Made by a program: the position numbers and the translations under genes. Below are positions 1 through 64,000 of a stretch of DNA of 64,000 nt, piece after piece. Positions within the stretch are counted from its first letter, which is position 1. Each line of letters starts with the position of its first letter. This DNA is from Hyphomonas jannaschiana VP2 (GTDB lineage: Bacteria > Pseudomonadota > Alphaproteobacteria > Caulobacterales > Hyphomonadaceae), in contig NZ_ARYJ01000002.1 of NCBI RefSeq assembly GCF_000685215.1, positions 248,001-312,000 of the forward strand. Reading direction: 5' to 3'. The notes beneath the pieces are model-generated. The model saw only the letters and a list, made by a program, of their open reading frames with translations. It was not told the DNA's origin and ran no database searches.

Positions 1-40
1 CGCGACACATGACGCGATGCCGTACGGAACTGATTTAGGC

Positions 41-244
41 ATGTCCATTCTCCTGATACTTATCCCTGTCACATTCATTATGGGGGTAGCAAGTCTCGGC
101 GCCTTTTATTGGAGTGTTCGTAACGGCCAGTTCGACGATCTTCAGGGAGATGCATCGCGCATACTCCTGGGTGATGACAGTCCGAAGGAGGTAAAACTGC
201 GGACCTTGACGCATTCGGATCAGGAATCGGAGAGTGAAGCATGA
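41..244 (+). CDS. ccoS: cbb3 oxidase maturation protein CcoS
   Basis: This is a small inner-membrane protein needed to insert heme and copper into the CcoN subunit of cbb3 oxidase. About 67 residues begin with the conserved MSILLILIP block and form one N-terminal membrane segment, followed by the usual GAFYWSVRNGQFDDL-type stretch and a charged tail. An in-frame ATG at 17 would add eight residues, but the start at 41 matches the family. The stop overlaps the ccoN start (ATGA at 241), so the two are translationally coupled. The end of ccoI, the copper ATPase, may lie in bases 1-38, but too little is present to confirm it. Finding ccoS directly before ccoN, rather than at the end of a ccoGHIS set, is less usual. 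Confidence 0.85.
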   Translation: MSILLILIPVTFIMGVASLGAFYWSVRNGQFDDLQGDASRILLGDDSPKEVKLRTLTHSDQESESEA

Positions 245-1893
245 TATCGCGCCTGACGAGCGGCGAACGGTCTATAGCCTTGATGCTTGCCAGCACCGGT
301 GCGCTGATTGGTGTACTCATGGGCGCCTTCGGTTCTGGCGACCCCATGGGCGTACACGGATGGATTGTGTTGGCCTTTTGTGGCGCGCTAATCCTTGTTA
401 TTGGCAATAATTTTTACGATCCGGAGCCCTCCGAAGATCGCACTCTTTCATACTATGATGATCCGACCAAGGCCGGACTCATTATTGCGCTTAGTTGGGC
501 AGTGGTAGGGATGGGAATGGGGGTCTGGGTTGCCTGCCAGCTTGCATGGCCCGATTTCCGATTTGAAAACGCCTGGTCGAGCTTTGGCCGAATTCGACCA
601 GTTCATACGACCGGGATCATATTCGGCTTTGGTGGAAATGCCCTGATCGCGACATCTTTTCACATCATGCAGCGTACTTCCCGGGCGAGAATACCTGATC
701 AGGTTGCGCCCTGGTTCGTGCTTCTGGGATATAATCTGTTCTGTCTTATTGCGGTAAGTGGGTACCTGATGGGAGTAACTCAGTCAAAGGAGTATGCCGA
801 GCCCGAATGGTATGCCGATATTTGGCTGGTTGTTGTCTGGGTGAGTTATTTTACCTTGTATGTTCGCACTCTGGCGAGACGAAACGAGCCGCACATATAT
901 GTCGCCAACTGGTATTATCTTGCCTTCATTCTGGTCATGGCCGTCCTTCACGTCGTTAACAATCTTGCCCTTCCTGCGTCATTCAGTGGAGCAAAGAGCT
1001 ACTCGGTTTTTGGGGGCGTGCAGGATGCGATGACTCAATGGTGGTACGGCCACAATGCCGTTGCCTTCTTCCTGACATCCGGTTTTCTCGGAATGCTATA
1101 TTACTTTCTCCCTAAGCGGGCGGAAAGACCAATATATTCCTATCGATTGTCGATCCTCTCCTTCTGGGGGATTACTTTCTTCTACATATGGGTGGGGTCC
1201 CACCACCTGCATTATACGGCTTTGCCGCATTGGGTTCAGACACTCGGCATGACGTTTTCGATCATGCTGCTTGTTCCTTCATGGGCATCGGCAGGGAATG
1301 CTTTGATGACGCTTAACGGGGCATGGAACAAGGTGCGGGATGATGCCGCCTTGCGGTTCATGATGATCGCGGCTGTGTTCTATGGACTTTCGACCTTCGA
1401 GGGATCCTTCCTGGCCATCAGGCCCGTAAACGGCCTTTCTCATTATACTGACTGGACGGTCGGTCATGTTCATGCCGGAGCTATGGGGTGGGTGGCATTC
1501 ATCACGTTCGGGTCAATCTATACACTGGCCCCGATACTCTGGAAGCGGGCGGGTATGTACTCCGCCAAAGCGGTAGAATGGCATTTCTGGTTCGCGCTGG
1601 CCGGTACCGTCATTTATGTGTTCGCTATGTGGAACAGCGGTATCACTCAAGGATTGATGTGGCGAACCTATAACGAATCCGGAACATTGAAGTACCCCTT
1701 CATTGATACAGTTGTTGCGATGCGGCCCTACTACATAGCTCGCGCCTTCGGAGGATTGCTCTTTCTTTCCGGAGCGTGCATCGGCTTCTGGAATGTTGTC
1801 ATGACCATACGGCGGGCGCCTTTAAAGGAGCCAGAACGGGATTATCCAATGAACTCGGAGGAGCCCCAGGTCGCTGCAGTGGCGGGGAAGTGA
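241..1893 (+). CDS. ccoN: cbb3-type cytochrome c oxidase subunit I
   Basis: Catalytic subunit of the high-affinity cbb3 terminal oxidase, which reduces oxygen to water in the inner membrane. It has 550 residues and about 12-14 hydrophobic segments. Ligands are in their expected places: H122 and H411 for low-spin heme b, H409 for heme b3, and H271, H321 and H322 for CuB. Tyr315 lies six residues before the HH pair, as does the cross-linked tyrosine of characterised CcoN. The N-terminal 60 residues carry an extra hydrophobic stretch compared with short CcoN proteins. It overlaps ccoS by four bases and ccoO starts one base after its stop, so this is a tight operon. All key residues are present, so it should be active. 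Confidence 0.97.
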   Translation: MISRLTSGERSIALMLASTGALIGVLMGAFGSGDPMGVHGWIVLAFCGALILVIGNNFYDPEPSEDRTLSYYDDPTKAGLIIALSWAVVGMGMGVWVACQLAWPDFRFENAWSSFGRIRPVHTTGIIFGFGGNALIATSFHIMQRTSRARIPDQVAPWFVLLGYNLFCLIAVSGYLMGVTQSKEYAEPEWYADIWLVVVWVSYFTLYVRTLARRNEPHIYVANWYYLAFILVMAVLHVVNNLALPASFSGAKSYSVFGGVQDAMTQWWYGHNAVAFFLTSGFLGMLYYFLPKRAERPIYSYRLSILSFWGITFFYIWVGSHHLHYTALPHWVQTLGMTFSIMLLVPSWASAGNALMTLNGAWNKVRDDAALRFMMIAAVFYGLSTFEGSFLAIRPVNGLSHYTDWTVGHVHAGAMGWVAFITFGSIYTLAPILWKRAGMYSAKAVEWHFWFALAGTVIYVFAMWNSGITQGLMWRTYNESGTLKYPFIDTVVAMRPYYIARAFGGLLFLSGACIGFWNVVMTIRRAPLKEPERDYPMNSEEPQVAAVAGK

Positions 1894-1894
1894 A

Positions 1895-2680
1895 ATGCTG
1901 ATGAAAATAATCCGCGTTCTGATCAAGCCATTTGCATCGCTTTATGAGGCGCATGCCGTTGCGCACTATCGAATCGAGCGTCATTCAATGGGCTTGTCCA
2001 TAGGGATTATCATAGCGGCAGCGATTGGGGGGCTTGTCGAGATTGCGCCACTCTTCACCATAGATGAAACAGTGGAGGCGGCTCCGGACATGCGCCTTTA
2101 CACGCCTCTCGAGCAGGCTGGGCGCGATATCTATGTTCGCGAAGGCTGCTATGCGTGCCACAGCCAGATGGTCCGAACGCTGCGAGACGAGGTCGAGCGT
2201 TATGGGGCATACTCATTGGCGGTGGAGTCTCAGTACGACCATCCAATGCTCTGGGGGTCCAAGCGAACGGGGCCGGACCTTGCGCGAATTGGTGGCAAAT
2301 ACTCTGACAGCTGGCATGTCCAGCACCTTGTGAATCCGCGGACGGTCGTTCCTGAGTCGATTATGCCGCAATATGCCTTCCTCAGAAGGGCCGTTCTGGA
2401 AACACAATCGCTTCCGGGACGGCTGGAAGCGCTTCGGCGCGCCGGAGTTCCATACAAGGCAGATATGATTTCCAGTGCAGAGGTGGATGCGGCTGGTCAG
2501 GCCAAACCCGATAGCGACCTCGCCGATGGTGTGTTCGAAAGATACGGCGAAGAAACAGCCATTCGGAATTTTGACGGTCAGGATGGCCGTGTGACTGAAA
2601 TGGATGCTCTGGTTGCTTACCTTCAGGTTCTGGGTCAGCTGACGGACTTGCCAGAGTCAAATTCAGCAAGGGACGAGTGA
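1895..2680 (+). CDS. ccoO: cbb3-type cytochrome c oxidase subunit II (monoheme cytochrome c)
   Basis: Membrane-anchored monoheme cytochrome c that passes electrons from CcoP to CcoN. It has 261 residues: one transmembrane anchor around 33-55, then a periplasmic domain with the heme site CYACH (C85, C88, H89) and the conserved GxxRxGPDLARIGGKYSD-type region, and downstream methionines such as IMPQY that supply the axial ligand. The ATG at 1895 is used; a second ATG at 1901 is possible. It sits between ccoN and ccoQ with coupled translation at its 3' end. Confidence 0.96.
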   Translation: MLMKIIRVLIKPFASLYEAHAVAHYRIERHSMGLSIGIIIAAAIGGLVEIAPLFTIDETVEAAPDMRLYTPLEQAGRDIYVREGCYACHSQMVRTLRDEVERYGAYSLAVESQYDHPMLWGSKRTGPDLARIGGKYSDSWHVQHLVNPRTVVPESIMPQYAFLRRAVLETQSLPGRLEALRRAGVPYKADMISSAEVDAAGQAKPDSDLADGVFERYGEETAIRNFDGQDGRVTEMDALVAYLQVLGQLTDLPESNSARDE

Positions 2681-2880
2681 TGGACTTGTCGCATGACGTT
2701 CTCGTTGTACTTGCCAAGACGTTCGGCTTGTTCTGGCTGGTTGGTATGTCGATCGGGATTACAGCTTACGCCTTCTGGCCCTCATTGGGTCGACGTTTCA
2801 ATCGAGCTGCCAGAAGCATCCTTGATGACGAACAGGGGCCCTTAAATCATAGCGGTCATAGGGAGGACAAGTCGGGATGA
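2680..2880 (+). CDS. ccoQ: cbb3 oxidase small subunit CcoQ
   Basis: Small single-pass subunit that stabilises the cbb3 complex. About 66 residues: one transmembrane helix (roughly 10-33) followed by a charged cytoplasmic tail containing the family-typical YAFWPSLGRRFNRAA stretch. The ATG at 2680 shares its A with the ccoO stop (TGATG); a GTG at 2677 is also in frame. Its 3' end overlaps the ccoP start by four bases. Identification rests on size, topology and position between ccoO and ccoP. Confidence 0.9.
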   Translation: MDLSHDVLVVLAKTFGLFWLVGMSIGITAYAFWPSLGRRFNRAARSILDDEQGPLNHSGHREDKSG

Positions 2881-3746
2881 AAGAAGTGCGCGACCCCCTG
2901 ACCGGTCATATGACGACTGGACATGAGTGGAATGGCATAACCGAGCTCAACACGAGAGTGCCGCGAGCAATATGGCTATTTATTTTAGTCACGCATGTTT
3001 GGGCTCTGATCATCTGGATACTTCTACCTGCGTGGCCAGTAGGGACGACTTATACAAAAGGGGTGTTGGGATTGGATCAGCGACAGCAGGTGAACAAGGA
3101 AATTGCTGCTGCAGAGCGGGCATTCGCAGAGAGAGACCGGCAGATCAGGGAGCGCTCAGTTCCTGAAATCATGACAGACGTAAGTCTAATGAATTATGTC
3201 ATGGACACAGCGAGTGCAATTTTCGGCGATAATTGTGCAGTATGTCATGGCACCGCAGCGTCGGGCGGTCCTGGATATCCAAGCCTGATTGACACGGATT
3301 GGCTATGGGGTGGTGATACAGATCAGATCATGGAAACATTGCGGGTAGGGATAAATTCCCAGCACCCTGATACGCGCCACGCCCAGATGCCGGCTTTCGG
3401 ACGTCTCGGTGTCCTGAGCGGAAGGGACGTCCGCCTTCTCGTTCCTTATGTGAAGTCGCTGTCAGGATCCGACATCCCGGCTGAGGTTCGTGCTGCCGGA
3501 GAAGACCTTTTCTCGCGAAACTGTTCAAGCTGTCATGGTGCAGACGGTATGGGGCGCTTGCAGGCCGGCGCGCCGAACCTGACAGATGACGTCTGGCTGT
3601 ATGGCGGCGGTGATAATGACATATTTTATACAATCTGGGACGGCCGTCAGGGCTGGATGCCGGCATGGCAAGCAAGGCTGAGCGATGAGGATCGGAAGAT
3701 GCTGGTTATTTATCTTCAGGAACTTGCAGATGGAGAGAGGCCATGA
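2877..3746 (+). CDS. ccoP: cbb3-type cytochrome c oxidase subunit III (diheme cytochrome c)
   Basis: Diheme cytochrome c that accepts electrons from soluble cytochrome c for the cbb3 oxidase. It has 289 residues: an N-terminal cytoplasmic segment carrying the EWNGI..LN motif typical of CcoP, one transmembrane helix (31-54), then two c-type heme domains at CAVCH (C120, C123, H124) and CSSCH (C216, C219, H220). Both WGG/YGGG segments that follow each heme site are present. The start overlaps ccoQ (ATGA), and the stop overlaps the next small gene (ATGA). Length and motifs are normal. Confidence 0.96.
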   Translation: MKEVRDPLTGHMTTGHEWNGITELNTRVPRAIWLFILVTHVWALIIWILLPAWPVGTTYTKGVLGLDQRQQVNKEIAAAERAFAERDRQIRERSVPEIMTDVSLMNYVMDTASAIFGDNCAVCHGTAASGGPGYPSLIDTDWLWGGDTDQIMETLRVGINSQHPDTRHAQMPAFGRLGVLSGRDVRLLVPYVKSLSGSDIPAEVRAAGEDLFSRNCSSCHGADGMGRLQAGAPNLTDDVWLYGGGDNDIFYTIWDGRQGWMPAWQARLSDEDRKMLVIYLQELADGERP

Positions 3747-3940
3747 CCGCACGGGGAAATATCAGAGTCTGGACACCGTCCAGGTTTCTGGGTGTTGGCC
3801 TTGCTCTGGCGACCATGTTTGTATTCCTGATCGCGAATGCCCATCTGGTTTATGTAGCGGTGGCTTCGCAGACCGGGTGCGCCTTCACGCATTCGTCGGG
3901 TAATGCCGATTCCTATCGGGCGGCGGCACCTGCATGTTAA
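3743..3940 (+). CDS. Small single-pass membrane protein in the cbb3 operon
   Basis: A 65-residue protein with one transmembrane segment (about 15-40) and a C-terminal part holding two cysteines (C46 and the terminal residue C65). It starts within the ccoP stop (ATGA) and its own stop overlaps the next ORF, so translation is coupled on both sides, which supports a real gene. It does not resemble CcoH or CcoQ closely enough to name. Position suggests a subunit or accessory of the cbb3 oxidase, but that is inference. Confidence 0.65.
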   Translation: MTARGNIRVWTPSRFLGVGLALATMFVFLIANAHLVYVAVASQTGCAFTHSSGNADSYRAAAPAC

Positions 3941-4815
3941 GCGATACTTCCCGCCCGCCTCAGCCAGGCCCTCCGTATTCCAACGGAATGATACCGATCA
4001 TCGTGCCGCCGCTGCCACGTGCAAATCCACATGCGCGCAATCTACCGTGGCACACCGCGTTTGGATGGCTGCAATCAGGGTGGATGGACTTCTGGACCAA
4101 GCCGATTGCCAGCTTCCTCTACGGTTTCGGTGTGTTTGCTGTTTCCATTCTCGTTGTCTGGGCTTTGTTCCTGTTCCGGTACGAGTATGCGCTGTTTCCC
4201 GCGTTGGCCGGATTTGTTGTCATCGGTCCGCTCATTGCCAATGGTTTGTATGAAAAAAGCCGCAGGATCGAGACAGGTGAACCAATAGGAATTGCCACTA
4301 TGGTTTTCATCCGGCCACGGTCCGGTTATCAGGCATTGTTTATGGGCGTCATGATGTTGGGGCTGTTCCTGCTATGGCTGCGCTCAGCGGTTCTGATTTA
4401 TGCACTTTTTTTTGGAATTGTTCCGTTTCCTGGAACCAGCGAACTGTTGCCCATGTTGTTTCTGACGCCCACAGGCTGGGCGCTTTTGGCAACGGGGTCT
4501 GTTATCGGCGCGCTCTTTGCAGGTTTTGCCTTTGCGATCAGCGTTTTTGCTGTGCCCATGCTTCTTGAAGAAAAGACAGACGCTCTTTCTGCGATGGGTA
4601 TCAGCATGACCATGGTGTGGAACAATTTACCTGTCATGCTTGTCTGGGGCGCGATCGTCGTTGCCTTGTTCGTCTTTTCCATTGCAACCGGATTTTTCGG
4701 CCTCGTGATCGCTTTTCCTGTCCTTGGCCATGCATCCTGGCACGCTTACAGCTGCATGAGGCCAAGCGACCGGCAGATTGGAGAATCCGAACGGATGTTT
4801 ATTCCGCCAGTCTGA
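3934..4815 (+). CDS. DUF2189 family integral membrane protein
   Basis: A 293-residue inner-membrane protein with five to six hydrophobic segments. The order of features is a proline-rich N-terminus, a W..AFGWLQSGWMDF motif before the first helix, a GPLIANGLYEKSRR motif, and a later LLEEKTDALSAM motif. These are typical of the DUF2189 family, often found beside cytochrome oxidase or respiratory genes. No biochemical function is established that I can cite. It overlaps the preceding small gene by seven bases and is probably the last gene of the cbb3 operon, because a 330-base gap and a strand switch follow. Confidence 0.8.
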   Translation: MLSDTSRPPQPGPPYSNGMIPIIVPPLPRANPHARNLPWHTAFGWLQSGWMDFWTKPIASFLYGFGVFAVSILVVWALFLFRYEYALFPALAGFVVIGPLIANGLYEKSRRIETGEPIGIATMVFIRPRSGYQALFMGVMMLGLFLLWLRSAVLIYALFFGIVPFPGTSELLPMLFLTPTGWALLATGSVIGALFAGFAFAISVFAVPMLLEEKTDALSAMGISMTMVWNNLPVMLVWGAIVVALFVFSIATGFFGLVIAFPVLGHASWHAYSCMRPSDRQIGESERMFIPPV

Positions 4816-5149
4816 AGCGTCATTCCTGAAGGCCTGCTCAGGCTCCGTGTATGCGCATGTAGACGTATGCGGTCGTGATGACACAATCAGGGCGATGTAA
4901 GGACGTGGTTGCGATCCGGGCGATGTTGGGGGGCTACGCTTAAGGATGTTGGCAGCAATGTTCCGGGGGCGCCTGTTGATGGAGAACGGAGTAATGTTTT
5001 TAGGGAACCAGACAGGCTGGATCGCAACACTCGTCCCGGGCAACATCTCTCACTAACCGGTGGCCAGGCTGACAAGCGCCATTGTCGCTGCAGGAGCAGT
5101 ATTTCATGTCGGGAGGTATGAAACGCAATTAAAGTTCAGTATAACGACA
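4816..5149. other. Gap without a supported gene
   Basis: This is the convergent region between the cbb3 operon and the DUF454 gene. Short open frames exist on both strands, but none has a ribosome site or a recognisable family. I see no clean terminator hairpin followed by a T-run. It may hold decayed coding sequence. Confidence 0.4.
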
Positions 5150-5545
5150 TTACCCAGATGTTGCACTTTTGTCGCTCTTTCCGCCCTCAGGCCGCGTAAC
5201 CACAAAAATAGCTGCGCCTAGCAGAATGATGATCTGGATGGCCAGTACCCAACCGGGTGCGCCGATCATCCATGTGATGGGCGGTGTTACCACCATAAAG
5301 CCGACAGAGCAGAGTTTCGCAGATCTGTTGATGGCGCCGTGGCGATACCAATCGTCAATTAGAACCCCAAACTGTGGGTGTTCGACAAGCCAATGATGCA
5401 GGCGCGGGGAGGACCGCGCGAATGCGAACGCAGACAGGAGAAGGAAAGGTGTCGTGGGAAGGAGGGGAAGAACGATGCCCACGGCGCCGCAGACAAGCGA
5501 CAGGGTGCCACATGCGATCCAGAGCAAACGGGCCAGGTTACTCAC
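5150..5545 (-). CDS. DUF454 (YbaN-like) membrane protein
   Basis: A 131-residue inner-membrane protein of the DUF454/YbaN family. The hallmark is an N-terminal helix followed by GxVLPLLPTTPFLLLSAFAFARSSPR and the H..L..HP.FG motif, then two more helices. The family role is unknown. It is often near heme or respiratory genes, which fits its place between the cbb3 cluster and a globin. The start codon is GTG at 5545, and the ribosome site is weak. It is co-directional with the globin 115 bases upstream and could be co-transcribed. Confidence 0.85.
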   Translation of the reverse strand: MSNLARLLWIACGTLSLVCGAVGIVLPLLPTTPFLLLSAFAFARSSPRLHHWLVEHPQFGVLIDDWYRHGAINRSAKLCSVGFMVVTPPITWMIGAPGWVLAIQIIILLGAAIFVVTRPEGGKSDKSATSG

Positions 5546-5660
5546 AGGATCGGCATTTCCGTGTTCTGAGAGAGGCGCAAAGCCAGGGACGCGGCATGTC
5601 GTGCCGTCCAGGAAGAGCTGACGAGGTTCACGGAAGATCCCAAATTCATGGTTCGGCGTG

Positions 5661-6140
5661 TCAGACGTCTATGGTTCTTGACTTTGTTGGCACACCATCC
5701 TGTGTCTGCAGTCCCGGCATCCCGAACATGGCAAATTGGAGGCTCTCGGCTATTCGTTCAGCGCGCTCCATGAAGTAGTCTATCGCTTCAGGTGAAGGCG
5801 CAGTGTCCTTTAGGGTGCTCCGGAAAAGGTGCAACCAGGTCGAAAAATGCCTGCGGGATACGCCTTCCAGTCTGGTATGCGCGGGGACTGGCTTTCCTGA
5901 ATATCGTCCGGCATTGAGAGCGACGGACGCCCAGAAATCCTTCATTCTCTGGAGATGAGGATCCCAGTTGTCACCGATGACACCGTCAAAAATCGGACCG
6001 AGCTCCGGATCCGTTCGAACACGGGAATAGAACGTCTCCACCAATGTCGAGATATAGTCGTCCTTGATTCCCATGTTGGCCGCATCGCGGCGGATCTGTT
6101 CCCTGCGCTCCTGTGCGGTCCGGATGATGAAATTCGACAT
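5661..6140 (-). CDS. Group III truncated hemoglobin
   Basis: A 159-residue heme protein of the group III truncated globin class, expected in the cytoplasm and linked in other bacteria to nitric oxide handling and micro-aerobic respiration. Visible features are the N-terminal R..I..LV..FY..V..D..LGPIF block, W59 and M66-F69-W70 in the E-helix region, and proximal His98 in the RRHFSTWL motif. The start has a GAGG ribosome site. An NsrR-like palindromic operator lies about 70 bases upstream (6212-6234), and an Rrf2 regulator is 2 kb away. Together with the cbb3 oxidase this supports a role in low-oxygen or NO conditions. Confidence 0.9.
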   Translation of the reverse strand: MSNFIIRTAQERREQIRRDAANMGIKDDYISTLVETFYSRVRTDPELGPIFDGVIGDNWDPHLQRMKDFWASVALNAGRYSGKPVPAHTRLEGVSRRHFSTWLHLFRSTLKDTAPSPEAIDYFMERAERIAESLQFAMFGMPGLQTQDGVPTKSRTIDV

Positions 6141-6211
6141 GGTGCCTCTATCTGCTGGAAAGGCTGGCTTGCCGGCCGAGTGTCTCGGAGTGATCGCTCA
6201 GTACGCCTTAA

Positions 6212-6234
6212 AAGATACATATAAAGTACATCAA
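6212..6234 (-). promoter_or_regulatory. NsrR/Rrf2-type operator candidate before the globin gene
   Basis: The 23 bases read as two 11-base half-sites around one centre base: AAGATACATAT, A, AAGTACATCAA. The second half reversed is TTGATGTACTT. Both resemble the known NsrR half-site AAGATGCATTT. The site sits about 72 bases upstream of the globin start. Two NsrR-like regulators are encoded in the window. The assignment is by motif only. Confidence 0.5.
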
Positions 6235-6341
6235 AAGGCTCTTGTGTAAACGCCGCACTCTGCGACGAATGTGCTCACGATGCCAGAGAGTGGGGCGCTC
6301 TTCTGGAAAATAAAAGGACCGCAAGCTTGAAATGAAGTGAG

Positions 6342-7175
6342 TTAGATGGGCATGCCAGGAGAAACGGGATGGTTAAATGCCAGCATCTGGGGCTGCAGCT
6401 CCAGCGCCGATTCCGTGCGGCAGAATTGCAGGAGATCGTATACGGCCGCCACGCCGGCTTCCAATGCACCACGAATATCTCTGGAAAAATAGAAATGGCG
6501 GGCGAATGCCGCCGAGAAGATATCGCCGGTTCCGGTCGGTCGAAGATCGAGACGGTCTGTGGTGACCACCCACCGCGCCTGACGGTTCCCGGCAATCGTT
6601 GATATTCGTCCGTCTGCTTCCAGAACGCCTGTGACCACACCGATCGACGTCCTGCCGCGCAGCAGGAGGTGCTCCAGCAGCTCAAGAGGATCATCTGTTG
6701 ATGTCTCGGCCAGCCATTTCGCTTCAAACAGGTTGGGGGTCAGGATATCTGCCTGTTCAGTCAGGAGCGTCCTTATGGCCTCTGCGACATCTTCAGAGAC
6801 ATACAAACCGTAATCCGTGTCACCCATGACCGGATCGCAAAGAACGACCACACCGGGGTGGCTGGCACGGACACGCTGGATGAAGCGCGCGGTAATGGCG
6901 GCTGTTTCGGCAGATGCGATATATCCTGTCAGTATAACGTCAATATGGTTTGGCGGCACGCGATCAAGCAGAATGTCGAGCAAGTCACGAATGAGTTCTG
7001 CAGGCATGGGGCCACCGGCAATGGTGGGATAGTGTGGGGTATTCGACAGAATGGCGGTGGGAACCGCGTGGACCGTTGCCCCCAAGCGCTCAAGCAATGG
7101 CACCGCTGCATTGTTGCCAGCGCAACCAAAGACCAGTTGTGACTGAATGGAGACGATCGTCGGCGGTCGTGTCAT
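6342..7175 (-). CDS. pdxY: Pyridoxal/pyridoxamine kinase PdxY-type
   Basis: Phosphorylates pyridoxal (and related B6 vitamers) with ATP to give pyridoxal phosphate in the cytoplasmic salvage pathway. It has 277 residues in the ribokinase-like fold. Motifs are the N-terminal SIQSQLVFGCAGNNAA substrate region, NTPHYPTIAG, DPVMGD, LTPNLFEA and the anion-hole GTGD near the C-terminus. The first codon is coupled to the yggS stop through an ATGA overlap. The neighbouring yggS encodes a PLP-homeostasis protein, so the pair forms a B6 unit. Length is normal. PdxK is the alternative name, but the N-terminal motif favours PdxY. Confidence 0.9.
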   Translation of the reverse strand: MTRPPTIVSIQSQLVFGCAGNNAAVPLLERLGATVHAVPTAILSNTPHYPTIAGGPMPAELIRDLLDILLDRVPPNHIDVILTGYIASAETAAITARFIQRVRASHPGVVVLCDPVMGDTDYGLYVSEDVAEAIRTLLTEQADILTPNLFEAKWLAETSTDDPLELLEHLLLRGRTSIGVVTGVLEADGRISTIAGNRQARWVVTTDRLDLRPTGTGDIFSAAFARHFYFSRDIRGALEAGVAAVYDLLQFCRTESALELQPQMLAFNHPVSPGMPI

Positions 7176-7948
7176 GGAGACTGCGGCCAGTAATGACTAT
7201 CCGGAAGAGGACGTTGACCGAACAGAGCCTGACCTATTCGAACAACCGTAGCGCCTTCCTCGATCGCGATTGGAAAGTCGCCGGACATACCCATTGACAA
7301 TGTGTCAAAGGACAAACTGTCCGGAGCTTCTTGTCTGAGGCGGTCACGAAGGCGCCGCATAAGTCTGAAGCATGGCCGTACGCGCTGCTCATCCCCAGAA
7401 AAAGTGGCCAATGTCATAAGACCCTGGACCTTGAGCGAAGCAAAAGGAACAAGCTGGCGCACAAAGGGCAGGATATCGGCCGGAGGAATGCCGTATTTGG
7501 ACTCCTCTCCTGAACTGTTTACCTGGATCAGAACATTCAGGCTCCGTCCTTCCGCCTGTAATCGTCGGTCAAGGGCAGAGGCGAGTTTCAGACTATCGAG
7601 TGCCTGAAACTCCGTGGCAAAGCGCGCGACATATTTGACTTTGTTGGTCTGCAGATGGCCGATGATGGACCATTTTATATCAAGATCCGTCATGGCGCTG
7701 GCTTTTGTCCTTACTTCCTGGACTCTGTTTTCACCAAATGTACGAAGACCGGCCTCGTAGGCCATGCGTAGTCGCGATTCGCCGACCGTCTTCGTGACAG
7801 GGAGGAGGGTGACCTCTCTGGCGTGCCGACCCGACCGTTGACAGGCTCTGGCCATCTGTCCTTTGACAAATGCGAGGTTGTTGATCAGGAGTTGACGATC
7901 CGATGTTGTTGCAGAAATTGTGGGCTGATCCGGTGCGTGACTATTCAT
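7172..7948 (-). CDS. YggS/PROSC family PLP-homeostasis protein
   Basis: PLP-binding protein of the YggS (PLPBP) family that buffers free pyridoxal phosphate. It has no known catalytic activity. From the ATG at 7948 it has about 258 residues. Visible motifs are LLPVTKTV with the PLP-binding lysine, the FGENRVQE block, IGHLQTNK, the VNSSGEESKYG segment, and LSMGMSGDFPIAIEEGATVVRIGQALFG near the end. The frame runs open upstream to 8089, but only the 7948 start has a ribosome site (GGGAG). It overlaps pdxY by four bases. Confidence 0.93.
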   Translation of the reverse strand: MNSHAPDQPTISATTSDRQLLINNLAFVKGQMARACQRSGRHAREVTLLPVTKTVGESRLRMAYEAGLRTFGENRVQEVRTKASAMTDLDIKWSIIGHLQTNKVKYVARFATEFQALDSLKLASALDRRLQAEGRSLNVLIQVNSSGEESKYGIPPADILPFVRQLVPFASLKVQGLMTLATFSGDEQRVRPCFRLMRRLRDRLRQEAPDSLSFDTLSMGMSGDFPIAIEEGATVVRIGQALFGQRPLPDSHYWPQSP

Positions 7949-8109
7949 GGTCTGTTGCTCCCCTTTCGGGTCAAATCGCCTGAAACCGGGATTCAGGGTG
8001 CGCTGCCGGACTTTCAAAGTCGGGCTCCAAGCGCAACAGCACGCCTTGATTTCGGCGACCTGACCTATAATCAATAATTTCAATACCAATTATGATCATG
8101 CGAGGCTTC

Positions 8110-8532
8110 ATGCGTCTAACATCTTTTACCGACTATGGGCTCCGAATGCTCATGAAAATGGCGAGCACGCCTGGCCAGGCATTGTCTACCGCTGAGTTCG
8201 CAGAAGAGTTTCAGCTGTCCAGGCATCATCTCACCAAAATCATGCAAAAACTTGCCCGGGAAGGTATTGTCGAAACCCGCCGCGGCATTGGTGGTGGTGC
8301 CGTCCTCGCCAAAGCACCCGCAAAAATTCGTCTGGGTGAACTCATCGCTCTGCTGGAAGAGGGGCAACCGCTCGTGGAATGTTTTGACCAGGAAGGAAAC
8401 CATTGTACCCTGGACGGACGATGTAAACTGAAGAAGCAGCTTCGACATGCTGAACAGGTTTTCCTGCGCGACCTGAACCGAACGACGCTCGCCGACATCG
8501 CGCTGCCGTCTCCGACCACACCCAGAAAGTAG
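8110..8532 (+). CDS. Rrf2-family regulator, NsrR-like
   Basis: Iron-sulfur winged-helix repressor, 140 residues from the ATG at 8110, which has a GAGG ribosome site; in-frame ATGs lie at 8092 and 8098. It carries the Rrf2 N-terminus MRLTSFTDYGLRML, a helix-turn-helix around 27-50, the wing RRGIGGGAVLA, and three cysteines at C91, C99 and C105 with the ECF..x..C..x..C..LK context typical of nitric oxide sensor NsrR. It is divergent from yggS-pdxY, whose promoter it may share. The globin operator and the cbb3 genes nearby fit an NO or low-oxygen regulon. RirA or IscR identity is less likely from the cysteine spacing. Confidence 0.85.
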   Translation: MRLTSFTDYGLRMLMKMASTPGQALSTAEFAEEFQLSRHHLTKIMQKLAREGIVETRRGIGGGAVLAKAPAKIRLGELIALLEEGQPLVECFDQEGNHCTLDGRCKLKKQLRHAEQVFLRDLNRTTLADIALPSPTTPRK

Positions 8533-8587
8533 AACCGGGAACGGTTCAGCAGGGCAACTGGTCTGTTGTTCTGGTGGCATTGCTTCA

Positions 8588-9748
8588 TCAACAGGCATCC
8601 AGACCGCTGTATAGATCTGCGATAAGATCCGATGTGGCTTCCAGACCAACGGAAATCCGGAGCAAGCTGTCACTTATGCCAGCCAGGGTCCTGGCTTCGT
8701 CTGTCATGTCCACATGCGTCATGGTCGCTGGATGGGCGATAAGGCTTTCCACGCCGCCAAGGGACTCGGCCAAGGTAAATATCTCGACCGATCGCAGAAA
8801 ATTCCTCACCGCGGCAAGGCCGCCATGCAATTCGAAACTGAGCATGGCGCCGAATCCGCTCTGCTGTCTATTGGCGATCGCATGGCTGGCGTGGGTCGGT
8901 AGCCCGGGATAGTGAACCGCTTTTACGGCAGGATGATCACTGAGGTATACGGCGATCGCCATGGCGCTCTTCTGTTGGACAGCGAGGCGTGCGTAAAGGG
9001 TGCGAAGTCCTCGTAATGCGAGCCAGGAATCGAACGGAGAACCTGTCGCGCCCACGATATTCGCCCACTGCTTCAACGATTCAAATCTTTGCCTGTCGGA
9101 TGCGACTACGGCGCCTCCAATCACATCCGAATGTCCATTCAGATACTTCGTCGTTGAGTGGAACACATAATCGGCGCCAAGCGGGATGGGTTGCTGAAGG
9201 GCGGGGGACAGGAAGGTGTTATCTACGGCGACCTCTGCGCCTGCCTGATGGGCCCATCCGGCCCGTGATTCAATATCCACGACCCGCATCAGGGGATTGC
9301 TCGGACTCTCGATGAGTAACAGCGCCGGTGTGTCGTCAAGCGCCTGGTGAACATCGGCATCGTCACTCTGGTCGACGAGACAAAGCCTGAAATGTCCACG
9401 GTTCGCGCGAGCCTGCAATAGACGCAGGGTTCCTGCATAAGCGTCATGTGGTGCAATGACCAAATCGGACGGTGTCAACCGTCCGACCAGAAGATCGAGA
9501 GCGCCAAGTCCGCTTGATGTGATAACGGCTCCGGCGCCTTCCTCCAGTTGGGCGAGGGCGGACGCGAACTGATCGCGCGTCGGATTGTTGCCCCTGCCAT
9601 AATCATAGGGCCCGGGCTTGTCGTAGCCTTCGAACTGATAGGTTGTCGAAAGATAAAGCGGAGGCACGACGGCGCCGAATGCGGCGTCCGTGGCAACGCC
9701 ATGAGAGGCGGCAATCGTTTCGGGGCGGTGCCGTTTCCTGTCTGTCAT
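8588..9748 (-). CDS. metB: Cystathionine gamma-synthase family (MetB-like)
   Basis: PLP-dependent Cys/Met metabolism enzyme expected to join activated homoserine with cysteine to form cystathionine, or with sulfide to form homocysteine. It has 386 residues. Visible are the YxxxxNPTR-like RGNNPTRD motif, SSGLGAL for PLP phosphate binding, the NTFLSPALQQP segment with the PLP aspartate, the catalytic lysine in STTKYLNGHSD, and the late SLGGVESL block. The length is typical of MetB. Substrate (O-succinyl or O-acetyl homoserine) cannot be told from sequence. It overlaps cysI by four bases (ATGA), so it is the last gene of a cysJ-cysI-metB operon feeding sulfide into methionine. Confidence 0.88.
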   Translation of the reverse strand: MTDRKRHRPETIAASHGVATDAAFGAVVPPLYLSTTYQFEGYDKPGPYDYGRGNNPTRDQFASALAQLEEGAGAVITSSGLGALDLLVGRLTPSDLVIAPHDAYAGTLRLLQARANRGHFRLCLVDQSDDADVHQALDDTPALLLIESPSNPLMRVVDIESRAGWAHQAGAEVAVDNTFLSPALQQPIPLGADYVFHSTTKYLNGHSDVIGGAVVASDRQRFESLKQWANIVGATGSPFDSWLALRGLRTLYARLAVQQKSAMAIAVYLSDHPAVKAVHYPGLPTHASHAIANRQQSGFGAMLSFELHGGLAAVRNFLRSVEIFTLAESLGGVESLIAHPATMTHVDMTDEARTLAGISDSLLRISVGLEATSDLIADLYSGLDAC

Positions 9749-11451
9749 TTGGAGGTGCCTGTGTTCGCGGCATTTTCGATTTTACCTGTGCGAACAAGAA
9801 AGTCACCGAAATGCTCATTCGTTTCGCGTTCTCGGGCATAAGATTCGATGTGGGCGGATAGAATGTTGAGTATGGCCTCTTCGCCGATGTTCTCGGCGAC
9901 CAGTCTGTTGAGGCGTTGACCATGGAAGCCGCCTCCCAGATAGAGGTTATATTTTCCGGGGGCTCTCCCGGTCAGGGCAATCTCGGCAAGATAGGGGCGC
10001 GAACACCCATTGGGACACCCCGTCATTCTGAACGTTATAGGGACGTTGGCAAGATTGTTTGCCGCGAGGATCGCCTCGACCTTGTCGAGAAGTTCCGGCA
10101 GGTAGCGTTCGCTTTCGGCCATGGCGAGACCGCATGTGGGTAAAGCGACACACGCCATCGCATTCTGACGCAAGGCTGATGGCTGGTCTGGTCCAAGTTG
10201 TTTCAGGATGATTGAATCGAGCTTTTTGCGTTGATTTTCCTGCACGCCGGAAATGATGATGTTCTGGTTCGGGGTCAGTCTGAAAGATCCCGAATGCGAT
10301 TGCGCGATTTCCCTGAACACATCGAGTGCGCGCAAATTGAGGCGCCCATTCTCGATATAGACGGTGCGATGAAAGAGCCCGTCTGGACTTTTTTGCCAGC
10401 CATATGGATCTCCGTTGGATGTGAATTCGAAGGCCCGGGCCTTGGCGAAAGACATTCCCATGCGCCGCTCGATCTCTTCCCGGACCCAGTCTATTCCCTT
10501 GTTGTCTATTGTGTATTTGAATCGTGCGTGCTGGCGGTTTTTCCGGTTCCCATAATCGCGCTGAACACCCATGACGGCTTCAACGCATGCCATGAGATTT
10601 TCTGCCGGTACAAATCCGATCAGGCTGGCAAGACGGGGATATGTGCTTGGGTCCTTATCAGTCCGGCCCATGCCTCCGCCGATCACGACATTGAAACCCT
10701 CAAGACCATTGTCGTCGGCAATGGCGATCAAACCGAGATCCTGAGAGAATACATCGATGTCGTTTGAGGGGGGGAGGGCAAAGCCGATCTTGAATTTCCG
10801 GGGCAGATAGGTGGGGCCATAGAACGGCTCTTCCGGGGCAGATGAGGCAATTCGCTGGGTTCCGTACCAGATCTCGTGATAAGCTCTGGTCTTGGGGATC
10901 ACGTGATCGCTGACCTGCTTGGCGAGGGAGGCGACCTCTGCGTGCAATGTTGAACTCCGCGGGTCGACGGTACACATCACGCCCCGGCTATCATCGCCGC
11001 AGGCGGCGACTGTGTCGAGTAGAGCTTCATGGAGACCCTGGATAATCGGCCGCAGGCTCCCTTTCAGTACCCAGTGGAACTGGAATGTCTGCCGCGTCGT
11101 TACCCGGAGGGTTTCGCCACCATGGCGCCGAGCAAGTTCATCCAGCATCAGCCATTGGGACGGTGTACAAACTCCTCCGGGCAGCCGGACACGGATCATG
11201 AACTGGAAGGCAGGTTCAAGTTTTTGACGCCGCCGCTCGTCCCGGACGTCCCGGTCATCCTGTTGGTAAATGCCATGGAACTTCATGAGCTTGACGTCGT
11301 GTTCGGATGGAACAGCGCCAGTGATACGATCGAGAAGACCCTCGGCAATTGTCCCACGAAGGAAATCGCTGGATTCCTTCATTCTTTCGTCAGGTCCCAG
11401 ATCGTCCAGTGACTGGGAAATGTCGAAGCTGCGATCGGTCGTCTGGCTCAT
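9745..11451 (-). CDS. cysI: Sulfite reductase hemoprotein beta subunit
   Basis: Siroheme/4Fe-4S subunit that reduces sulfite to sulfide with electrons from CysJ, in the cytoplasm. From the ATG at 11451 it has about 568 residues, the normal length. The 4Fe-4S/siroheme cysteines are visible as CVALPTC (C-x5-C) and CPNGC (C-x3-C). Other landmarks are the R..RQ.FQ.HW block after TTRQTFQFHW and the GGGMGRT segment. The open frame extends to 11556, but the 11451 start has a GAGAGA ribosome site and lies 11 bases after the cysJ stop. It is coupled to metB downstream. Confidence 0.95.
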   Translation of the reverse strand: MSQTTDRSFDISQSLDDLGPDERMKESSDFLRGTIAEGLLDRITGAVPSEHDVKLMKFHGIYQQDDRDVRDERRRQKLEPAFQFMIRVRLPGGVCTPSQWLMLDELARRHGGETLRVTTRQTFQFHWVLKGSLRPIIQGLHEALLDTVAACGDDSRGVMCTVDPRSSTLHAEVASLAKQVSDHVIPKTRAYHEIWYGTQRIASSAPEEPFYGPTYLPRKFKIGFALPPSNDIDVFSQDLGLIAIADDNGLEGFNVVIGGGMGRTDKDPSTYPRLASLIGFVPAENLMACVEAVMGVQRDYGNRKNRQHARFKYTIDNKGIDWVREEIERRMGMSFAKARAFEFTSNGDPYGWQKSPDGLFHRTVYIENGRLNLRALDVFREIAQSHSGSFRLTPNQNIIISGVQENQRKKLDSIILKQLGPDQPSALRQNAMACVALPTCGLAMAESERYLPELLDKVEAILAANNLANVPITFRMTGCPNGCSRPYLAEIALTGRAPGKYNLYLGGGFHGQRLNRLVAENIGEEAILNILSAHIESYARERETNEHFGDFLVRTGKIENAANTGTSK

Positions 11452-11461
11452 GGCAGTTCTC

Positions 11462-13246
11462 TCAATAGACATCTTTCTGGTAGCGATGCTCTGTTTGAAG
11501 TGTGCGCACATATTCGTCTGCCGCCTCGTGCGCCAGGCCTGATTCCTGGGCGACAATCTCTATCAGGGCTTGATGAACGTCTGGAGCCAGACTGGCCGCA
11601 TCGCCGCAAACATAGATATTGGCGCCGTCTTCCAGCCAGGCATAGATGTCACGCGCCTGTTCCATCATCCGGTGCTGAACGTAAATCCTGTTTGCCTGAT
11701 CCCGCGAAAAAGCGACGTCCATTCTGCCTAGGGTTCCATCACGAAGCCAGGCTTGCCACTCGGTCTGGTAGAGAAAGTCGGTGCGGAAATTCCGGTCACC
11801 AAAGAAGAGCCAGTTCGCCCCGTTGCTGCCTCTCGCTTCCCGTTCCTGCAGAAACGCCCGATACGGCGCGACACCCGTTCCGGCGCCGATCATGATTATC
11901 GGTGTACGATCATCAGGCAGCCGGAAATGCCGGTTCTCCTGAACATAAACAGGAATCTGCGAATCCGGCGTAGCGCGCCCGGCAAGAAGACCCGACGCTA
12001 CGCCGCTTCTCCAGTCGCCATGCAGCTCATAATGGACCGGGGCGACAGTCAAATGGGCTTCGTCCGGTGCGTAGGACAAGCTTGAAGCAAGAGAGTAAAG
12101 CCGTGGCTGCAGCGGCCGCAGCGCCGACACAAATCCTTGAGGCATGACGCCACTGACCGGGAACAGGCGCAAAAGATCGATTATGTGATGATTTTGCAGG
12201 AAGGCTTTCCGTTCCAGGGACTGGTCCTCCTTTGCCAGCCGCTTCAGGTCGGCAGCGTCGCTGAGCAGTGTCCAGTATTCGAGGAAGCGAGGTGTCAGCG
12301 TCGTGATTTCATAACGATGGGTCAGGGCTTCACCAAGCGAGAAGACATGTCCCTTGAGGGTAATGGAGGTCTCGGCATCCAATGATAGGGCTTCGAGCAG
12401 CTTCTCTACCGTGTCGGCCGCGTTTTCAGCCACGATGCCCAGGGCGTCTCCGGGTGCATATACAAGGCCTGAACCTGCCAGAGACAATTCAATGTGCCGG
12501 GTATCCTTTGACGAGCCTCCGCCAACGATGCGGATGTTCTCGAGAACACTGGCTGCAAAGGGATTACGTTTGTCATGGCGAGACGGCGAGGGCGCCCCAA
12601 TAGGCATGACAGAATTTGTCCCAGTAGAATTTTCTGCTTCCCCGTCCGAGAGTTGCTCCAGTACCGACTTGATCCAATTGTCAGCGTCGTCTTCAAAGTC
12701 GACATCACAATCAACGCGCGGCAGAATTTGTTTGGCGCCGAGCGCGGCAAACCGGCTATCAATCTGTTTGCCCGCCTGACAGTAAAATTCGTACGTCGAA
12801 TCGCCGAGAGCGAGTACTGAGAATCTGGTATCGCCGAGCGTCGGGGCCTTCCGGCTTTCCAGGAATTCGAAAAAGTTCATCGCGGGCTGTGGGGGCTCGC
12901 CCTCGCCGTGCGTGCTGACAATGATCAGAATGTCCTGTTCTTCAGCAATCTTGCGTACCTTGTAGTCCGCCATGTCCTGAACGGATGGGACCAGGCCTGC
13001 TTGCTGCGCTTTTGCTTCAAGTGAGCGTGCCACTTCTGCCGCATTGCCTGTTTCAGAACCAAACAGAATAGCCAGCTTGCGCTGTCGGGTAGAGGGGCCC
13101 TTCGCCTGAACGGCAACCTCGTCAGGCCCGGCGGCAAGTCCGCTGAAATAGCCGCCAAGCCACTGAAGCTGTGCCCGGGAAAGCGACCGGGTCAGATCTT
13201 CAACGAGGCGCTGTTGCTCTGTGTCGAGATTAATAACCAAGCCCAT
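11462..13246 (-). CDS. cysJ: Sulfite reductase flavoprotein alpha subunit
   Basis: Diflavin reductase that moves electrons from NADPH through FAD and FMN to CysI. From the ATG at 13246 it has about 594 residues. Domain order is a short leader, a flavodoxin domain with LFGSETGNA and STHGEGEPPQPA, an FAD-binding domain with RLYSLASS, and an NADPH domain with GAGTGVAPYRAFLQER, YVCGDA and a C-terminal YxxDVY end. The frame stays open to 13336, but the ATG at 13246 fits the family start. A candidate -10 box lies about 90 bases upstream. It is the first gene of cysJ-cysI-metB. Confidence 0.94.
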   Translation of the reverse strand: MGLVINLDTEQQRLVEDLTRSLSRAQLQWLGGYFSGLAAGPDEVAVQAKGPSTRQRKLAILFGSETGNAAEVARSLEAKAQQAGLVPSVQDMADYKVRKIAEEQDILIIVSTHGEGEPPQPAMNFFEFLESRKAPTLGDTRFSVLALGDSTYEFYCQAGKQIDSRFAALGAKQILPRVDCDVDFEDDADNWIKSVLEQLSDGEAENSTGTNSVMPIGAPSPSRHDKRNPFAASVLENIRIVGGGSSKDTRHIELSLAGSGLVYAPGDALGIVAENAADTVEKLLEALSLDAETSITLKGHVFSLGEALTHRYEITTLTPRFLEYWTLLSDAADLKRLAKEDQSLERKAFLQNHHIIDLLRLFPVSGVMPQGFVSALRPLQPRLYSLASSLSYAPDEAHLTVAPVHYELHGDWRSGVASGLLAGRATPDSQIPVYVQENRHFRLPDDRTPIIMIGAGTGVAPYRAFLQEREARGSNGANWLFFGDRNFRTDFLYQTEWQAWLRDGTLGRMDVAFSRDQANRIYVQHRMMEQARDIYAWLEDGANIYVCGDAASLAPDVHQALIEIVAQESGLAHEAADEYVRTLQTEHRYQKDVY

Positions 13247-13530
13247 TAGAATACCCGTCAATGCCGGAACTGAGTTGCCGGCGACATTACTGCGCTGATA
13301 CGAAGCGATCTGAGAGCGTATGTGCGCACGGCGCAAACATTATACAAACGATGATTATTGCTGTTTCAGAGCAAAAAAATTGATCTGATCGGTGTGATTT
13401 CGAGCAAAGCTCATAGATCTGGGACGTTCATCGCTTTTCCCGATGCTGCCGTTGCTTAAGCCGCAAGCCCGCCGCCTGCATGCAGACTTGAAGTCTTTTA
13501 CCTTCAGTCAGGTTCGAGGCTCAGACTTCA
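13247..13530 (-). promoter_or_regulatory. Promoter region of the cysJ operon
   Basis: Intergenic stretch between the LysR stop and cysJ. On the minus strand a perfect TATAAT lies at 13339-13344. The hexamer 17 bases before it, GAAACA, is a poor -35, which would suit an activator-dependent promoter. Several A/T-rich inverted segments at 13345-13385 could be LysR-type binding sites. The regulator next door is the obvious candidate to bind here. Confidence 0.4.
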
Positions 13531-14379
13531 TCATGTCGCGATTTCAGCGGAGGCACGCAAACCTCTGCGAACCCGGTCAATGACATCGGCATCGGCTCGC
13601 GTCGAATGAACCATATAGGCCGAATAGGAAAATTCGGGGCTATCCTGGACAAGAGACAGGCGTCCTTCTTCAAGATAGGACCGGATAATGCCTTTTCTGA
13701 AGTACCCGCTTCCGCCTGTCGCCAGGATGTATTCGAGCGCGAGGGGCCCATAACTGAAAGAGGTCACAGCTGGCGGCTTTTCCGGATAGGCTGCCTGATA
13801 GCTCGCCGCAAACTCGTCACCCCAATCAATCTGAACATGATCTTCCTCAGACAAGGGCTGATCGGTAGGAGTTGTCCGTGCCATGACCAGTTTCTCTTCG
13901 AACAGGAGCTCGGTCACCACGCCTGAACGTTTAGGCGCAGCATACAGCACCGCGACATCGAGCGTCCCATCCTGGACGCATTCCATCAGACGGTCCGAGG
14001 TGTCTATTTCGGTTCTGACGGCAAGTTCCGGGCATTCTCGACGCATCCAGAGCATCCAGTGTCGCAGCAACGGATTCCAGAGGCTCAATTCTGCCCCGAC
14101 AGTGGCGACAGTCTCGCGACCGGGCGGCAGGGCGACCGTGCTCCTGGCCCGATCCCATACGTGAACAAGAGACGCAGCGAATCTGAAGAACTGTTCGCCT
14201 GCCGGCGTTAGTTTTGCGCCAGACTTGTTTCGGATGAAGAGTGAGCGTTCGAGCCGGTCTTCCAGAACCTTGATGCGGGCACTTACAGCCGTTTGTGTCA
14301 GATGAAGATTGGACGCAGCTCCGACAAAGCTGCCTGTCTTGACGACTTCAAGAAATGTGCGGGCGACTTCGATATCCAT
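13531..14379 (-). CDS. LysR-family transcriptional regulator near cysJI
   Basis: A 282-residue LysR regulator from the ATG at 14379; an in-frame TTG at 14400 exists but the ATG gives the classic LysR N-terminus (MDIEVARTFLEVVKTGSFVGAA). The winged helix-turn-helix covers roughly 1-60 with LTQTAVSARIK, and the rest is the effector-binding domain. It lies upstream of and in the same direction as cysJ-cysI-metB with a 284-base promoter gap, so it may control sulfite reduction, as CysB or Cbl do elsewhere. It is not close enough to CysB to name. Confidence 0.85.
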   Translation of the reverse strand: MDIEVARTFLEVVKTGSFVGAASNLHLTQTAVSARIKVLEDRLERSLFIRNKSGAKLTPAGEQFFRFAASLVHVWDRARSTVALPPGRETVATVGAELSLWNPLLRHWMLWMRRECPELAVRTEIDTSDRLMECVQDGTLDVAVLYAAPKRSGVVTELLFEEKLVMARTTPTDQPLSEEDHVQIDWGDEFAASYQAAYPEKPPAVTSFSYGPLALEYILATGGSGYFRKGIIRSYLEEGRLSLVQDSPEFSYSAYMVHSTRADADVIDRVRRGLRASAEIAT

Positions 14380-14916
14380 CCAAAGGAAACTTTGCTTCAA
14401 AACGACATTAACAAAAGCATGAGCTGGGGATTACATCCAGCAAACCAAAGCGGCAAGGCGTTCCTGAAGTGACTTTTCGTAACATTTGCGGGGTGTTTCC
14501 CTCAGAAGAGCATGCACCAATTGGGGGGCTTGAGAAATATCAGGGCCGAACACGTGGTCGGATTACCGACTATCTTCTTCTTCCCTTCACATTGGCCAGT
14601 CAGTCATATTTCTCGAGGTTTAAACGCCGACATGTTTCCTTCGACCAGTCTGGAGGCCTCGACGACCGGTTCCGGAGGGCAAAGCCCATCGAGTATGTTG
14701 TCACCGCCACATTGAGGTTTGCGACAAGGCGAGAGGACCTAACCGGGGCGTCATGCCAGCCCTGCAAGGGGCCTGGAAATCGCTTCACTCAAAGCGGGGA
14801 TTGCCCGGAGCGTTTCGATGTATGTGCAAATTATTTCATCTGAACCTGCAATAACATTCGTTTGTTCGTATGAGGCAAATGAGGCAGCCTCAAAGTAGAT
14901 ATTCTGGGAGTGCAAT
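14380..14916. other. Gap between divergent LysR and peroxiredoxin genes
   Basis: This stretch of over 500 bases has several short frames on both strands (for example minus strand 14600-14788 and plus strand 14469-14843) without ribosome sites or recognised motifs. It must hold the promoters of both divergent genes. The right end has a good ribosome site (GGGAG) just before the peroxiredoxin start. The rest may be decayed coding sequence. Confidence 0.35.
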
Positions 14917-15543
14917 ATGGGAATAAGGCTCGGTCAGATCGCCCCCGATTTTGAGCAGGCGAGTACGCAAGGCAGAATTCGCTTTCATGAATGGCTTCAG
15001 GGTAATTGGTGCATATTCTTCAGTCATCCGAAGAATTTTACACCCGTTTGCACAACCGAACTCGGCGAAGTCGCAAAGCTAAAAGCCGAATGGGAGAAAC
15101 GAAACGTCAAGCCACTGGGATTGTCAGTCGATCCGGTCGAAGCACATGATAAATGGACGATCGACATCAACGAAACGCAAGGCACGCAGCTGAATTTCCC
15201 GATGATCGCGGATGCGGACCGGAGCGTTTCGACGCTGTATGATATGGTCCATCCGGATTGTGACCCGTTGCTGACGGTGCGGTCTGTTTATGTCATTGAT
15301 CCTGCGAAGAGGGTCAGGCTGATCCTCACATACCCGCCAAGCACAGGGCGGAACTTTGATGAAATACTCCGAGCCATTGATAGCCTTCAGCTTACGGATG
15401 TCCGCAGTGTGGCGACACCTGTGAATTGGGTGCCTGGCCAATCTGTAATTGTTTCTCCGAAACTATCGGATGAAGAGGCTTTGCGTCAGTTCCCACAGGG
15501 TTTCAGGACACTGAAACCGTATTTGCGGGTGGTGGATCTGTGA
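14917..15543 (+). CDS. 1-Cys peroxiredoxin (Prx6-type)
   Basis: Thiol peroxidase that reduces hydrogen peroxide, organic peroxides or peroxynitrite in the cytoplasm. It has 208 residues in the AhpC/Prx6 arrangement: the thioredoxin-fold active site HPKNFTPVCTTEL with the peroxidatic cysteine (C45), the conserved LSVDPVEAHDKW block, and the Prx6-type C-terminal domain with NWVPGQSVIV and FPQGF. No resolving cysteine is placed as in 2-Cys enzymes. A strong ribosome site precedes the ATG. Its stop overlaps the GTG of the carbonic anhydrase gene, so the two form an operon. Confidence 0.93.
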   Translation: MGIRLGQIAPDFEQASTQGRIRFHEWLQGNWCIFFSHPKNFTPVCTTELGEVAKLKAEWEKRNVKPLGLSVDPVEAHDKWTIDINETQGTQLNFPMIADADRSVSTLYDMVHPDCDPLLTVRSVYVIDPAKRVRLILTYPPSTGRNFDEILRAIDSLQLTDVRSVATPVNWVPGQSVIVSPKLSDEEALRQFPQGFRTLKPYLRVVDL

Positions 15544-16196
15544 CGGCAATGTCGGATGAGCCGTCTCAAATTGACATCGAAGAGGCAAGCATACGCAATT
15601 CAGACAAACATCTGGATGATCTTTTCAAGCGCAACCGCGCTTGGGTGAACGCCTCGAAGAAACGAGACCCCAACTATTTCAAACGCCTGAGCGGCCAGCA
15701 GAAACCACGTTATTTCTGGATTGGTTGCTGTGACAGCCGGGTTCCTGCCACTGAAATCGTCGATCTGGCGCCCGGCGAGATGTTTGTGCATCGCAATATT
15801 GCCAACCTTGCTGTTCCGACGGATCCAAGTTTTTCAGCTGCGCTACAGTTTGCGGTTGAGGTGCTATGTGTCGACCATATCATGATTGTCGGGCATTATG
15901 GCTGCGGTGGGATACAGTCATTGCTGGAAGACAAGACGTCCGACCCGATCGGAGACTGGCTCGAACCTGCGAGACACATGCATCAAAGTCTGGATCGTGG
16001 TGATCGTGACGACGAGGAACACCTGGGATTCTTGTGTGAGCAGAACGTTCTGCGACAGGTCGAAAACCTTCTTGCAAATCCATGTATAAGGAATGCGTGG
16101 CAACGAGGGCAAGAATTGTCGCTCCACGGATGGGTCTATGCGATTGAAGACGGCTTGCTGAAAAGCCTTGTTGGGCCCTTGAGTCATAACGAGTAA
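15540..16196 (+). CDS. Beta-class carbonic anhydrase
   Basis: Zinc enzyme interconverting CO2 and bicarbonate. It has 218 residues (GTG at 15540 overlapping the previous stop; ATG at 15549 is an alternative). Zinc ligands and catalytic pair are clear: CCDSRVPA (Cys, Asp-Arg), then HYGCGG with His and Cys. The HRNIANL motif that follows the first cysteine is present. Coupling with the peroxiredoxin may supply bicarbonate under oxidative or CO2-poor conditions, but that link is inference. It is the Can/CynT branch of the family. Confidence 0.94.
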   Translation: MTAMSDEPSQIDIEEASIRNSDKHLDDLFKRNRAWVNASKKRDPNYFKRLSGQQKPRYFWIGCCDSRVPATEIVDLAPGEMFVHRNIANLAVPTDPSFSAALQFAVEVLCVDHIMIVGHYGCGGIQSLLEDKTSDPIGDWLEPARHMHQSLDRGDRDDEEHLGFLCEQNVLRQVENLLANPCIRNAWQRGQELSLHGWVYAIEDGLLKSLVGPLSHNE

Positions 16197-16406
16197 ATAT
16201 TCTCGTAAGTCTCAAGCAGGCCAGATTCCAGTACCCCGAACGAAAGCTCTGACTGATGGTTTGAAGTCCTGTCTGGCGAGTGTGTTTGTTCTGTGCTTTC
16301 TGTCGAAGGCAGGGAGACAGCGGCAGCGCGCGTGAGAGATAGGGGCATAACCTCCTGGAAGCGTCTGTTGCCAGGGGCTCTATCATACAACACCTGGCGG
16401 GCAATC

Positions 16407-16808
16407 ATGCGACTGACGACGTTTTCCGATTATGCTTTTCGGGTCCTGATATACGCAGCTTCGGCTGGGGACCGCCTGATCACAATTGAAGAAACAGCAA
16501 ATGCTTACCAGATCTCTCGATCGCATTTGATGAAAGTCGTGAATGTGCTGACAAGGGAAGGGTATCTGAAAGGGGTCCGCGGCCGGTCAGGTGGATTTGC
16601 CCTCGCCCAAGTGCCTGAGCAGATAAATCTTGGAGACGTGGTCCGTGCAACTGAGCCAGATTTTGCCCTCGTGGAATGTTTCACCGCCGGGAACCAGTGC
16701 GTGATCACCGGATGTTGCCGGCTTCCCCATATCCTGAATGAAGCGCTTGCGTCATTCATGAGTTCACTGGATCGATACACGCTCGCTGACATCTTGCCGG
16801 CGGATTAG
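16407..16808 (+). CDS. Second Rrf2-family regulator, NsrR-like
   Basis: A 133-residue winged-helix regulator with the Rrf2 start MRLTTFSDYAFRVL, helix-turn-helix in 27-50, the wing RGRSGGFALA, and cysteines C91, C98, C103 and C104 in the ECF..NQC..GCC context of NsrR proteins. The frame is open to 16293, but the ATG at 16407 matches the family. Having two NsrR-like regulators 8 kb apart suggests either duplicated NO sensing or separate targets. No co-directional gene follows; a gdhA remnant does. The extra adjacent cysteine (CC) distinguishes it from the first copy. Confidence 0.85.
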   Translation: MRLTTFSDYAFRVLIYAASAGDRLITIEETANAYQISRSHLMKVVNVLTREGYLKGVRGRSGGFALAQVPEQINLGDVVRATEPDFALVECFTAGNQCVITGCCRLPHILNEALASFMSSLDRYTLADILPAD

Positions 16809-16952
16809 AAGTTCAAGGTTTTGGATGTGGTCTGTCCTCTTGAGGGATGTTGGTCTCCGGATTGCGTCTGCCGTACCTGAGGCGAGGGACGAAGAACTGA
16901 AGCTGCAATCTATCCTGAGCGCAAAGAACGATATCTCCAGACCATGGTAACG

Positions 16953-17425
16953 CTGGTACCGATGGCGACACGGCCATTTCCTGGCATTTTCCCTGTATGA
17001 GACTTCAATGAAATACCAGACGCAGCCGCACTCCCTCGGTATCCGTTTGCCAGTCCGGTCTCGACCACGGGAATGCAGGTGCCCTCGTTTCAAATTGTGT
17101 TCTTGCTGTCATCCAAAGTGCAAACATACCGTATGCGCCGCAAGTCGTAGAGATGTTCCAGGACGCCGGAATCCATTTCGCCCCGGGATCGGAAGCAAAC
17201 ACCGGCGGCGTTGCCACATCAGCTCTCGAAATGCGGCAAAACGCAAGTCGTGACACATGGCGCTTCGAGAAAGCCAACCAGCGTCTGAAGGCGATGAAGA
17301 TCGACACATCTGACCCGCGGCATGATCTGGAATCGGAATAGGACAATCCCGGCAACTATGCTCTTGGTGCCGATGTTGGTGGTTTTACAAGTGACGCAGA
17401 GGCGATGCAGGGCCTGGGTTGTCGT
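16953..17425 (+). pseudogene. Decayed 3' part of a glutamate dehydrogenase gene
   Basis: Translation in one frame matches the C-terminal third of the intact gdhA at 22837-24210. Shared landmarks are a W-x-x-P-C start near 16982, LDxxNAxxL, VLAV...[27 protein letters not shown], and [13 protein letters not shown] to AEAMQ.LG near the end. In-frame stops at 17009-17011 and 17339-17341 break it, and no 5' half is present. The nucleotide match to the intact copy is very close around 17200-17270. It lies in inverted orientation to the intact gene. Weaker similarity may reach back to about 16880. Confidence 0.85.
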
Positions 17426-18361
17426 TTAGCTGGTCGATTCAAGAAGATCGGAGGGGAGTGCCATCAGGCTAAGCGCAACCTGACGTAACTCGTCGGCCAG
17501 GACCTGCAGGCTTGGCGCGAATGGCGATGTTTCTCTCCACATCAGGCCTACAGAATGGATTGCGAGAGGATGATCAATACGGCGAATGACCATTTGTGGG
17601 TCTCGTCTCACTTCCGAGAGTGCGTACAGACTGGGCAGTACCGCTATGCCTGCTCCCATCTCCGCCATCAGACGAACGGAATCCAGGCTTGTGCCCTCAT
17701 ATTCGTGACTAACGATTCCTCCCGCCTCGTCCGACAGGCTCTGGACCATGGCGGTCAGACGAAATTCACCGCTTAAGGTTAGCAGGTGACGTCCTCTGAT
17801 CGCCTCAAGGCCAATTGGTTCACGGTTCAATGCGAGTGGGTCATCAGCTGCCACACAAATCCAGAGATGTTCATCGAACAAAGGTTCGTATGCCAGTCCG
17901 GGGTGGTCGTGCTGTGAGGATATGATTGTGTCGAATGTCCCCTCATTCAGGTGAATGTCGAGTTTCCCTGCGGTTTCCTCGCGCACAGAGAATCTCAGAT
18001 TGGGATATGTGGTATGAAGTTGGCGCACGGCCATGGGAAGTAGATAAGGGCCCACAACCGGCAATACGCCCAAACGAAAATGCCCATCGAGCTTGGCCGC
18101 TTCGTGCCGTGTAAACGCTTTCAACTCCTCGACATCTCGCAATATACATTTGGCCCGCCGATAAACTTCTGTACCGCGCGGTGTCAGAATTGCGCCCGTC
18201 GCCGTGCGTTCAAAGAGCGTTGCGCCCAGAACGTCTTCCATAGCTGCGATCTGGGATGACAGTCCGGGTTGGGTGATATGAACCTGTTTCGCGGCATCAC
18301 GAAAGCGGCCACTTTCTGCAACGGCGACAAGATACTGGAGCTGGCGGAGAGTTGGTCTCAT
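17426..18361 (-). CDS. OxyR-like LysR regulator lacking redox cysteines
   Basis: A 311-residue LysR regulator whose N-terminal helix-turn-helix (MRPTLRQLQYLVAVAESGRFRDAA) and effector domain resemble OxyR throughout, including the DSVRLMAEMGAGIAVLPS-type block. In OxyR the peroxide switch is C199/C208. Here the aligned positions are Phe200 and Leu209; the only cysteines are C72 and C169, not at switch positions. It should therefore not sense peroxide by the classic disulfide. It ends beside the decayed gdhA copy and no peroxide gene is divergent from it; the peroxiredoxin is 2 kb away. Confidence 0.85.
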   Translation of the reverse strand: MRPTLRQLQYLVAVAESGRFRDAAKQVHITQPGLSSQIAAMEDVLGATLFERTATGAILTPRGTEVYRRAKCILRDVEELKAFTRHEAAKLDGHFRLGVLPVVGPYLLPMAVRQLHTTYPNLRFSVREETAGKLDIHLNEGTFDTIISSQHDHPGLAYEPLFDEHLWICVAADDPLALNREPIGLEAIRGRHLLTLSGEFRLTAMVQSLSDEAGGIVSHEYEGTSLDSVRLMAEMGAGIAVLPSLYALSEVRRDPQMVIRRIDHPLAIHSVGLMWRETSPFAPSLQVLADELRQVALSLMALPSDLLESTS

Positions 18362-18706
18362 AATCTAAACTTATCGAGCTATATACTTATTGTTATTTGA
18401 ATTTATACCCTTCTTAGCCCAATTCAATCAACAGAGGAAGGGGAATGGGATCGAGATAATTCAGGTCAGAAAAGCAGAAGAAAATATTCACGGTACAGAG
18501 CAAAATGATCGGACAGGAAGCGATTCGAGCGGCGGTGCGCACGCCTCTTTTGAGGCTAGCGGATGCCGGTTCCGCCCCGGGCGAACCTTGTCTTCTAGAT
18601 GACGCAAATATAGCAATTTCCTGCAATATCAGCCACTTGGTGCGTATGACCTAAAGTTCGGACATCGGACGTTTCCTGACCCCCCATCAGCCAGTCTGAT
18701 GTTCGT
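18362..18706. other. Intergenic region with a possible tiny gene remnant
   Basis: The left part (18362-18430) is A/T-rich and probably carries the promoter of the LysR gene. A 49-codon frame on the plus strand (18504-18653) has IRAAVRTPLLR, which faintly recalls the N-terminus of threonine dehydratase-like PLP enzymes, but it stops at once and has no ribosome site. I treat it as unproven. Nothing else recognisable is present. Confidence 0.3.
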
Positions 18707-18752
18707 CCTGTCGGCTGGCTACCTCTCTCCGATTTGGAGGCCAGCCGACAGG
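18707..18752 (-). terminator. Hairpin downstream of metE
   Basis: A perfect 13-base inverted repeat (CCTGTCGGCTGGC at 18707-18719 and its complement at 18740-18752) with a 20-base loop that can itself pair CTC with GAG. It lies 66 bases after the metE stop. No T-run follows on the minus strand, so it would be a non-canonical terminator or an mRNA-stabilising stem. Confidence 0.5.
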
Positions 18753-18817
18753 TAATAATCTTCTACCTGCAGAATGCCAGATGCCGCGCAGGCACTCCCT
18801 GACCAAAAGGCCATAGT

Positions 18818-21097
18818 CTACCAGGCTGCTGACGCGGCTCGCCGCATGGCTTGCGCGGCCGTGACCAGGTGCGCGATGGAGGACTTTACCTCCGGCCAGC
18901 CACGTGTCTTGAGCCCGCAATCGGGATTGACCCAGATCCGGTCTGCCGGGATTACCCGGCTTGCCTTCTTCAGCAGGTCTTCCATCCCGGCCGCATCCGG
19001 TACGCGCGGCGAATGAATGTCCCAGACGCCAGGGCCGATTTCATTCGGGTACTCAAATTCCGCAAAAGCATCGAGCAATTCCATATCTGAGCGCGAAGTC
19101 TCAATGGAAATGACATCCGCATCCATCGCCGCGATCGCCGGCATGATGTCATTGAATTCGCTGTAACACATATGGGTGTGGATCTGAGTTTCGTCCCTCA
19201 CACCCGAGGCTGCCAGGCGGAACGCGCCGACGGCCCAGTCGAGATAGGCTGGCCGGTCGTCCTGGCGCAGCGGCAGGCCTTCGCGCAGGGCTGCCTCATC
19301 AATCTGGATCATCGCGATTCCTGCCGCTTCCAGGTCCTGCACCTCGTCGCGGATGGCGAGCGCAATCTGACGGCAGGTCTCCGAGCGCGGCAGGTCATTG
19401 CGGACGAAGGACCAGTTGAGGATGGTCACCGGTCCCGTCAGCATGCCTTTCACCGGCTTGCTGGTGAGGGATTGCGCATACTGTGACCAGCCCACAGTCA
19501 TGGGGCTCGGGCGCGTGACATCGCCGAAGATGATGGGCGGTTTCACACAGCGCGACCCATAGGATTGCACCCAGCCCTGTCTGGTGAAGGTGAAACCTTC
19601 CAGCTGCTCGCCGAAATACTCGACCATGTCATTGCGTTCGAACTCGCCATGGACAAGCACATCCAGCCCGGCCTCTTCCTGATAGGCGATGCAACCTTTC
19701 GTCTGCGCCTTCAGGAAGGCACCGTACGACTGGTCGTCCATGTCACCGCGCCGGTTGGCCGCCCGCGCCTGGCGCACTTCCTTCGTCTGCGGGAAGGAAC
19801 CGATGGTTGTTGTCGGGAAGGCTGGCAACTTGAAGATCTGCGCCTGCCTTGCCCGGCGCTCGGCATAGGGGCTCTGGCGGTTCAGAGCGGATGGCGAAAC
19901 CCTGGAGAGCCGCTCGGCTATGGCCGGGTTGTGGATGCGCGGCGATGCCTTGCGAGCCCTGTTGGCGTTCGCGGATGCAACGAACTCGGCGGCAACCGCC
20001 TCGCCGCCCTCATTCAGGGCCTTTGCCAGACCGGCCACTTCACCGAGCTTTTGCCGCGCAAAGGCGAGCCAGCTCTTGAGTTCATCATCGAGTGTCTTTT
20101 CTTGGTCGAGATCGACCGGCACATGCAGCAGCGAGCAGGAGGGCGCGATTTCCACGCGATCCGCTCCGATGGCCTTTACCGCGCGTTCGGCCTGTTCGAG
20201 ACAGGTATCAAGGTCTGAACGCCAGACATTCCGTCCGTCGACAAGCCCAAGCGACAGGTGCCGGTCCGCGATCCGCGCAATTACATCGTCCAGTTGCTCC
20301 GGCGCACGTACGAGATCGACATGCAGGCCGTCGACCGGTAGCGACGTAGCCAGGGAGAGATTATCGCCCAGCTTGCCGAAATAGGTCGCGAGCATGATTT
20401 TGGGGCCGGACACCGACAACGCCCTCATCGCCGTCCTGAAGGCTTCTTTCTGTTTATCCGAGAGATCAAGTACCAGGACAGGTTCGTCGATCTGCACCCA
20501 TTCGGCGCCGGCATCCTTCAACTTTCCAAGCAATTCAGCATAGACTGAAAGGACGTCTTCAAGCAGGTCCAGCGGATCGAGATCCGGTTCCTTCGCTTTG
20601 CCGAGACTTAGCCAGGTGACCGGGCCAGGCAGGACAGGCCGGGTCGTCAGCCCAATCTTCTTGGCCTCGTTGAATTCGTCCAGTGCTTTGTTGGAGGCAA
20701 GCCGGAAGTGCTGCCCCTTCGTGAATTCAGGAACGATATAGTGATAGTTCGTATCGAACCATTTCGTCATTTCCATCGCCGGTGCCTCCGGCGTACCGCG
20801 GGCCATGGCGAAATAGATATCGAGATCTATATCGCCATCGGCAGGACCGAAACGCTCAGGGATCGCCCCCAGCGTGGCGGTCATGTCGAGCACCTGATCG
20901 TAGAAAGAAAAATCATTGGACGGAATGATGCCGATGCCGGCTTCGCGCTGCTGATGCCAGTGACGGCGGCGCAGTTCGAGCCCGACTTGTTCCAGCTCAG
21001 AGCGAGAGATCTCGTTCTTCCAATAGCTTTCCATTGTCTTTTTCAGCTCCCGCTTGGCCCCGATCCGGGGAAAGCCGAGATTTGCCGCGTGCGTCAT
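18818..21097 (-). CDS. metE: Cobalamin-independent methionine synthase
   Basis: Transfers a methyl group from 5-methyltetrahydropteroyl-triglutamate to homocysteine to make methionine, without vitamin B12. It has 759 residues in two barrel domains, a normal length. Landmarks are GFPRIG near the start, the ATYFG segment, TTIGSFPQTKEVRQAR at the start of the second barrel, and zinc ligands HMC (His, Cys) and NPDCGLKTR (Cys). The ATG at 21097 has the ribosome site AAGGAG. It is divergent from metR across a 100-base region with a dyad. The gene is more GC-rich than its neighbours. Confidence 0.97.
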   Translation of the reverse strand: MTHAANLGFPRIGAKRELKKTMESYWKNEISRSELEQVGLELRRRHWHQQREAGIGIIPSNDFSFYDQVLDMTATLGAIPERFGPADGDIDLDIYFAMARGTPEAPAMEMTKWFDTNYHYIVPEFTKGQHFRLASNKALDEFNEAKKIGLTTRPVLPGPVTWLSLGKAKEPDLDPLDLLEDVLSVYAELLGKLKDAGAEWVQIDEPVLVLDLSDKQKEAFRTAMRALSVSGPKIMLATYFGKLGDNLSLATSLPVDGLHVDLVRAPEQLDDVIARIADRHLSLGLVDGRNVWRSDLDTCLEQAERAVKAIGADRVEIAPSCSLLHVPVDLDQEKTLDDELKSWLAFARQKLGEVAGLAKALNEGGEAVAAEFVASANANRARKASPRIHNPAIAERLSRVSPSALNRQSPYAERRARQAQIFKLPAFPTTTIGSFPQTKEVRQARAANRRGDMDDQSYGAFLKAQTKGCIAYQEEAGLDVLVHGEFERNDMVEYFGEQLEGFTFTRQGWVQSYGSRCVKPPIIFGDVTRPSPMTVGWSQYAQSLTSKPVKGMLTGPVTILNWSFVRNDLPRSETCRQIALAIRDEVQDLEAAGIAMIQIDEAALREGLPLRQDDRPAYLDWAVGAFRLAASGVRDETQIHTHMCYSEFNDIMPAIAAMDADVISIETSRSDMELLDAFAEFEYPNEIGPGVWDIHSPRVPDAAGMEDLLKKASRVIPADRIWVNPDCGLKTRGWPEVKSSIAHLVTAAQAMRRAASAAW

Positions 21098-21177
21098 AAC
21101 CAGTCTCCTTGCTCCTTCAAACCAGTGTAAGCCTACGGACTCCTTTGCATGACGAATAATGGATTGTTTTCACATAC

Positions 21178-21196
21178 TCATGATATATTGTCATGA
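21178..21196. promoter_or_regulatory. LysR-type (MetR) operator candidate between metE and metR
   Basis: TCATGATATATTGTCATGA is an interrupted dyad (TCATGA, 7 bases, TCATGA) lying just before the metR start and about 80 bases before metE. A dyad of this kind in a divergent LysR-target arrangement is the usual place for MetR to bind. It differs from the enterobacterial MetR consensus TGAA-N5-TTCA. Confidence 0.5.
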
Positions 21197-21197
21197 A

Positions 21198-22085
21198 ATG
21201 ATCGATACCCAATCCCTTTCCATTCTTCGGGAAATCGAACGGACCGGCAGTCTCACGCAGGCAGCCGACCGGCTGCACATGACGCAATCGGCCGTCAGCC
21301 ACGCCATGCGCCGGTTCGAGGAACGCTATGGAGTCACGCTGTGGGAGAGAGAAGGGCGCGGCATTCGCCTGACGCAGGCCGGAGACTATCTGGCCACACT
21401 CGCCCACCGTCTGCTGCCGCAGCTCGTCCATGCCGAAACCGTGCTTGAGGATTTCGCCGGCGGCGGGCGCGGTGCGCTTCGGATCGGCATGGAGTGCCAT
21501 CCCTGCGAGAAATGGTTGATGCGGGTCATCACGCCTTATCTCGCGGCCTGGCCAGGCGTGGACCTGAATGTCAGCACTGCTTTCCAGTTCGGTGGGTTGA
21601 GCGCCCTGCTCGGCCACGAGATCGACCTCCTGATCACGCCGGACCCATTGAGCCGGCCCGCGCTCGCCTATCATCCGGTCTTCGACTATGAACTCGTCCT
21701 GGTGGTCCGCGCCGATCACTTGCTGGCAGTAAAGCCTCATGTTGAGCCGGAAGACCTCGATCGCGAAACCCTGATCACCTATCCGGTCGAGCGGGAACGG
21801 CTGGATGTGTTCACGCAATTTCTGGTGCCCGCCCGGCGGATCCCGCGCCGCCACCGCACGGTCGAAACCTCGGATCTGATGTTGCAGCTGGTCGCCGCCG
21901 GACGCGGCGTCAGCGCCATGCCAGACTGGCTGGTCAGAGAATATACAGGTGACACGCCTCTCCGCGCCGTGCGCATCGGGACGAAGGGGATTGCAAAAAG
22001 CATCCATATCGGGCTCAGATGCAGCGATACCGACACGGACTATATCAAGGGCTTTCTCAACCTTGCCCGGATGCAACCGGACTAA
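21198..22085 (+). CDS. metR: LysR-family regulator, MetR-type
   Basis: A 295-residue LysR regulator that by analogy activates metE when homocysteine is present. The ATG at 21198 gives the typical start MIDTQSLSILREIERTGSL; the frame also opens at 21159. The helix-turn-helix contains LHMTQSAVSHAMRR, and the effector domain keeps MetR-like ECHPCEKWLMRV (homocysteine-responsive family feature) and VAAGRGVSAMPDW. It is divergent from metE with a dyad between them. GC-rich codon use matches metE and differs from flanking genes, so the pair may have moved together. Confidence 0.9.
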   Translation: MIDTQSLSILREIERTGSLTQAADRLHMTQSAVSHAMRRFEERYGVTLWEREGRGIRLTQAGDYLATLAHRLLPQLVHAETVLEDFAGGGRGALRIGMECHPCEKWLMRVITPYLAAWPGVDLNVSTAFQFGGLSALLGHEIDLLITPDPLSRPALAYHPVFDYELVLVVRADHLLAVKPHVEPEDLDRETLITYPVERERLDVFTQFLVPARRIPRRHRTVETSDLMLQLVAAGRGVSAMPDWLVREYTGDTPLRAVRIGTKGIAKSIHIGLRCSDTDTDYIKGFLNLARMQPD

Positions 22086-22189
22086 ATCTGTGGCCCAACC
22101 GGACTTCCGGACAGCTATATGTGGCCGCGCCACTCCGACAAAATTGTCACATAACCGCCGCCCTCGGTAGGTTGGGTTCGTCGCGGCGT

Positions 22190-22700
22190 TCCTGCCGGGC
22201 GCCGATGCATAAGAGACATGTCTGGTCGTATAATTTCGTCAGGGGGGGGGGCTTATGAGGTGCTCTGTATACTATGCGTTATGGATGAATATGCCGGGGA
22301 ATGCTTCGCCATCCGCGTCGCGCGTAAGCTCAACGCCCGGAGTGTGTCCGCACGCTGGACGGGTTGTTCGGCCATCATGGCCCGCCGAAGAATATCCGCT
22401 CCAGCAACCGCCGCGACCTTATCGCCCCAGATTGCCTGGTACGTTTCAGCGTAACGACACTCTACATCGAACCGGGCTCGCTGTGGAAAAACGGATACTG
22501 CGAGAGGTTGGCTTCGCCTGCCTGCATCTGACCTCCAAGCTCGGGGATAAGTTGCTGGCGAAGGAGAGCTTCTCCGGTTTATGCGAAGCCCTGATCCTGA
22601 TGGGAACCTGTCGGCGACATAACCCCCGCCGCGTGGAAGCGACCGGACCAGCAATAGCGGTGAACCATAATAGGTGGAGCAGAGCACACTCGCCGGCATA
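22190..22700 (+). mobile_element. Decayed IS3-family transposase (OrfB) fragment
   Basis: Pieces of an IS3-family DDE integrase can be read across three frames: HVWSYNFV near 22215, CVMDEY...C.AIRVARKLN near 22270, LDGLFGHHGPPKNIRS near 22355, LYIEPGSLWKNGYCER near 22460, and SKLGDKLL...E...L.EA to RRHNP.R near 22540-22640. The first catalytic Asp reads Asn (WSYNFV) and the second, in the usual RSDNGPEF motif, reads Ser; the Glu of NGYxE is kept. Several frameshifts separate the blocks, so it is dead. No OrfA, terminal inverted repeats or target duplication could be seen. Confidence 0.75.
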
Positions 22701-22836
22701 TTACCGGCGGACCAGAAGTTCTGAGTGTCGCATGCGCATGTTGAGGCGCTTCGTTGCCCAGACTTTGGTCGGCAGGGGCAGGAGAGGGGGCGTAGGTCGA
22801 CGTGTTTCTCTTTCGGCATTCAGGAGGTGAGGAGGC

Positions 22837-24348
<1,512 letters not shown>

Positions 24349-24696
24349 CTATGCCGATTGATCGCCATCAGCATCTTCCATGAGCGCAAGAGCTTTGATG
24401 GAATGGGCATACGCTGCACCAGCACGCATTTCAGCTGCCACCCAGATAGCTTCCATCACCTGTTTGTCCGAGACACCCAGTCGTTTGGCAATCTTTACGT
24501 GGCCTTCAATACACCATGGGCATTGAGTCACGTGAGCGACAGCAATCGCAATCAATTGCTTGGTGGGTTCGTCCAGTGCGCCCTCAGCAAAAACAGCCTT
24601 GGAAAATGCTTTGAATGCGTCGTCCGCAGCCGGCGCCAGGCTATGGCGCCGTTCGGCATCTGCGCGTGTTGGTTTCGGAAGTCGAATGTCGGACAT
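24349..24696 (-). CDS. AhpD-like carboxymuconolactone decarboxylase family protein
   Basis: A 115-residue all-helical protein of the CMD/AhpD family. It has the redox motif CPWC (C59, C62) followed by H66, the same arrangement as the peroxidase-linked AhpD active site, so it is likelier a thiol peroxidase or disulfide reductase partner than a lactone decarboxylase. The promoter region has a sequence like the globin operator (24713-24732), which would place it in an NO or redox regulon. It stands alone between gdhA and rnk, both on the same strand. Confidence 0.88.
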   Translation of the reverse strand: MSDIRLPKPTRADAERRHSLAPAADDAFKAFSKAVFAEGALDEPTKQLIAIAVAHVTQCPWCIEGHVKIAKRLGVSDKQVMEAIWVAAEMRAGAAYAHSIKALALMEDADGDQSA

Positions 24697-24712
24697 GAGG
24701 GGGGCCTTCTTT

Positions 24713-24732
24713 AAAAATACATATGCGGTACA
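24713..24732 (-). promoter_or_regulatory. NsrR/Rrf2-type operator candidate before the AhpD-like gene
   Basis: AAAAATACATATGCGGTACA resembles the left half and centre of the globin operator (AAGATACATATAAAGTAC); the right half is less conserved. It lies 17-36 bases upstream of the AhpD-like start, where a repressor would block initiation. Supported by similarity to the first site only. Confidence 0.35.
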
Positions 24733-25037
24733 GGAACATTCCGGAATTGAATGCTCGCGTCGTTTTCCTTCTTGCTCCTCGTCTCAGCACACGCAATGAG
24801 TGTGAAGGAGGATAAATAAGACTTTATAATACCAATATAGCGGGATTGAAACCAGGAAAGAGGGGGTATCGATAATTGATGTGCGTAACTGTTCAGGATT
24901 CAAACAAGAAGGTCACGAATGCCTTGTGCATGTGGGCTTTCTTCAGCTGGAAAGTCAGGTTGGTATTCCGTTTCTGTATTGAGCTTTGGATATTGCGGCG
25001 GAACACGGCTCCGCCGTATTTCTTCAGATGCACGGGG
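24733..25037. other. Gap between the AhpD-like and Rnk-like genes
   Basis: No supported gene. A minus-strand frame (24893-25087) begins inside the rnk 3' end in another frame and has no ribosome site. A mixed-purine AAGGAGGATAAATAAG stretch near 24806 looks like a ribosome site on the plus strand but no frame follows it. Confidence 0.35.
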
Positions 25038-25466
25038 TCAGCTGGCTGAAGTAAAACCGGGCTGATTGGAATCGATCTGGCCGACATTTTCCACGGTCAG
25101 CGTATGTCGGTCGCCGTGAGGAGATATCCATTCAATGGACTGGCCGGGGGACAAACCCAGAAGCGCAACACCAATAGGCGTCAGAATCGACACATACCCC
25201 TTTGAAATATCTGCATATTTAGGCAGAACAAGGGTTGCGAGACGCTTGTCCCCCGTATCGGCAGAATAGCGCAGCGTGGATCCAATTCTGGCGATGGTTG
25301 ATGGAAACGCGTCGTCGTCAATAACGCGGGCTCTATCAAGCTCTGCCAACAATTCTTCTGCAACAGACGGATTGTGCGCATGGAACGCATCTGCGAGCGC
25401 AGAGAGCAGGTCAAAGTCGGATTGACAAACGGAGATGGCAGGCTTGCCGGAATGCTTGGAACTCAT
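25038..25466 (-). CDS. Rnk-like GreA/GreB C-terminal domain protein
   Basis: A 142-residue protein with a short N-terminal helical part and a C-terminal GreA/GreB-type FKBP-like domain (about 50-130), the layout of Rnk, the 'regulator of nucleoside diphosphate kinase' that binds RNA polymerase in its secondary channel. Motifs are TLRYSADTGDKR, YVSILTPIGVALLGLSPGQSIEW, and the HTLTVENV end. The long GreA coiled coil is absent, which separates it from GreA and GreB. It stands alone, with gaps on both sides. Confidence 0.85.
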   Translation of the reverse strand: MSSKHSGKPAISVCQSDFDLLSALADAFHAHNPSVAEELLAELDRARVIDDDAFPSTIARIGSTLRYSADTGDKRLATLVLPKYADISKGYVSILTPIGVALLGLSPGQSIEWISPHGDRHTLTVENVGQIDSNQPGFTSAS

Positions 25467-25841
25467 GAACTTTCACGCATGGACTGACGCAGGAGCAAGG
25501 CAGGGGTGCCATCGCACACAGCGTTACGGTTGTCTGAAGATGTCGTTTGTTGCGCTTCAATCACGCTGCGGCTTCGGTTTTGCCCCTCGACCCGCTCACG
25601 ACAAATGCGAGCCGGGGGTTAAAGTCCTGCGATAGGACAAACCCTGAAAATCGAGATGGAGATCGAAACCGAATAGCACATGGTCTCGCATGATCGCGAG
25701 TGGAGTGAAGAATGTCAAGTCGAGGTGCTGCCTTCACGGCCGGCCGACCCGGAAGGGTGTATGAGAAGAAGCGACCACGTCCATTCGACACTGACCGACA
25801 GATTAGTACAATTTGGCTGACAATGATCATGACCGTTTCCA
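25467..25841. other. Gap with one doubtful coupled reading frame
   Basis: The only candidate here is the minus-strand frame 25561-25842, listed separately. Otherwise I see nothing recognisable; the stretch should hold the rnk promoter. Confidence 0.35.
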
Positions 25842-25842
25842 T
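25561..25842 (-). CDS. Doubtful small ORF coupled to the PepSY gene
   Basis: A 93-codon frame whose ATG shares its A with the stop of the PepSY gene (TGATG), the classic translational coupling layout. The N-terminus has one hydrophobic stretch (about 3-16) and the rest is basic and low in order. Similar PepSY genes are often followed by small membrane proteins, which gives mild support. No family is recognised and the codon use looks non-coding in the second half, so it may be chance. Confidence 0.25.
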   Translation of the reverse strand: METVMIIVSQIVLICRSVSNGRGRFFSYTLPGRPAVKAAPRLDILHSTRDHARPCAIRFRSPSRFSGFVLSQDFNPRLAFVVSGSRGKTEAAA

Positions 25843-27233
25843 CAGGGCGTGAATAATCCAAGCCAGATCCTGAGCGGTTCGATGCGCCGGAGCACAAGCC
25901 GTTCAAGGGCAAGCACACACAGCACAGATATTCCAAGCGTAGGGAACAGAAGTCCCAACATCGCAAGCAGAGCAATGATGCTCCACAAAGCCCGTCCAGA
26001 ATGTAAGGGTTTCGGGGCCCCCAGGCCGATTTTGCGGCGGCTGAGCCACATCAACGGAGCGGAAAGAGACAAGGTCGCTGCCCCAAGGGTTGCGACGAGC
26101 ATGATCAATTGGTTCGGGGCGCCGAAATAATTCCCCATATGGATCGCCACGCCCCATTCGACAGCCTTGGCGCCAATACCGTAGTCACCGAAGGAAACAT
26201 CGTTGATGACCTCGCCCGTATACTGATCGATGTGGAGTGTCCTCTGGCCTTCCGGCTGGTCCGGATAGGTGTAGGCCGTGAAGACATCGTGCGCATCGCC
26301 GGGCAGTGTCAATCTGTAAGCCGTCGTGAGCCCTTCGTGTGCAAACACCTGCACAGCATCCCGCACGGAAATCGGCATATGCTGCGCATGGGCCGAGTGA
26401 GGTGCCGGGGCAGGTTCCATTGTCCAGGGTATCCCAGGCGTGGTTTCGGCGAGGGTCTTGTCCGGATCCGAGCCCGCGGCGCCATGATCGATATGAATGC
26501 GGTAGGATGCGGGGTAGCCCAGCCCCATGTTCGCCATCGCGCGCTCCAAGTTCCCGCCCCAGTTCGACGCCCAGGGGAGACCTGTAAGGGTCAGGAACAT
26601 GATCAGCCCCGATGTCCATATACCGACGACTGGGTGCAGGTCGCGCCAGAACAGGCGGCCCTTTCCCCAGCGCGGCAGGAATACGCCCCAGACCTTGTTC
26701 TGCGTTCGGGGCCACCACAGGTAAAGTCCCGTCACGATAAGAACGATTGCCCAGCAAGCCGCGAGTTCGACGATGAGATCTCCCCGCTCGCCCATCAGCA
26801 GGGAGCCATGCATCTGGTCTGCAAAACCTACAAGCGTATGACCATAGATGAAGGAGCCGAGCACTTCGCCGGATACCGGATCGACATATGCCCGGAATGG
26901 CTCGCCCGCCCCGGGGGTAAGAAACACGACGGCCGTCCGGTCGGGCGATGTCGGGAGGTCTGCACGGGTGGCGGAGGCACCCGGAAAAGACCGCAGCGCA
27001 TTGTCGATTATGATATCAGCCGGAAGATGGGGGCCGGCTTGCTCCACGAAGCGCCAGTCCGGATGGACGATATCCTCGATCTCGGTGCCGTACAGATAGA
27101 TCGTGCCGGTGATTGCGAGAATAAGAACAAAGGGGGCAATAATCAGCCCCGCATAGAAGTGGAGCCGGAAGATTGTTCTGTGGAGACTTGCTTTGGCAGA
27201 GCCTGACGATTCCATAGGCGGTTGCTGGCTCAT
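25842..27233 (-). CDS. PepSY-associated transmembrane protein, iron-uptake type
   Basis: A 463-residue inner-membrane protein with an N-terminal helix (HRTIFRLHFYAGLIIAPFVL...), a periplasmic PepSY-like part with YVDPVSGEVLG, a central WWPR motif after the second helix, the DLHPVVGIWTS block, and C-terminal helices. This matches the PepSY_TM family commonly paired with TonB-dependent siderophore receptors and thought to act in ferric-siderophore reduction or use. It lies 60 bases downstream of such a receptor gene on the same strand, supporting an iron-uptake operon. The substrate is unknown. Confidence 0.88.
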   Translation of the reverse strand: MSQQPPMESSGSAKASLHRTIFRLHFYAGLIIAPFVLILAITGTIYLYGTEIEDIVHPDWRFVEQAGPHLPADIIIDNALRSFPGASATRADLPTSPDRTAVVFLTPGAGEPFRAYVDPVSGEVLGSFIYGHTLVGFADQMHGSLLMGERGDLIVELAACWAIVLIVTGLYLWWPRTQNKVWGVFLPRWGKGRLFWRDLHPVVGIWTSGLIMFLTLTGLPWASNWGGNLERAMANMGLGYPASYRIHIDHGAAGSDPDKTLAETTPGIPWTMEPAPAPHSAHAQHMPISVRDAVQVFAHEGLTTAYRLTLPGDAHDVFTAYTYPDQPEGQRTLHIDQYTGEVINDVSFGDYGIGAKAVEWGVAIHMGNYFGAPNQLIMLVATLGAATLSLSAPLMWLSRRKIGLGAPKPLHSGRALWSIIALLAMLGLLFPTLGISVLCVLALERLVLRRIEPLRIWLGLFTP

Positions 27234-27293
27234 TTTGATTGGTCCGATTTACCGGCCGGACCTTCGCAGGAAGACCCGGCCGGCGGAAAATGA

Positions 27294-29429
27294 TCAGAAT
27301 TCTCGAGAGAGCGAGAGCTCGACACTTCGGGGCTCTCCGACGAATACCAGACCGGAGGCATATCCTGACCAATCGGCATAGAATTCGTCCGTCAGATTCC
27401 TGCCGCGCAGGGTGAGACGTCCTAACGGCGCCTCCCAGGAAACCGCCGCGTCCACGAGCGTGAACCCGCCGACTTTCACATCATTGGCATTCGATGTGAA
27501 GAAATCACCGTTGTGACGTACCGACCCCGTGAAGGACAGCGGCAGAGCACGAGGTACGTAGGCTACGACCAGATCTGCCAAATGCTCGGGTGAATTTGGC
27601 GGGCGGTTGCCAGATCGATCCAGGCCACCGCCCTCAATCAATTCATCAAATTCGGCATTTAGTATCGTGCCGCTCAATGTCGCAGACCATTCATCCGTAG
27701 GCCTCCAGCTTACGGTCAGCTCCGCGCCTTCCGAACCTTGGCGGCCGCCCTGGATGGTAAGGCTTGGGTCAATCGGGTCCCGAGTCAGAATATCATTCTG
27801 GGTGATGGCGTAGAGTGATGCGGTGAGCTGGAGCCGGTCATCCAGCATCGAAGACTTGATGCCAAATTCAAAAGAGTCGCCGGTTGTCACATCGAAGGCG
27901 GCGCGGCTTGAACTCATGAAGAAGAGGCCCGTCACCGGCGTCGCGGCGCTCGTATATTGTGCATAGAGCTGGGTCGTGGGCCGCACGCTGTAAACGGTGC
28001 CGATACGCCAGGTGACCGGGTCATAGTCCCGACCATAGATGCTGACTTCGTCTGCATTGAGATCGTCCACCTTGCGGTCGAGGTTGAACGTGTCGAGCCT
28101 CAACCCGCCAACGATCAGCCATTTGGGAGTGAGGTTGTAGGCATCCTCGGCAAAATAGGCGACGGATTTCACGTCTGCAGTCACGTCCTGCCGGGTTGTG
28201 AAGTTGAGCGGATCTTCCGGAGGGAAGACGCTGCGGGCCGGGTTGAAGGGATCCGTGCTTGTCGCCGTCCCGAACCGGCGTTCCGTGAAGAAATCGGTGT
28301 CGCTGACCTCTATGCCCACCGTGAAGCGATTGCGACGACCAAGCAGGTCGCCATCGAATGCAAAATGGAGGCGCTCGCTCCAATATTGGTGGTCATGGGT
28401 GATATGAGTGGCGAACCTGTCAATAAGTCCGTTTCCGGCGTTGAAGCTATATTCGTCGGCGTCGATCCACTTGCGATCAGACGTGTACCAGCTGGTATCG
28501 CTGACAAGTGTCCAGTTGGCGGAAAGCTGATAGTCCGCCCGTGCGCGCAGCCAGGTTGTTTCCGAGTCCATGTCGCCATCGGTCACGTTAAAATTGGTCT
28601 CTTGCATGGCTTCGTCGAGCACGAGGCCTGCACTGCCTGAGACGATGTCAGAGGGATTGCGAGCGATTTCGGCCGAAACAAGCGGCGTGCCGTAATAGGC
28701 TGTATCGAACTGGTCGCCGAACCGGTCGGCCGACACCGTGACGGAGAGCTTGTCGGACGGCTGAATGAGAAGTGCCAATCGACCGGCGATCTTCTCGGAA
28801 TCAGTATTATCTATCCAACCTGCGGATTGTGCGTAGCTCAGGTCCGCGCGGAGCGCCACCTTGTCTCCGAAAGGCAGGTTGAGATCACCGGCAACACGCG
28901 CCGTCCCGTGGCTGCCATAGCTGGCGAATACTTCGCCGCCATGCTGGCCGAGTTTCGGCTGGCGCGGCACAAAGTTGATGGCGCCGGCCAAGGCGCCTTC
29001 CCCGGAAGTTACGGACGCCGGACCTTTGATGACTTCGACGCGCTCAAACATCCAGCTGTCATAGTCGCGCATGCCGGCGTCTGAATTGGCCTGCCGGACG
29101 CCATCATAGAGATAGTTTACGGCGCGATGAAACCCTCGTACCGAGACCGAAGCGACCGAACCCGGGAGGTTTCCGGACGCAAGACCAGGCGCGGAGTTCA
29201 AGGCTTCTATGGCTGTCCGGGTACCCTGCTGCTGAAGATCATCCTGAGTCAGGACATCCACCGTTGCCGGCGTCTCATAGAGTCCAAGCCCGAGACGGCT
29301 TGCAACTTCAGTCTCTTTGCTCAGATGGCGTTGGCTGATTACGATGATCGTGTCCTGGACATCATCCGCTTGCGCCAGGAAGGGCGAGAGGGACAAGGCG
29401 GCCAGGCTGGTAGCGAGTAATCTGTGCAT
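27294..29429 (-). CDS. TonB-dependent siderophore receptor
   Basis: Outer-membrane receptor of 711 residues. A signal peptide (about 1-21, ending AQA) precedes the TonB-box region (DTIIVISQR), the plug domain with TPATVDVLTQDDL, SVRGF and VEVIKGPASV, and a beta-barrel that ends in a C-terminal Phe (LSREF), the outer-membrane sorting signal. The plug and the GNLPGSVASVSVRGF layout are those of ferric siderophore receptors such as FhuE/FpvA types. It should import an iron chelate with the PepSY protein encoded downstream. No Fur box was identified with confidence. Confidence 0.93.
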   Translation of the reverse strand: MHRLLATSLAALSLSPFLAQADDVQDTIIVISQRHLSKETEVASRLGLGLYETPATVDVLTQDDLQQQGTRTAIEALNSAPGLASGNLPGSVASVSVRGFHRAVNYLYDGVRQANSDAGMRDYDSWMFERVEVIKGPASVTSGEGALAGAINFVPRQPKLGQHGGEVFASYGSHGTARVAGDLNLPFGDKVALRADLSYAQSAGWIDNTDSEKIAGRLALLIQPSDKLSVTVSADRFGDQFDTAYYGTPLVSAEIARNPSDIVSGSAGLVLDEAMQETNFNVTDGDMDSETTWLRARADYQLSANWTLVSDTSWYTSDRKWIDADEYSFNAGNGLIDRFATHITHDHQYWSERLHFAFDGDLLGRRNRFTVGIEVSDTDFFTERRFGTATSTDPFNPARSVFPPEDPLNFTTRQDVTADVKSVAYFAEDAYNLTPKWLIVGGLRLDTFNLDRKVDDLNADEVSIYGRDYDPVTWRIGTVYSVRPTTQLYAQYTSAATPVTGLFFMSSSRAAFDVTTGDSFEFGIKSSMLDDRLQLTASLYAITQNDILTRDPIDPSLTIQGGRQGSEGAELTVSWRPTDEWSATLSGTILNAEFDELIEGGGLDRSGNRPPNSPEHLADLVVAYVPRALPLSFTGSVRHNGDFFTSNANDVKVGGFTLVDAAVSWEAPLGRLTLRGRNLTDEFYADWSGYASGLVFVGEPRSVELSLSREF

Positions 29430-29474
29430 TCGGGAAAATTCTAATCGTACGCGTGTGTCAGGGGAAATGCAGAG

Positions 29475-29514
29475 ACCCTTTAGGGTGAGACTCCCATCCG
29501 GATACGGATGGGAG
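29475..29514 (-). terminator. Two hairpins between cupredoxin and TonB receptor genes
   Basis: On the minus strand a 10-base perfect stem with a 4-base loop (29491-29514; CTCCCATCCG and its complement) is followed by a short palindrome ACCCTTTAGGGT (29475-29486). They sit between the cupredoxin stop at 29616 and the receptor start at 29429. They probably end the upstream transcript, although no T-run follows; an mRNA leader role for the receptor is the alternative. Confidence 0.5.
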
Positions 29515-29615
29515 ATCCTCGCCTGCGTGTTCTTCTCTCGGGCTTCAAAAAGACGGTCTCAGATTTGTGCCTGAAACAGGAAGTCACTGGTCAGTCAGGG
29601 GCACGGCAACTCTGT

Positions 29616-30143
29616 CTATTTGCCAGCGGCTTCAACCCTGCCTCGTGTCAAGACCTGGTCGACAGAAGGCAATGCTGCCAGAACTTCGGGTGAAACATCG
29701 TCTGTTGCCGGGGAAGGCCCTTGCCACCCGCGATCTCCGGGACGACCGACTACGATCCGGCCAACCATTGCGGCCATTTCATGTGGAACGCAGTAATAAT
29801 CGTATACGCCTGGAACCGTCAGGATGACTTCTGCGCTTTCACCCGGCATCAGGAAACCGGTATCCCACGGTTCGGCGGCGGCGGGGATGCGTCGTAAGCG
29901 ATCAAAATTTGCGGGATGGTATGCCGTCGCAGTGTGACCGCTTCCTCTGTCATGGTTGACGAAGCGCACCGCTGTGCCCGGCGAAACCGCCAGACCTTGC
30001 GGTGAGAACCAGATCCGTTCACCCCGTGGAGTGCCACGCATTTCGATGGTAACGACACGCGTCGTTTGAAGCGATATTGGTAGGAGGAGGGCGGCGCTCA
30101 GGCCGCCCCCCAATGCGAGAAACTGTCGGCGTTCGGTGATCAT
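29616..30143 (-). CDS. Tat-exported cupredoxin (plastocyanin/azurin-like)
   Basis: A 175-residue periplasmic blue-copper protein. The N-terminus has a twin-arginine-type signal (RRQFLALGGG, then a hydrophobic stretch to about 26). The copper site is visible as a His in GSGHTATAYHP (H70 or H76) and the C-terminal C118-x2-H121-x4-M126 loop. It probably carries electrons or handles copper. It starts in the stop of the preceding gene (ATGA), with which it forms a pair. The unusual C-terminal extension past the copper loop (about 40 residues) is not part of the domain. Confidence 0.85.
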   Translation of the reverse strand: MITERRQFLALGGGLSAALLLPISLQTTRVVTIEMRGTPRGERIWFSPQGLAVSPGTAVRFVNHDRGSGHTATAYHPANFDRLRRIPAAAEPWDTGFLMPGESAEVILTVPGVYDYYCVPHEMAAMVGRIVVGRPGDRGWQGPSPATDDVSPEVLAALPSVDQVLTRGRVEAAGK

Positions 30144-30559
30144 TTGGCCAGTCGTTCCTTGGCTCCGGCATCGTGGAAGAGCACGATGTGAGCGTGAGGT
30201 TTTTCCACGCCGGGGTGGCCGGCATTGTAGTAGATATCAACACTACTCACCGTGTGCGAACCAATCCCCAGATCGTCGTAGGCGCTGCCGTTTTGAAGGT
30301 CTTCAAGGGGTGTCATGTAAACCGTGGCAGATAGTTTGCCGTCATGGTCATAGGCAAGGAAGGGGCCTGCAGGCAGATTTTCGGGCACCACAAAAAGCGT
30401 GCCGAGGCCCGGAATGAACTCCGGCAGGGGGAGTGCGTCACTGACCTGTATGTAAGGGGCGCCGGGAGGCGCCGACTTCAGGGCGTCTTCATCATGTGCG
30501 AATGCCGGGCCGGCCACGAAAAGCGAGGCAGCAACAAACAGGGGGGATAAAATCTTCAT
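30140..30559 (-). CDS. Secreted protein of unknown function coupled to cupredoxin
   Basis: From the ATG at 30559 (ribosome site AAAGGAC) it has 139 residues. A clear Sec signal peptide runs to about residue 21 (FVAGPAFA) and leaves a soluble periplasmic protein with the conserved-looking stretches FIPGLGTLFVVPENLPAGPF, YMTPLEDL and YNAGHPGVEKPHAHIVLFHD. The several histidines in the last part could bind metal. I do not recognise the family with certainty. Coupling to a copper protein suggests a role in copper or redox handling, but that is inference. Confidence 0.75.
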   Translation of the reverse strand: MKILSPLFVAASLFVAGPAFAHDEDALKSAPPGAPYIQVSDALPLPEFIPGLGTLFVVPENLPAGPFLAYDHDGKLSATVYMTPLEDLQNGSAYDDLGIGSHTVSSVDIYYNAGHPGVEKPHAHIVLFHDAGAKERLAK

Positions 30560-30917
30560 CGTGAGTCCTTTGCGAGTTTCTCGGAGAGCCATTGATCGGC
30601 GCTCTGATCATTGGATGCAGAAACTCGAAGAATGTTCCCGGCACAGTCAGAACTTTCTGTATTTCTATTCAGCGAAAGCTCAGATGTTTCTCCTGATAGT
30701 TCACGACATGCGGCTAGGCCACATCCTGAAAATGGCTTGGTTAAAGTGCTGCGATCACCGTCTCCAACTTCCAAGACGTTCCACAAGGGGACGGGCGCCC
30801 AACTGCGATTTCTCCAGAAATTTCCCAAACCCGGGAACGCAGAGGCCTGCAAACGCATCCAATGGTCAGACAGCGAGCCTTCTGCCGCTGGACGGCACCA
30901 ATCGGAGGGGATTACCC
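30560..30917. other. Divergent promoter region
   Basis: The gap separates the minus-strand secreted-protein gene from the plus-strand membrane gene. The plus frame stays open back to 30561, but the sequence before 30918 is not membrane-like and has no ribosome site, so I read it as non-coding. No clear -35/-10 pair stands out. Confidence 0.35.
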
Positions 30918-31253
30918 ATGATCAATTACGCCAGTATCGTATTTGCAATTGCAGCTGCTGGGGGATTGTTTCTCGCGGCGCATACACTGCGCGATAAATT
31001 TGCACCCTGGGCGGTATCGCTCCTGCACGCCGGTCTTGGGGCGCTGGGCCTTGGCCTTCTAGTCGCGGCCTTGTTGCAAGGCGCCTCGCAGATCGTTCTG
31101 ATTGGTTTCGCCATTTTGCTGTTGGCGGCGGTTGCTGGCTTTTTTCTCGCGTCATTTCACTTGCGCAAAAGCCTGCCGCCCAAGGTCGCCGTTGTCGCCC
31201 ATGCCGGAATTGCCGTTGCTGGTTTCCTGATCATTTTGTCCCAGGTTTTCTGA
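30918..31253 (+). CDS. Small integral membrane protein
   Basis: A 111-residue protein with four predicted membrane helices in two similar halves (each about 50 residues with a central LLHAGLGALGL or VAHAGIAVAGF element), so it looks like an internal duplication. The GGAGG ribosome site supports the ATG at 30918. Three bases separate it from the DUF2231 gene, so they are co-transcribed. Function unknown; two His residues in the half-repeats (LLHAG, VAHAG) may bind heme or metal. Confidence 0.75.
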   Translation: MINYASIVFAIAAAGGLFLAAHTLRDKFAPWAVSLLHAGLGALGLGLLVAALLQGASQIVLIGFAILLLAAVAGFFLASFHLRKSLPPKVAVVAHAGIAVAGFLIILSQVF

Positions 31254-31256
31254 GTC

Positions 31257-31676
31257 ATGAGCCATCCGTTGCATCCCGCAATTGTGCACTTTCCAATCGC
31301 CTGCTGGACGCTCGCAGCCGGCTCCGACATCGCCGGTCTGTGGTTCGGGAAAATTCCTACAGGCTGGTCGGGCGGATTGCTCGCCATAGGCTGTGTGATG
31401 GCAGTCTTCGCGATGCTTGCCGGCATGGTCGAATTGCGGCGTGTTCCTGACGGGGCTCCCATGAAGGATGCCTGGGTTCACATGGCAGCGATGTTGGCTG
31501 CTTTCACCTTGTTCTCGTTGAGCTTGCTCGTGCGGCTAGAGCAAATGAAGTTGCATGGGCCGAATTCGGTTTCGCTTGTGCTCGACGCAGGTGGGGTCAT
31601 CGCGCTGGTGATTGGCGGCTTGTTTGGTGGTCGCCTGGTTTATGTTCATGGGGTCGGCCGAACCCCGCCCAAGTAA
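31257..31676 (+). CDS. DUF2231 family membrane protein
   Basis: A 139-residue membrane protein starting with the DUF2231 hallmark MSHPLHPAIVHFPIACW, where the His pair is conserved and may bind heme. Four hydrophobic segments follow, with a C-terminal GGRLVYVHGVG that is also typical. The family is often found beside cupredoxins, cytochromes or c-type redox proteins. The upstream small membrane protein is its operon partner. Confidence 0.88.
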   Translation: MSHPLHPAIVHFPIACWTLAAGSDIAGLWFGKIPTGWSGGLLAIGCVMAVFAMLAGMVELRRVPDGAPMKDAWVHMAAMLAAFTLFSLSLLVRLEQMKLHGPNSVSLVLDAGGVIALVIGGLFGGRLVYVHGVGRTPPK

Positions 31677-31749
31677 TGGTATCTGCCCCGCATTGGCCGT
31701 CACGCAGTCGCGGTGAACGGAGTGCGCTGCGCCCAACAGGAGATTGAAG

Positions 31750-32469
31750 ATGTTTGATAAACTGCCGACCCCGGCCCTGGCATTTGAGGGGGCGTCTGCA
31801 TCAAACCGGATCCGGGAAAGGCTGAGGACAGCGAGTCAGACGTTTCGTGCCAATGATAACATTGCTGCCTTCATTGAGGACGGTGAGCTGGATGAACTGC
31901 GCCTTGAAGTCGAGAACCGTATGATGGAGGTGCTTGATGCCTTGGTGATAGATATAGACAATGACCACAATACCGCCGGAACCGCTCGGCGAGTTGCAAA
32001 AATGTTCGTCGATGAAGTCTTTGCCGGTCGCTATAGCGCAGCGCCTTCCATCACCAGTTTTCCGAATGTGTCGCGGCTCAACGAACTGATGATAGTCGGT
32101 CCGGTGACCGTAAGAAGCGCATGCTCTCATCACCTTTGTCCAATCATGGGAAAGATCTGGATCGGCGTCCTGCCCAATACGGATGCGGAACTGATCGGTC
32201 TGTCGAAATATGCTCGCCTCTGTGAGTGGATCATGAGCCGGCCACAGATCCAGGAAGAGGCTGTTATCATGCTCGCCGATGAACTTGAAAGACGCATACG
32301 GCCGGATGGGCTGGCAGTCGTGATGGAGGCGGATCACTATTGCATGCAATGGCGCGGTATCAAGGATGAGCAGCCTGTGATGACCAGTTCGATTATGCGC
32401 GGCGCGTTCCTGGAAAACGATGCCTTGCGGCGTGAGTTCCTCGGGCTGAGAAATGGGCGGTACCAATGA
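31750..32469 (+). CDS. folE: GTP cyclohydrolase I
   Basis: Converts GTP to 7,8-dihydroneopterin triphosphate, the first step of folate, pterin or queuosine precursor synthesis. It has 239 residues from the ATG at 31750, which has AGGAG seven bases upstream. Zinc ligands are visible in CSHHLCPI and HYCMQWRG. The conserved VIDIDNDHNTAGTARRVAKMF, LSKYARLCEWI and RGAFL end are present. The first 45 residues are longer than usual. Being in an island next to an ECF sigma factor suggests a paralogue to a core folE, and a queF lies further right. Confidence 0.93.
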   Translation: MFDKLPTPALAFEGASASNRIRERLRTASQTFRANDNIAAFIEDGELDELRLEVENRMMEVLDALVIDIDNDHNTAGTARRVAKMFVDEVFAGRYSAAPSITSFPNVSRLNELMIVGPVTVRSACSHHLCPIMGKIWIGVLPNTDAELIGLSKYARLCEWIMSRPQIQEEAVIMLADELERRIRPDGLAVVMEADHYCMQWRGIKDEQPVMTSSIMRGAFLENDALRREFLGLRNGRYQ

Positions 32470-32596
32470 TATGAATGATCATCCGTATCATAGAATCCGA
32501 AGGCGGGGGCTTGCCAATAGCGACCATTCGCAGGTGACCAGTCCGAGAAGACCCAGGCAATTGCCGGCAGTTTTGCTACAACCCCAGGGGATGAAA

Positions 32597-33310
32597 ATGA
32601 CGAATGAAGAATACCGTATTCCATCTCGATATTCCAAAGCCTTTTCGGATGATGACCTGACCAGACTTGCTCGAGAAGGCGATAGTGCAGCTTTTGAAGC
32701 GATCATGCGCCGGCACAACCAGCTCTTGTTCCGGACTGCGCGCGGCATCGTTCGAAGTGACGGAGAAGCGGAAGACGTAGCTCAGTCGGCCTGGCTGCAA
32801 GCGTGGCGAGCACTTTCGAGCTTCCGCGGGCACAGTAAATTGTCAACCTGGCTTGTCCGGATCACCGTGAACGAAGCGCTTGGCCGAATGCGCCGGAAGA
32901 GCGCGCAAATCATTCCTTTGGAGGCAGCCATGATCTCGTCCGATGATGACATGCAGTCGGCGCTCACCGAAGCTCCAGACCACGGTCCGGAACAATCCGT
33001 CGAAAGGGTGCAGGTCCGCGCCCTCCTGGAGGCGCACATCGACATGCTGCCGGAGGTGTTCCGGAGCGTTTTTATGTTGCGGGCGATTGAGGAAATGAGC
33101 GTGGATGAGGTTGCGGAGGTATTGGACATTCCGGCGGCGACAGTACGTACACGGTATTTCCGTGCGCGGGCGTTATTGCGTGAGAGTCTCGCGCAAGACA
33201 TCGACATCGCGGTTGGCGAAGTATTCAGCTTCGCCGGAGAACGTTGTGACCGTATTGTGTCAGGCGTCATGGCACAGGTCAGATCAGAGGGGCTTTGTGA
33301 ACGCGACTGA
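32597..33310 (+). CDS. ECF-type RNA polymerase sigma factor
   Basis: An extracytoplasmic-function-like sigma factor of 237 residues. The ATG at 32597 is favoured because GGGG lies six bases upstream; a longer frame starts at 32453 but is unlikely. Region 2 shows DDDLTRLAREGDSAAFE, RHNQLLFRTARGIV..DGEAEDVAQSAWLQAWR and FRGHSKLSTWLVRITVN; region 4 shows LPEVFRSVFMLRAIEEMSVDEVAEVL and TVRTRYFRARALLRE. A 35-residue tail with EVFSFAGERCDRIV follows, as in one ECF subgroup. No obvious anti-sigma factor follows; a PhyR-like protein lies 1 kb downstream. Confidence 0.92.
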   Translation: MTNEEYRIPSRYSKAFSDDDLTRLAREGDSAAFEAIMRRHNQLLFRTARGIVRSDGEAEDVAQSAWLQAWRALSSFRGHSKLSTWLVRITVNEALGRMRRKSAQIIPLEAAMISSDDDMQSALTEAPDHGPEQSVERVQVRALLEAHIDMLPEVFRSVFMLRAIEEMSVDEVAEVLDIPAATVRTRYFRARALLRESLAQDIDIAVGEVFSFAGERCDRIVSGVMAQVRSEGLCERD

Positions 33311-33481
33311 GGCGGGATGTGACGGAGCAGATGCCAGGCTTTTGCACCCAGTGGATTTGGACGTTGAGCCGATCAGTTTAGGCCGGGCTCTTCGGCCTGC
33401 GTAGCCGGTTGGTGTGTTTGGCACAGGCACCGCGAGTGTCAGGCTCGCGGGCAGCCTGGGGCGCAATTGTGGGTAGATCAT

Positions 33482-34198
33482 ATGAACAGTTTGATTTCCA
33501 TCGTAGCAATAGTCGGCCTATTGCTTTTTGTGGGGACGGTTCTTGGGGGGATCGAGCGAGGCGGCTTCAAGCTGCGCTGGCTTCTGATCGCAGCGGCTCT
33601 TGTCGCCCTGAACGACTTCATGCTGGTGCGTGGCTATGGGCTGTTTCCAAGCATTCTGCCGCACGCAAATTGGAACTGGCAAGGCAAGGCGCTCGCGCTT
33701 GTCTCCACGCTCATTGTGGCGTCATCTCCCGCCTTTGGTTGGCGACGTGTTGGTTTCACAGTTTCACAACGAGGTGAAGGACAAGTCGCAATCGCAAGTG
33801 TTGTGACTGTTGTGCTTGTACTTCTTGTGATCTTGGCACTGATATTGCCGAATGATCCATTGGATCCTGAAACAGCCGCATTTCAAATGACACTTCCGGG
33901 ACTAGAGGAGGAAGCGTTCTATAGTGGTATACTACTTTATGCTCTAAATCAGGCGTTTCCGGCGCGGGTTCATTTTCTGGGTATCGAATGGGGCTGGGGC
34001 GTATTGCTCACAGCAGGCCTGTTCGGATTGGCGCACGCTTTCAGGTTTTCGGGTGGAGCGTTTCATTTTGATGGGGCCGCCATGTTGTGGACAGCCGGGC
34101 CGGCGACAATTGCGTATTGGTTGAGATTGCGTACCGGGAGTATTCTGCTTCCTGTGGTTTTGCACAATTTCGGGAATTCTATTGGGCTCCTGCTGTAG
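33482..34198 (+). CDS. CPBP-family membrane protein with an altered motif
   Basis: A 238-residue protein with about seven hydrophobic segments in the CPBP/Abi (Rce1-like) family. The EEExxF motif reads EEEAFYSG, where the usual FR is YS, so the catalytic Arg is missing; GLAHAF and HNFGNS, the second and third His motifs, are present. Activity as a glutamic protease is therefore uncertain. The ATG at 33482 is used; the TTG at 33467 is in frame. It lies between the sigma factor and the PhyR-like gene on the same strand. A membrane role in stress signalling is possible. Confidence 0.75.
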   Translation: MNSLISIVAIVGLLLFVGTVLGGIERGGFKLRWLLIAAALVALNDFMLVRGYGLFPSILPHANWNWQGKALALVSTLIVASSPAFGWRRVGFTVSQRGEGQVAIASVVTVVLVLLVILALILPNDPLDPETAAFQMTLPGLEEEAFYSGILLYALNQAFPARVHFLGIEWGWGVLLTAGLFGLAHAFRFSGGAFHFDGAAMLWTAGPATIAYWLRLRTGSILLPVVLHNFGNSIGLLL

Positions 34199-34366
34199 AG
34201 GTCATATTTACCGGTAAGAGCATTCGAATACGGAGTATTGAAAAGCGTAACTGCGGGCGGGCCGGTCTCAGCCCGGGTCTGCATTGGATTGTCCAGACTG
34301 TCGTGCCGGTATTTTTTACTCCACGAATACTTCAAAAGAAGTTTCTGACACTGGAGAGCTACCCGC

Positions 34367-35125
34367 GTGTTGTATGAGCTTGTCACTAAGGAGTTGCCCT
34401 ATCTGCGGCGTTACGCGCGGGTGATCTCCGGCAATCAGATGACGGGAGATTTGTGCGTCGAGACCTTGCTTTTGGAGCATGTCATTACGCCGCAGGCATC
34501 AGATGCACATCTTCCGAAAGACCGAATTGAGCTTTTTGCGTTGCTTGATGAGATCCTTGTAAACCTTGCTCCGGCTCCCTCACTGACTGAGCCGAATACA
34601 GCCTTTCAAAGGCTTTCCTTTTTGTCTCGCAGGGCGCTGTTTCTCACCGCCGTCGAACAACTGGATCCGACCGCTGTAGAAATGATCCTGAAGGTCAGAC
34701 CGCACGACCTGACGGTTATCATGAACGAGACAGAAAAGAGACTTGCTTCTTCGCTGGCAACGGACGTTTTGATCGTCAAAGGTACAGGCAGGATTGCATT
34801 GCAGCTGCAGGAAATCGTAGAAAGCCTTGGTCACCGAATAATCGCTCAGGCAAATACACGGGGAGATGCCGTCAGAGAGGCCCGTGCAACCCGACCGGGA
34901 CTTATGTTGGTCGAAAGTCAGCTTGCAGATGGATCATCCGGTTTCGGCGCGCTGGACGATATTCGCAAATTCCACAAAGCGCCGAGTATTGTCATCACAA
35001 GCCTTCAAGACCGCATGCGTATTGGTAGAGACAATGAGCCAGCTTTCCTTGTCTCCACACCTTTGCAAGTCGATCATGTGAAATCGGTGATTTGCCGGGC
35101 CCTTTTGGCCGTGATCGCAGGTTAG
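34367..35125 (+). CDS. PhyR-like regulator with degenerate receiver domain
   Basis: A 252-residue protein in the PhyR layout. An N-terminal sigma-like domain (about 1-125, starting LPYLRRYARVISGNQMTGD) precedes a receiver domain (131-252) with LGHRI and QLADGSSG. In the receiver the phosphoacceptor Asp is Glu183, the acidic pocket is Lys138-Gly-Thr, and the conserved Lys is Thr231; the conserved Thr (VIT) is kept. It should not be phosphorylated. By family analogy PhyR sequesters anti-sigma NepR to free a sigma factor. No NepR is present here. A GTG start with a GGAG site ten bases upstream is used. Confidence 0.85.
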   Translation: MLYELVTKELPYLRRYARVISGNQMTGDLCVETLLLEHVITPQASDAHLPKDRIELFALLDEILVNLAPAPSLTEPNTAFQRLSFLSRRALFLTAVEQLDPTAVEMILKVRPHDLTVIMNETEKRLASSLATDVLIVKGTGRIALQLQEIVESLGHRIIAQANTRGDAVREARATRPGLMLVESQLADGSSGFGALDDIRKFHKAPSIVITSLQDRMRIGRDNEPAFLVSTPLQVDHVKSVICRALLAVIAG

Positions 35126-35514
35126 TTTTCTGACCGTCTGGTGCGGTTCACCTACGGTTCGTAAAGGTGGAGAGGGGCAGGCCCGATCGAACGGGATTGC
35201 AATCCATAGATATTGTAGGCGCGTGACACCTTCGCGGTCGAACTTGGTTCCCGCAAACATGAAAGTCGCTTCTAATGCGCCCTGCAACAACCGCCATGTC
35301 GGAATACGGAGAGTACATGGTTTTCGGCGTGCGAATCGTCTGGCAAGTCATTCTCTCGGAGAGCTCTGTCACACCAAAGAGGCAAAATTGACTGGCGCGC
35401 AATTGGCGCGCAAATACTCAATTTTGATGTGATTCTGTGGTGTTCTGGGATTATAAGAGTTAGCTAGAGCATTGTAATTATTGGGTTGGTGTTTGAATGA
35501 TTTTACTTTCTTCA
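35126..35514. other. Gap at the island's right end, with tandem GC repeats
   Basis: No supported gene. At 35394-35415 the 11-base unit GGCGCGCAATT is repeated once in tandem (GGCGCGCAAAT), about 100 bases inside the island end. Such direct repeats near tRNA attachment sites can be arm-type sites for an integrase or excisionase. The A/T-rich stretch 35415-35520 abuts the tRNA fragment. Confidence 0.4.
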
Positions 35515-35561
35515 TTTTTGTAATCAGAGGGTCGCGGGTTCGAGTCCTGCAGCCGGCACCA
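35515..35561 (+). other. 3' half of tRNA-Thr(TGT): attachment-site (att) footprint
   Basis: The bases fold as the 3' part of a tRNA: anticodon loop TTTGTAA with anticodon TGT at 35519-35521, stem TCAGA, variable loop GGGTC, T-arm GCGGG-TTCGAGT-CCTGC with one G:T pair, acceptor strand AGCCGGC, discriminator A, and encoded CCA to 35561. The expected 5' acceptor GCCGGCT, D-arm and 5' anticodon stem are absent upstream. It is thus a truncated duplicate, as left at one end of an element that integrated into tRNA-Thr. Threonine identity is inferred from the anticodon. Confidence 0.8.
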
Positions 35562-35698
35562 TGGGAAATTCCCCGGCATCCTTGGATCAATGCTTGTCGT
35601 ATCTGCGCCAAAGTATTGCGCTGGCGACGTGTAGCCTGTGTAGTCATCTGTTCCAGATGGGAGAGGTGACGGCATTGAGTGAACCAGATGGCACGATA

Positions 35699-36664
35699 AT
35701 GACCGAGCGGATGGACTGGGACAATATGCGCGTTTTCCGCATCGTTGCGGAACTGGGCAGCATGAACGCCGCCGCGCACCGTCTCCAGGAATCCGCGCCC
35801 ACCATCGGGCGCAAGATCGACCAGCTGGAAAAGGATCTGAGCACGGTCCTGCTCGTGCGAACGACGCGCGGGGTGGAGCTGACGGATGCCGGCCGGATCG
35901 CGCTCAGCCATATCCATGCGATGGCCGAGTCGGTGAGCGAGGTCTTCGAAAATGCCGGTCATCGCGACCGGGATGTCGAGGGGCGCATCGTTCTGGCTAC
36001 CGGTGACGGCCTCGGGCCCTACTGGATCGCTCCGCGCCTGCCGCAATTTCAGGCGATGAACCCCAAGGTCCAGTTGCGGATGCGCGTGGTGGACCGGGTG
36101 CCGGATCTGATGGAAGGCGAGGCGGACATCGCCATCCAGTTTACCGAGCCCAAATCGCCGGAAATCATCGGCCGGAAGCTTGGCGTGCTCCATTATATGA
36201 GCTTCGCCTCCGAGGCTTACCTGGAAGAAGTTGGCCAGCTGCCGAACAGCCTCTTTGAGTACTATCGCTACAAGACGATCCTTCACGAGGGGTATGTCCA
36301 CCAGATTGAGCGCTGGGCGCCGCGGGTGGCCGAGCTGAAGAAGATGATCGACTATTCGCTGGTGACCAACTCTGCCGCGGCAATGATCGAGGTCTGTGCG
36401 AATGGCGGCGGCATCGCAGTGCTGCCATCCTATCTGGGCGAGGTGGACAACCGGCTGCAGCCGCTGAACCTGCCGGAGATCGCCCCGATCCAGTTCTGGC
36501 TGACCTATACCGAACGTGTGCGCCGTCTGCCGCAGGGCCAGGCTGTGCTGGACTGGCTGTGGACGATTTTCGACGAGCGCCGGATCGCCTGGTTCCGGGA
36601 TGCGTTCGTGCACCCGGCGCAGATCATGCGCGGGGCAGAATCGCAAATCGCCCGGACTTTCTAG
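35699..36664 (+). CDS. LysR-family transcriptional regulator
   Basis: A 321-residue LysR regulator. The ATG at 35699 gives MTERMDWDNMRVFRIVAELGSM; the open frame reaches back to 35561 at the tRNA fragment, but that extension is not LysR-like. The helix-turn-helix contains ESAPTIGRKIDQLEKDL. The effector domain has a GDGLGPYWIAPRLPQF segment and VCANGGGIAVLPSYLG. It is the first gene right of the island end. Its target is unknown; the adjacent XRE regulator is convergent. Confidence 0.88.
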   Translation: MTERMDWDNMRVFRIVAELGSMNAAAHRLQESAPTIGRKIDQLEKDLSTVLLVRTTRGVELTDAGRIALSHIHAMAESVSEVFENAGHRDRDVEGRIVLATGDGLGPYWIAPRLPQFQAMNPKVQLRMRVVDRVPDLMEGEADIAIQFTEPKSPEIIGRKLGVLHYMSFASEAYLEEVGQLPNSLFEYYRYKTILHEGYVHQIERWAPRVAELKKMIDYSLVTNSAAAMIEVCANGGGIAVLPSYLGEVDNRLQPLNLPEIAPIQFWLTYTERVRRLPQGQAVLDWLWTIFDERRIAWFRDAFVHPAQIMRGAESQIARTF

Positions 36665-36708
36665 GCGAACCTGAAAGCCGGGCGATCAATTGAAATCCGT
36701 AAGGCCGG

Positions 36709-37086
36709 TCAGTCTGCCGACAGGGCCTTGAGGACGCGGGCCATGGCGCCGAGCTTTTCGACGGAATTGGCGCGGTTGACCCAGGAGTGGCATTCGTTGC
36801 GAGCCTTCTCCAGCGGATCGGGGGCGTTGCCCGCATTGGCTTTGGTATCTTCGAACAGGTCCGTGATCTCGACGCGCAGAACGTCCGCCACATTCGACAA
36901 CATGCCAGCGCTCAGGCGGTTGGTACCGGTTTCGTATTTCTGCAGCTGTTGGTGAGAAATACCCAGTTCCGTGCCGAGTTCGGCCAGGGTCATGTTGCGA
37001 TCAAGGCGAAGTTTGCGAATTTTTTCCCCAACCATCTGGTCGATTGCGGTTGGGGCGCGGGATGTAGTCTGTCGGCGAGATGGCAC
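36709..37086 (-). CDS. XRE-family helix-turn-helix regulator
   Basis: A 125-residue DNA-binding protein. An N-terminal arm with SRRQTTSRAPT precedes the HTH_XRE domain (about 18-75): IRKLRLDRNMTLAELGTELGISHQQLQKYETGTNRLSAG. A C-terminal half of about 45 residues includes a helix ending LEKLGAMARVLKALS-like sequence. The start is GTG at 37086 with GAGG 11 bases upstream; an internal ATG at codon 18 is possible. Such regulators control cell cycle or stress genes in Caulobacterales relatives. It is convergent with the LysR gene. Confidence 0.85.
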   Translation of the reverse strand: MPSRRQTTSRAPTAIDQMVGEKIRKLRLDRNMTLAELGTELGISHQQLQKYETGTNRLSAGMLSNVADVLRVEITDLFEDTKANAGNAPDPLEKARNECHSWVNRANSVEKLGAMARVLKALSAD

Positions 37087-37351
37087 TTTTCGTTATCCTC
37101 AGAAGTTTACAGATTTCCGAGTAGCACCGTGTTCTCTCTAAAGGTGTGGAAGCAACTTTTATGCTTATAAAAAAATTGAAACACTGACCCTGTCGGGCTG
37201 TAAGATAGCGAATGTTATATTCTGTAGATACAGGTAAAGGGGGACCCTAACCACCTATAAAATCAAGCTTTATCCCGAAGGGTGCTGACGCTCAACTTTT
37301 TGGGGTAGTTCTTGTATAAGTTGCTGTGACAACAGGCTTTTTGCCTATCGA

Positions 37352-40300
37352 TCAGTAGTCTTTTTTCCACCTTATGGAGACTTTGCTCTCGCCTGTTGCA
37401 GTTGTTTCAGAGGTCACGGACACTTGCGGCCGGGGCTGCCATTCGACCTCTACAGAACTGCCTTCGGCCCCTGCAGATTTCAGTTCGAGATACACATCAT
37501 CGCTGAGATATTGGCCAACACCAATCTCAGCGCTGCCGGATTCCGATGTGCCGATGGAGAATCGGTCGATCCCGAGCGCCGCCTGTACTTCGCTGGCCGG
37601 GTCGAAGCCGGTCGAATTACCGGACAGTGTCGCGATTGTGTTCGCCAGTTGCGCCGCTTCCAGGGCCGAAAGGTCCATTGAAGACCGGCCGAAGAGCAGC
37701 CGGGAAAGGATTTCATCCTGCGGCAGGTCCGGGGAGCTGGAGAGTTCGATCACGGGCTTCAGTGGCGATCCGGTCACATTGGCCTGCACCTTGAACCCAT
37801 TCACCGTGCGGTCGGCCGAGAGACTGATCTGGGCGCGATTGACCGGACCGTCGAATGTGATCGTCCCTGTGTCGAAGACGAAAGGCCGGCCTGCCAGGTC
37901 GAGATCACCGCGGATCAGCGTCGTCGTGCCGTTTAGGCGCGGGGCGGCGGGTGTGCCCGTCAGTTTGAGATCCGCCTTCCATTCACTGTCGAGGCCGCGG
38001 CCCGTTACATAAACACGGCGGTCGGCCTTGATGGCGATGTCGAGGCCAAGCGTCCGGCGCAGGCGGCTGGTCCCCGGCTCAGCAGGCGGGTCGTCCGTCC
38101 AGCGGACGTCCAACGCGTGCGGGCGCGATGAAGGCAGATTGTCGAGCGAGAAGCGCGCCTGTGTGATGGTCACGTCGCCGGAGAGATTTCGTGCCTCGGC
38201 ACTGTCGGCCAGGACGAGCTTGCCCGTGCCACGCGCATTATCGCCGTCGCGGTTATAGAGCAGCAGGTTCTGGAAATCAGCTTCCAGGTCGGTGCGCTCA
38301 CCGGCGAGGCGGCCGTCCAGCGAGAATGAGCCGCCGCCCGGCGCGCTGGCCTTGCCGGTCACATTGAGGACGTCCCCGTCATAGTCTGCATCGGCAGAGA
38401 CAGCGGACAGCTGGAAGCCCATGCTGCCGAGTTCATAAGTACCATCCCGGAGGCTCGCCTTTGCTTGATAGGCGGGAGCGTCAAGCGTCCCGGCGAGGCT
38501 GGCGGAGGCGTCGATCCTGCCGCTGATGTCATGGCCATAGGCGAGGGCGGCCGTCCGCAGCACGGCGAGGTCGCCGGTGAGGCTGGCCTGGCCTTTCAGC
38601 GCGGCCGTCCGGTTCGGCGCGACCAGTTTGCCCGCTTCGGCGGTGACCGGCACATCTGCGCTGCCTGTCAAGACGAGGCGGCCGCCATAGTCGCTTTTCA
38701 GGTCGATGGAGAGGCTGTTGCGGTCCAGCGTTCCGTCGAGGTTCAGCATGAAGGAAGAGTCGAGCCCCGGCACATCGCTGGCCGCCACAACATGGACTGT
38801 GCCGGACGGGTCTGCCCCGAACACGCGCAGGTCGCCATGGCCTTCCAGATGGGTCCGGTTGGTCGTGGTTTCGTAGAGGGCAAGCACCGGGCTGAGGTCG
38901 ATCCCGGTCGCATCGAAAACGAGGCGCGTCTCGTCGCCGCCGCCGGTGAAGCCCGCCTTGAACCGGCCGCTCAGCAGGGAGATGTCGGCATCCAGTTCCG
39001 GCGTCTCGCCCAGCCGCCAATGGGCCGGGGCGGCGGTGGCAATGGGCTCGCCGAGCGCTGTGCCCGAGAGTTCGAACATGCCGTTCGCGGCCGGTTCGCC
39101 GAAGCTGGCGGAGGCGATGAAGGTCAGGTCCGTCGGGTAGGTGGGGACCTCGGAAATCAGCCGGGCGCGGATGTCATAGCCTTCCGGGGCATTGCGCAGC
39201 GTGGCGCTGGCCTTGTCGAACACGAGTGCCCGGCCGGGGCCGAGGGCGAGGTCTGTGACGTTCAGGTCTGCTTTCAGGGCGAACGGGTCGTCGCCCTTGC
39301 GCTCGAAATGGATTGTGCCTTCAGCCTCGCGGACTTCGCCGCTGCTCCAGGAGAGCGCTGTGCCGTCGACGTCTATATCGCCCGTCAGATCGCCGGAATC
39401 GGCCAGCGACACGGCGCCGCTGAAGGTGCCGGGGCCCAGCGTGCCGGTGAGGCCGGTCAACTGGGTGAGGCCATCTGCCCGCACCAGATTGGCGTCTGCG
39501 GAGACGGGCTCGCCATCGGCCGTGGCGCGCAGGGTGAGCGGGCCGCTGAGGCGATTTCCGGCGCTGATCAGCTTCGCGGTCAGGGCCAGATCTTCGACCC
39601 GCCGCCCGGCGCCGGATGCGCTGCCGCCGGAGGTTTCGATGTCATAATCAATGCGGTTCTGGCCATGACCAATCCGGACTACGCCATGACTAAGCGTGAC
39701 GTCCCAGCCACCTGCGCTGACCGGGGCGGACTGGTCGATGACTGCGCGCAACTCGCTCGTGCCAGACCAGGCCCAGTCGCCCTTCGCCGTCACTTTGGCC
39801 CGCTGTCCGGCAAGCGTCGCCGAGGCGATGTTCAGCGCGCCGGATTTCACCTTGAGCGACGCGTCGAGTTTGGGCGCGGTGCCGGTCAGCTGGAGCAGCG
39901 GATCGGGCAGGCCCGCAAAGTCGCTTGCCGCCAGGCTGAAATCCACAGCTGGCCGGGTCAGGCCGCCGGTGACGGAGAACGGGCCGGAGACTTGGCCGCG
40001 CATCTTGCCGGGCAGCCGGTCGATCGCGGTGGCAAGCGTGCCGGTCAGGTCCAGCGTGCGGGCGGAAAGGTCGATGGCACCACTGGCCGAGAGGCGGCCT
40101 TTGGCCAGCGAGGCGTCGGCGGTTTCGAACACGACCCGGCGGGCGGCGCGGTCGTAAGAGCCTTCGGCGTGAAGAGCGGTGGACTCTCCGAACAGCGGCG
40201 CGGCGGCACTGACATTGCCAAGCAGGCGGGTCAGTTTCAGGTCACCGGTGAAGCGGATGTCGTTCTGGCCGATGGTGAGTTTGAGCGGGCCGTCCGCGCG

Positions 40301-41467
40301 CGTGAAGGGCAGGGCCGCCTCGCCGCTGACGTCCAGCCCGGCCTTGCCCTGCAGCAGCCAGTCCTTCCCGTCCTTGGCGGCAATGCCGGTAAAGGCGAGT
40401 TTGCCGGGCTCGCCCAGCAGGGGCTGGAGGTCGGTCACCTCGGCATCGAGGTTTGCCGCTTCGGTCAGCGTCCAGTTGCGCGTGTCGATCTCGCTGCGAA
40501 CGGACAGCGCACCGGCGCGCAGCGAGGTCTCAAGGCCGAAGGGAGCTTCGCGCCGCCCGGTCGTGCTCTCGATGCGGATGCTGGCCTCGCTGCCGATCAG
40601 CGTGACCAGCTGGCGGTCCAGCATGGGCAGGCGCGTGGCGTCGAGATTTGCATTCGCTGTGAGCCGATTGTCCTTGATTGTCAGCTCTGCCGTGGCGGCC
40701 GGCTGGTCGCCGATGGTCAGCGTGGCATCGCCGGTGGCGGCTTCCGGCGTTCCGGAGGCGGTGGCCTTCAGCGACACGCCGGTGCCGGTGTCGAGGCCAA
40801 TGAGGTTCGCGATCACCCCGTCCGGTGCACCATTGATGTCGGCATCGAGGCTGAAGGGTCCGGTCTCTTCGCGGCGCAGGTCGATCAGGAAACGGTCCGT
40901 GCCGGCATCGCGCGGCGTGGCATCGAGGCGGACGGCCATGGTGCGCCCGGCCTGGTCAAACCGGCCGCTGACATTGAAATGCGCTTCCGGCCCGGCAAAG
41001 CCTTCCTGAAAGGCGAGGTCCGGAATGGTCAGGCTACGGAGTTTGATGCGGATGTTGCCGCCACCTTCCGAAGGGGGCTGTTTTTCCGTCACCGGGCGGC
41101 GGATGAAATTAAGCTGGCCGGCCGAGAGGGCCTTGACATCAACAAGGCCGGAGATGAGCGCCATGGGTGCCCAGTCGACCGAGACATTCTGCGCCACGAC
41201 CCATTCGCCCTCCGTATCGCGCACGGCCAGGCGGCGGAGATACATCTTGCCGAGTGGGTCGCCGGACAGGCCTTCGGCATCGATCGTGCCATAGGCGCCC
41301 GCCTTGCGGCCATCGATCTGCGAGAGCAGCCAGGCGCGTCCGCCATCGCTGGCGACCCAGAGGCGTGCCGAGATCAGTGCGACGAGCACGATCAGCAAAA
41401 GGGCAGCAGCCCCGGACAGCCAGGGATGTTTCCGGATCGGGGAAAGAGCTTTGGAGAGGGCTGACAT
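37352..41467 (-). CDS. tamB: TamB, translocation and assembly module subunit
   Basis: Large (1371 residues) inner-membrane-anchored protein that spans the periplasm and works with TamA in outer-membrane protein assembly or lipid transport. One N-terminal transmembrane helix (about 16-34) is followed by over a thousand residues of beta-rich AsmA/TamB-type repeats, and the C-terminal DUF490 domain with PxxPxIELSSSPDLPQDEILSRLLFG and the final VEWQPRPQVSVTSETT region. The ATG overlaps the tamA stop (TGATG), so both are translated together. Long GC-rich frames on the opposite strand are shadows. Confidence 0.94.
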   Translation of the reverse strand: MSALSKALSPIRKHPWLSGAAALLLIVLVALISARLWVASDGGRAWLLSQIDGRKAGAYGTIDAEGLSGDPLGKMYLRRLAVRDTEGEWVVAQNVSVDWAPMALISGLVDVKALSAGQLNFIRRPVTEKQPPSEGGGNIRIKLRSLTIPDLAFQEGFAGPEAHFNVSGRFDQAGRTMAVRLDATPRDAGTDRFLIDLRREETGPFSLDADINGAPDGVIANLIGLDTGTGVSLKATASGTPEAATGDATLTIGDQPAATAELTIKDNRLTANANLDATRLPMLDRQLVTLIGSEASIRIESTTGRREAPFGLETSLRAGALSVRSEIDTRNWTLTEAANLDAEVTDLQPLLGEPGKLAFTGIAAKDGKDWLLQGKAGLDVSGEAALPFTRADGPLKLTIGQNDIRFTGDLKLTRLLGNVSAAAPLFGESTALHAEGSYDRAARRVVFETADASLAKGRLSASGAIDLSARTLDLTGTLATAIDRLPGKMRGQVSGPFSVTGGLTRPAVDFSLAASDFAGLPDPLLQLTGTAPKLDASLKVKSGALNIASATLAGQRAKVTAKGDWAWSGTSELRAVIDQSAPVSAGGWDVTLSHGVVRIGHGQNRIDYDIETSGGSASGAGRRVEDLALTAKLISAGNRLSGPLTLRATADGEPVSADANLVRADGLTQLTGLTGTLGPGTFSGAVSLADSGDLTGDIDVDGTALSWSSGEVREAEGTIHFERKGDDPFALKADLNVTDLALGPGRALVFDKASATLRNAPEGYDIRARLISEVPTYPTDLTFIASASFGEPAANGMFELSGTALGEPIATAAPAHWRLGETPELDADISLLSGRFKAGFTGGGDETRLVFDATGIDLSPVLALYETTTNRTHLEGHGDLRVFGADPSGTVHVVAASDVPGLDSSFMLNLDGTLDRNSLSIDLKSDYGGRLVLTGSADVPVTAEAGKLVAPNRTAALKGQASLTGDLAVLRTAALAYGHDISGRIDASASLAGTLDAPAYQAKASLRDGTYELGSMGFQLSAVSADADYDGDVLNVTGKASAPGGGSFSLDGRLAGERTDLEADFQNLLLYNRDGDNARGTGKLVLADSAEARNLSGDVTITQARFSLDNLPSSRPHALDVRWTDDPPAEPGTSRLRRTLGLDIAIKADRRVYVTGRGLDSEWKADLKLTGTPAAPRLNGTTTLIRGDLDLAGRPFVFDTGTITFDGPVNRAQISLSADRTVNGFKVQANVTGSPLKPVIELSSSPDLPQDEILSRLLFGRSSMDLSALEAAQLANTIATLSGNSTGFDPASEVQAALGIDRFSIGTSESGSAEIGVGQYLSDDVYLELKSAGAEGSSVEVEWQPRPQVSVTSETTATGESKVSIRWKKDY

Positions 41468-43314
41468 CAGAAGGCCTGCCCGATGGAAATATAGACCTGA
41501 ACCGGGTCATCGCCCTCGCGCGGATTGATCGGCGTGGCGATGTCGAGCCGGATCGGACCGAAGCCCGGATAGTAGCGCACGCCGAGACCGGCGGCGGTGC
41601 GCAGGTCGCCGAAGACCGCGCCGAAGTCCGTGGAGGCTGCGCCGGTGTCGACAAAGGCGGCATAGCCCCAGCGTTTCGATTTGCGCCAGCGCAGCTCGAA
41701 AGAAGCGTCGAACAGGGCTTCGCCGCCGACATAATCACCATCGATATTGGTTGGCGACAGCGACTGATAGGCATAGCCGCGCACGGTGCCGCCGCCGCCC
41801 GCGAAGAACAGGCGGTCGGCCGGCACGTCCGTGTCGCCCAGGAAGCCGCCGGCTTCGACCCGCGCCGCAGCGATCAGGTCGTCGGTAAACGAATGATAGG
41901 TTGTCGCATTGGTCAGGTAACGCGTGTAGACAGCGTTGATCGTGCCGCTCGAGATACTGGGCTCCAGCGTCAGGAACAGGCGGTTGCCGTCCTGCGGGTC
42001 CAGTCTGTCCTTCACCGTGTCATAAGTTCCGCTGAGCGGCGTGGAGAAGGTCACCTGGTCAATCGGGTCGGACGGGCCGGAGCGGGTCAGCTCATACTCG
42101 ACCGTCCGGGTCACATCGACAAAGGCGCCGGCCGAAATGGTGAAGTTCTTGTTGAAGGGCTGGGACAAGGTGGCGCCGGTTTTGAGACCGGAGAGGTCAT
42201 AGGCGTCCGTTTCCTGCTGGCGGACCCCGGTTTCCAGATTCAGCGTCCGGCCATAGCGGCCGATATTGGGCAGTTCGTAACTGGCCGTCAGGTCACGGCT
42301 GAGATTGGCGACGGCGCCATCCACGCGCAGCGTATCGCCCCGGCCGGTGAGGTTGCGCCGCTCCCAGAAGGCGTCGACGCCTGCGCCCTCGGTCGTGGAC
42401 AGGGAGGCACCGATCCCGATGGAGCGGGGTTTCGCCTCCGCCAGTTTCAGCTCCACCGGATACGTGCCATCCGTATCGGGTGTCTCGGCGATCTCGATGC
42501 CGATGCCGTCATACAGGCTGGACGAGCGAAGGCGGGTTCTCAGTGTCCGGATCTTCTCCGGCGTGTAGTAGTCGCCGGGCTCCCAGCTGCGCATGACGCG
42601 GACAGCCCGCGGGCGCACATTGGTTTCGTCCGGCAGGACCAGTTCGCCGAGTTTGACGCGCGGACCGGGGGTCAGCTTGTAGGTGACCTCCACGGTCGCG
42701 TCCTGGCGTGAGGCCAGCACGTCGATGTCCGCGCTCTCGGCGAAGGCGTAGCCGGCATCCTTCAGATGGTTCAGCAGCACCTTGTCCATCCGCTCGATGG
42801 AGCTGGTATGCGCGGGGCCGCCGATCAGCAGGCCTTTCTGCGCCTTGTCGAGTTCCGCGCGGGTCTTGTCGTCCACCTCGCCGTCATAGTCGACCGAGAC
42901 CGAGGCGATGCGGAACCGCTTGCCGGGGATCACGTCGATGCGGGGTGTGCTGGTTGCGCTGTCGATCCGCCGGGGAATGGCGCTGGCGGCGAGATAGCCC
43001 TCGGCAGCGAGGAATTCCTCGACGGTTCCGGCGGCGTTGTCTGCCCGGCGGCGGGCCTCCAGCAGGGAGGCGGGCGGCGTCTTGTAGGTCTGCAGCACGG
43101 CATTGGCGCGTGCGGCGAGATTGTCCGGCAGGCCGTCGAGGGAGGCGGCCGCATACTGGTTGCCGGTCACGCCATTGCTGTTCGCGTTTCCGCCCAGAAG
43201 CGTGCATGCCGAAAGGGTGCCCGCCAGCGCGAGGCTGGCAGCACGACGGGCAAGGCCCGTACCCGTCTGGCGGGGGCGAGAAGGCATGTGTCGGCCGGCC
43301 ATTGATTTAACCAT
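41467..43314 (-). CDS. tamA: TamA, outer-membrane BamA/TamA-family assembly protein
   Basis: Outer-membrane Omp85-family protein of 615 residues that partners TamB. After an N-terminal signal (hydrophobic to about 36) come POTRA-like repeats (roughly 85-310) and a barrel (320-615) with the FFAGGGGTVRGYAYQSL motif and a C-terminal Phe (SIGQAF). The signal contains LSAC, a lipobox-like site, so it may be cleaved as a lipoprotein; a standard signal peptidase I site is the alternative. It overlaps tamB by one base. Confidence 0.93.
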   Translation of the reverse strand: MVKSMAGRHMPSRPRQTGTGLARRAASLALAGTLSACTLLGGNANSNGVTGNQYAAASLDGLPDNLAARANAVLQTYKTPPASLLEARRRADNAAGTVEEFLAAEGYLAASAIPRRIDSATSTPRIDVIPGKRFRIASVSVDYDGEVDDKTRAELDKAQKGLLIGGPAHTSSIERMDKVLLNHLKDAGYAFAESADIDVLASRQDATVEVTYKLTPGPRVKLGELVLPDETNVRPRAVRVMRSWEPGDYYTPEKIRTLRTRLRSSSLYDGIGIEIAETPDTDGTYPVELKLAEAKPRSIGIGASLSTTEGAGVDAFWERRNLTGRGDTLRVDGAVANLSRDLTASYELPNIGRYGRTLNLETGVRQQETDAYDLSGLKTGATLSQPFNKNFTISAGAFVDVTRTVEYELTRSGPSDPIDQVTFSTPLSGTYDTVKDRLDPQDGNRLFLTLEPSISSGTINAVYTRYLTNATTYHSFTDDLIAAARVEAGGFLGDTDVPADRLFFAGGGGTVRGYAYQSLSPTNIDGDYVGGEALFDASFELRWRKSKRWGYAAFVDTGAASTDFGAVFGDLRTAAGLGVRYYPGFGPIRLDIATPINPREGDDPVQVYISIGQAF

Positions 43315-43483
43315 GCGAGTTCTGGACCAGATTCATCGGTATTTCATGAATATGGGAGCTTAGATTGCCTGAATCCTGCATGAATTACGGTAACTTCCTG
43401 TTAGTCCGCAGCTGGCTGATGCGGAACCATTGTGCGGCGATGCCCGTAAACTATGTTCAGCTGGTTTTCCGAAAGGCCCTTTG

Positions 43484-44503
43484 ATGGACTATCTTCTGGT
43501 GCTGGCGGGCCTTGTCCTGCTGATTTTTGGTGGCGAAGGGCTCGTGCGCGGCTCGGTCGCGGTCGCCCGAAAGCTCAACATTTCAGAGCTTGTGATCGGC
43601 CTGACCCTGGTGGGCTGCGGCACATCGATGCCGGAGCTCGTAACCAGCCTGCGCGCCATCGATACCGGCGCGGTCGGCATCTCCATCGGCAATGTCATGG
43701 GATCGAACATCGCCAACATCCTGCTGGTGCTGGGCGCCGCGGCGCTGGTAAAGCCGATCCTGACCAATCCCGGTGCGCTGAAACGGGATGCGGCGGTGGT
43801 CATCGGCGCGACGGCGGCGCTCTGCTGGCTGATCTGGCTGGACGCGTTCACCCGGCTCAGCGGCTTCCTGCTGGTCACCGCGCTGGTCCTTTACATCATA
43901 CTGTCGCTGGTCGCGGACATGAAGGGCAACACGCCAGAGGCCGAGATGCATGCCGGTGAGGGCGAGATGGTCGAAGCGCCTTATGGCATCGTGAAAGGCC
44001 TGCTGATCGCGCTCGCCGGGCTTGTGGGCATCGTGTTCGGCGCGCGCTTCATGGTCGACGGCGCCGTCGGCATTGCGCGCGACATCGGCGTCAGCGAGGC
44101 GGTGATCGGCATGTCCATCGTCGCTGTCGGTACCAGCCTGCCGGAACTGGCGACCTCGCTGGTCGCGGCCCGCAGCGGCAAGGCGGATGTCGCGCTTGGC
44201 AACATCATCGGCTCCAACATCTTCAACATCCTCGGCATCCTGGGCGTGACGGCGCTGATCCATCCGTTCAGCGTGATGCAGAACCATGCCGGGGACATCG
44301 CAGGCGAGGCCATGCAGGGCGGCGGGCAGAGCATTGTCACCTCCACCGATGTCGGCGCGCTGGTGCTGTCGCTGTTCTTCCTTTTCCTATTCGGCATGAC
44401 CGGCAAGCGGATCGCGCGCTGGGAAGGGGGGCTTCTTCTGGCGGGCTATGCGCTTTACATGGGGCTCCTGTTCAACATCATTCCAGTTCCGGCGTTGCTC
44501 TAA
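43484..44503 (+). CDS. Calcium/sodium antiporter (CaxA/YrbG-type)
   Basis: A 339-residue inner-membrane cation antiporter of the Ca2+/cation exchanger superfamily. Two inverted halves each carry an alpha repeat: [14 protein letters not shown] then [16 protein letters not shown] in the first, [16 protein letters not shown] then [16 protein letters not shown] in the second. The loop between halves is acidic ([13 protein letters not shown]). About ten hydrophobic segments are visible. The ATG at 43484 has an AAAGG site. The gene lies one base before queF. Confidence 0.93.
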
Positions 44504-44504
44504 A

Positions 44505-44972
44505 ATGTCTGACAATCCGATCTACCAGAACCTCGGCCAGCTCGGCCAACAGACCGCCCAGCCGCAAAGCCCGGAAGAGGCTGAGCTGGAGCGGGTGCCC
44601 AACCCGCATGCCGGGACGCTCTACCTGACGCGCTTCGTGGCGCCGGAATTCACCTCCATCTGCCCGGTCACCGGCCAGCCGGATTTCGCGCATCTCGTGA
44701 TCGACTATGCGCCGGGCGAGTGGCTGGTGGAGTCCAAGAGCCTGAAGCTCTACCTCACCAGCTTCCGCAATCATGGCGCCTTCCATGAGGACTGCACGGT
44801 CTCCATCGGCAAGCGCATCTTCGACTTCACCGAAGCCAAATGGCTGCGCATCAGCGGTTACTGGTATCCACGCGGCGGTATCCCGATCGACGTGTTCTGG
44901 CAGTCCGGTGAGGTGCCGGCCGGGCTCTACGTGCCCGAGACCGGCGTCGCCTCCTATCGCGGGCGCGGCTAG
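44505..44972 (+). CDS. queF: NADPH-dependent 7-cyano-7-deazaguanine reductase
   Basis: Reduces preQ0 to preQ1 in queuosine synthesis. It has 155 residues, the single-domain QueF size. The catalytic cysteine lies in [11 protein letters not shown] (C53, with Asp60 nearby), and the family's [18 protein letters not shown] helix and [16 protein letters not shown] end are present. The start at 44505 is in frame with a longer opening to 44448; the ATG fits family length. It follows the antiporter gene by one base and converges with the nitroreductase gene three bases away. Confidence 0.95.
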
Positions 44973-44975
44973 GCG

Positions 44976-45599
44976 CTAGCCTTCCCAGCGGGTGATCTTC
45001 TCGGCCATGTCGGCGCGGGGGCGTTCGGGCGGGGCCGCAGTGGCAGTGCCGAGATAGATGAAGCCGGCGACGCGTTCGCCCTCTTCCAGGCCCAGCAGCT
45101 TGCCGGCGTCCGCGTCGAAAGCCGGCCATTCCGACAGCCAGTTTCCGGCCCAGCCGCTGGCATTGGCCGCCAGCAGCAGGTTGTAGCAGACGGCCCCGGC
45201 GGAGAGTTCCTGTTCCCAGACCGGCGTGCGGCCATCATTTACCGGCGAAGAAATCACGCAGACCACGACCGGCGCGCGCAGCAGCAATTTGCGGGCGGTC
45301 TCGACTTCGGGCTCAGGATCGCCCCGTCCGGCGCGGATTTCGGCGAGGCCTTCTCCGAAGCGGGCGCGGGCGTCTCCCTCGAACACGACAAAGCGCCAGG
45401 GCGAAAGCTTGCGATGGTCCGGCACGCGGGCTGCGATCTGCAGCAATTCGTCCAGATCGTCCGGCGAAGGGCCGGGGGCACCCATGAACTGCTTGTTGGC
45501 GGACCGGCGCAGCGCGAGCAGCGCGCGGGCCTCCGCGCTGGGCCGTACAGCCAGCATGGGTTCACCGAGGGGCGGAGCGGGAGGAAACCTTTTCGTCAT
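44976..45599 (-). CDS. Nitroreductase-family flavoprotein (YdjA-like)
   Basis: A 207-residue FMN enzyme of the nitroreductase fold. The FMN-binding RRSANKQF start, the VPDHRKLSPWRFVVFEG block with the family's RKLxPWRF motif, and the AGAVCYNLLLAANASGWAGNWLSEWPAF segment are all visible. These are YdjA-type features. Substrate unknown. It is divergent from the TetR-RND operon with an operator palindrome in the gap, so it may be part of the same stress regulon. Confidence 0.88.
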   Translation of the reverse strand: MTKRFPPAPPLGEPMLAVRPSAEARALLALRRSANKQFMGAPGPSPDDLDELLQIAARVPDHRKLSPWRFVVFEGDARARFGEGLAEIRAGRGDPEPEVETARKLLLRAPVVVCVISSPVNDGRTPVWEQELSAGAVCYNLLLAANASGWAGNWLSEWPAFDADAGKLLGLEEGERVAGFIYLGTATAAPPERPRADMAEKITRWEG

Positions 45600-45685
45600 A
45601 TGCCGTCCCTACATTGAACCGATCCGGGCGAAAAGCGGGCTTTCAGACTCTGTGCTTGCCGGGAGGGCGATGACAGTCTATTTTA

Positions 45686-45700
45686 GTGAACACTGTTCAC
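45686..45700. promoter_or_regulatory. TetR-type operator palindrome
   Basis: GTGAACACTGTTCAC is a perfect palindrome around one centre base (GTGAACA, C, TGTTCAC), lying 44 bases before the TetR start and 86 bases from the nitroreductase start. A GAACGTTGAAC-like second element follows at 45706. The position suits autoregulation and joint control of the divergent nitroreductase gene. Confidence 0.6.
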
Positions 45701-45743
45701 TTTTCGAACGTTGAACTTTTCGAACATAGATCGTGGCCGCGGT

Positions 45744-46439
45744 ATGGATTCGGACTATCCCCTCGAGCAGACCCCCGCGGTGCGGCGGCGCAACAAGGTG
45801 CGCGAGGCAATCCTCGCCGCAGCCGAGCGCATGTTCGCATCTGAAGGCGAAAGCGGCCTGTCGATCCGGCGCCTGGCGGAAGAGATCGATTACTCTCCGT
45901 CAGCGATCTACAAATATTTCGGCTCCAAGGAGGAGCTGCTGGAGGAGCTGAAGGACAGTTTCTTCGAGCGCCTGCTGGACCGTGTGGACGGCGTCTCTGC
46001 CGCCAACAAGGATTTTCACGACCGGGCCCGCGCCTGTGTGACGACGTATGTCGCCACGGCCACCGCCCGGCCGCATCATTACGCGGCGGCGTTCTCGTCC
46101 GTGCCGACGCCGGAAGAGCTGGCCGTGCGCCGGCATCTCAGCTGGGACGATTTCATCGCCACGCCCAAGGGGCAGGCGTTCAAGATCCTGGTCGACCTGG
46201 TGGAAGAGGGGCAGGCGCTCGGCGTGTTCGATCCGGCGCTGGAGCCGGTCAAGGCGGCCAAGTCGATCTGGGCGTCCTCCCACGGGCTGGCGCTGCTGAT
46301 GATCCACATGCCGATCCTGCCGGACGTCCAGCCCTGTCCGACCCAAACCGATGGCGACTTTGTCGCGTATCATGCAGACATCGTGATGCGCGGCCTCGCC
46401 GTACCTGCTGAACCTCCGCACAAGAACGGAACACGCTGA
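45744..46439 (+). CDS. TetR/AcrR-family regulator of the RND operon
   Basis: A 231-residue regulator. The ATG at 45744 is used; a TTG at 45711 is in frame. The TetR helix-turn-helix (about 20-65) shows AERMFASEGESGLSIRRLAEEIDYSPSAIYKYFGSKEELL. The C-terminal ligand-binding domain is helical with a ILVDLVEEGQALGVF motif. Its stop overlaps the adaptor gene (ATGA), so it represses its own operon in the typical efflux arrangement. Confidence 0.93.
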   Translation: MDSDYPLEQTPAVRRRNKVREAILAAAERMFASEGESGLSIRRLAEEIDYSPSAIYKYFGSKEELLEELKDSFFERLLDRVDGVSAANKDFHDRARACVTTYVATATARPHHYAAAFSSVPTPEELAVRRHLSWDDFIATPKGQAFKILVDLVEEGQALGVFDPALEPVKAAKSIWASSHGLALLMIHMPILPDVQPCPTQTDGDFVAYHADIVMRGLAVPAEPPHKNGTR

Positions 46440-47620
46440 TGACGAACCCGCACCCTTATGAGGGGAATGAGGTCAGGGAGAAGAAACCCACCGTGCTGAA
46501 GGGGCTGGTCTTCCTGCTCCTGCTGATCGCGACCGGCGCAGGCCTGTTCTTTGCTGCGACCCGCCTGCGCAGCGCGGAAGGGCCGAAAGTCGCCCATGAA
46601 GCCCCGGCGCCGCTGACTGTGGCCGTGGTTACGGTTGAGCCGACCGACGCCTTCGACCTGAAGGAAAGCTATACCGGCCTCGCCGAAGCGCGCCGCACCA
46701 GCATGCTGGGCTTTGCCTCCAGCGGGCGGATCGCGGTGATCCGGGCCGATGTCGGCGACAAGGTGAAGACCGGCGCGCTGCTGGCAAAGCTCGACACGCG
46801 CAGCCTGGAGGCACAGCTCGCTTCGGCCAATGCACAGGTGGAAGAAGCCCGGGCATCGCACGATCTGGCGCTCAGCACTGTACAGCGCCAGCGGCAGCTG
46901 AAACTGCAGGGGCATGTTTCGCAGCAGCGTGTTGATGAGGCCGAAGCGCAGGCCAACACCGCGCTCGCCCGCGTCGAAGCCGCCAAGGCGCAGGCCGATA
47001 CGCTCCGCGTCCAGATCGACCTTGCTGCCATCACGGCGCCGTTCGATGGTGTGGTCACACAGCGCCTGTCCGATGAAGGCGCGATTGCGGCGGCAGGCCA
47101 GCCGATCCTGGAACTGGTGGAGAAAAGCCATCTCGAAGCGCGCCTCGGCCTGCCGGCCGCCAGTGCGGCGCTGCTGGAGCCGGGCAAGGAATACAAGCTG
47201 GTGGCTGACACCGGCGAAGTGACGGCGCGCCTGCGCAATGTCACCGGCGTGATCGATGCCAATCAGCGCACGGTTGGCGCCGTCTTCGACATCGAGAACC
47301 CGGATTCGATTGCCGCGGGCGCCGTTGTGAGACTGGCGCTGGACCGCAGCGTGGGAGAGGAGGGCTTCTGGGTGCCTGTGAAAGCACTCTCAGCAGCCTC
47401 CCGCGGACTATGGACTGTGTATGTCGCAGACCCATCCGGAGAGGGCTGGAGCGCCGTGCCGCGCCCGGTCGAAATGGTGCACAGCGATGGCGACCGCGCC
47501 TATGTCCGCGGCCCGATCCAGCCGGGCGAGCGGGTGATCGTCGATGGCCTGCAGCGCATCACGCCCGGCATGCCGGTCACGCCCCGCGAATCCCAGCGGG
47601 CTGACCTGTCTGACGACTGA
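46439..47620 (+). CDS. RND efflux membrane-fusion adaptor
   Basis: Periplasmic adaptor protein, 393 residues, that links the RND pump to an outer-membrane channel. A single N-terminal membrane anchor (about 20-42) is followed by barrel-sandwich and coiled-coil parts with SSGRIAVIRADVGDKVKTGALLAKLDTRSLEAQLASANAQVEEAR, typical of MFP adaptors, and a beta-barrel with ITAPFDGVVTQRLSDEGAIAAAGQP. It lacks a lipobox. It is coupled to the TetR gene upstream and six bases from the RND gene downstream. No outer-membrane factor is in the operon. Confidence 0.93.
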   Translation: MTNPHPYEGNEVREKKPTVLKGLVFLLLLIATGAGLFFAATRLRSAEGPKVAHEAPAPLTVAVVTVEPTDAFDLKESYTGLAEARRTSMLGFASSGRIAVIRADVGDKVKTGALLAKLDTRSLEAQLASANAQVEEARASHDLALSTVQRQRQLKLQGHVSQQRVDEAEAQANTALARVEAAKAQADTLRVQIDLAAITAPFDGVVTQRLSDEGAIAAAGQPILELVEKSHLEARLGLPAASAALLEPGKEYKLVADTGEVTARLRNVTGVIDANQRTVGAVFDIENPDSIAAGAVVRLALDRSVGEEGFWVPVKALSAASRGLWTVYVADPSGEGWSAVPRPVEMVHSDGDRAYVRGPIQPGERVIVDGLQRITPGMPVTPRESQRADLSDD

Positions 47621-47626
47621 CGAGCC

Positions 47627-50600
47627 ATGACCAAAGCGCTCAGCCTCTTTTACCGCCTGCCGCGCCTGACGGCGCTGGCCATGCTGATCATGATGATCGG
47701 CGGTCTGGGATCGATGCTGACGCTGGGCCGTCAGGAAGACCCGACGCTGATTGAGCGCTATGGCTCTGTCGTTGCCTTCCTGCCCGGCGCCGATGCCGAG
47801 CGGATGGAAGCGCTGGTGACCGAACCGCTGGAATCGGCGCTGATGGAATTGCCGGAAGTGGATGAAATTCAATCGTCCTCCCGCGCCGGGGTGAGTCAGA
47901 TCTCGCTGAACATTCGCGACGATCTCGATGCCACCGAAGTAGACAATGCCTGGACGCTGGTGCGCCAGAAGGTGAGCCAGGCGCAGGCGGAGTTTCCGCC
48001 CGGTGTCTCCGTACCGGAAGTGACGCAGCAATATGTCGGCGCTGCCACGCTGGTGGTCGGCATCCGCTGGGAGAGCGAGGACGCGCCGCCGCTGGCTGTG
48101 ATGCGACGTCTCGCGCTGGACCTGCAGGACCGGTTCGAACGCCTTCCGGGTACGGAGCTGACCGAGACCTATGGCTTGCCATCGGAAGAGGTACGCGTGG
48201 TCATGGATCCGGACGCGCTGGCGGCGACGGGCCTGTCTTTCCGGCAGGCCGCGGCGGCGCTGGCCGCAGGGGATTCCAAGGCTCCGGCCGGGCGCCTGAG
48301 GGCAGAAGGCGGCAATGTCGGCTTCCAGATCGGCGGCGAATTCGACTCCATTTCCCGCGTGCGGTCTGTGCCCATCATTCAGCGCGGCGACGGCACGGCG
48401 GTGCGTCTTGGCGACATTGCCGATGTCCGCAAGGGGCTGGCGGATCCGCCTGTGAACATGGCCTTTGAGAATGGCGCGCGGGCCATCCTGATCGGCGTCT
48501 ATATCTCGCCGGGCCAGCGCGTCGACAAATGGGCAGACACGGCGCATGCCGTCGTGGAGGACTTCGCCCGCGACACGCCGCCGGGCCTCTCCATCCGGAC
48601 GATTTTCGACCAGAGCAAATACACCAATGCGCGTCTCAACGGCCTCGCGCAGAACCTGCTGATTTCGGCGCTGATCGTCTTCTGCGTCCTGTTCCTGACC
48701 ATGGGCTGGCGCTCGGCGCTGGTGGTGGGCGCAGCGCTACCGCTGACCGTGGCGCTTGTGCTGATCCTGTTCAAGGTGTTCGGCCATCCGCTGCACCAGA
48801 TGTCGGTGACGGGACTCGTCATTTCGCTCGGCCTGCTGATCGACAATGCGATCGTGGTGGTGGACGATTTCGACCAGTGGCGCGTGCGCGGACTGAACCG
48901 TCTGGACGCGATTGAGCGCAGCCTGAAACATCTTTTCGCCCCGCTCGGTGCCTCGACTCTGACCACGGCGCTGGCCTTCGCCCCGATTGCGATGCTGCCC
49001 GGCGGGGCGGGGGAGTTCATCGGCATGATCGGCCTGTCGGTCGTGTTCGCGATCTGCTCCTCCTTCTTCATTTCCATGACGGTCATCCCGGCCATGGCGG
49101 GCTGGTTCGACCGGACGCGCGGCTGGGAACGCGGCGAGGCCACCCGCCCGCGCCGCTGGTGGCGGGACGGCCTGACCATTGATTTTGTCTCGGACGGATA
49201 CCGCGCGACGGTGGAGGCGGTACTGCGCTTCCCGCCACTGGGCATCGTGCTGGGCATCGCTCCGGCGATCCTGGGTTTCTGGCTGGCCGGTCAGTTGCCC
49301 AACCAGTTCTTCCCCCAGACCGAGCGCGACCAGTTCCAGCTGACCCTGGAACTGCCACCTGAGGCGAGCCTCGCCGATACCGAAGCCGCGACCCGGCGGG
49401 CGACCGAGCTGATCCGGTCCATCGAAGGCGTGAAGGATGTGACCTGGGTGCTCGGGGAACCGGCCCCGCGTGTCTATTACAATGCCATCAACAATACGCG
49501 CGGCGTCGAGGGGCTGGCCTCCGGCTGGGTACAGCTGGATAACAATCTCCGTACACGCCAGATCGTCGCAGACGTGCAGCGTATGGTGCGGGCAGAGTTC
49601 CCGTCTGCGCGCTTCCTGGCGCTGCCCTACGAACAAGGCCCGCCCGCCGATGCGCCGGTGGAGTTCCGCATTCTTGGCGATGATTTCGAAACACTGAACC
49701 GGCTTGGCAACGAGACGCGCGCGGTACTCGCCCAGACGCCGGGCGTGACCTACACGGTCGCCTCGCTGCAACTCGGTGCGCCGACCATGAAGCTCGATGC
49801 CGACGAGACCGCAGCGGCGCTGACGGGCGAACGCCTGACGGACCTCGCCGCCGATCTCAATGCCGAGCTGGAAGGCGTGCAGGCGGGTTCCGTGCTGGAA
49901 GGCACGGAGGAACTGCCCGTCATGGTGATCGCGCCGGACAGCCGCCGGCGGGAGCTGTCGAATTTGCGCTCCGCCACAGTCGGCTCGGGCTCCGGCGGCA
50001 CGCCCCTGTCGGCGCTGGGTCAGTTGTCGCTCGATCCGGAGACGGCGGTGATCACACGCTGGGACGGCCAGCGGATGAACCAGATCCTCGCCTATCTGGA
50101 GCCCTACACGATCCCGGCGCCGGTGCTGGCTGACTATCAGGCGCGGCTCGACGCGACCGGCTTCACCGTGCCGGCGGGCTACAGTGTCGTGATCGGCGGG
50201 GAGGCGGAGAACTCGTCCGAGGCGGTGACCGACCTTGCCAGCGTCGGCGTGCCGCTGATCCTGGTCATGGCCGGGGCGATCATGCTGGTGTTCAACTCCT
50301 TCCGGATGATGGTGCTGATCCTGGTGACGGGCTTCCTGTCCATCGGGCTCGCCTTCTTCGGCGTGTGGCTGTTCAACCTGCCCATGGGCTTCAACGCGAT
50401 TGTCGGCAGCCTTGGCCTGCTCGGCATCTCCATCAACTCGTCGATCGTGGTGCTGAGCCTGCTGAAGGCCGACCCGTGGGCGATGGCCGATGATGTGATC
50501 CGCCAGCGCGAGATCGTTGTGGATGCCACGCGCCATATCGTGGCGACCACGCTGACCACGATGGGCGGCTTCATCCCGATCCTCCTGTCGGGGGACAATT

Positions 50601-50758
50601 TCTGGCTGCCGCTGGCGGCGGGCATCTCTGGCGGCGTCGCCGGATCGGCCTTGCTGTCGCTGTATTTCACGCCCGCAATCTTCCGGATCATGACCTACAA
50701 ACCCGTCCGCCGCCTGTTCGGCTACCGGCCCGCTTTGCCGGAGACATCCGGCGAATGA
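47627..50758 (+). CDS. RND-family efflux transporter permease
   Basis: Proton-driven inner-membrane efflux pump, 1043 residues, the usual AcrB-like length. Twelve helices and two large periplasmic loops are laid out as expected. The fourth-helix proton relay reads GLLIDNAIVVVDD: the first Asp (AcrB D407 position) is kept and the second is Asn. This is seen in some RND subfamilies. The GSLGLLGISINSSIVVLSL motif lies in helix 10. It follows the adaptor gene and is the last gene of the TetR-adaptor-pump operon. Substrates cannot be told. Confidence 0.95.
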   Translation: MTKALSLFYRLPRLTALAMLIMMIGGLGSMLTLGRQEDPTLIERYGSVVAFLPGADAERMEALVTEPLESALMELPEVDEIQSSSRAGVSQISLNIRDDLDATEVDNAWTLVRQKVSQAQAEFPPGVSVPEVTQQYVGAATLVVGIRWESEDAPPLAVMRRLALDLQDRFERLPGTELTETYGLPSEEVRVVMDPDALAATGLSFRQAAAALAAGDSKAPAGRLRAEGGNVGFQIGGEFDSISRVRSVPIIQRGDGTAVRLGDIADVRKGLADPPVNMAFENGARAILIGVYISPGQRVDKWADTAHAVVEDFARDTPPGLSIRTIFDQSKYTNARLNGLAQNLLISALIVFCVLFLTMGWRSALVVGAALPLTVALVLILFKVFGHPLHQMSVTGLVISLGLLIDNAIVVVDDFDQWRVRGLNRLDAIERSLKHLFAPLGASTLTTALAFAPIAMLPGGAGEFIGMIGLSVVFAICSSFFISMTVIPAMAGWFDRTRGWERGEATRPRRWWRDGLTIDFVSDGYRATVEAVLRFPPLGIVLGIAPAILGFWLAGQLPNQFFPQTERDQFQLTLELPPEASLADTEAATRRATELIRSIEGVKDVTWVLGEPAPRVYYNAINNTRGVEGLASGWVQLDNNLRTRQIVADVQRMVRAEFPSARFLALPYEQGPPADAPVEFRILGDDFETLNRLGNETRAVLAQTPGVTYTVASLQLGAPTMKLDADETAAALTGERLTDLAADLNAELEGVQAGSVLEGTEELPVMVIAPDSRRRELSNLRSATVGSGSGGTPLSALGQLSLDPETAVITRWDGQRMNQILAYLEPYTIPAPVLADYQARLDATGFTVPAGYSVVIGGEAENSSEAVTDLASVGVPLILVMAGAIMLVFNSFRMMVLILVTGFLSIGLAFFGVWLFNLPMGFNAIVGSLGLLGISINSSIVVLSLLKADPWAMADDVIRQREIVVDATRHIVATTLTTMGGFIPILLSGDNFWLPLAAGISGGVAGSALLSLYFTPAIFRIMTYKPVRRLFGYRPALPETSGE

Positions 50759-50842
50759 CCCAATTGTGAGCGCGCCGGGGCTTGATGCCTGCGTCAGGCT
50801 GCCCCATGTGAGTTCCACACCCTGAGCAAGAGGGAAGCAGAC

Positions 50843-51655
50843 ATGCCAGAGAATCCCGACATCGGCGCCCCGCCGCCCGCCTGGAAGCGCCTGCGCTTCG
50901 AAGCTGCAGCTGCGGCAGCAGATGAGCCCTCGCTGGCCGGCTATATCAATGCCGCGATCCTGGCCCATGACTCTCTCTGCGATGCGCTGGCGTATCACCT
51001 GGCCGAGAAGATTGGCGACTCCACCATCGGCACCCAGCAAGTGCGGGACATCCTGTGCGATGCCTGCGAGTCCCATGACGAACTCGTCGACAAGGCTGAG
51101 GCGGACATGATGGCCGTTCTGGAGCGCGACCCGGCCTGCCGCGGCCTGCTGCAGCCCTTCCTGTTCTTCAAGGGCTTCCAGGCCCTGCAGACGCACCGCA
51201 TCGCCAACGTGCTGTGGCGTGAAGGCCGCGAAACACTGGCCTTCCATTTCCAGTCCCGCGCGTCTGAACTGTTCGGCGTCGACATCCACCCGGCGGCCCG
51301 CATCGGCCGCGGCGTGATGCTCGACCATGCGACCGACATCACCATCGGTGAGACGACCGTGGTCGGCGATGGCTGTTCCATCCTGCAGGGCGTGACGCTG
51401 GGCGGCACCGGCAAGGAAGTCGGCGACCGTCACCCGAAAATCGGGCGCGGCGTGCTGGTTTCGGTCGGCGCGAAAGTTCTGGGCAATATCCAGATCGGAG
51501 ACGAAGCCAAGATCGCCGCCGGCTCTGTCGTTCTGAAGGATGTGCCGGCCCATTGTACCGTGGCAGGGGTTCCGGCGAAGATCGTGTCCGGCCCGTCCTG
51601 CTGCCAGCCGGCGAAAACGATGGACCAGTCTCTGCCGGACGCTGCCGACAGCTGA
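50843..51655 (+). CDS. cysE: Serine O-acetyltransferase
   Basis: Makes O-acetylserine, the precursor that takes up sulfide to give cysteine. It has 270 residues: an N-terminal helical domain (about 1-140) and a left-handed beta-helix of hexapeptide repeats (about 150-240) with the catalytic GVMLDHATDI..GETT segment, LGGTGKEVGDRHPKIG and PAKIVSG. A strong ribosome site (AGAGGGAAG) precedes it. Sulfide would come from CysJI, whose genes are on the island. Confidence 0.94.
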   Translation: MPENPDIGAPPPAWKRLRFEAAAAAADEPSLAGYINAAILAHDSLCDALAYHLAEKIGDSTIGTQQVRDILCDACESHDELVDKAEADMMAVLERDPACRGLLQPFLFFKGFQALQTHRIANVLWREGRETLAFHFQSRASELFGVDIHPAARIGRGVMLDHATDITIGETTVVGDGCSILQGVTLGGTGKEVGDRHPKIGRGVLVSVGAKVLGNIQIGDEAKIAAGSVVLKDVPAHCTVAGVPAKIVSGPSCCQPAKTMDQSLPDAADS

Positions 51656-51668
51656 GACACGTACGAGC

Positions 51669-52427
51669 CTAGTTCAGCTTCCTGCCGACGATGACGTAGC
51701 CATGCGTGATGCCTGCACCGGTCTTCACATTCATGGCACGGAACAAATCCTCCGCCGTGATCCAGAACGGCGGGTATTTGTAGCGCGACACATCCAGGAT
51801 CAGGAACATGTCCGAGTCCGAATGATAGGCGGCGACCGGAGAGATATGACCTCCGGACAGCTGGCCGACTTCGGCGCGGTTATAGTTCACCACAAGGTAT
51901 TCGGCCGGGGTCTGCAGAACCCGGCGGGCCGTATCGCGGAACACATCAGCCGTGACCGTGCTGGCATAGACCGTCTTCGCGTCGACGCCGTGCGTCTCAA
52001 AGAACCGGCCGAGCGTGGAGAGCGGCGTACCCGAACGGCGGATTTCCGAGCGCGGAGTGATGCTGTGCGTCTGGCGCGTGAAGATATTGTTCTGGTCGAA
52101 CAGGCCGTGCTGGTCTGAATGCGATGTGCCCGGACGGGCGATGCCCAGCGCGTTTAGCACCATGCTCATACTGGCCGGGCCGCAGAAAGTGGGCGTGTCC
52201 TGGGTGACGAAGTGCATGCTGAGCGGGACATAATCGGCAATCGCGTCGGCCTCGCGCAGGCGCTGCAGACCTTCGGCAGAATCGAGCGCGATCAGGTTGG
52301 CCGGCATGTCGAGCGGCACAGGCGCTGCCGGTGGCGGCATCTGGCGCCGGGCTTCCACCAGCTCATAGCCCAGCCTGGAAACCAGGTGTTTCACGCGATA
52401 GCGCAATCCCACGATTCTTTTCTCCAT
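51669..52427 (-). CDS. Phytochelatin-synthase-like cysteine protease
   Basis: A 252-residue protein from the ATG at 52427 (a GTG at 52481 would add 18). It has the papain-like phytochelatin synthase domain with the triad C82 in QDTPTFCGPASMSMVLNAL, H194 in GHISPVAAYH, and D212 in LILDVSRYKYPPFW. Bacterial members are half-molecules that hydrolyse glutathione or make little phytochelatin. No signal peptide is obvious. It is convergent with cysE, whose product feeds cysteine and hence glutathione synthesis. Metal-related function is plausible but unproven. Confidence 0.85.
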   Translation of the reverse strand: MEKRIVGLRYRVKHLVSRLGYELVEARRQMPPPAAPVPLDMPANLIALDSAEGLQRLREADAIADYVPLSMHFVTQDTPTFCGPASMSMVLNALGIARPGTSHSDQHGLFDQNNIFTRQTHSITPRSEIRRSGTPLSTLGRFFETHGVDAKTVYASTVTADVFRDTARRVLQTPAEYLVVNYNRAEVGQLSGGHISPVAAYHSDSDMFLILDVSRYKYPPFWITAEDLFRAMNVKTGAGITHGYVIVGRKLN

Positions 52428-52708
52428 TCTCCGGACGGGACGATTCCGGGGAAGAATGCGAGTTTTGTGCCTGACTGACACCGCGATGCGGCCGGCCGGG
52501 ACGCGGCGGGATTTCCCTCGCGGCGGGACTCTTGTTCAGTGAAATTCGTATGTCGCACGAATAAATACCGGGCCGGCGCATTTTCTTTCCACATCGGGCC
52601 CCCTTTATGCTTGCTAATATTGTTGCTCATTGGCGTTTCGTCTAAATTTACCTCACTGAAAATCTGCATGTTTTCGAAAATACTTCCGCGTCAGAAGGAG
52701 GCGGTCGG

Positions 52709-53917
52709 GTGAGCCATGAAACCGTCGACGGGGAAGAAGAGGCGCGCGTCATGCGTTCGCGCCGCATTGCCCGTTCCGAGGATCACCTGCCTTTCATGCC
52801 GTTCGGTCTTGTTCCGCTGGTGGGGCTCGGCCTTCTGTTCCTGATTGCGCTGGGGCCATTTGCCTTCGGCGTGCAGGGGGCCACGAAGCGGGCCGTGACG
52901 GAGGCATTGGCGGCCAATGGCGTTGACTGGGCCAAGACGTCCGTCAGCGGACAATCGGTCACGATCACTGGTGATGCGCCCTCCGGCGCCGAGGCGCACA
53001 AGGCGCGCCTGATCGCAAAAAGAGCTGCCTCCGGTACGCCCTTCGGCCTTGCCCGCCCGGCGACCCGCGTGACGGTGCCGCAAGGCCCGTATGGCAGCCA
53101 GCCCGAGCCGGATGAGACAGAGGCCGCCACGCCGCCGCCTGTCACGCCGCTGCAGGGCGTGACCGATATTGCGGTCGCTGCCCCGTCCTGGACCTTCACG
53201 CTGACCCACGGCATCCTGACGCTGAACGGCACGATGCCGGACCAGGAAACGAAGGATGCGGTCGTGCGCCATGCCTTCAACAAGATCTATCCGCCACGCA
53301 TCACAGGCGTGAACGACTATCTCGACATTGCCGGGCTGGAGGCACCGGAAGGCTATGTCCAGGTCGCGATGCGCGGCGTGAACACGATCGCCCAGTGCGA
53401 TACCGGGCAGGCAGGGTTCGAACGCGGACGGTTCAATCTGCGCTGTGAACTGCCGGACACGGAGGCCGACGCCGTACGCCGCGAGGCGGTCGCGTCCATG
53501 CCGCTCGGCACGGTGGGGCGGATCGACATCCTGCCGCATGATGCGGTCATCAGCTGTGAGGCGGAACTTACCGATTTACTGAAGGATGCGCGGATCGAGT
53601 TTGATTCCTCCAGTGCGGTGATCGATGCTTCAAGCAATGCGCTGCTGGACGCGGTCGCGGCAGCGGTGAAGACCTGCCCCGGTACGCTGCGCATCGAAGG
53701 CCACACCGATTCCACCGGCCCGGAAGATGAGAATGAAGTGCTGAGCCGCAACCGCGCGCTCGCCGTCCGTAATGCACTTGTCGCCCGTGAGGTCGACCCG
53801 GAGCGCCTGATCGCCGAAGGCTATGGCGCGTCGCGGCCGGTCGCCGGAAACACCACACCGGAGGGGCGCGCGCGCAACCGCCGGATTGAGATCCGCGTCG
53901 TGCGGGCGTCCGAATGA
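52709..53917 (+). CDS. OmpA-family peptidoglycan-binding protein
   Basis: A 402-residue envelope protein. The GTG at 52709 follows AAGGAG. A charged N-terminal tail precedes one membrane helix (about 33-53). A middle region (about 60-280) has two BON-like segments, one with LTLNGTMPDQETKDAV. The C-terminal OmpA domain (about 285-400) has FDSSSAVIDASS, EGHTDSTG and the NRRIEIRV end, which bind peptidoglycan. The layout resembles ArfA-type proteins. It is upstream of and probably co-transcribed with the repeat protein. Confidence 0.88.
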   Translation: MSHETVDGEEEARVMRSRRIARSEDHLPFMPFGLVPLVGLGLLFLIALGPFAFGVQGATKRAVTEALAANGVDWAKTSVSGQSVTITGDAPSGAEAHKARLIAKRAASGTPFGLARPATRVTVPQGPYGSQPEPDETEAATPPPVTPLQGVTDIAVAAPSWTFTLTHGILTLNGTMPDQETKDAVVRHAFNKIYPPRITGVNDYLDIAGLEAPEGYVQVAMRGVNTIAQCDTGQAGFERGRFNLRCELPDTEADAVRREAVASMPLGTVGRIDILPHDAVISCEAELTDLLKDARIEFDSSSAVIDASSNALLDAVAAAVKTCPGTLRIEGHTDSTGPEDENEVLSRNRALAVRNALVAREVDPERLIAEGYGASRPVAGNTTPEGRARNRRIEIRVVRASE

Positions 53918-53931
53918 GTATTAACCCAACT

Positions 53932-53947
53932 GGGGGCGTCCGCCCCC
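53932..53947 (+). terminator. Short GC-rich hairpin after the OmpA gene
   Basis: GGGGGC, four-base loop, GCCCCC lies 15 bases after the OmpA stop and before the repeat-protein gene. No T-run follows, so it may slow but not end transcription. Confidence 0.4.
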
Positions 53948-53963
53948 GCCAAGAGTAACACCC

Positions 53964-55760
53964 ATGCTGTTCCTGCTGCTCCAGATTTTCCTGCTGATGG
54001 TCCTCGCCGCCTTGTGCGGGGCGGGCCTTGCCTGGTGGTGGTTCCGCCGGAACTACGAGGATGTCACTGTCTATCACGAGGAACTCGTGACCGCGGCGGC
54101 GAAGGAACAGCCCCAGCCGGTGACGAAGGAAGACCTGAAGGCGGAGCTGACAGAGCGCCTTGCCAGCCTCGCCCCGCCGGACCTGTCGCCCGTCCATGAG
54201 CGGCTTGCGAAGATCGAGAGCGCCCTGTCGCTGACCGGCAGCGCCGGTCTCGGTGCGATCAATGACCGTTTCACCGAGATGCGCGGCCTGCTGACCGAAG
54301 TGCGCGAAACCGGCATGGGCGGACTGGAAGGCCGGCTTGGCCGGATGGAAACGCTGATGCAGCAGCCGGATGATGCGCTGGAAGGCGTCGCTGGCCGGCT
54401 GTCCGAAATCGAAAGCATGCTGGTCTCGGTCTCGAACGAAGTGGCCAGCCTGCAGAACACAGACCTCGACCCGGTCGAGATCCGGCTGTCCCAGCTGGAA
54501 GAGCTGGTCCGTAACCTGACCATGCCGGAGGTGGATCTCGGCCCGGTACATTCCGGTCTTGCCCGGCTGGAACTCGCCATCGAAAATCAGGAGTTCCCGG
54601 CCGTGGACTTTGAGCCGGTGCGCACGCACATGGCCGCCATGGAAGCGCGGCTGGCCGAATTCGCCGACCGGATCGACACGGCCCGCAAGGCCGACATTGA
54701 GGAGCTGATGATCCGCATGTCGACGCTGTCCTCGTCGCTGGCGGGCCTGCGCGTGCCGGACCTCGACTCGGTGAAGGAGCGCCTGGCAAAGATCGAGGAA
54801 AGCATTGCAAACATCGACCTGCCGGAAACCGACTTCACACCGCTGGTCAACGAGTTCCGCAACATCGAAGGCATTCTCCGTGCGCCGTCCGACGACATGC
54901 GCGTGATGCACACCAAGCTGGCCGACATTGAGGGCGGCAGTGCGTCGCTGCATTCCAAACTGTCGGGTGTGGAACACACGGTGTCGATGCTGGCCCGGTC
55001 CGGCGTGGACCTGACGCCGATCCAGACGCGCCTCGGCAGTGTCGAAAGCGCGCTCGCCTCGCTGCGGGTGGAGATGCAGTCCCTGCCAGACTTTGGCCCG
55101 ATGGAGCGCCGCCTGGCGGCACTGCAGGACTCCATGCTGGCCCTGCGCGAGCCGGACCTGTCGCCGGTGCTCTCCTCCATGCGCAAGCTGGATGCCCGGC
55201 TGGACATGGGCAGCGTCGACAGCCGCCTTGCCTCGATCGAGTACACGCTGGCCGCGCTGAACCATATCCTGCGCGCGCGGGATTTCGGCCATCTGCGCGG
55301 GGAGGGCGAGTATGTCTACCGCCAGCCGGCCGCCCCGCCGTTGCGGCCGGAGCCCCAGTCCTTTGCGACGATCGATCAGGTGTTCCCGAAGGCTCCGCCG
55401 CCGCAACGCCCGGCCGAGCCGGAACCGGCCCCTGAGGCTGAGCCTGCGCCGGAACCAACCGGTCATCCGCTGGAAATCGCCCTACGCCCCGGCGACAAGG
55501 CGAACCTGCTGGTCGAGCCGGCCTTCGGCAATGAGGACGACCTCGAGGAGATCAACGGCATCGGCCCGATGCTGGGCGAGCTGCTGAACGAGATCGGCGT
55601 CTATTATTTCTGGCAGGTCGCCGAATGGGGCCCGGCAGAGATCGAATGGGTCGACAACAAGCTGGAACATTTCAAGGGCCGGATCGAGCGGGATGAATGG
55701 GTCAAGCAGGCCAAGGAACTCGCCAAATTGCCAACCTCCGCAAAACATCCCGCCGGCTGA
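53964..55760 (+). CDS. Membrane-anchored repeat protein with C-terminal helix-hairpin-helix
   Basis: A 598-residue protein. One N-terminal helix (1-24) followed by WFRRN suggests the rest faces the cytoplasm. From about 70 to 440 a unit of roughly 25-45 residues repeats about eleven times, centred on P-[VI]-x3-[LM]-x2-[IL]-E-x2-[LI], for example SPVHERLAKIESAL, DPVEIRLSQLEEL, EPVRTHMAAMEARL, DSVKERLAKIEES and TPIQTRLGSVESAL; these should form coiled coils. A proline/alanine/glutamate-rich linker precedes the C-terminal domain (about 524-598) with EINGIGPMLGELLNEIG, a helix-hairpin-helix, and FKGRIERDEWVKQA. Function unknown. Confidence 0.75.
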   Translation: MLFLLLQIFLLMVLAALCGAGLAWWWFRRNYEDVTVYHEELVTAAAKEQPQPVTKEDLKAELTERLASLAPPDLSPVHERLAKIESALSLTGSAGLGAINDRFTEMRGLLTEVRETGMGGLEGRLGRMETLMQQPDDALEGVAGRLSEIESMLVSVSNEVASLQNTDLDPVEIRLSQLEELVRNLTMPEVDLGPVHSGLARLELAIENQEFPAVDFEPVRTHMAAMEARLAEFADRIDTARKADIEELMIRMSTLSSSLAGLRVPDLDSVKERLAKIEESIANIDLPETDFTPLVNEFRNIEGILRAPSDDMRVMHTKLADIEGGSASLHSKLSGVEHTVSMLARSGVDLTPIQTRLGSVESALASLRVEMQSLPDFGPMERRLAALQDSMLALREPDLSPVLSSMRKLDARLDMGSVDSRLASIEYTLAALNHILRARDFGHLRGEGEYVYRQPAAPPLRPEPQSFATIDQVFPKAPPPQRPAEPEPAPEAEPAPEPTGHPLEIALRPGDKANLLVEPAFGNEDDLEEINGIGPMLGELLNEIGVYYFWQVAEWGPAEIEWVDNKLEHFKGRIERDEWVKQAKELAKLPTSAKHPAG

Positions 55761-55876
55761 TCAACGCTTCCCGGAACGTCTTTATCTTCCCCTTTTCCCT
55801 TCCGCCGAATTGCGGTTAGGGTAGCATTGAGTGCTGGGGATGAAGGTGACGATCTCAAGGGAAGGGGACACGTGCC

Positions 55877-57610
55877 ATGCTTCGCCTATTCCTGCTTGGA
55901 ATTGCAGGTTTTTTTGCCGTGCTGGCCGCTCAGGCTCAGGCGGTTCAGCCTGCGCGCTATGCGCTGGTCATCGGAAATTCTGACTATCAGCAACGCGGAT
56001 GGCAGCTCGCCAATCCCGCAAATGATGCCCAGCTGATGGCCGAAACGCTGGCGGAGGTCGGCTTTCAGGTCGATCTCGTCCTCAATGCCGGGGAAGACCG
56101 GATGGAGGAGGCGTTCGCCGCCCATGGCGCCCGTCTGAAGGCTGGCGGCACGCAGGCGGTGGGTGTAATCTATTACGCCGGACACGGTGTGCAGTCGCAG
56201 GGGCTGAACTATCTGGTGCCGGTGGATGCCAATGCCCGGTCCGAACAGGACATCTGGCGTCAGGCGCCGCGCCTCGGCGACGCGCTGCGCTATGTTGAGG
56301 ATGCGGGCAATGCGGTGAACTTCGTGATCCTCGATGCCTGCCGGGACAATCCGCTGCCCAGTGCCACGCGCAGCACAGGCGGCGGTTTGGCTGAAGTGAA
56401 GCCCGCGCGCGGCCTGCTGATCTCCTATTCCACGGCGCCCGGCTATGTCGCCTATGACGGGGACGGCACGAATTCCGCCTTCGCGCTGGCACTGGCGCAG
56501 ACGCTGAAGCAACAGAACCTGATCGCCGAACAGGTGTTCAAGCGGGTGGCAGACAATGTGAATGCCGCGACCGGCGGGCTGCAGACGCCATTCTACAATT
56601 CCGGCCTGACGGGGGCCGATTTCTGCTTTGCAGGCTGCAGCGGCGCCCCGGCGCCTGCACCCACGGTGATTTCGGACTCGGTCCTTTCCACTCGCCTGCC
56701 AGCGGGGACGCGTTCCACCGCATCGACCGGTGAGACGCCTGTTGCGGACCCGGCCGCATCGCCTGTAGCAGGCACCGTCTCCACACTGGTGCGTCAGGCC
56801 GCTTTTGCGGCAGCGGCCAATGGCGGCCCGGTCGAGGCGCGCAAGTTCAGTGACTGCACGGATTGCCCGCAAATGGTCGCCATTCCGGCCGGCACATTCC
56901 TGATGGGCTCCCCGGACACAGAGCCCGAGCGTAAGGAGACCGAAGGCCCGCAATGGCAGCCACAGGTCGCGACATTTGCCGCCTCAGAGAACGAGATTAC
57001 CTGGGACGACCTGGACGCTTGCATCGTGGCAGGCGGCTGTGCCGGGAACAAGGCGAAGGCCGAAACACGGTCAGACCGCTGGAAGCGCGGCGCCATGCCG
57101 GTGGTCAACATCACCTGGTGGGAGGCGATGGACTATGTCCGCTGGCTGAACGAACAGGTGGAGGGCGAACCCTATCGCCTGCTGAACGAAGCCGAATGGG
57201 AATATGCGGCCCGTGCAGGTACCACGACTGCGTTCAACACCGGTGACTACCTCACTGACAAGGACGCGAACTTCAATGCCGGCGGGCGCCAGTACAATGG
57301 CGGGCCGAAAGGAAGCTGGCCGCGCCAGCCCATGCCGGCCGGGGCCTATCCGCCGAACGCATTCGGCCTCTACGACATGCACGGAAATGCCGCCGAATGG
57401 GTCGCCGATTGCTGGTTCCACGATTATATGGGCCGCTATGGTGATGCCGCGGCAGAACAGGGCGCGGAGAAATGTTCCCGAGTCGTGCGCGGCGGCGGCT
57501 GGGAAAAGATCCCGTCCTATGTCCGCTCCGCCGTGCGGGACGCGTTCCCCTCCAGCGGCCGGGACGATGCCATCGGCTTCCGCGTGGCGAGGGATCCCGA
57601 CCCGTCATGA
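55877..57610 (+). CDS. Secreted caspase-like (orthocaspase) protease fused to FGE-like domain
   Basis: A 577-residue protein. A Sec signal peptide (about 1-22, AQAQA) precedes a caspase (C14) domain (27-260) starting [10 protein letters not shown], with the dyad H103 in YYAGHG and C155 in LDACRDNP. After a linker with Pro, Ala and Thr (about 260-310), a formylglycine-generating-enzyme-like (SUMF1) domain runs from [13 protein letters not shown] to [28 protein letters not shown]. The FGE catalytic cysteine pair is absent from this last segment, so the domain is likely a binding fold. It heads a three-gene operon, coupled to the next gene by ATGA. Confidence 0.9.
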
Positions 57611-58014
57611 TCCAGTCCATCAGCCCCCTGATCAGCCATCACCGGGACGAGTTGAAAAACCAGTCCCGGCTGAACCGGACAATTCTGATCGGGGCGATGC
57701 TGGCGGCACTGGGCGCCTTCAGCATATTCCTGCTGACGCTGTTCGGACACTATCCGCTGCCTGTCGGCGAGAGGGTCTTCTCGAACAATCCTGAACGCAT
57801 TCTCGGCGCGTCGAACTTCTTTGTCGCCACGGCGATCGGCGCGGCCCTCAGAATGTGGCGGATGCGCCAGACGCGGATCAAGCTACTGATCGCGGAAGCG
57901 TTCCTGCGGGAAAATGAAGAGGAAACCGGCCTGCGCCTTCTACTGGAGCCGATGTTTGGTGCGAATGTCTGGCGCGGGACCAAGCTGAAGGATGCTGGGG
58001 GTACAGAGTGGTGA
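57607..58014 (+). CDS. Small membrane protein coupled to the caspase gene
   Basis: A 135-residue protein with one clear membrane helix (about 25-46), a possible second (68-83), and a cytoplasmic-looking C-terminus rich in Arg and Glu ([20 protein letters not shown]). The ATG lies within the caspase stop (ATGA), and its own stop overlaps the next gene (GTGA). No family recognised. The coupling on both sides suggests it forms a complex with the proteins encoded either side. Confidence 0.8.
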
Positions 58015-59393
58015 GCAGCGAAGAGAACACGAAACCATCACCGGTCACATCGCTCGACCTGTTGATGGAACTGCAGGGGGAGCAACAATCCTTCCGCTTT
58101 CTCGTGCGGGCGCTGTCGGCATTGCTGGCGACCGCTGCGGTGATCGCTGTCGGCAGTGTGATCTATTTCTATTTCGAGCTTCAGGGCCTGCGCGCCGAAT
58201 ATGCCCGGCAGGCGCAGCTGAATGAGGTGAACCTGCGTATCGTCGCCGGGGAGGCCAGCCGCCAGAGAGAGTCGACGCAGGCCCAGCTCGTGGCCATCCG
58301 CGAAGAGAACGAGGCCGCCCGCCGGCAGGCTGAACTGTCGCGCGAGCTGCAACAGGCTGGCTCGCCGGGGCAGATCGCCTCCTACAAGGACCGCGCCGTT
58401 TCGATTGCGCGCGGGCACATCCTCGGCAAGACGATGAATGAGGTGACCTCCCAGGTGGTCGCTATGGTGCTTCGTACCGATCAGAGCGGCAGTGTCAGCC
58501 TGCTGACAAATGGTGAGCGCGTACTGATGCAGGCTGCGCTGGACGATTGGGGTGGGCAGGTCGAGTCCGCGACGGTGCGCAGCGAGTTCCAGAGCCTGCT
58601 GGACGACAGCGCCGCCCTGCCGGATCAGGCGATCGGTGCCGCTGGGCTCGCCATGCTGGAATACCGCAAGGCAGACGGCAATTCCCTCGGCTGGAACCGG
58701 GGCTGCTCCACCGTGGTGGATTATGTGAACCAGGCTGTGGCCCGCGGCCTGAACGAGCCGATGCTGCTGCTCTGGAAAGGCCAGTGCCTGCGCAAGCGCG
58801 GCGATGCGCTGCTGGCCTATAATGCGTTCAGCCAGGCGGCGAAGCTGATGGAGGCCGACCCGGAAGACATCACGCTGGAACAGTCCCAGATGGCGCACCA
58901 TGGCGTCGGCACGACGCTGATCGCGCTGGCCGCTCAATCGCAGCTGCCGGAAGATCGTGACCGCAATCTCGCCCTGCAGGAGGCCCTGTCGGAGCTCCGG
59001 ATCGCGGCCAAGATCCGCGCCGACCGTGGATCCACCCGGGTCGGGGTGGCGTATACGGAAGAAAACATGGGGTTCATCTATATCCTCGAACAGGACTGGC
59101 CGGCCGCGCTTTCCCACACCGAGAATATCGATCATATCCTGCCGCTCGCCTGGAACCTGACCGTGCGGAACATTGCCGCGCGCGAAAACGAGCAGGCGCT
59201 GAAGCGGGCCGGGGCCAGCCGCGAAGCGGTGCAGGAGATGCGGCGTATTCAGAACGATACCGCCATGGTGCTGTCGCTGATGGATTGCGGCCAGATCGAC
59301 AAAGCGGAGTTGATGCGCCTGTTGCCGCAAGCCTATTCCGACGATGTCGACGAGCTGGCCGCGCATTGCCTTGTGGAATCGGGCGGGATTTGA
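58011..59393 (+). CDS. Membrane-anchored helical-repeat protein, third gene of the caspase operon
   Basis: About 460 residues. GTG codons at 58008 and 58011 are both possible; the second overlaps the previous stop (GTGA). A membrane helix at about 32-55 is followed by a coiled coil (60-120), then helical repeats that look TPR-like (about 200-440), with segments such as AIGAAGLAMLEYRKADG, LLLWKGQCLRKRGDALLAYNAFSQAAKL and VGVAYTEENMGFIYILEQDWPAAL. It may scaffold the caspase or its target. No catalytic motif is visible. No close family is recognised. Confidence 0.8.
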   Translation: MSSEENTKPSPVTSLDLLMELQGEQQSFRFLVRALSALLATAAVIAVGSVIYFYFELQGLRAEYARQAQLNEVNLRIVAGEASRQRESTQAQLVAIREENEAARRQAELSRELQQAGSPGQIASYKDRAVSIARGHILGKTMNEVTSQVVAMVLRTDQSGSVSLLTNGERVLMQAALDDWGGQVESATVRSEFQSLLDDSAALPDQAIGAAGLAMLEYRKADGNSLGWNRGCSTVVDYVNQAVARGLNEPMLLLWKGQCLRKRGDALLAYNAFSQAAKLMEADPEDITLEQSQMAHHGVGTTLIALAAQSQLPEDRDRNLALQEALSELRIAAKIRADRGSTRVGVAYTEENMGFIYILEQDWPAALSHTENIDHILPLAWNLTVRNIAARENEQALKRAGASREAVQEMRRIQNDTAMVLSLMDCGQIDKAELMRLLPQAYSDDVDELAAHCLVESGGI

Positions 59394-59461
59394 TGCAGCC
59401 TTGCTGTTGAACCGCAAGCGAAACCAACTAGGTTGCGCCTCGCAAGAAAAGGACACCGATC

Positions 59462-59671
59462 ATGAACCGCGAAGAAACGCTCCGCCTTGAGGCCTATCTC
59501 AAGGAAAAGCTGAACCCCGGCCTGCGCCTGCTGCCGCGCGACAAGACCGACGATTCCGTCGAAGTCTATCTCGGCGCCGAGTTCATCGCTGTGGTCTACA
59601 AGGATGTCGACGAGGGCGAGACGTCCTACCAGTTCCAGATGACCGTGCTGGAAGAAGACATCAAGGGCTAA
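59462..59671 (+). CDS. DUF3126 family protein
   Basis: A 69-residue protein starting MNREETLRLEAYLKEKLNPGLRLLPR with the conserved DSVEVYLGAEFIAVVYKDVDEGETSYQFQMTVLE. This is the alphaproteobacterial DUF3126 family, of unknown role and usually core. A ribosome site (AAGGAC) precedes the ATG. A strong terminator hairpin follows its stop at once. Confidence 0.93.
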   Translation: MNREETLRLEAYLKEKLNPGLRLLPRDKTDDSVEVYLGAEFIAVVYKDVDEGETSYQFQMTVLEEDIKG

Positions 59672-59747
59672 GCTGACAGGACCGTCCCGGCACCGGAACG
59701 GTCCTGTCAGCCATATGCACCTGCCCTAAAAGGGCAAGGTGCATATG
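59672..59747. terminator. Two hairpins between convergent genes
   Basis: The first (59672-59711) has a perfect 14-base stem (GCTGACAGGACCGT and its complement) with a 12-base loop and begins right after the DUF3126 stop. The second (59712-59747) has CATATGCACC paired with GGTGCATATG and an inner GCCCT/AGGGC stem, and overlaps the last codons of the minus-strand gene. They form a bidirectional terminator for convergent genes. Confidence 0.7.
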
Positions 59748-60154
59748 TCTGGCTCGACCCATTCGCGGCGGGCTCTTGCGCTGAACAGCGTGTCGCGGTG
59801 CCAATACCTGAAAATCCAGTCCGGCTTTCCGCAGGGGCCAGCCAGCAGTCCAGACAGGACGGTATGCAGCGGCGTGCCGTCCGGTGCTGTGCGCCAGGCG
59901 TGCTCGGCCGCTTTCAGCGAGGCGATGGTGATCGTCTCGTGATAGCCTTCTGTCTCTGTGTTCCGGCCGCCGACGGATTCATTATAGGCGCGGATCATGC
60001 CGGGCATGTCACGGTGGGCCGATGCCGCATCCTCAGCGATCAGGCCAAGGGCGGCCGCCCAGTGCGCGGCATGGGTCCATTTCTCCTTTGGCAGGCTGCG
60101 GCTGCGGAAGCCTTCCAGCAATTCCGCGATGTCGTCATCGGTTTTAAAACTCAT
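59726..60154 (-). CDS. Conserved hypothetical protein
   Basis: A 142-residue soluble protein. Patterns that recur across bacteria in uncharacterised proteins of this size are visible: SLPKEKWTHAAHWAAAL near the start, YHETITIASL in the middle, and the final ARREWVEPDICTLPF. I know of no assigned function. A ribosome site (AAGGAC) precedes the ATG. The gene ends within the convergent hairpins. Confidence 0.75.
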   Translation of the reverse strand: MSFKTDDDIAELLEGFRSRSLPKEKWTHAAHWAAALGLIAEDAASAHRDMPGMIRAYNESVGGRNTETEGYHETITIASLKAAEHAWRTAPDGTPLHTVLSGLLAGPCGKPDWIFRYWHRDTLFSARARREWVEPDICTLPF

Positions 60155-60191
60155 TGTCTCAGTCCTTCAGTTTGTGGCGGGGCCAAAACAA

Positions 60192-60215
60192 AAGCCCCGC
60201 CGGGTGGCGGGGCTT
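60192..60215 (-). terminator. Intrinsic terminator downstream of xseA
   Basis: On the minus strand AAGCCCCGCC, a four-base loop and GGCGGGGCTT are followed by TTTGTTTTG. The perfect 10-base stem and T-rich tail make this a convincing rho-independent terminator, or an attenuator, 180 bases after the xseA stop and 40 bases before the next minus-strand gene. Confidence 0.8.
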
Positions 60216-60246
60216 GTTCGGTCGAGTGCTTGTCTGACGCGTGGGG

Positions 60247-60330
60247 TCAGTCAGGCAGTCGCCAGGCACAAGCACGCGCCGGCTGGATGAGCCGGGTCTG
60301 TTGCTGAACGGTGATCGCGTGTTTGTGCAT
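60247..60330 (-). CDS. Possible leader peptide before the terminator
   Basis: A 27-codon frame ends 32 bases before the terminator hairpin on the minus strand. It holds three successive Gln codons and ends ACAWRLPD. Its placement between xseA and a hairpin with T-run, just upstream of another gene, is the layout of an attenuator leader. It lacks a Shine-Dalgarno sequence (the upstream is CCCGCCCCCTC), so it may be chance or part of a small RNA. Confidence 0.3.
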   Translation of the reverse strand: MHKHAITVQQQTRLIQPARACAWRLPD

Positions 60331-60395
60331 GAGGGGGCGGGTAGCGAGTCCTGCCGTGGATGGCAAGGCCGTATTTATCCGTAGGCGGAGACGGC

Positions 60396-61799
60396 CTAGA
60401 AAAGTGAGCCCTGCTGGCCTTTTGGTTTCGCTTTGGCCGGTTTTGAGGCAGGCGCCGGGGGGGATCCGGGTGACCCGCTCGGGATAGCGGTCACATCCCC
60501 ATCTGCGAAACTGATCTTCAGGCTGGCGGCGTTTGCGGCCGGGCCGGCGGAGCGGACGAGCTTGCCGGCATCGTCGCGCACCAGCGCATAGCCGCGCTTC
60601 AGCGTCGATTGGTATGACAGCGTTTCGAGCAGCTTGCCTTGCGCGGCGAGGGCGGTTTCACGCTGCTGCATCAGACGGTTCAGCGCGGGCCGAGCGCGCA
60701 CGGCGACGTCGCGCAGGCGCTGTTTCGAGGTGCGGATTTCGCTGCGCAGGCTGGCCGGGCTGATGGTCAGGCGCGAGAGGTGGACGCGCGCTTTCTGCGT
60801 CAGGGCGAGGGCGGCGCGCGGCAGGGTCGCGGCGGCATAGTCCAGCCGCTGGCGCTTGGTCTGCAGCAGGCTTTCCGGGCGCGGCAGGCGGGCCGCGTTC
60901 AGCTTGTCCTTCGCCTGTCCGGTGCGGCGGGCGAGGGCGCGCTTCAGGCGTTCGCTGGCTTCGCCGGTCTGCAGCAACAATTCTTGGCGCACGGGCACGG
61001 CGATCTCGGCAGCGCCGGTCGGCGTCGGGGCGCGGGCGTCGGAGACATAGTCGATCAGCGTCGTGTCGGTCTCGTGGCCAACGGCGGAGATCAGCGGGAT
61101 CTCGCTGTCGAAGGCGGCGCGGACGACGTTCTCTTCATTGAACGGCCAGAGGTCCTCGATGGAGCCGCCACCGCGGGCGACGATCAGCACGTCTGGGCGG
61201 TCAGCGCCGGTCATGGCGTTGAAGCCCTTGATACCTGCAGTGATCTGCGCGGCGGCCTGGTCGCCCTGAACCAGCGCAGGCCACACGATCACGCGCACTG
61301 GGAAGCGGTCGCGGATTCGGTGCAGAATATCGCGGATCACGGCGCCGGTCGGGCTGGTCACCACGCCGATGGTGCGCGGCAGGAAGGGCAGGCGCTTCTT
61401 GTGCTCGGCTGCGAAGAGGCCTTCGGCGGCGAGCTTTTTCTTTCGCTCCTCCAGCAGGGCCATCAGCGCCCCGGCGCCCGCAGGCCGCATGGAGGCAGCG
61501 ATCATCTGATAGTTCGACCGGCCCGCATAGATCGACAGTTTGCCCGTGGCGATCACTTCCAGGCCTTCTTCGGGCCGGAAAGGCAGCCGGTCGACCTGGC
61601 CTTTCCACATCACCGTGTTCAGTACGGCCTTGTCGTCCTTCAGGTCGCAATACATGTGGCCGGAGCGGGCGATGGTGACCCGGCCGAGTTCACCGCGCAC
61701 GACCACATGGTCGTAATTGGTCTCGATCGTCCGCTTGAGGCTCGCGGCGAGATCGGAAACGCTGAGGGCGGGATCGTTTGAGGCAGGGGTCTCTGACAT
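60396..61799 (-). CDS. xseA: Exodeoxyribonuclease VII large subunit
   Basis: Large subunit of the single-strand-specific nuclease ExoVII, cytoplasmic. It has 467 residues from the ATG at 61799 (ribosome site AAAGGGG). An N-terminal OB-fold (about 10-110) with VRGELGRV and GHMYCDLKD leads to the catalytic domain with LPRTIGVVTSPTGAVIRDI, RGGGSIEDLWPFNEE and SAVGHETDTTLIDYVSDARAPTPT. A coiled-coil region and a basic Lys/Pro-rich tail (PASKPAKAKPKGQ) follow. XseB is not adjacent. Confidence 0.96.
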   Translation of the reverse strand: MSETPASNDPALSVSDLAASLKRTIETNYDHVVVRGELGRVTIARSGHMYCDLKDDKAVLNTVMWKGQVDRLPFRPEEGLEVIATGKLSIYAGRSNYQMIAASMRPAGAGALMALLEERKKKLAAEGLFAAEHKKRLPFLPRTIGVVTSPTGAVIRDILHRIRDRFPVRVIVWPALVQGDQAAAQITAGIKGFNAMTGADRPDVLIVARGGGSIEDLWPFNEENVVRAAFDSEIPLISAVGHETDTTLIDYVSDARAPTPTGAAEIAVPVRQELLLQTGEASERLKRALARRTGQAKDKLNAARLPRPESLLQTKRQRLDYAAATLPRAALALTQKARVHLSRLTISPASLRSEIRTSKQRLRDVAVRARPALNRLMQQRETALAAQGKLLETLSYQSTLKRGYALVRDDAGKLVRSAGPAANAASLKISFADGDVTAIPSGSPGSPPAPASKPAKAKPKGQQGSLF

Positions 61800-61913
61800 G
61801 CCCCTTTTCTGAACGCGGTCGCCCGCCGGGGCAAGGGGATGGCAGCGAGACATTTGCTTGCTGGCCCGGAAGCGGTGGGATAAATACTGTCAACTTGTAG
61901 GCGGGAGCTCAGA

Positions 61914-64000
61914 ATGCGGGCAGTTGATTTTCGCTTGGATGGAGAAAAATACTCCTTCTGGCACCAGTTTTCCGTAGCTTTCCCGGACGTCTCTTTTTCC
62001 CCCTCCTCTGCGTACATTCCGACAGGTGATTTTTTTCCGAAAATAATCGGGCAAGAGACCGCCTGGAATGCAGGTCCGGCAGACGACTTTGCCGGGGATA
62101 CATCGACGACAGGACGGATCGGGCTCGACGGCCAGTTCGCTGCTGGCACGCTCGACTGGAATGGTGACAGCGACTGGTTTTCCTTCAGAGCCGAAGCCGG
62201 AGAGCTTTATTCGATCGACTTGCTGCAGCGGGCAGGCGAGCTGCAGAACTATGACATCAAAGTCTATGACAGGTTCGGCAACCAGTTGCCGGAGTGGATG
62301 TATACGAGCGGGGACCACTACGAGGTCTATTTCGCGACTAGTGGCCGCTACTATGTCGAGTTCTCCTCCTCGGACCGGCTGGACAGTGGCCAGGGGGAAT
62401 ATGTCCTGGGGCTCACCCGCAGGGACGAAGTGGGCGGCACGCCCGGGACCGCTGGCGTGTTGCCGTCGGATGGATCCATCGTATGGGGTGATACTGACTT
62501 TTCGGGCGATGCGGACTGGTACGCGTTTGAGGTAACGGCCGGACAGCACTTCTATGTAGATCTCGGCGGCCAGTTCAATTCGACGCTCACCCTCTACGAC
62601 CAGAATGGCATTGCCATGGCATCCGGTTCTTCCGGATTGGATGGAAACGGACAGGTTCAGCTGGAGTACGACTTTGCCGCTGGGGGAACGTACTATTTTG
62701 GAGCCAGTGCCGATGGGCCGTATTCCCTTCAGGCGATAGAAGACATTGCTTCAGACGGCATGGACACCTCCGTGGAGCTTCCGATCAATGGGGTGCGGCA
62801 GACGGTCGAAATCAGCAGCGAGACCGATGTGGACTGGCTGAGACTGGATGTTGCGGCCGGGCAGACGGTCTGGTTCCATGCGGACAATTACAGTTTGGAA
62901 GACCTCAGCGTGAACCTGCGCGGGCGTGCAGGGGGGCTCCTGCTTCAAGACGCTACCGCCGATGGCGATTTCAGTTACACCTTTGCACGCGCGGGCACCT
63001 ATTTCGTCGACCTCTCATCCACGGGACGTTCAAATGTTTTCCTCCGCGCATGGTCTGAACCGGCTGACATTGCGGACAATGTTTCGACGACTGCCGAGCT
63101 GGTTCTGAATGGGGATACAGGAAGTTTCTTTACCAGTGAGAACTACGCTCAGGACCATGACTGGTACCGCGTAACCCTGCAGGCAGGTGAAACCCTGTAC
63201 GTTTCGCTGACGGCGGATGTAGGGGCGGTCAGTATGGGGATGGAATTGTATGATTCAGATGGGAAGGCCATGCCGTCTTATCATGCCAACCCACGATCCC
63301 TTGTTGACAGTTTCACAGTCGCTGAATCCGGCACGTATTATCTTGACGTTCATGGTGTCGGAAGCGGCGCTGCATATTTCATTCAGACGCGGACGCATCA
63401 TGACGATTATGCTGACTCGGAGGGGTCCAGCTATACGTCGGGCCCGGATGCGAATGCGCCGGTCGGCGACCTTGTAATTGATGGAGTTGTGGAGGGGCAG
63501 ATTGAGGCGCCTCTGGATTCGGACATCTTTTCCCTGGATTTGTCGTACTACCAGCTTGTTCATGTCACTCTGACACTGGACCGCCCCATGAACGGGACTC
63601 TGGATCTGGTCGTTGGTGCCAGTTCTGGTCAGGGTGTCCTGCTGAGCTATGAGCAGTCGGTGGTGCATGGCGTGGCGGAGGCGTGGTATTTCATGTCGAC
63701 CAACGGCACGTTATCGGCAACCGTATTGAGCGGAAACGTTGGCTATACCGGGGGGTATACGCTGGAAACGGAAGTCAATCCTGACGACTATGGTGATACA
63801 CCGGAAACGGCCGGTTATCTCGGGGCGGATGGCGTCGTTCAGAGCTGGATCGAGACCAATGACGATGTCGACATGTTCAGCCTCGATGTGCGTGCCGGTC
63901 AGGTTGTCCAGTTTGAATGCGACGCCCAGGCCCTGTTCGGCTATGGTATGCAGTACCCGGAGCTGAAGATATATGACGCGGGCGGGGAGTTGTTGCTCAC
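61914..64000 (+). CDS. Large PPC-like repeat protein, partial (runs off the right edge)
   Basis: An open frame with no stop from 61914 to the window end, at least 695 codons. A GGGAG site lies six bases before the ATG. It contains at least six repeats of a beta-rich domain like the bacterial pre-peptidase C-terminal (PPC) domain, each marked by a D-x-D-W/F-Y motif and an AG pair: DSDWFSFRAEAGELYSIDL, DADWYAFEVTAGQHFYVDL, DVDWLRLDVAAGQTVWF, DHDWYRVTLQAGETLYVSL, DSDIFSLDL and DVDMFSLDVRAGQVVQF. There is no N-terminal signal peptide, so type I export with a C-terminal signal beyond the window is likely. The downstream catalytic part is unknown. Confidence 0.8.
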   Translation, partial: MRAVDFRLDGEKYSFWHQFSVAFPDVSFSPSSAYIPTGDFFPKIIGQETAWNAGPADDFAGDTSTTGRIGLDGQFAAGTLDWNGDSDWFSFRAEAGELYSIDLLQRAGELQNYDIKVYDRFGNQLPEWMYTSGDHYEVYFATSGRYYVEFSSSDRLDSGQGEYVLGLTRRDEVGGTPGTAGVLPSDGSIVWGDTDFSGDADWYAFEVTAGQHFYVDLGGQFNSTLTLYDQNGIAMASGSSGLDGNGQVQLEYDFAAGGTYYFGASADGPYSLQAIEDIASDGMDTSVELPINGVRQTVEISSETDVDWLRLDVAAGQTVWFHADNYSLEDLSVNLRGRAGGLLLQDATADGDFSYTFARAGTYFVDLSSTGRSNVFLRAWSEPADIADNVSTTAELVLNGDTGSFFTSENYAQDHDWYRVTLQAGETLYVSLTADVGAVSMGMELYDSDGKAMPSYHANPRSLVDSFTVAESGTYYLDVHGVGSGAAYFIQTRTHHDDYADSEGSSYTSGPDANAPVGDLVIDGVVEGQIEAPLDSDIFSLDLSYYQLVHVTLTLDRPMNGTLDLVVGASSGQGVLLSYEQSVVHGVAEAWYFMSTNGTLSATVLSGNVGYTGGYTLETEVNPDDYGDTPETAGYLGADGVVQSWIETNDDVDMFSLDVRAGQVVQFECDAQALFGYGMQYPELKIYDAGGELLL

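Follow-up and report, generated by a model that had tools for sequence, protein, structure and literature searches.

The closest described relatives of the locus analysed here are the trb-type ICEs of Mesorhizobium represented by ICEMlSymR7A, which carry the gene cluster traG - msi031 - trbBCDEJLFGI - msi021 (PMC8627217). The element that we delimit in Hyphomonas jannaschiana VP2 resembles the published description of ICEMlSymR7A in the trb order BCDEJLFGI beside traG, in a relaxase and a DUF736 gene, in a small HTH excisionase-like gene, in TraF-like, FseA-like and LuxR/LuxI-like genes, and in integration at a tRNA 3' end (PMC8627217). It occupies tRNA-Thr(TGT) where ICEMlSymR7A uses tRNA-Phe, it carries respiratory, metal, lasso-peptide-like and anti-phage genes where the latter carries symbiosis genes, and its integrase is displaced from attL, unlike that of ICEMlSymR7A as described (PMC8627217). 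Judged from sequence, the Hyphomonas element is ICEMlSymR7A-like: a backbone of known kind within a larger, presumably conjugative, composite island.

For the cargo, other systems can be likened by description. The 145-kb ICE form of the perchlorate reduction island of Dechloromonas RCB likewise joins conjugation to a complete respiratory trait, for perchlorate instead of nitrate and in another host class (PMC4623255). The NCE of Thermus thermophilus, an unrelated host, is likewise a mobile, conjugative stretch of DNA that carries nar genes (PMC5748679). A similar mix of nitrate reductases, NO detoxification, lasso peptide and heavy-metal genes is described for GI21 on plasmid pOXR137-01 of Thalassobaculum, which is a region of an apparently conjugative plasmid and not an ICE (PMC12016528). 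Sphingopyxis granuli TFA, in which anaerobic growth on nitrate was shown and whose genome holds putative ICEs, has narU/narGHJI with an oppositely transcribed FtrB-like regulator, as here; the description of its nar cluster assigns it to no delimited ICE, unlike the Hyphomonas cargo (PMC4741004). Our literature search, with most subscription journals outside its reach, yielded no paper on an ICE in Hyphomonas or Hyphomonadaceae.

The window, i.e. the whole stretch analysed, comprises 64,000 nucleotides (C2:248001-312000) of contig C2 of the host genome (G000; 3.64 Mb, a draft of 30 contigs). The features around the half tRNA gene, by window position, are:

35393..35412 (+): TGGCGCGCAATTGGCGCGCA, a putative arm-type site for the integrase, 104 nt inward of the right core
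35517..35561 (+): probable attR core, the 45-nt 3' half of tRNA-Thr(TGT) from anticodon loop to CCA, ending at C2:283561
35562..64000 (no strand): host chromosome right of the island; GC rises to 0.61-0.69 in most 2-kb windows
35699..36664 (+): host LysR-family gene, the first host gene right of attR; its homologue adjoins the intact tRNA-Thr in G007

Positions 35517-35561 read TTTGTAATCAGAGGG...CAGCCGGCACCA. ARAGORN found no tRNA in the window and no Rfam family reached its gathering threshold there; the 5' half of the tRNA-Thr is thus missing, as the sequence-only reading had claimed. Its interval of 35515-35561 does contain the half tRNA, with a start two bases too early, the limits of exact identity placing it at 35517. 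With up to three mismatches allowed, a 42-nt part of the half tRNA has exactly two sites in G000, C2:66445-66486 and C2:283520-283561, which share one orientation and match it without any mismatch, and a backwards control pattern of this core has none. The first site falls inside an intact tRNA-Thr(TGT) at C2:66411-66486, on the same contig, which is the upstream gene with a shared 3' half that had been proposed as a check. The exact repeat extends the 42 nt by three bases before and one after, i.e. 45 tRNA bases plus one, and core end lies 217,075 bp from core end. As in tRNA-integrated elements generally, a direct repeat of the tRNA 3' end bounds the element, one copy within an intact tRNA. 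Our preferred reading, with a probability of roughly 0.92, is an ICE of 217 kb integrated at the 3' end of tRNA-Thr(TGT), with the half tRNA as its right end (attR).

Base composition and related genomes agree with these limits. In 5-kb windows GC steps from 0.558 (C2:280001-285000) to 0.647 (C2:285001-290000) across the site, a step already noticed by the sequence-only reading; the 45 kb left of the half tRNA have GC 0.53-0.58, against 0.60-0.66 in host DNA on both sides. The same reading placed the island correctly to the left. The GC change that it described is real, but at 75-135 kb of C2 island GC (0.58-0.64) is near that of the host, and the island of more than 35 kb is real with its size greatly underestimated, the 35 kb seen being only the distal segment of 217 kb. 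The empty site sought in a relative was found in G007, where left and right flanks (81% and 84% identical, respectively) meet at one intact tRNA-Thr. Similarity to the right flank (LysR), 64-79% in pieces, begins within about 190 nt of the tRNA in G009, G013, G017 and G020, and those parts of the host DNA right of the island that were compared are 80-84% identical as DNA in G099, G004 and G007. The 42-nt core (up to three mismatches) is present in 15 of 41 genomes searched, G000 included.

Another line of evidence is the 20-nt motif beside the cores. A twin of TGGCGCGCAATTGGCGCGCA lies at C2:66536-66555, 49 nt inside the left core, and at up to two mismatches the motif has only these two places in 400 kb of C2 on both strands, both at att sites. 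All five elements with a G000-type integrase (G000, G004, G006, G089, G119; 0-1 mismatches) have it 49 nt inward of the left core, and all four right ends (G000, G004, G006, G099; 0-2 mismatches) have it 104 nt inward of the right core; it is absent from the vicinity of 13 other tRNA-Thr cores. At the left end of elements whose integrase is next to the tRNA, the motif bases encode the end of the integrase; coding constraint could therefore add to conservation there, not at the right end. Outside this spacing count, because its core exceeded the mismatch limit, stands locus L044 (integrase 67% identical), with an arm-like motif of two mismatches 48 nt from a tRNA-Thr(CGT) which lies 4.5 kb from the integrase.

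This geometry bears on the simplest objection, that a segmental duplication or an assembly artefact copied part of the tRNA. The assembly is indeed a draft of 30 contigs, yet the repeat comprises exactly the core and one further base, the two arm sites keep fixed but unequal distances from their cores, and the same geometry occurs in G004, G006 and G099; we regard this explanation as very unlikely. On exact ends, arm geometry and other genomes together we reject an origin of the half tRNA by chance or duplication.

The proposed ICE has a site-specific integrase of its own:

C2:74118-75245: tyrosine recombinase (integrase), PF00589, Pfam match 2.7e-14; 7.6 kb from attL

It is the only one of three PF00589 matches in G000 that falls within the island. 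A second integrase was considered for the distal 146 kb and rejected, there being no PF00589 match there; transposase-type domains HTH_Tnp_1 and rve occur at C2:148474-149576. The sequence-only reading expected a tyrosine integrase beside the tRNA; it is near, 7.6 kb off, and a decayed integrase tail intervenes. This C-terminal relic lies directly at the tRNA (C2:66526-66711; 58% over 55 aa, E 5e-11), so that the present element may be a fusion. G004 and H. atlantica show the same arrangement of a relic at the tRNA and a displaced intact integrase. All five integrases at least 86% identical are at tRNA-Thr(TGT) sites. Of five records of integrase relatives, four are Hyphomonas and one is Henriciella.

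The tRNA-side relics of G000, G004 and H. atlantica carry the exact arm motif at +49. Within the displaced intact genes the motif has three mismatches over 19 nt in G000, one in G004 and none in H. atlantica, and the last two values weaken the idea that displaced copies decay. There is a faint suggestion that the relic tail is retained because it carries an att arm.

Integrase tails, mostly with stop codons, adjoin tRNA genes at C2:66526-66711, G004:C2:1179622-1179861, L043:12409-12561, L097 and L098, and look as if the arm-bearing gene end persists after loss of the rest. Remoter integrase relatives have tRNA genes for Thr(CGT), Phe, Met, Ala, Val and Gly as neighbours (L044, L045 = L085, L086-L090, L093, L094; L045 and L085 appear to be one contig). 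In L044 the distance is 4.5 kb; in the others no more than about 110 nt separate the 3' end of the integrase gene from the tRNA. The stretches examined around the weaker relatives L091, L092, L095, L096 and L099 contain no tRNA.

The displaced integrase also invites another reading, in which successive elements accumulated in tandem at one tRNA-Thr, the orphan half stems from an older, crippled one and the core does not move 217 kb. The relic at the tRNA with an intact integrase 7.6 kb off, repeated in G004 and H. atlantica, fits such accretion. So does G019:C1:48466-98230, in which an intact tRNA-Thr and an orphan half with one mismatch enclose 49.7 kb that contain neither a match to the G000 integrase nor the arm motif; this stretch is probably a different element, and other elements thus use the tRNA-Thr site too. 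Further, none of the 42 one-kb windows of the distal 43 kb is matched (over at least 500 bp) in the fetched stretches of G099, G006 or G004. On the other side, a gap-free search of 400 kb of C2 that tolerated as many as 10 substitutions in the 45 nt found no third core, and the island has a single PF00589 match. Moreover, the ICE has the same kind of right end, with the arm at -104, in G099 and in G004, where a related element of 145.6 kb occupies this tRNA-Thr and terminates on the right in an orphan half; this attR type thus belongs to the ICE family. We consider accretion possible, though less likely, and retain one ICE ending at the half tRNA as the preferred reading.

The element so delimited is composite: left relic with 7-kb cargo, 63-kb core, 13-kb metal-efflux/IS insert, 90-kb cargo and 43-kb distal segment.

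C2:66487-74117 (block 1): integrase relic at the tRNA, then TonB receptor and others
C2:74118-136878 (block 2): conjugation core
C2:136.9-150.1 kb (block 3): CusA/CzcA-type efflux and IS genes
C2:150.1-239.7 kb (block 4, 89.6 kb): respiratory and metal cargo
C2:240.8-283.5 kb (block 5, of which window 1..35516, no strand, is a part): distal low-GC segment; the island extends leftward to C2:66487

Block 3 has no match in any of its 13 one-kb windows in the stretches of G099, G006 and G004 fetched.

Genes of the 63-kb core (C2:74118-136878) were called by a purpose-made hexamer-score caller, and their starts and counts are approximate. Pfam matches comprise TrbI, CagX (TrbG), TrbE-type, T2SSE (TrbB), TraG, relaxase DUF3363, HTH_17 and ParB, and further VirB8 (TrbF), VirB3 (TrbD), TrbC, DUF2274, DUF736, ArdA and an FseA-like protein; an S26 peptidase (TraF-like) is also present. 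Relaxase, coupling protein and mating-pair formation genes are all there in long open frames, the relaxase with a strong DUF3363 match and its PF03432 nuclease domain just under the cut-off. Genes 84 to 73 run in the order traG - gene 83 - trbBCDEJLFGI - DUF2274, i.e. as an ICEMlSymR7A-like cluster, with Pfam support for TraG, TrbB, C, D, E, F, G, I and DUF2274, and position or inspection by eye for TrbJ, TrbL and gene 83; TrbJ (gene 78) and gene 83 have no Pfam match. What we take to be TrbL (gene 77), TrbJ, gene 83, the sigma/anti-sigma-like genes of the core and several metal genes were assigned by eye. By gene order alone, the DUF2274 gene would correspond to msi021 and gene 83 to msi031.

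Counterparts of rlxS, rdfS, traF and the DUF736 gene are present as DUF3363 relaxase, an HTH_17 protein (a putative RdfS), S26 peptidase and DUF736. A protein with Trans_reg_dom and RovC_DNA-bd domains (C2:104996-105781) stands for the DUF2285-type FseA, being FseA or its antiactivator; we take PF10074 to be the former DUF2285. LuxR-, LuxI- and PhyH-like core genes match under the family cut-offs (NCBIfam for LuxR and LuxI), and no Msi107 transglycosylase was identified among the genes scanned. Thirty-three of 55 called core genes match G004, 28 at 82-100% and five at 61-73%; in G004, other sequence splits the trb cluster between trbE and trbD.

The sequence-only reading had taken the cargo as metabolic and the island as an unusual fitness island; given its trb T4SS, relaxase and coupling-protein genes, the island is not purely metabolic. 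A related alternative is a non-conjugative genomic island or degenerate prophage that used a tRNA. Most scanned genes outside the 63-kb core are metabolic or metal-resistance cargo, as such an island would have; T4SS, coupling-protein and relaxase genes nevertheless stand in long open frames, and the 12 genes from DUF2274 (73) to traG (84) are 91-99% identical at the protein level in G004. We hold this alternative to be very unlikely.

Taking the island as an ICE, a possible course of events can be outlined. The C2:74118-75245 recombinase would have joined the 45-nt core of the tRNA gene to attP on the element in its circular form, rebuilding an intact tRNA at the left (attL) and displacing the 3' half 217 kb away (attR). 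The directly repeated 20-nt motif beside each core would be the arm site of the integrase. The small HTH protein (RdfS-like), encoded beside a traF-like gene, probably aids excision to a circle, which the DUF3363 relaxase would nick and the TraG/Trb system transfer. Possible control might come from LuxR/LuxI-like quorum sensing and the FseA-like activator. We infer recombination chemistry, excision, transfer and regulation alike from sequence features.

The core also houses genes of other kinds. A CBASS-like anti-phage operon (2TM effector, cyclase, E1-E2 and JAB proteins) lies at C2:87629-91747 (L007:7629-11747), and an IetA/IetS-like defence pair at C2:109249-112749 (L008:9249-12749). A lasso-peptide-like locus at C2:124184-132725 (L009) encodes an isopeptidase-like S9 peptidase, proteins resembling a macrolactam cyclase and a transglutaminase, and a candidate precursor of 47 aa that matches the benenodin family (E 2.2e-5), precursor and cyclase matches being under family cut-offs. 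Four genes of this locus match G004 at 61-82%, and by eye we take it to include a TonB receptor.

The genes of block 4 fall into the following sets:

Block 4, histidine and metal genes: hutH, hutU, CzcA, copper ATPase, CopB
Block 4, nitrate and oxygen-independence genes: narGHJI, NarK, NnrS, NrdJ, SCP2 and two U32 proteins, FtrB
Block 4, molybdenum-cofactor genes: moaA, MoaD/E/C-type, MoeA-like, MoCF- and MobA-like proteins

The SCP2 and two Peptidase_U32 genes would form a UbiTUV-like set. Adjoining narG, C2:226164-228881 (L014:6164-8881) encodes a 905-aa fused double MFS transporter, its second half NarK/NarU-like.

Block 4 aligns with G099 contig C37 over 89.7 kb at 97.8%. Among its one-kb windows, 64 of 89 are at least 99% identical, 15 are at 95-99% and 10 below 95% (median 99.5%), against a median of 82.9% in the right host flank (39 of 48 windows matched), the one 48-kb flank from which we judge the divergence of the two genomes. 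Such near-identical cargo in another species with an 82.9% flank points to recent movement. The core has a median of 88.3% (29 of 62 windows matched, the G099 contig ending within the core). G099 has the exact attR core, the arm at -104 and the LysR gene 2.5 kb further out, and its element therefore occupies the same tRNA-Thr site; the G099 assembly examined, whose contig ends short of the left end, has no match to the G000 integrase. Some ORFs of G099 are, by eye, presumably acyltransferase-like. G006 shares much of block 4 up to 178 kb at 96-100% identity and the nar part at about 84-93%, and its nar cluster adjoins homologues of ICE genes 97-102, a pattern from which parts of block 4 appear to move or recombine independently of the core. 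From these identities, the nitrate-respiration and metal block seems to have passed recently between Hyphomonas species, directly or via others. At C2:121-124 kb, metal-transport genes of the core are 99.0-99.9% identical in G099 and G006, neighbouring core windows mostly being at 73-92%; this is perhaps a second recent exchange.

A plasmid comparison covered three of twelve 20-kb tiles into which the island was divided. With the nar tile 49 plasmids matched, all at 60-80% identity and each over less than 80% of the query; the metal tile matched one plasmid, and the conjugation tile 14 (six at 80-90%), each with coverage of at most 2%. No close plasmid source is among the matches to the three tiles.

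The cargo leads to a tentative suggestion, which we think may be right but would not favour: that the ICE spreads as a unit a near-complete oxygen-independence package (NarGHJI/NarK/NnrS, Moco genes, NrdJ and the UbiT-U-V-like set), and that exchange among ICE relatives is faster for this block, which lies between attR and the luxI/PhyH-like genes, than for the conjugation core. If this is true, one conjugation could make an aerobic Hyphomonas a nitrate-respiring facultative anaerobe. In the present host the package is partly redundant, since there is another moaA (C3:359019, so that the island molybdenum-cofactor genes are not the sole host set), a second NrdJ-type gene at C15 (52% identical) and an own cbb3 oxidase.

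Across genomes, narG is above cut-off in 15 of 101 in the family (11 in the genus), NrdJ of the nar-linked type (at least 80%) in 12 of 42 in the genus and a second U32 gene in three of these 42 (G000, G099, G006). Nar clusters also occur in G016 and G060, 56-96% identical over genes 187-213 where matched, that of G016 about 300 kb from its tRNA-Thr. The ICE could account for the patchy occurrence of nar genes in the genus, and its exact att sites allow a test of mobility. Because oxygen-independent quinone and nucleotide genes lie beside the nitrate reductase, gain of anaerobic growth by one transfer is testable as well.

The cargo named by the sequence-only reading (cbb3 oxidase, cysIJ, metE, gdhA) does lie on the island, in its distal segment:

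241..3746 (+): second cbb3 oxidase; ccoN 241-1893, ccoO 1895-2680, ccoP 2877-3746
8588-9748, 9745-11556, 11462-13336 (-): cystathionine gamma-synthase, cysI, cysJ
18818..21097 (-): metE
22837..24306 (-): NADP-specific glutamate dehydrogenase gdhA
25842-27233 (-): PepSY-TM protein
27294-29429 (-): TonB-dependent receptor
34367..35125 (+): PhyR-like regulator; PhyR_sigma2 domain, receiver domain under its cut-off

With cysIJ/metB DNA as query, 110 of 299 order-level genomes gave a match, of which the longest, in two genomes, is 66% identical over 3.6 kb; no source of the segment was found among the 299. G012 matches the segment with ccoN/ccoO-like and one LysR-like sequence at 64-72% DNA identity. 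The island cbb3 is nearest to the G012 copy (70%), ccoN being matched in 41 of 42 genus genomes; it is not a relocated host gene, as the host retains its own ccoN (C7:177781), 55% identical to the island copy. Near full-length metE is found in two of 42 genus genomes (G000, and G118 at 62%), with weak partial matches in two more. Between the PhyR-like gene and attR, no further long ORF among those scanned has a family match.
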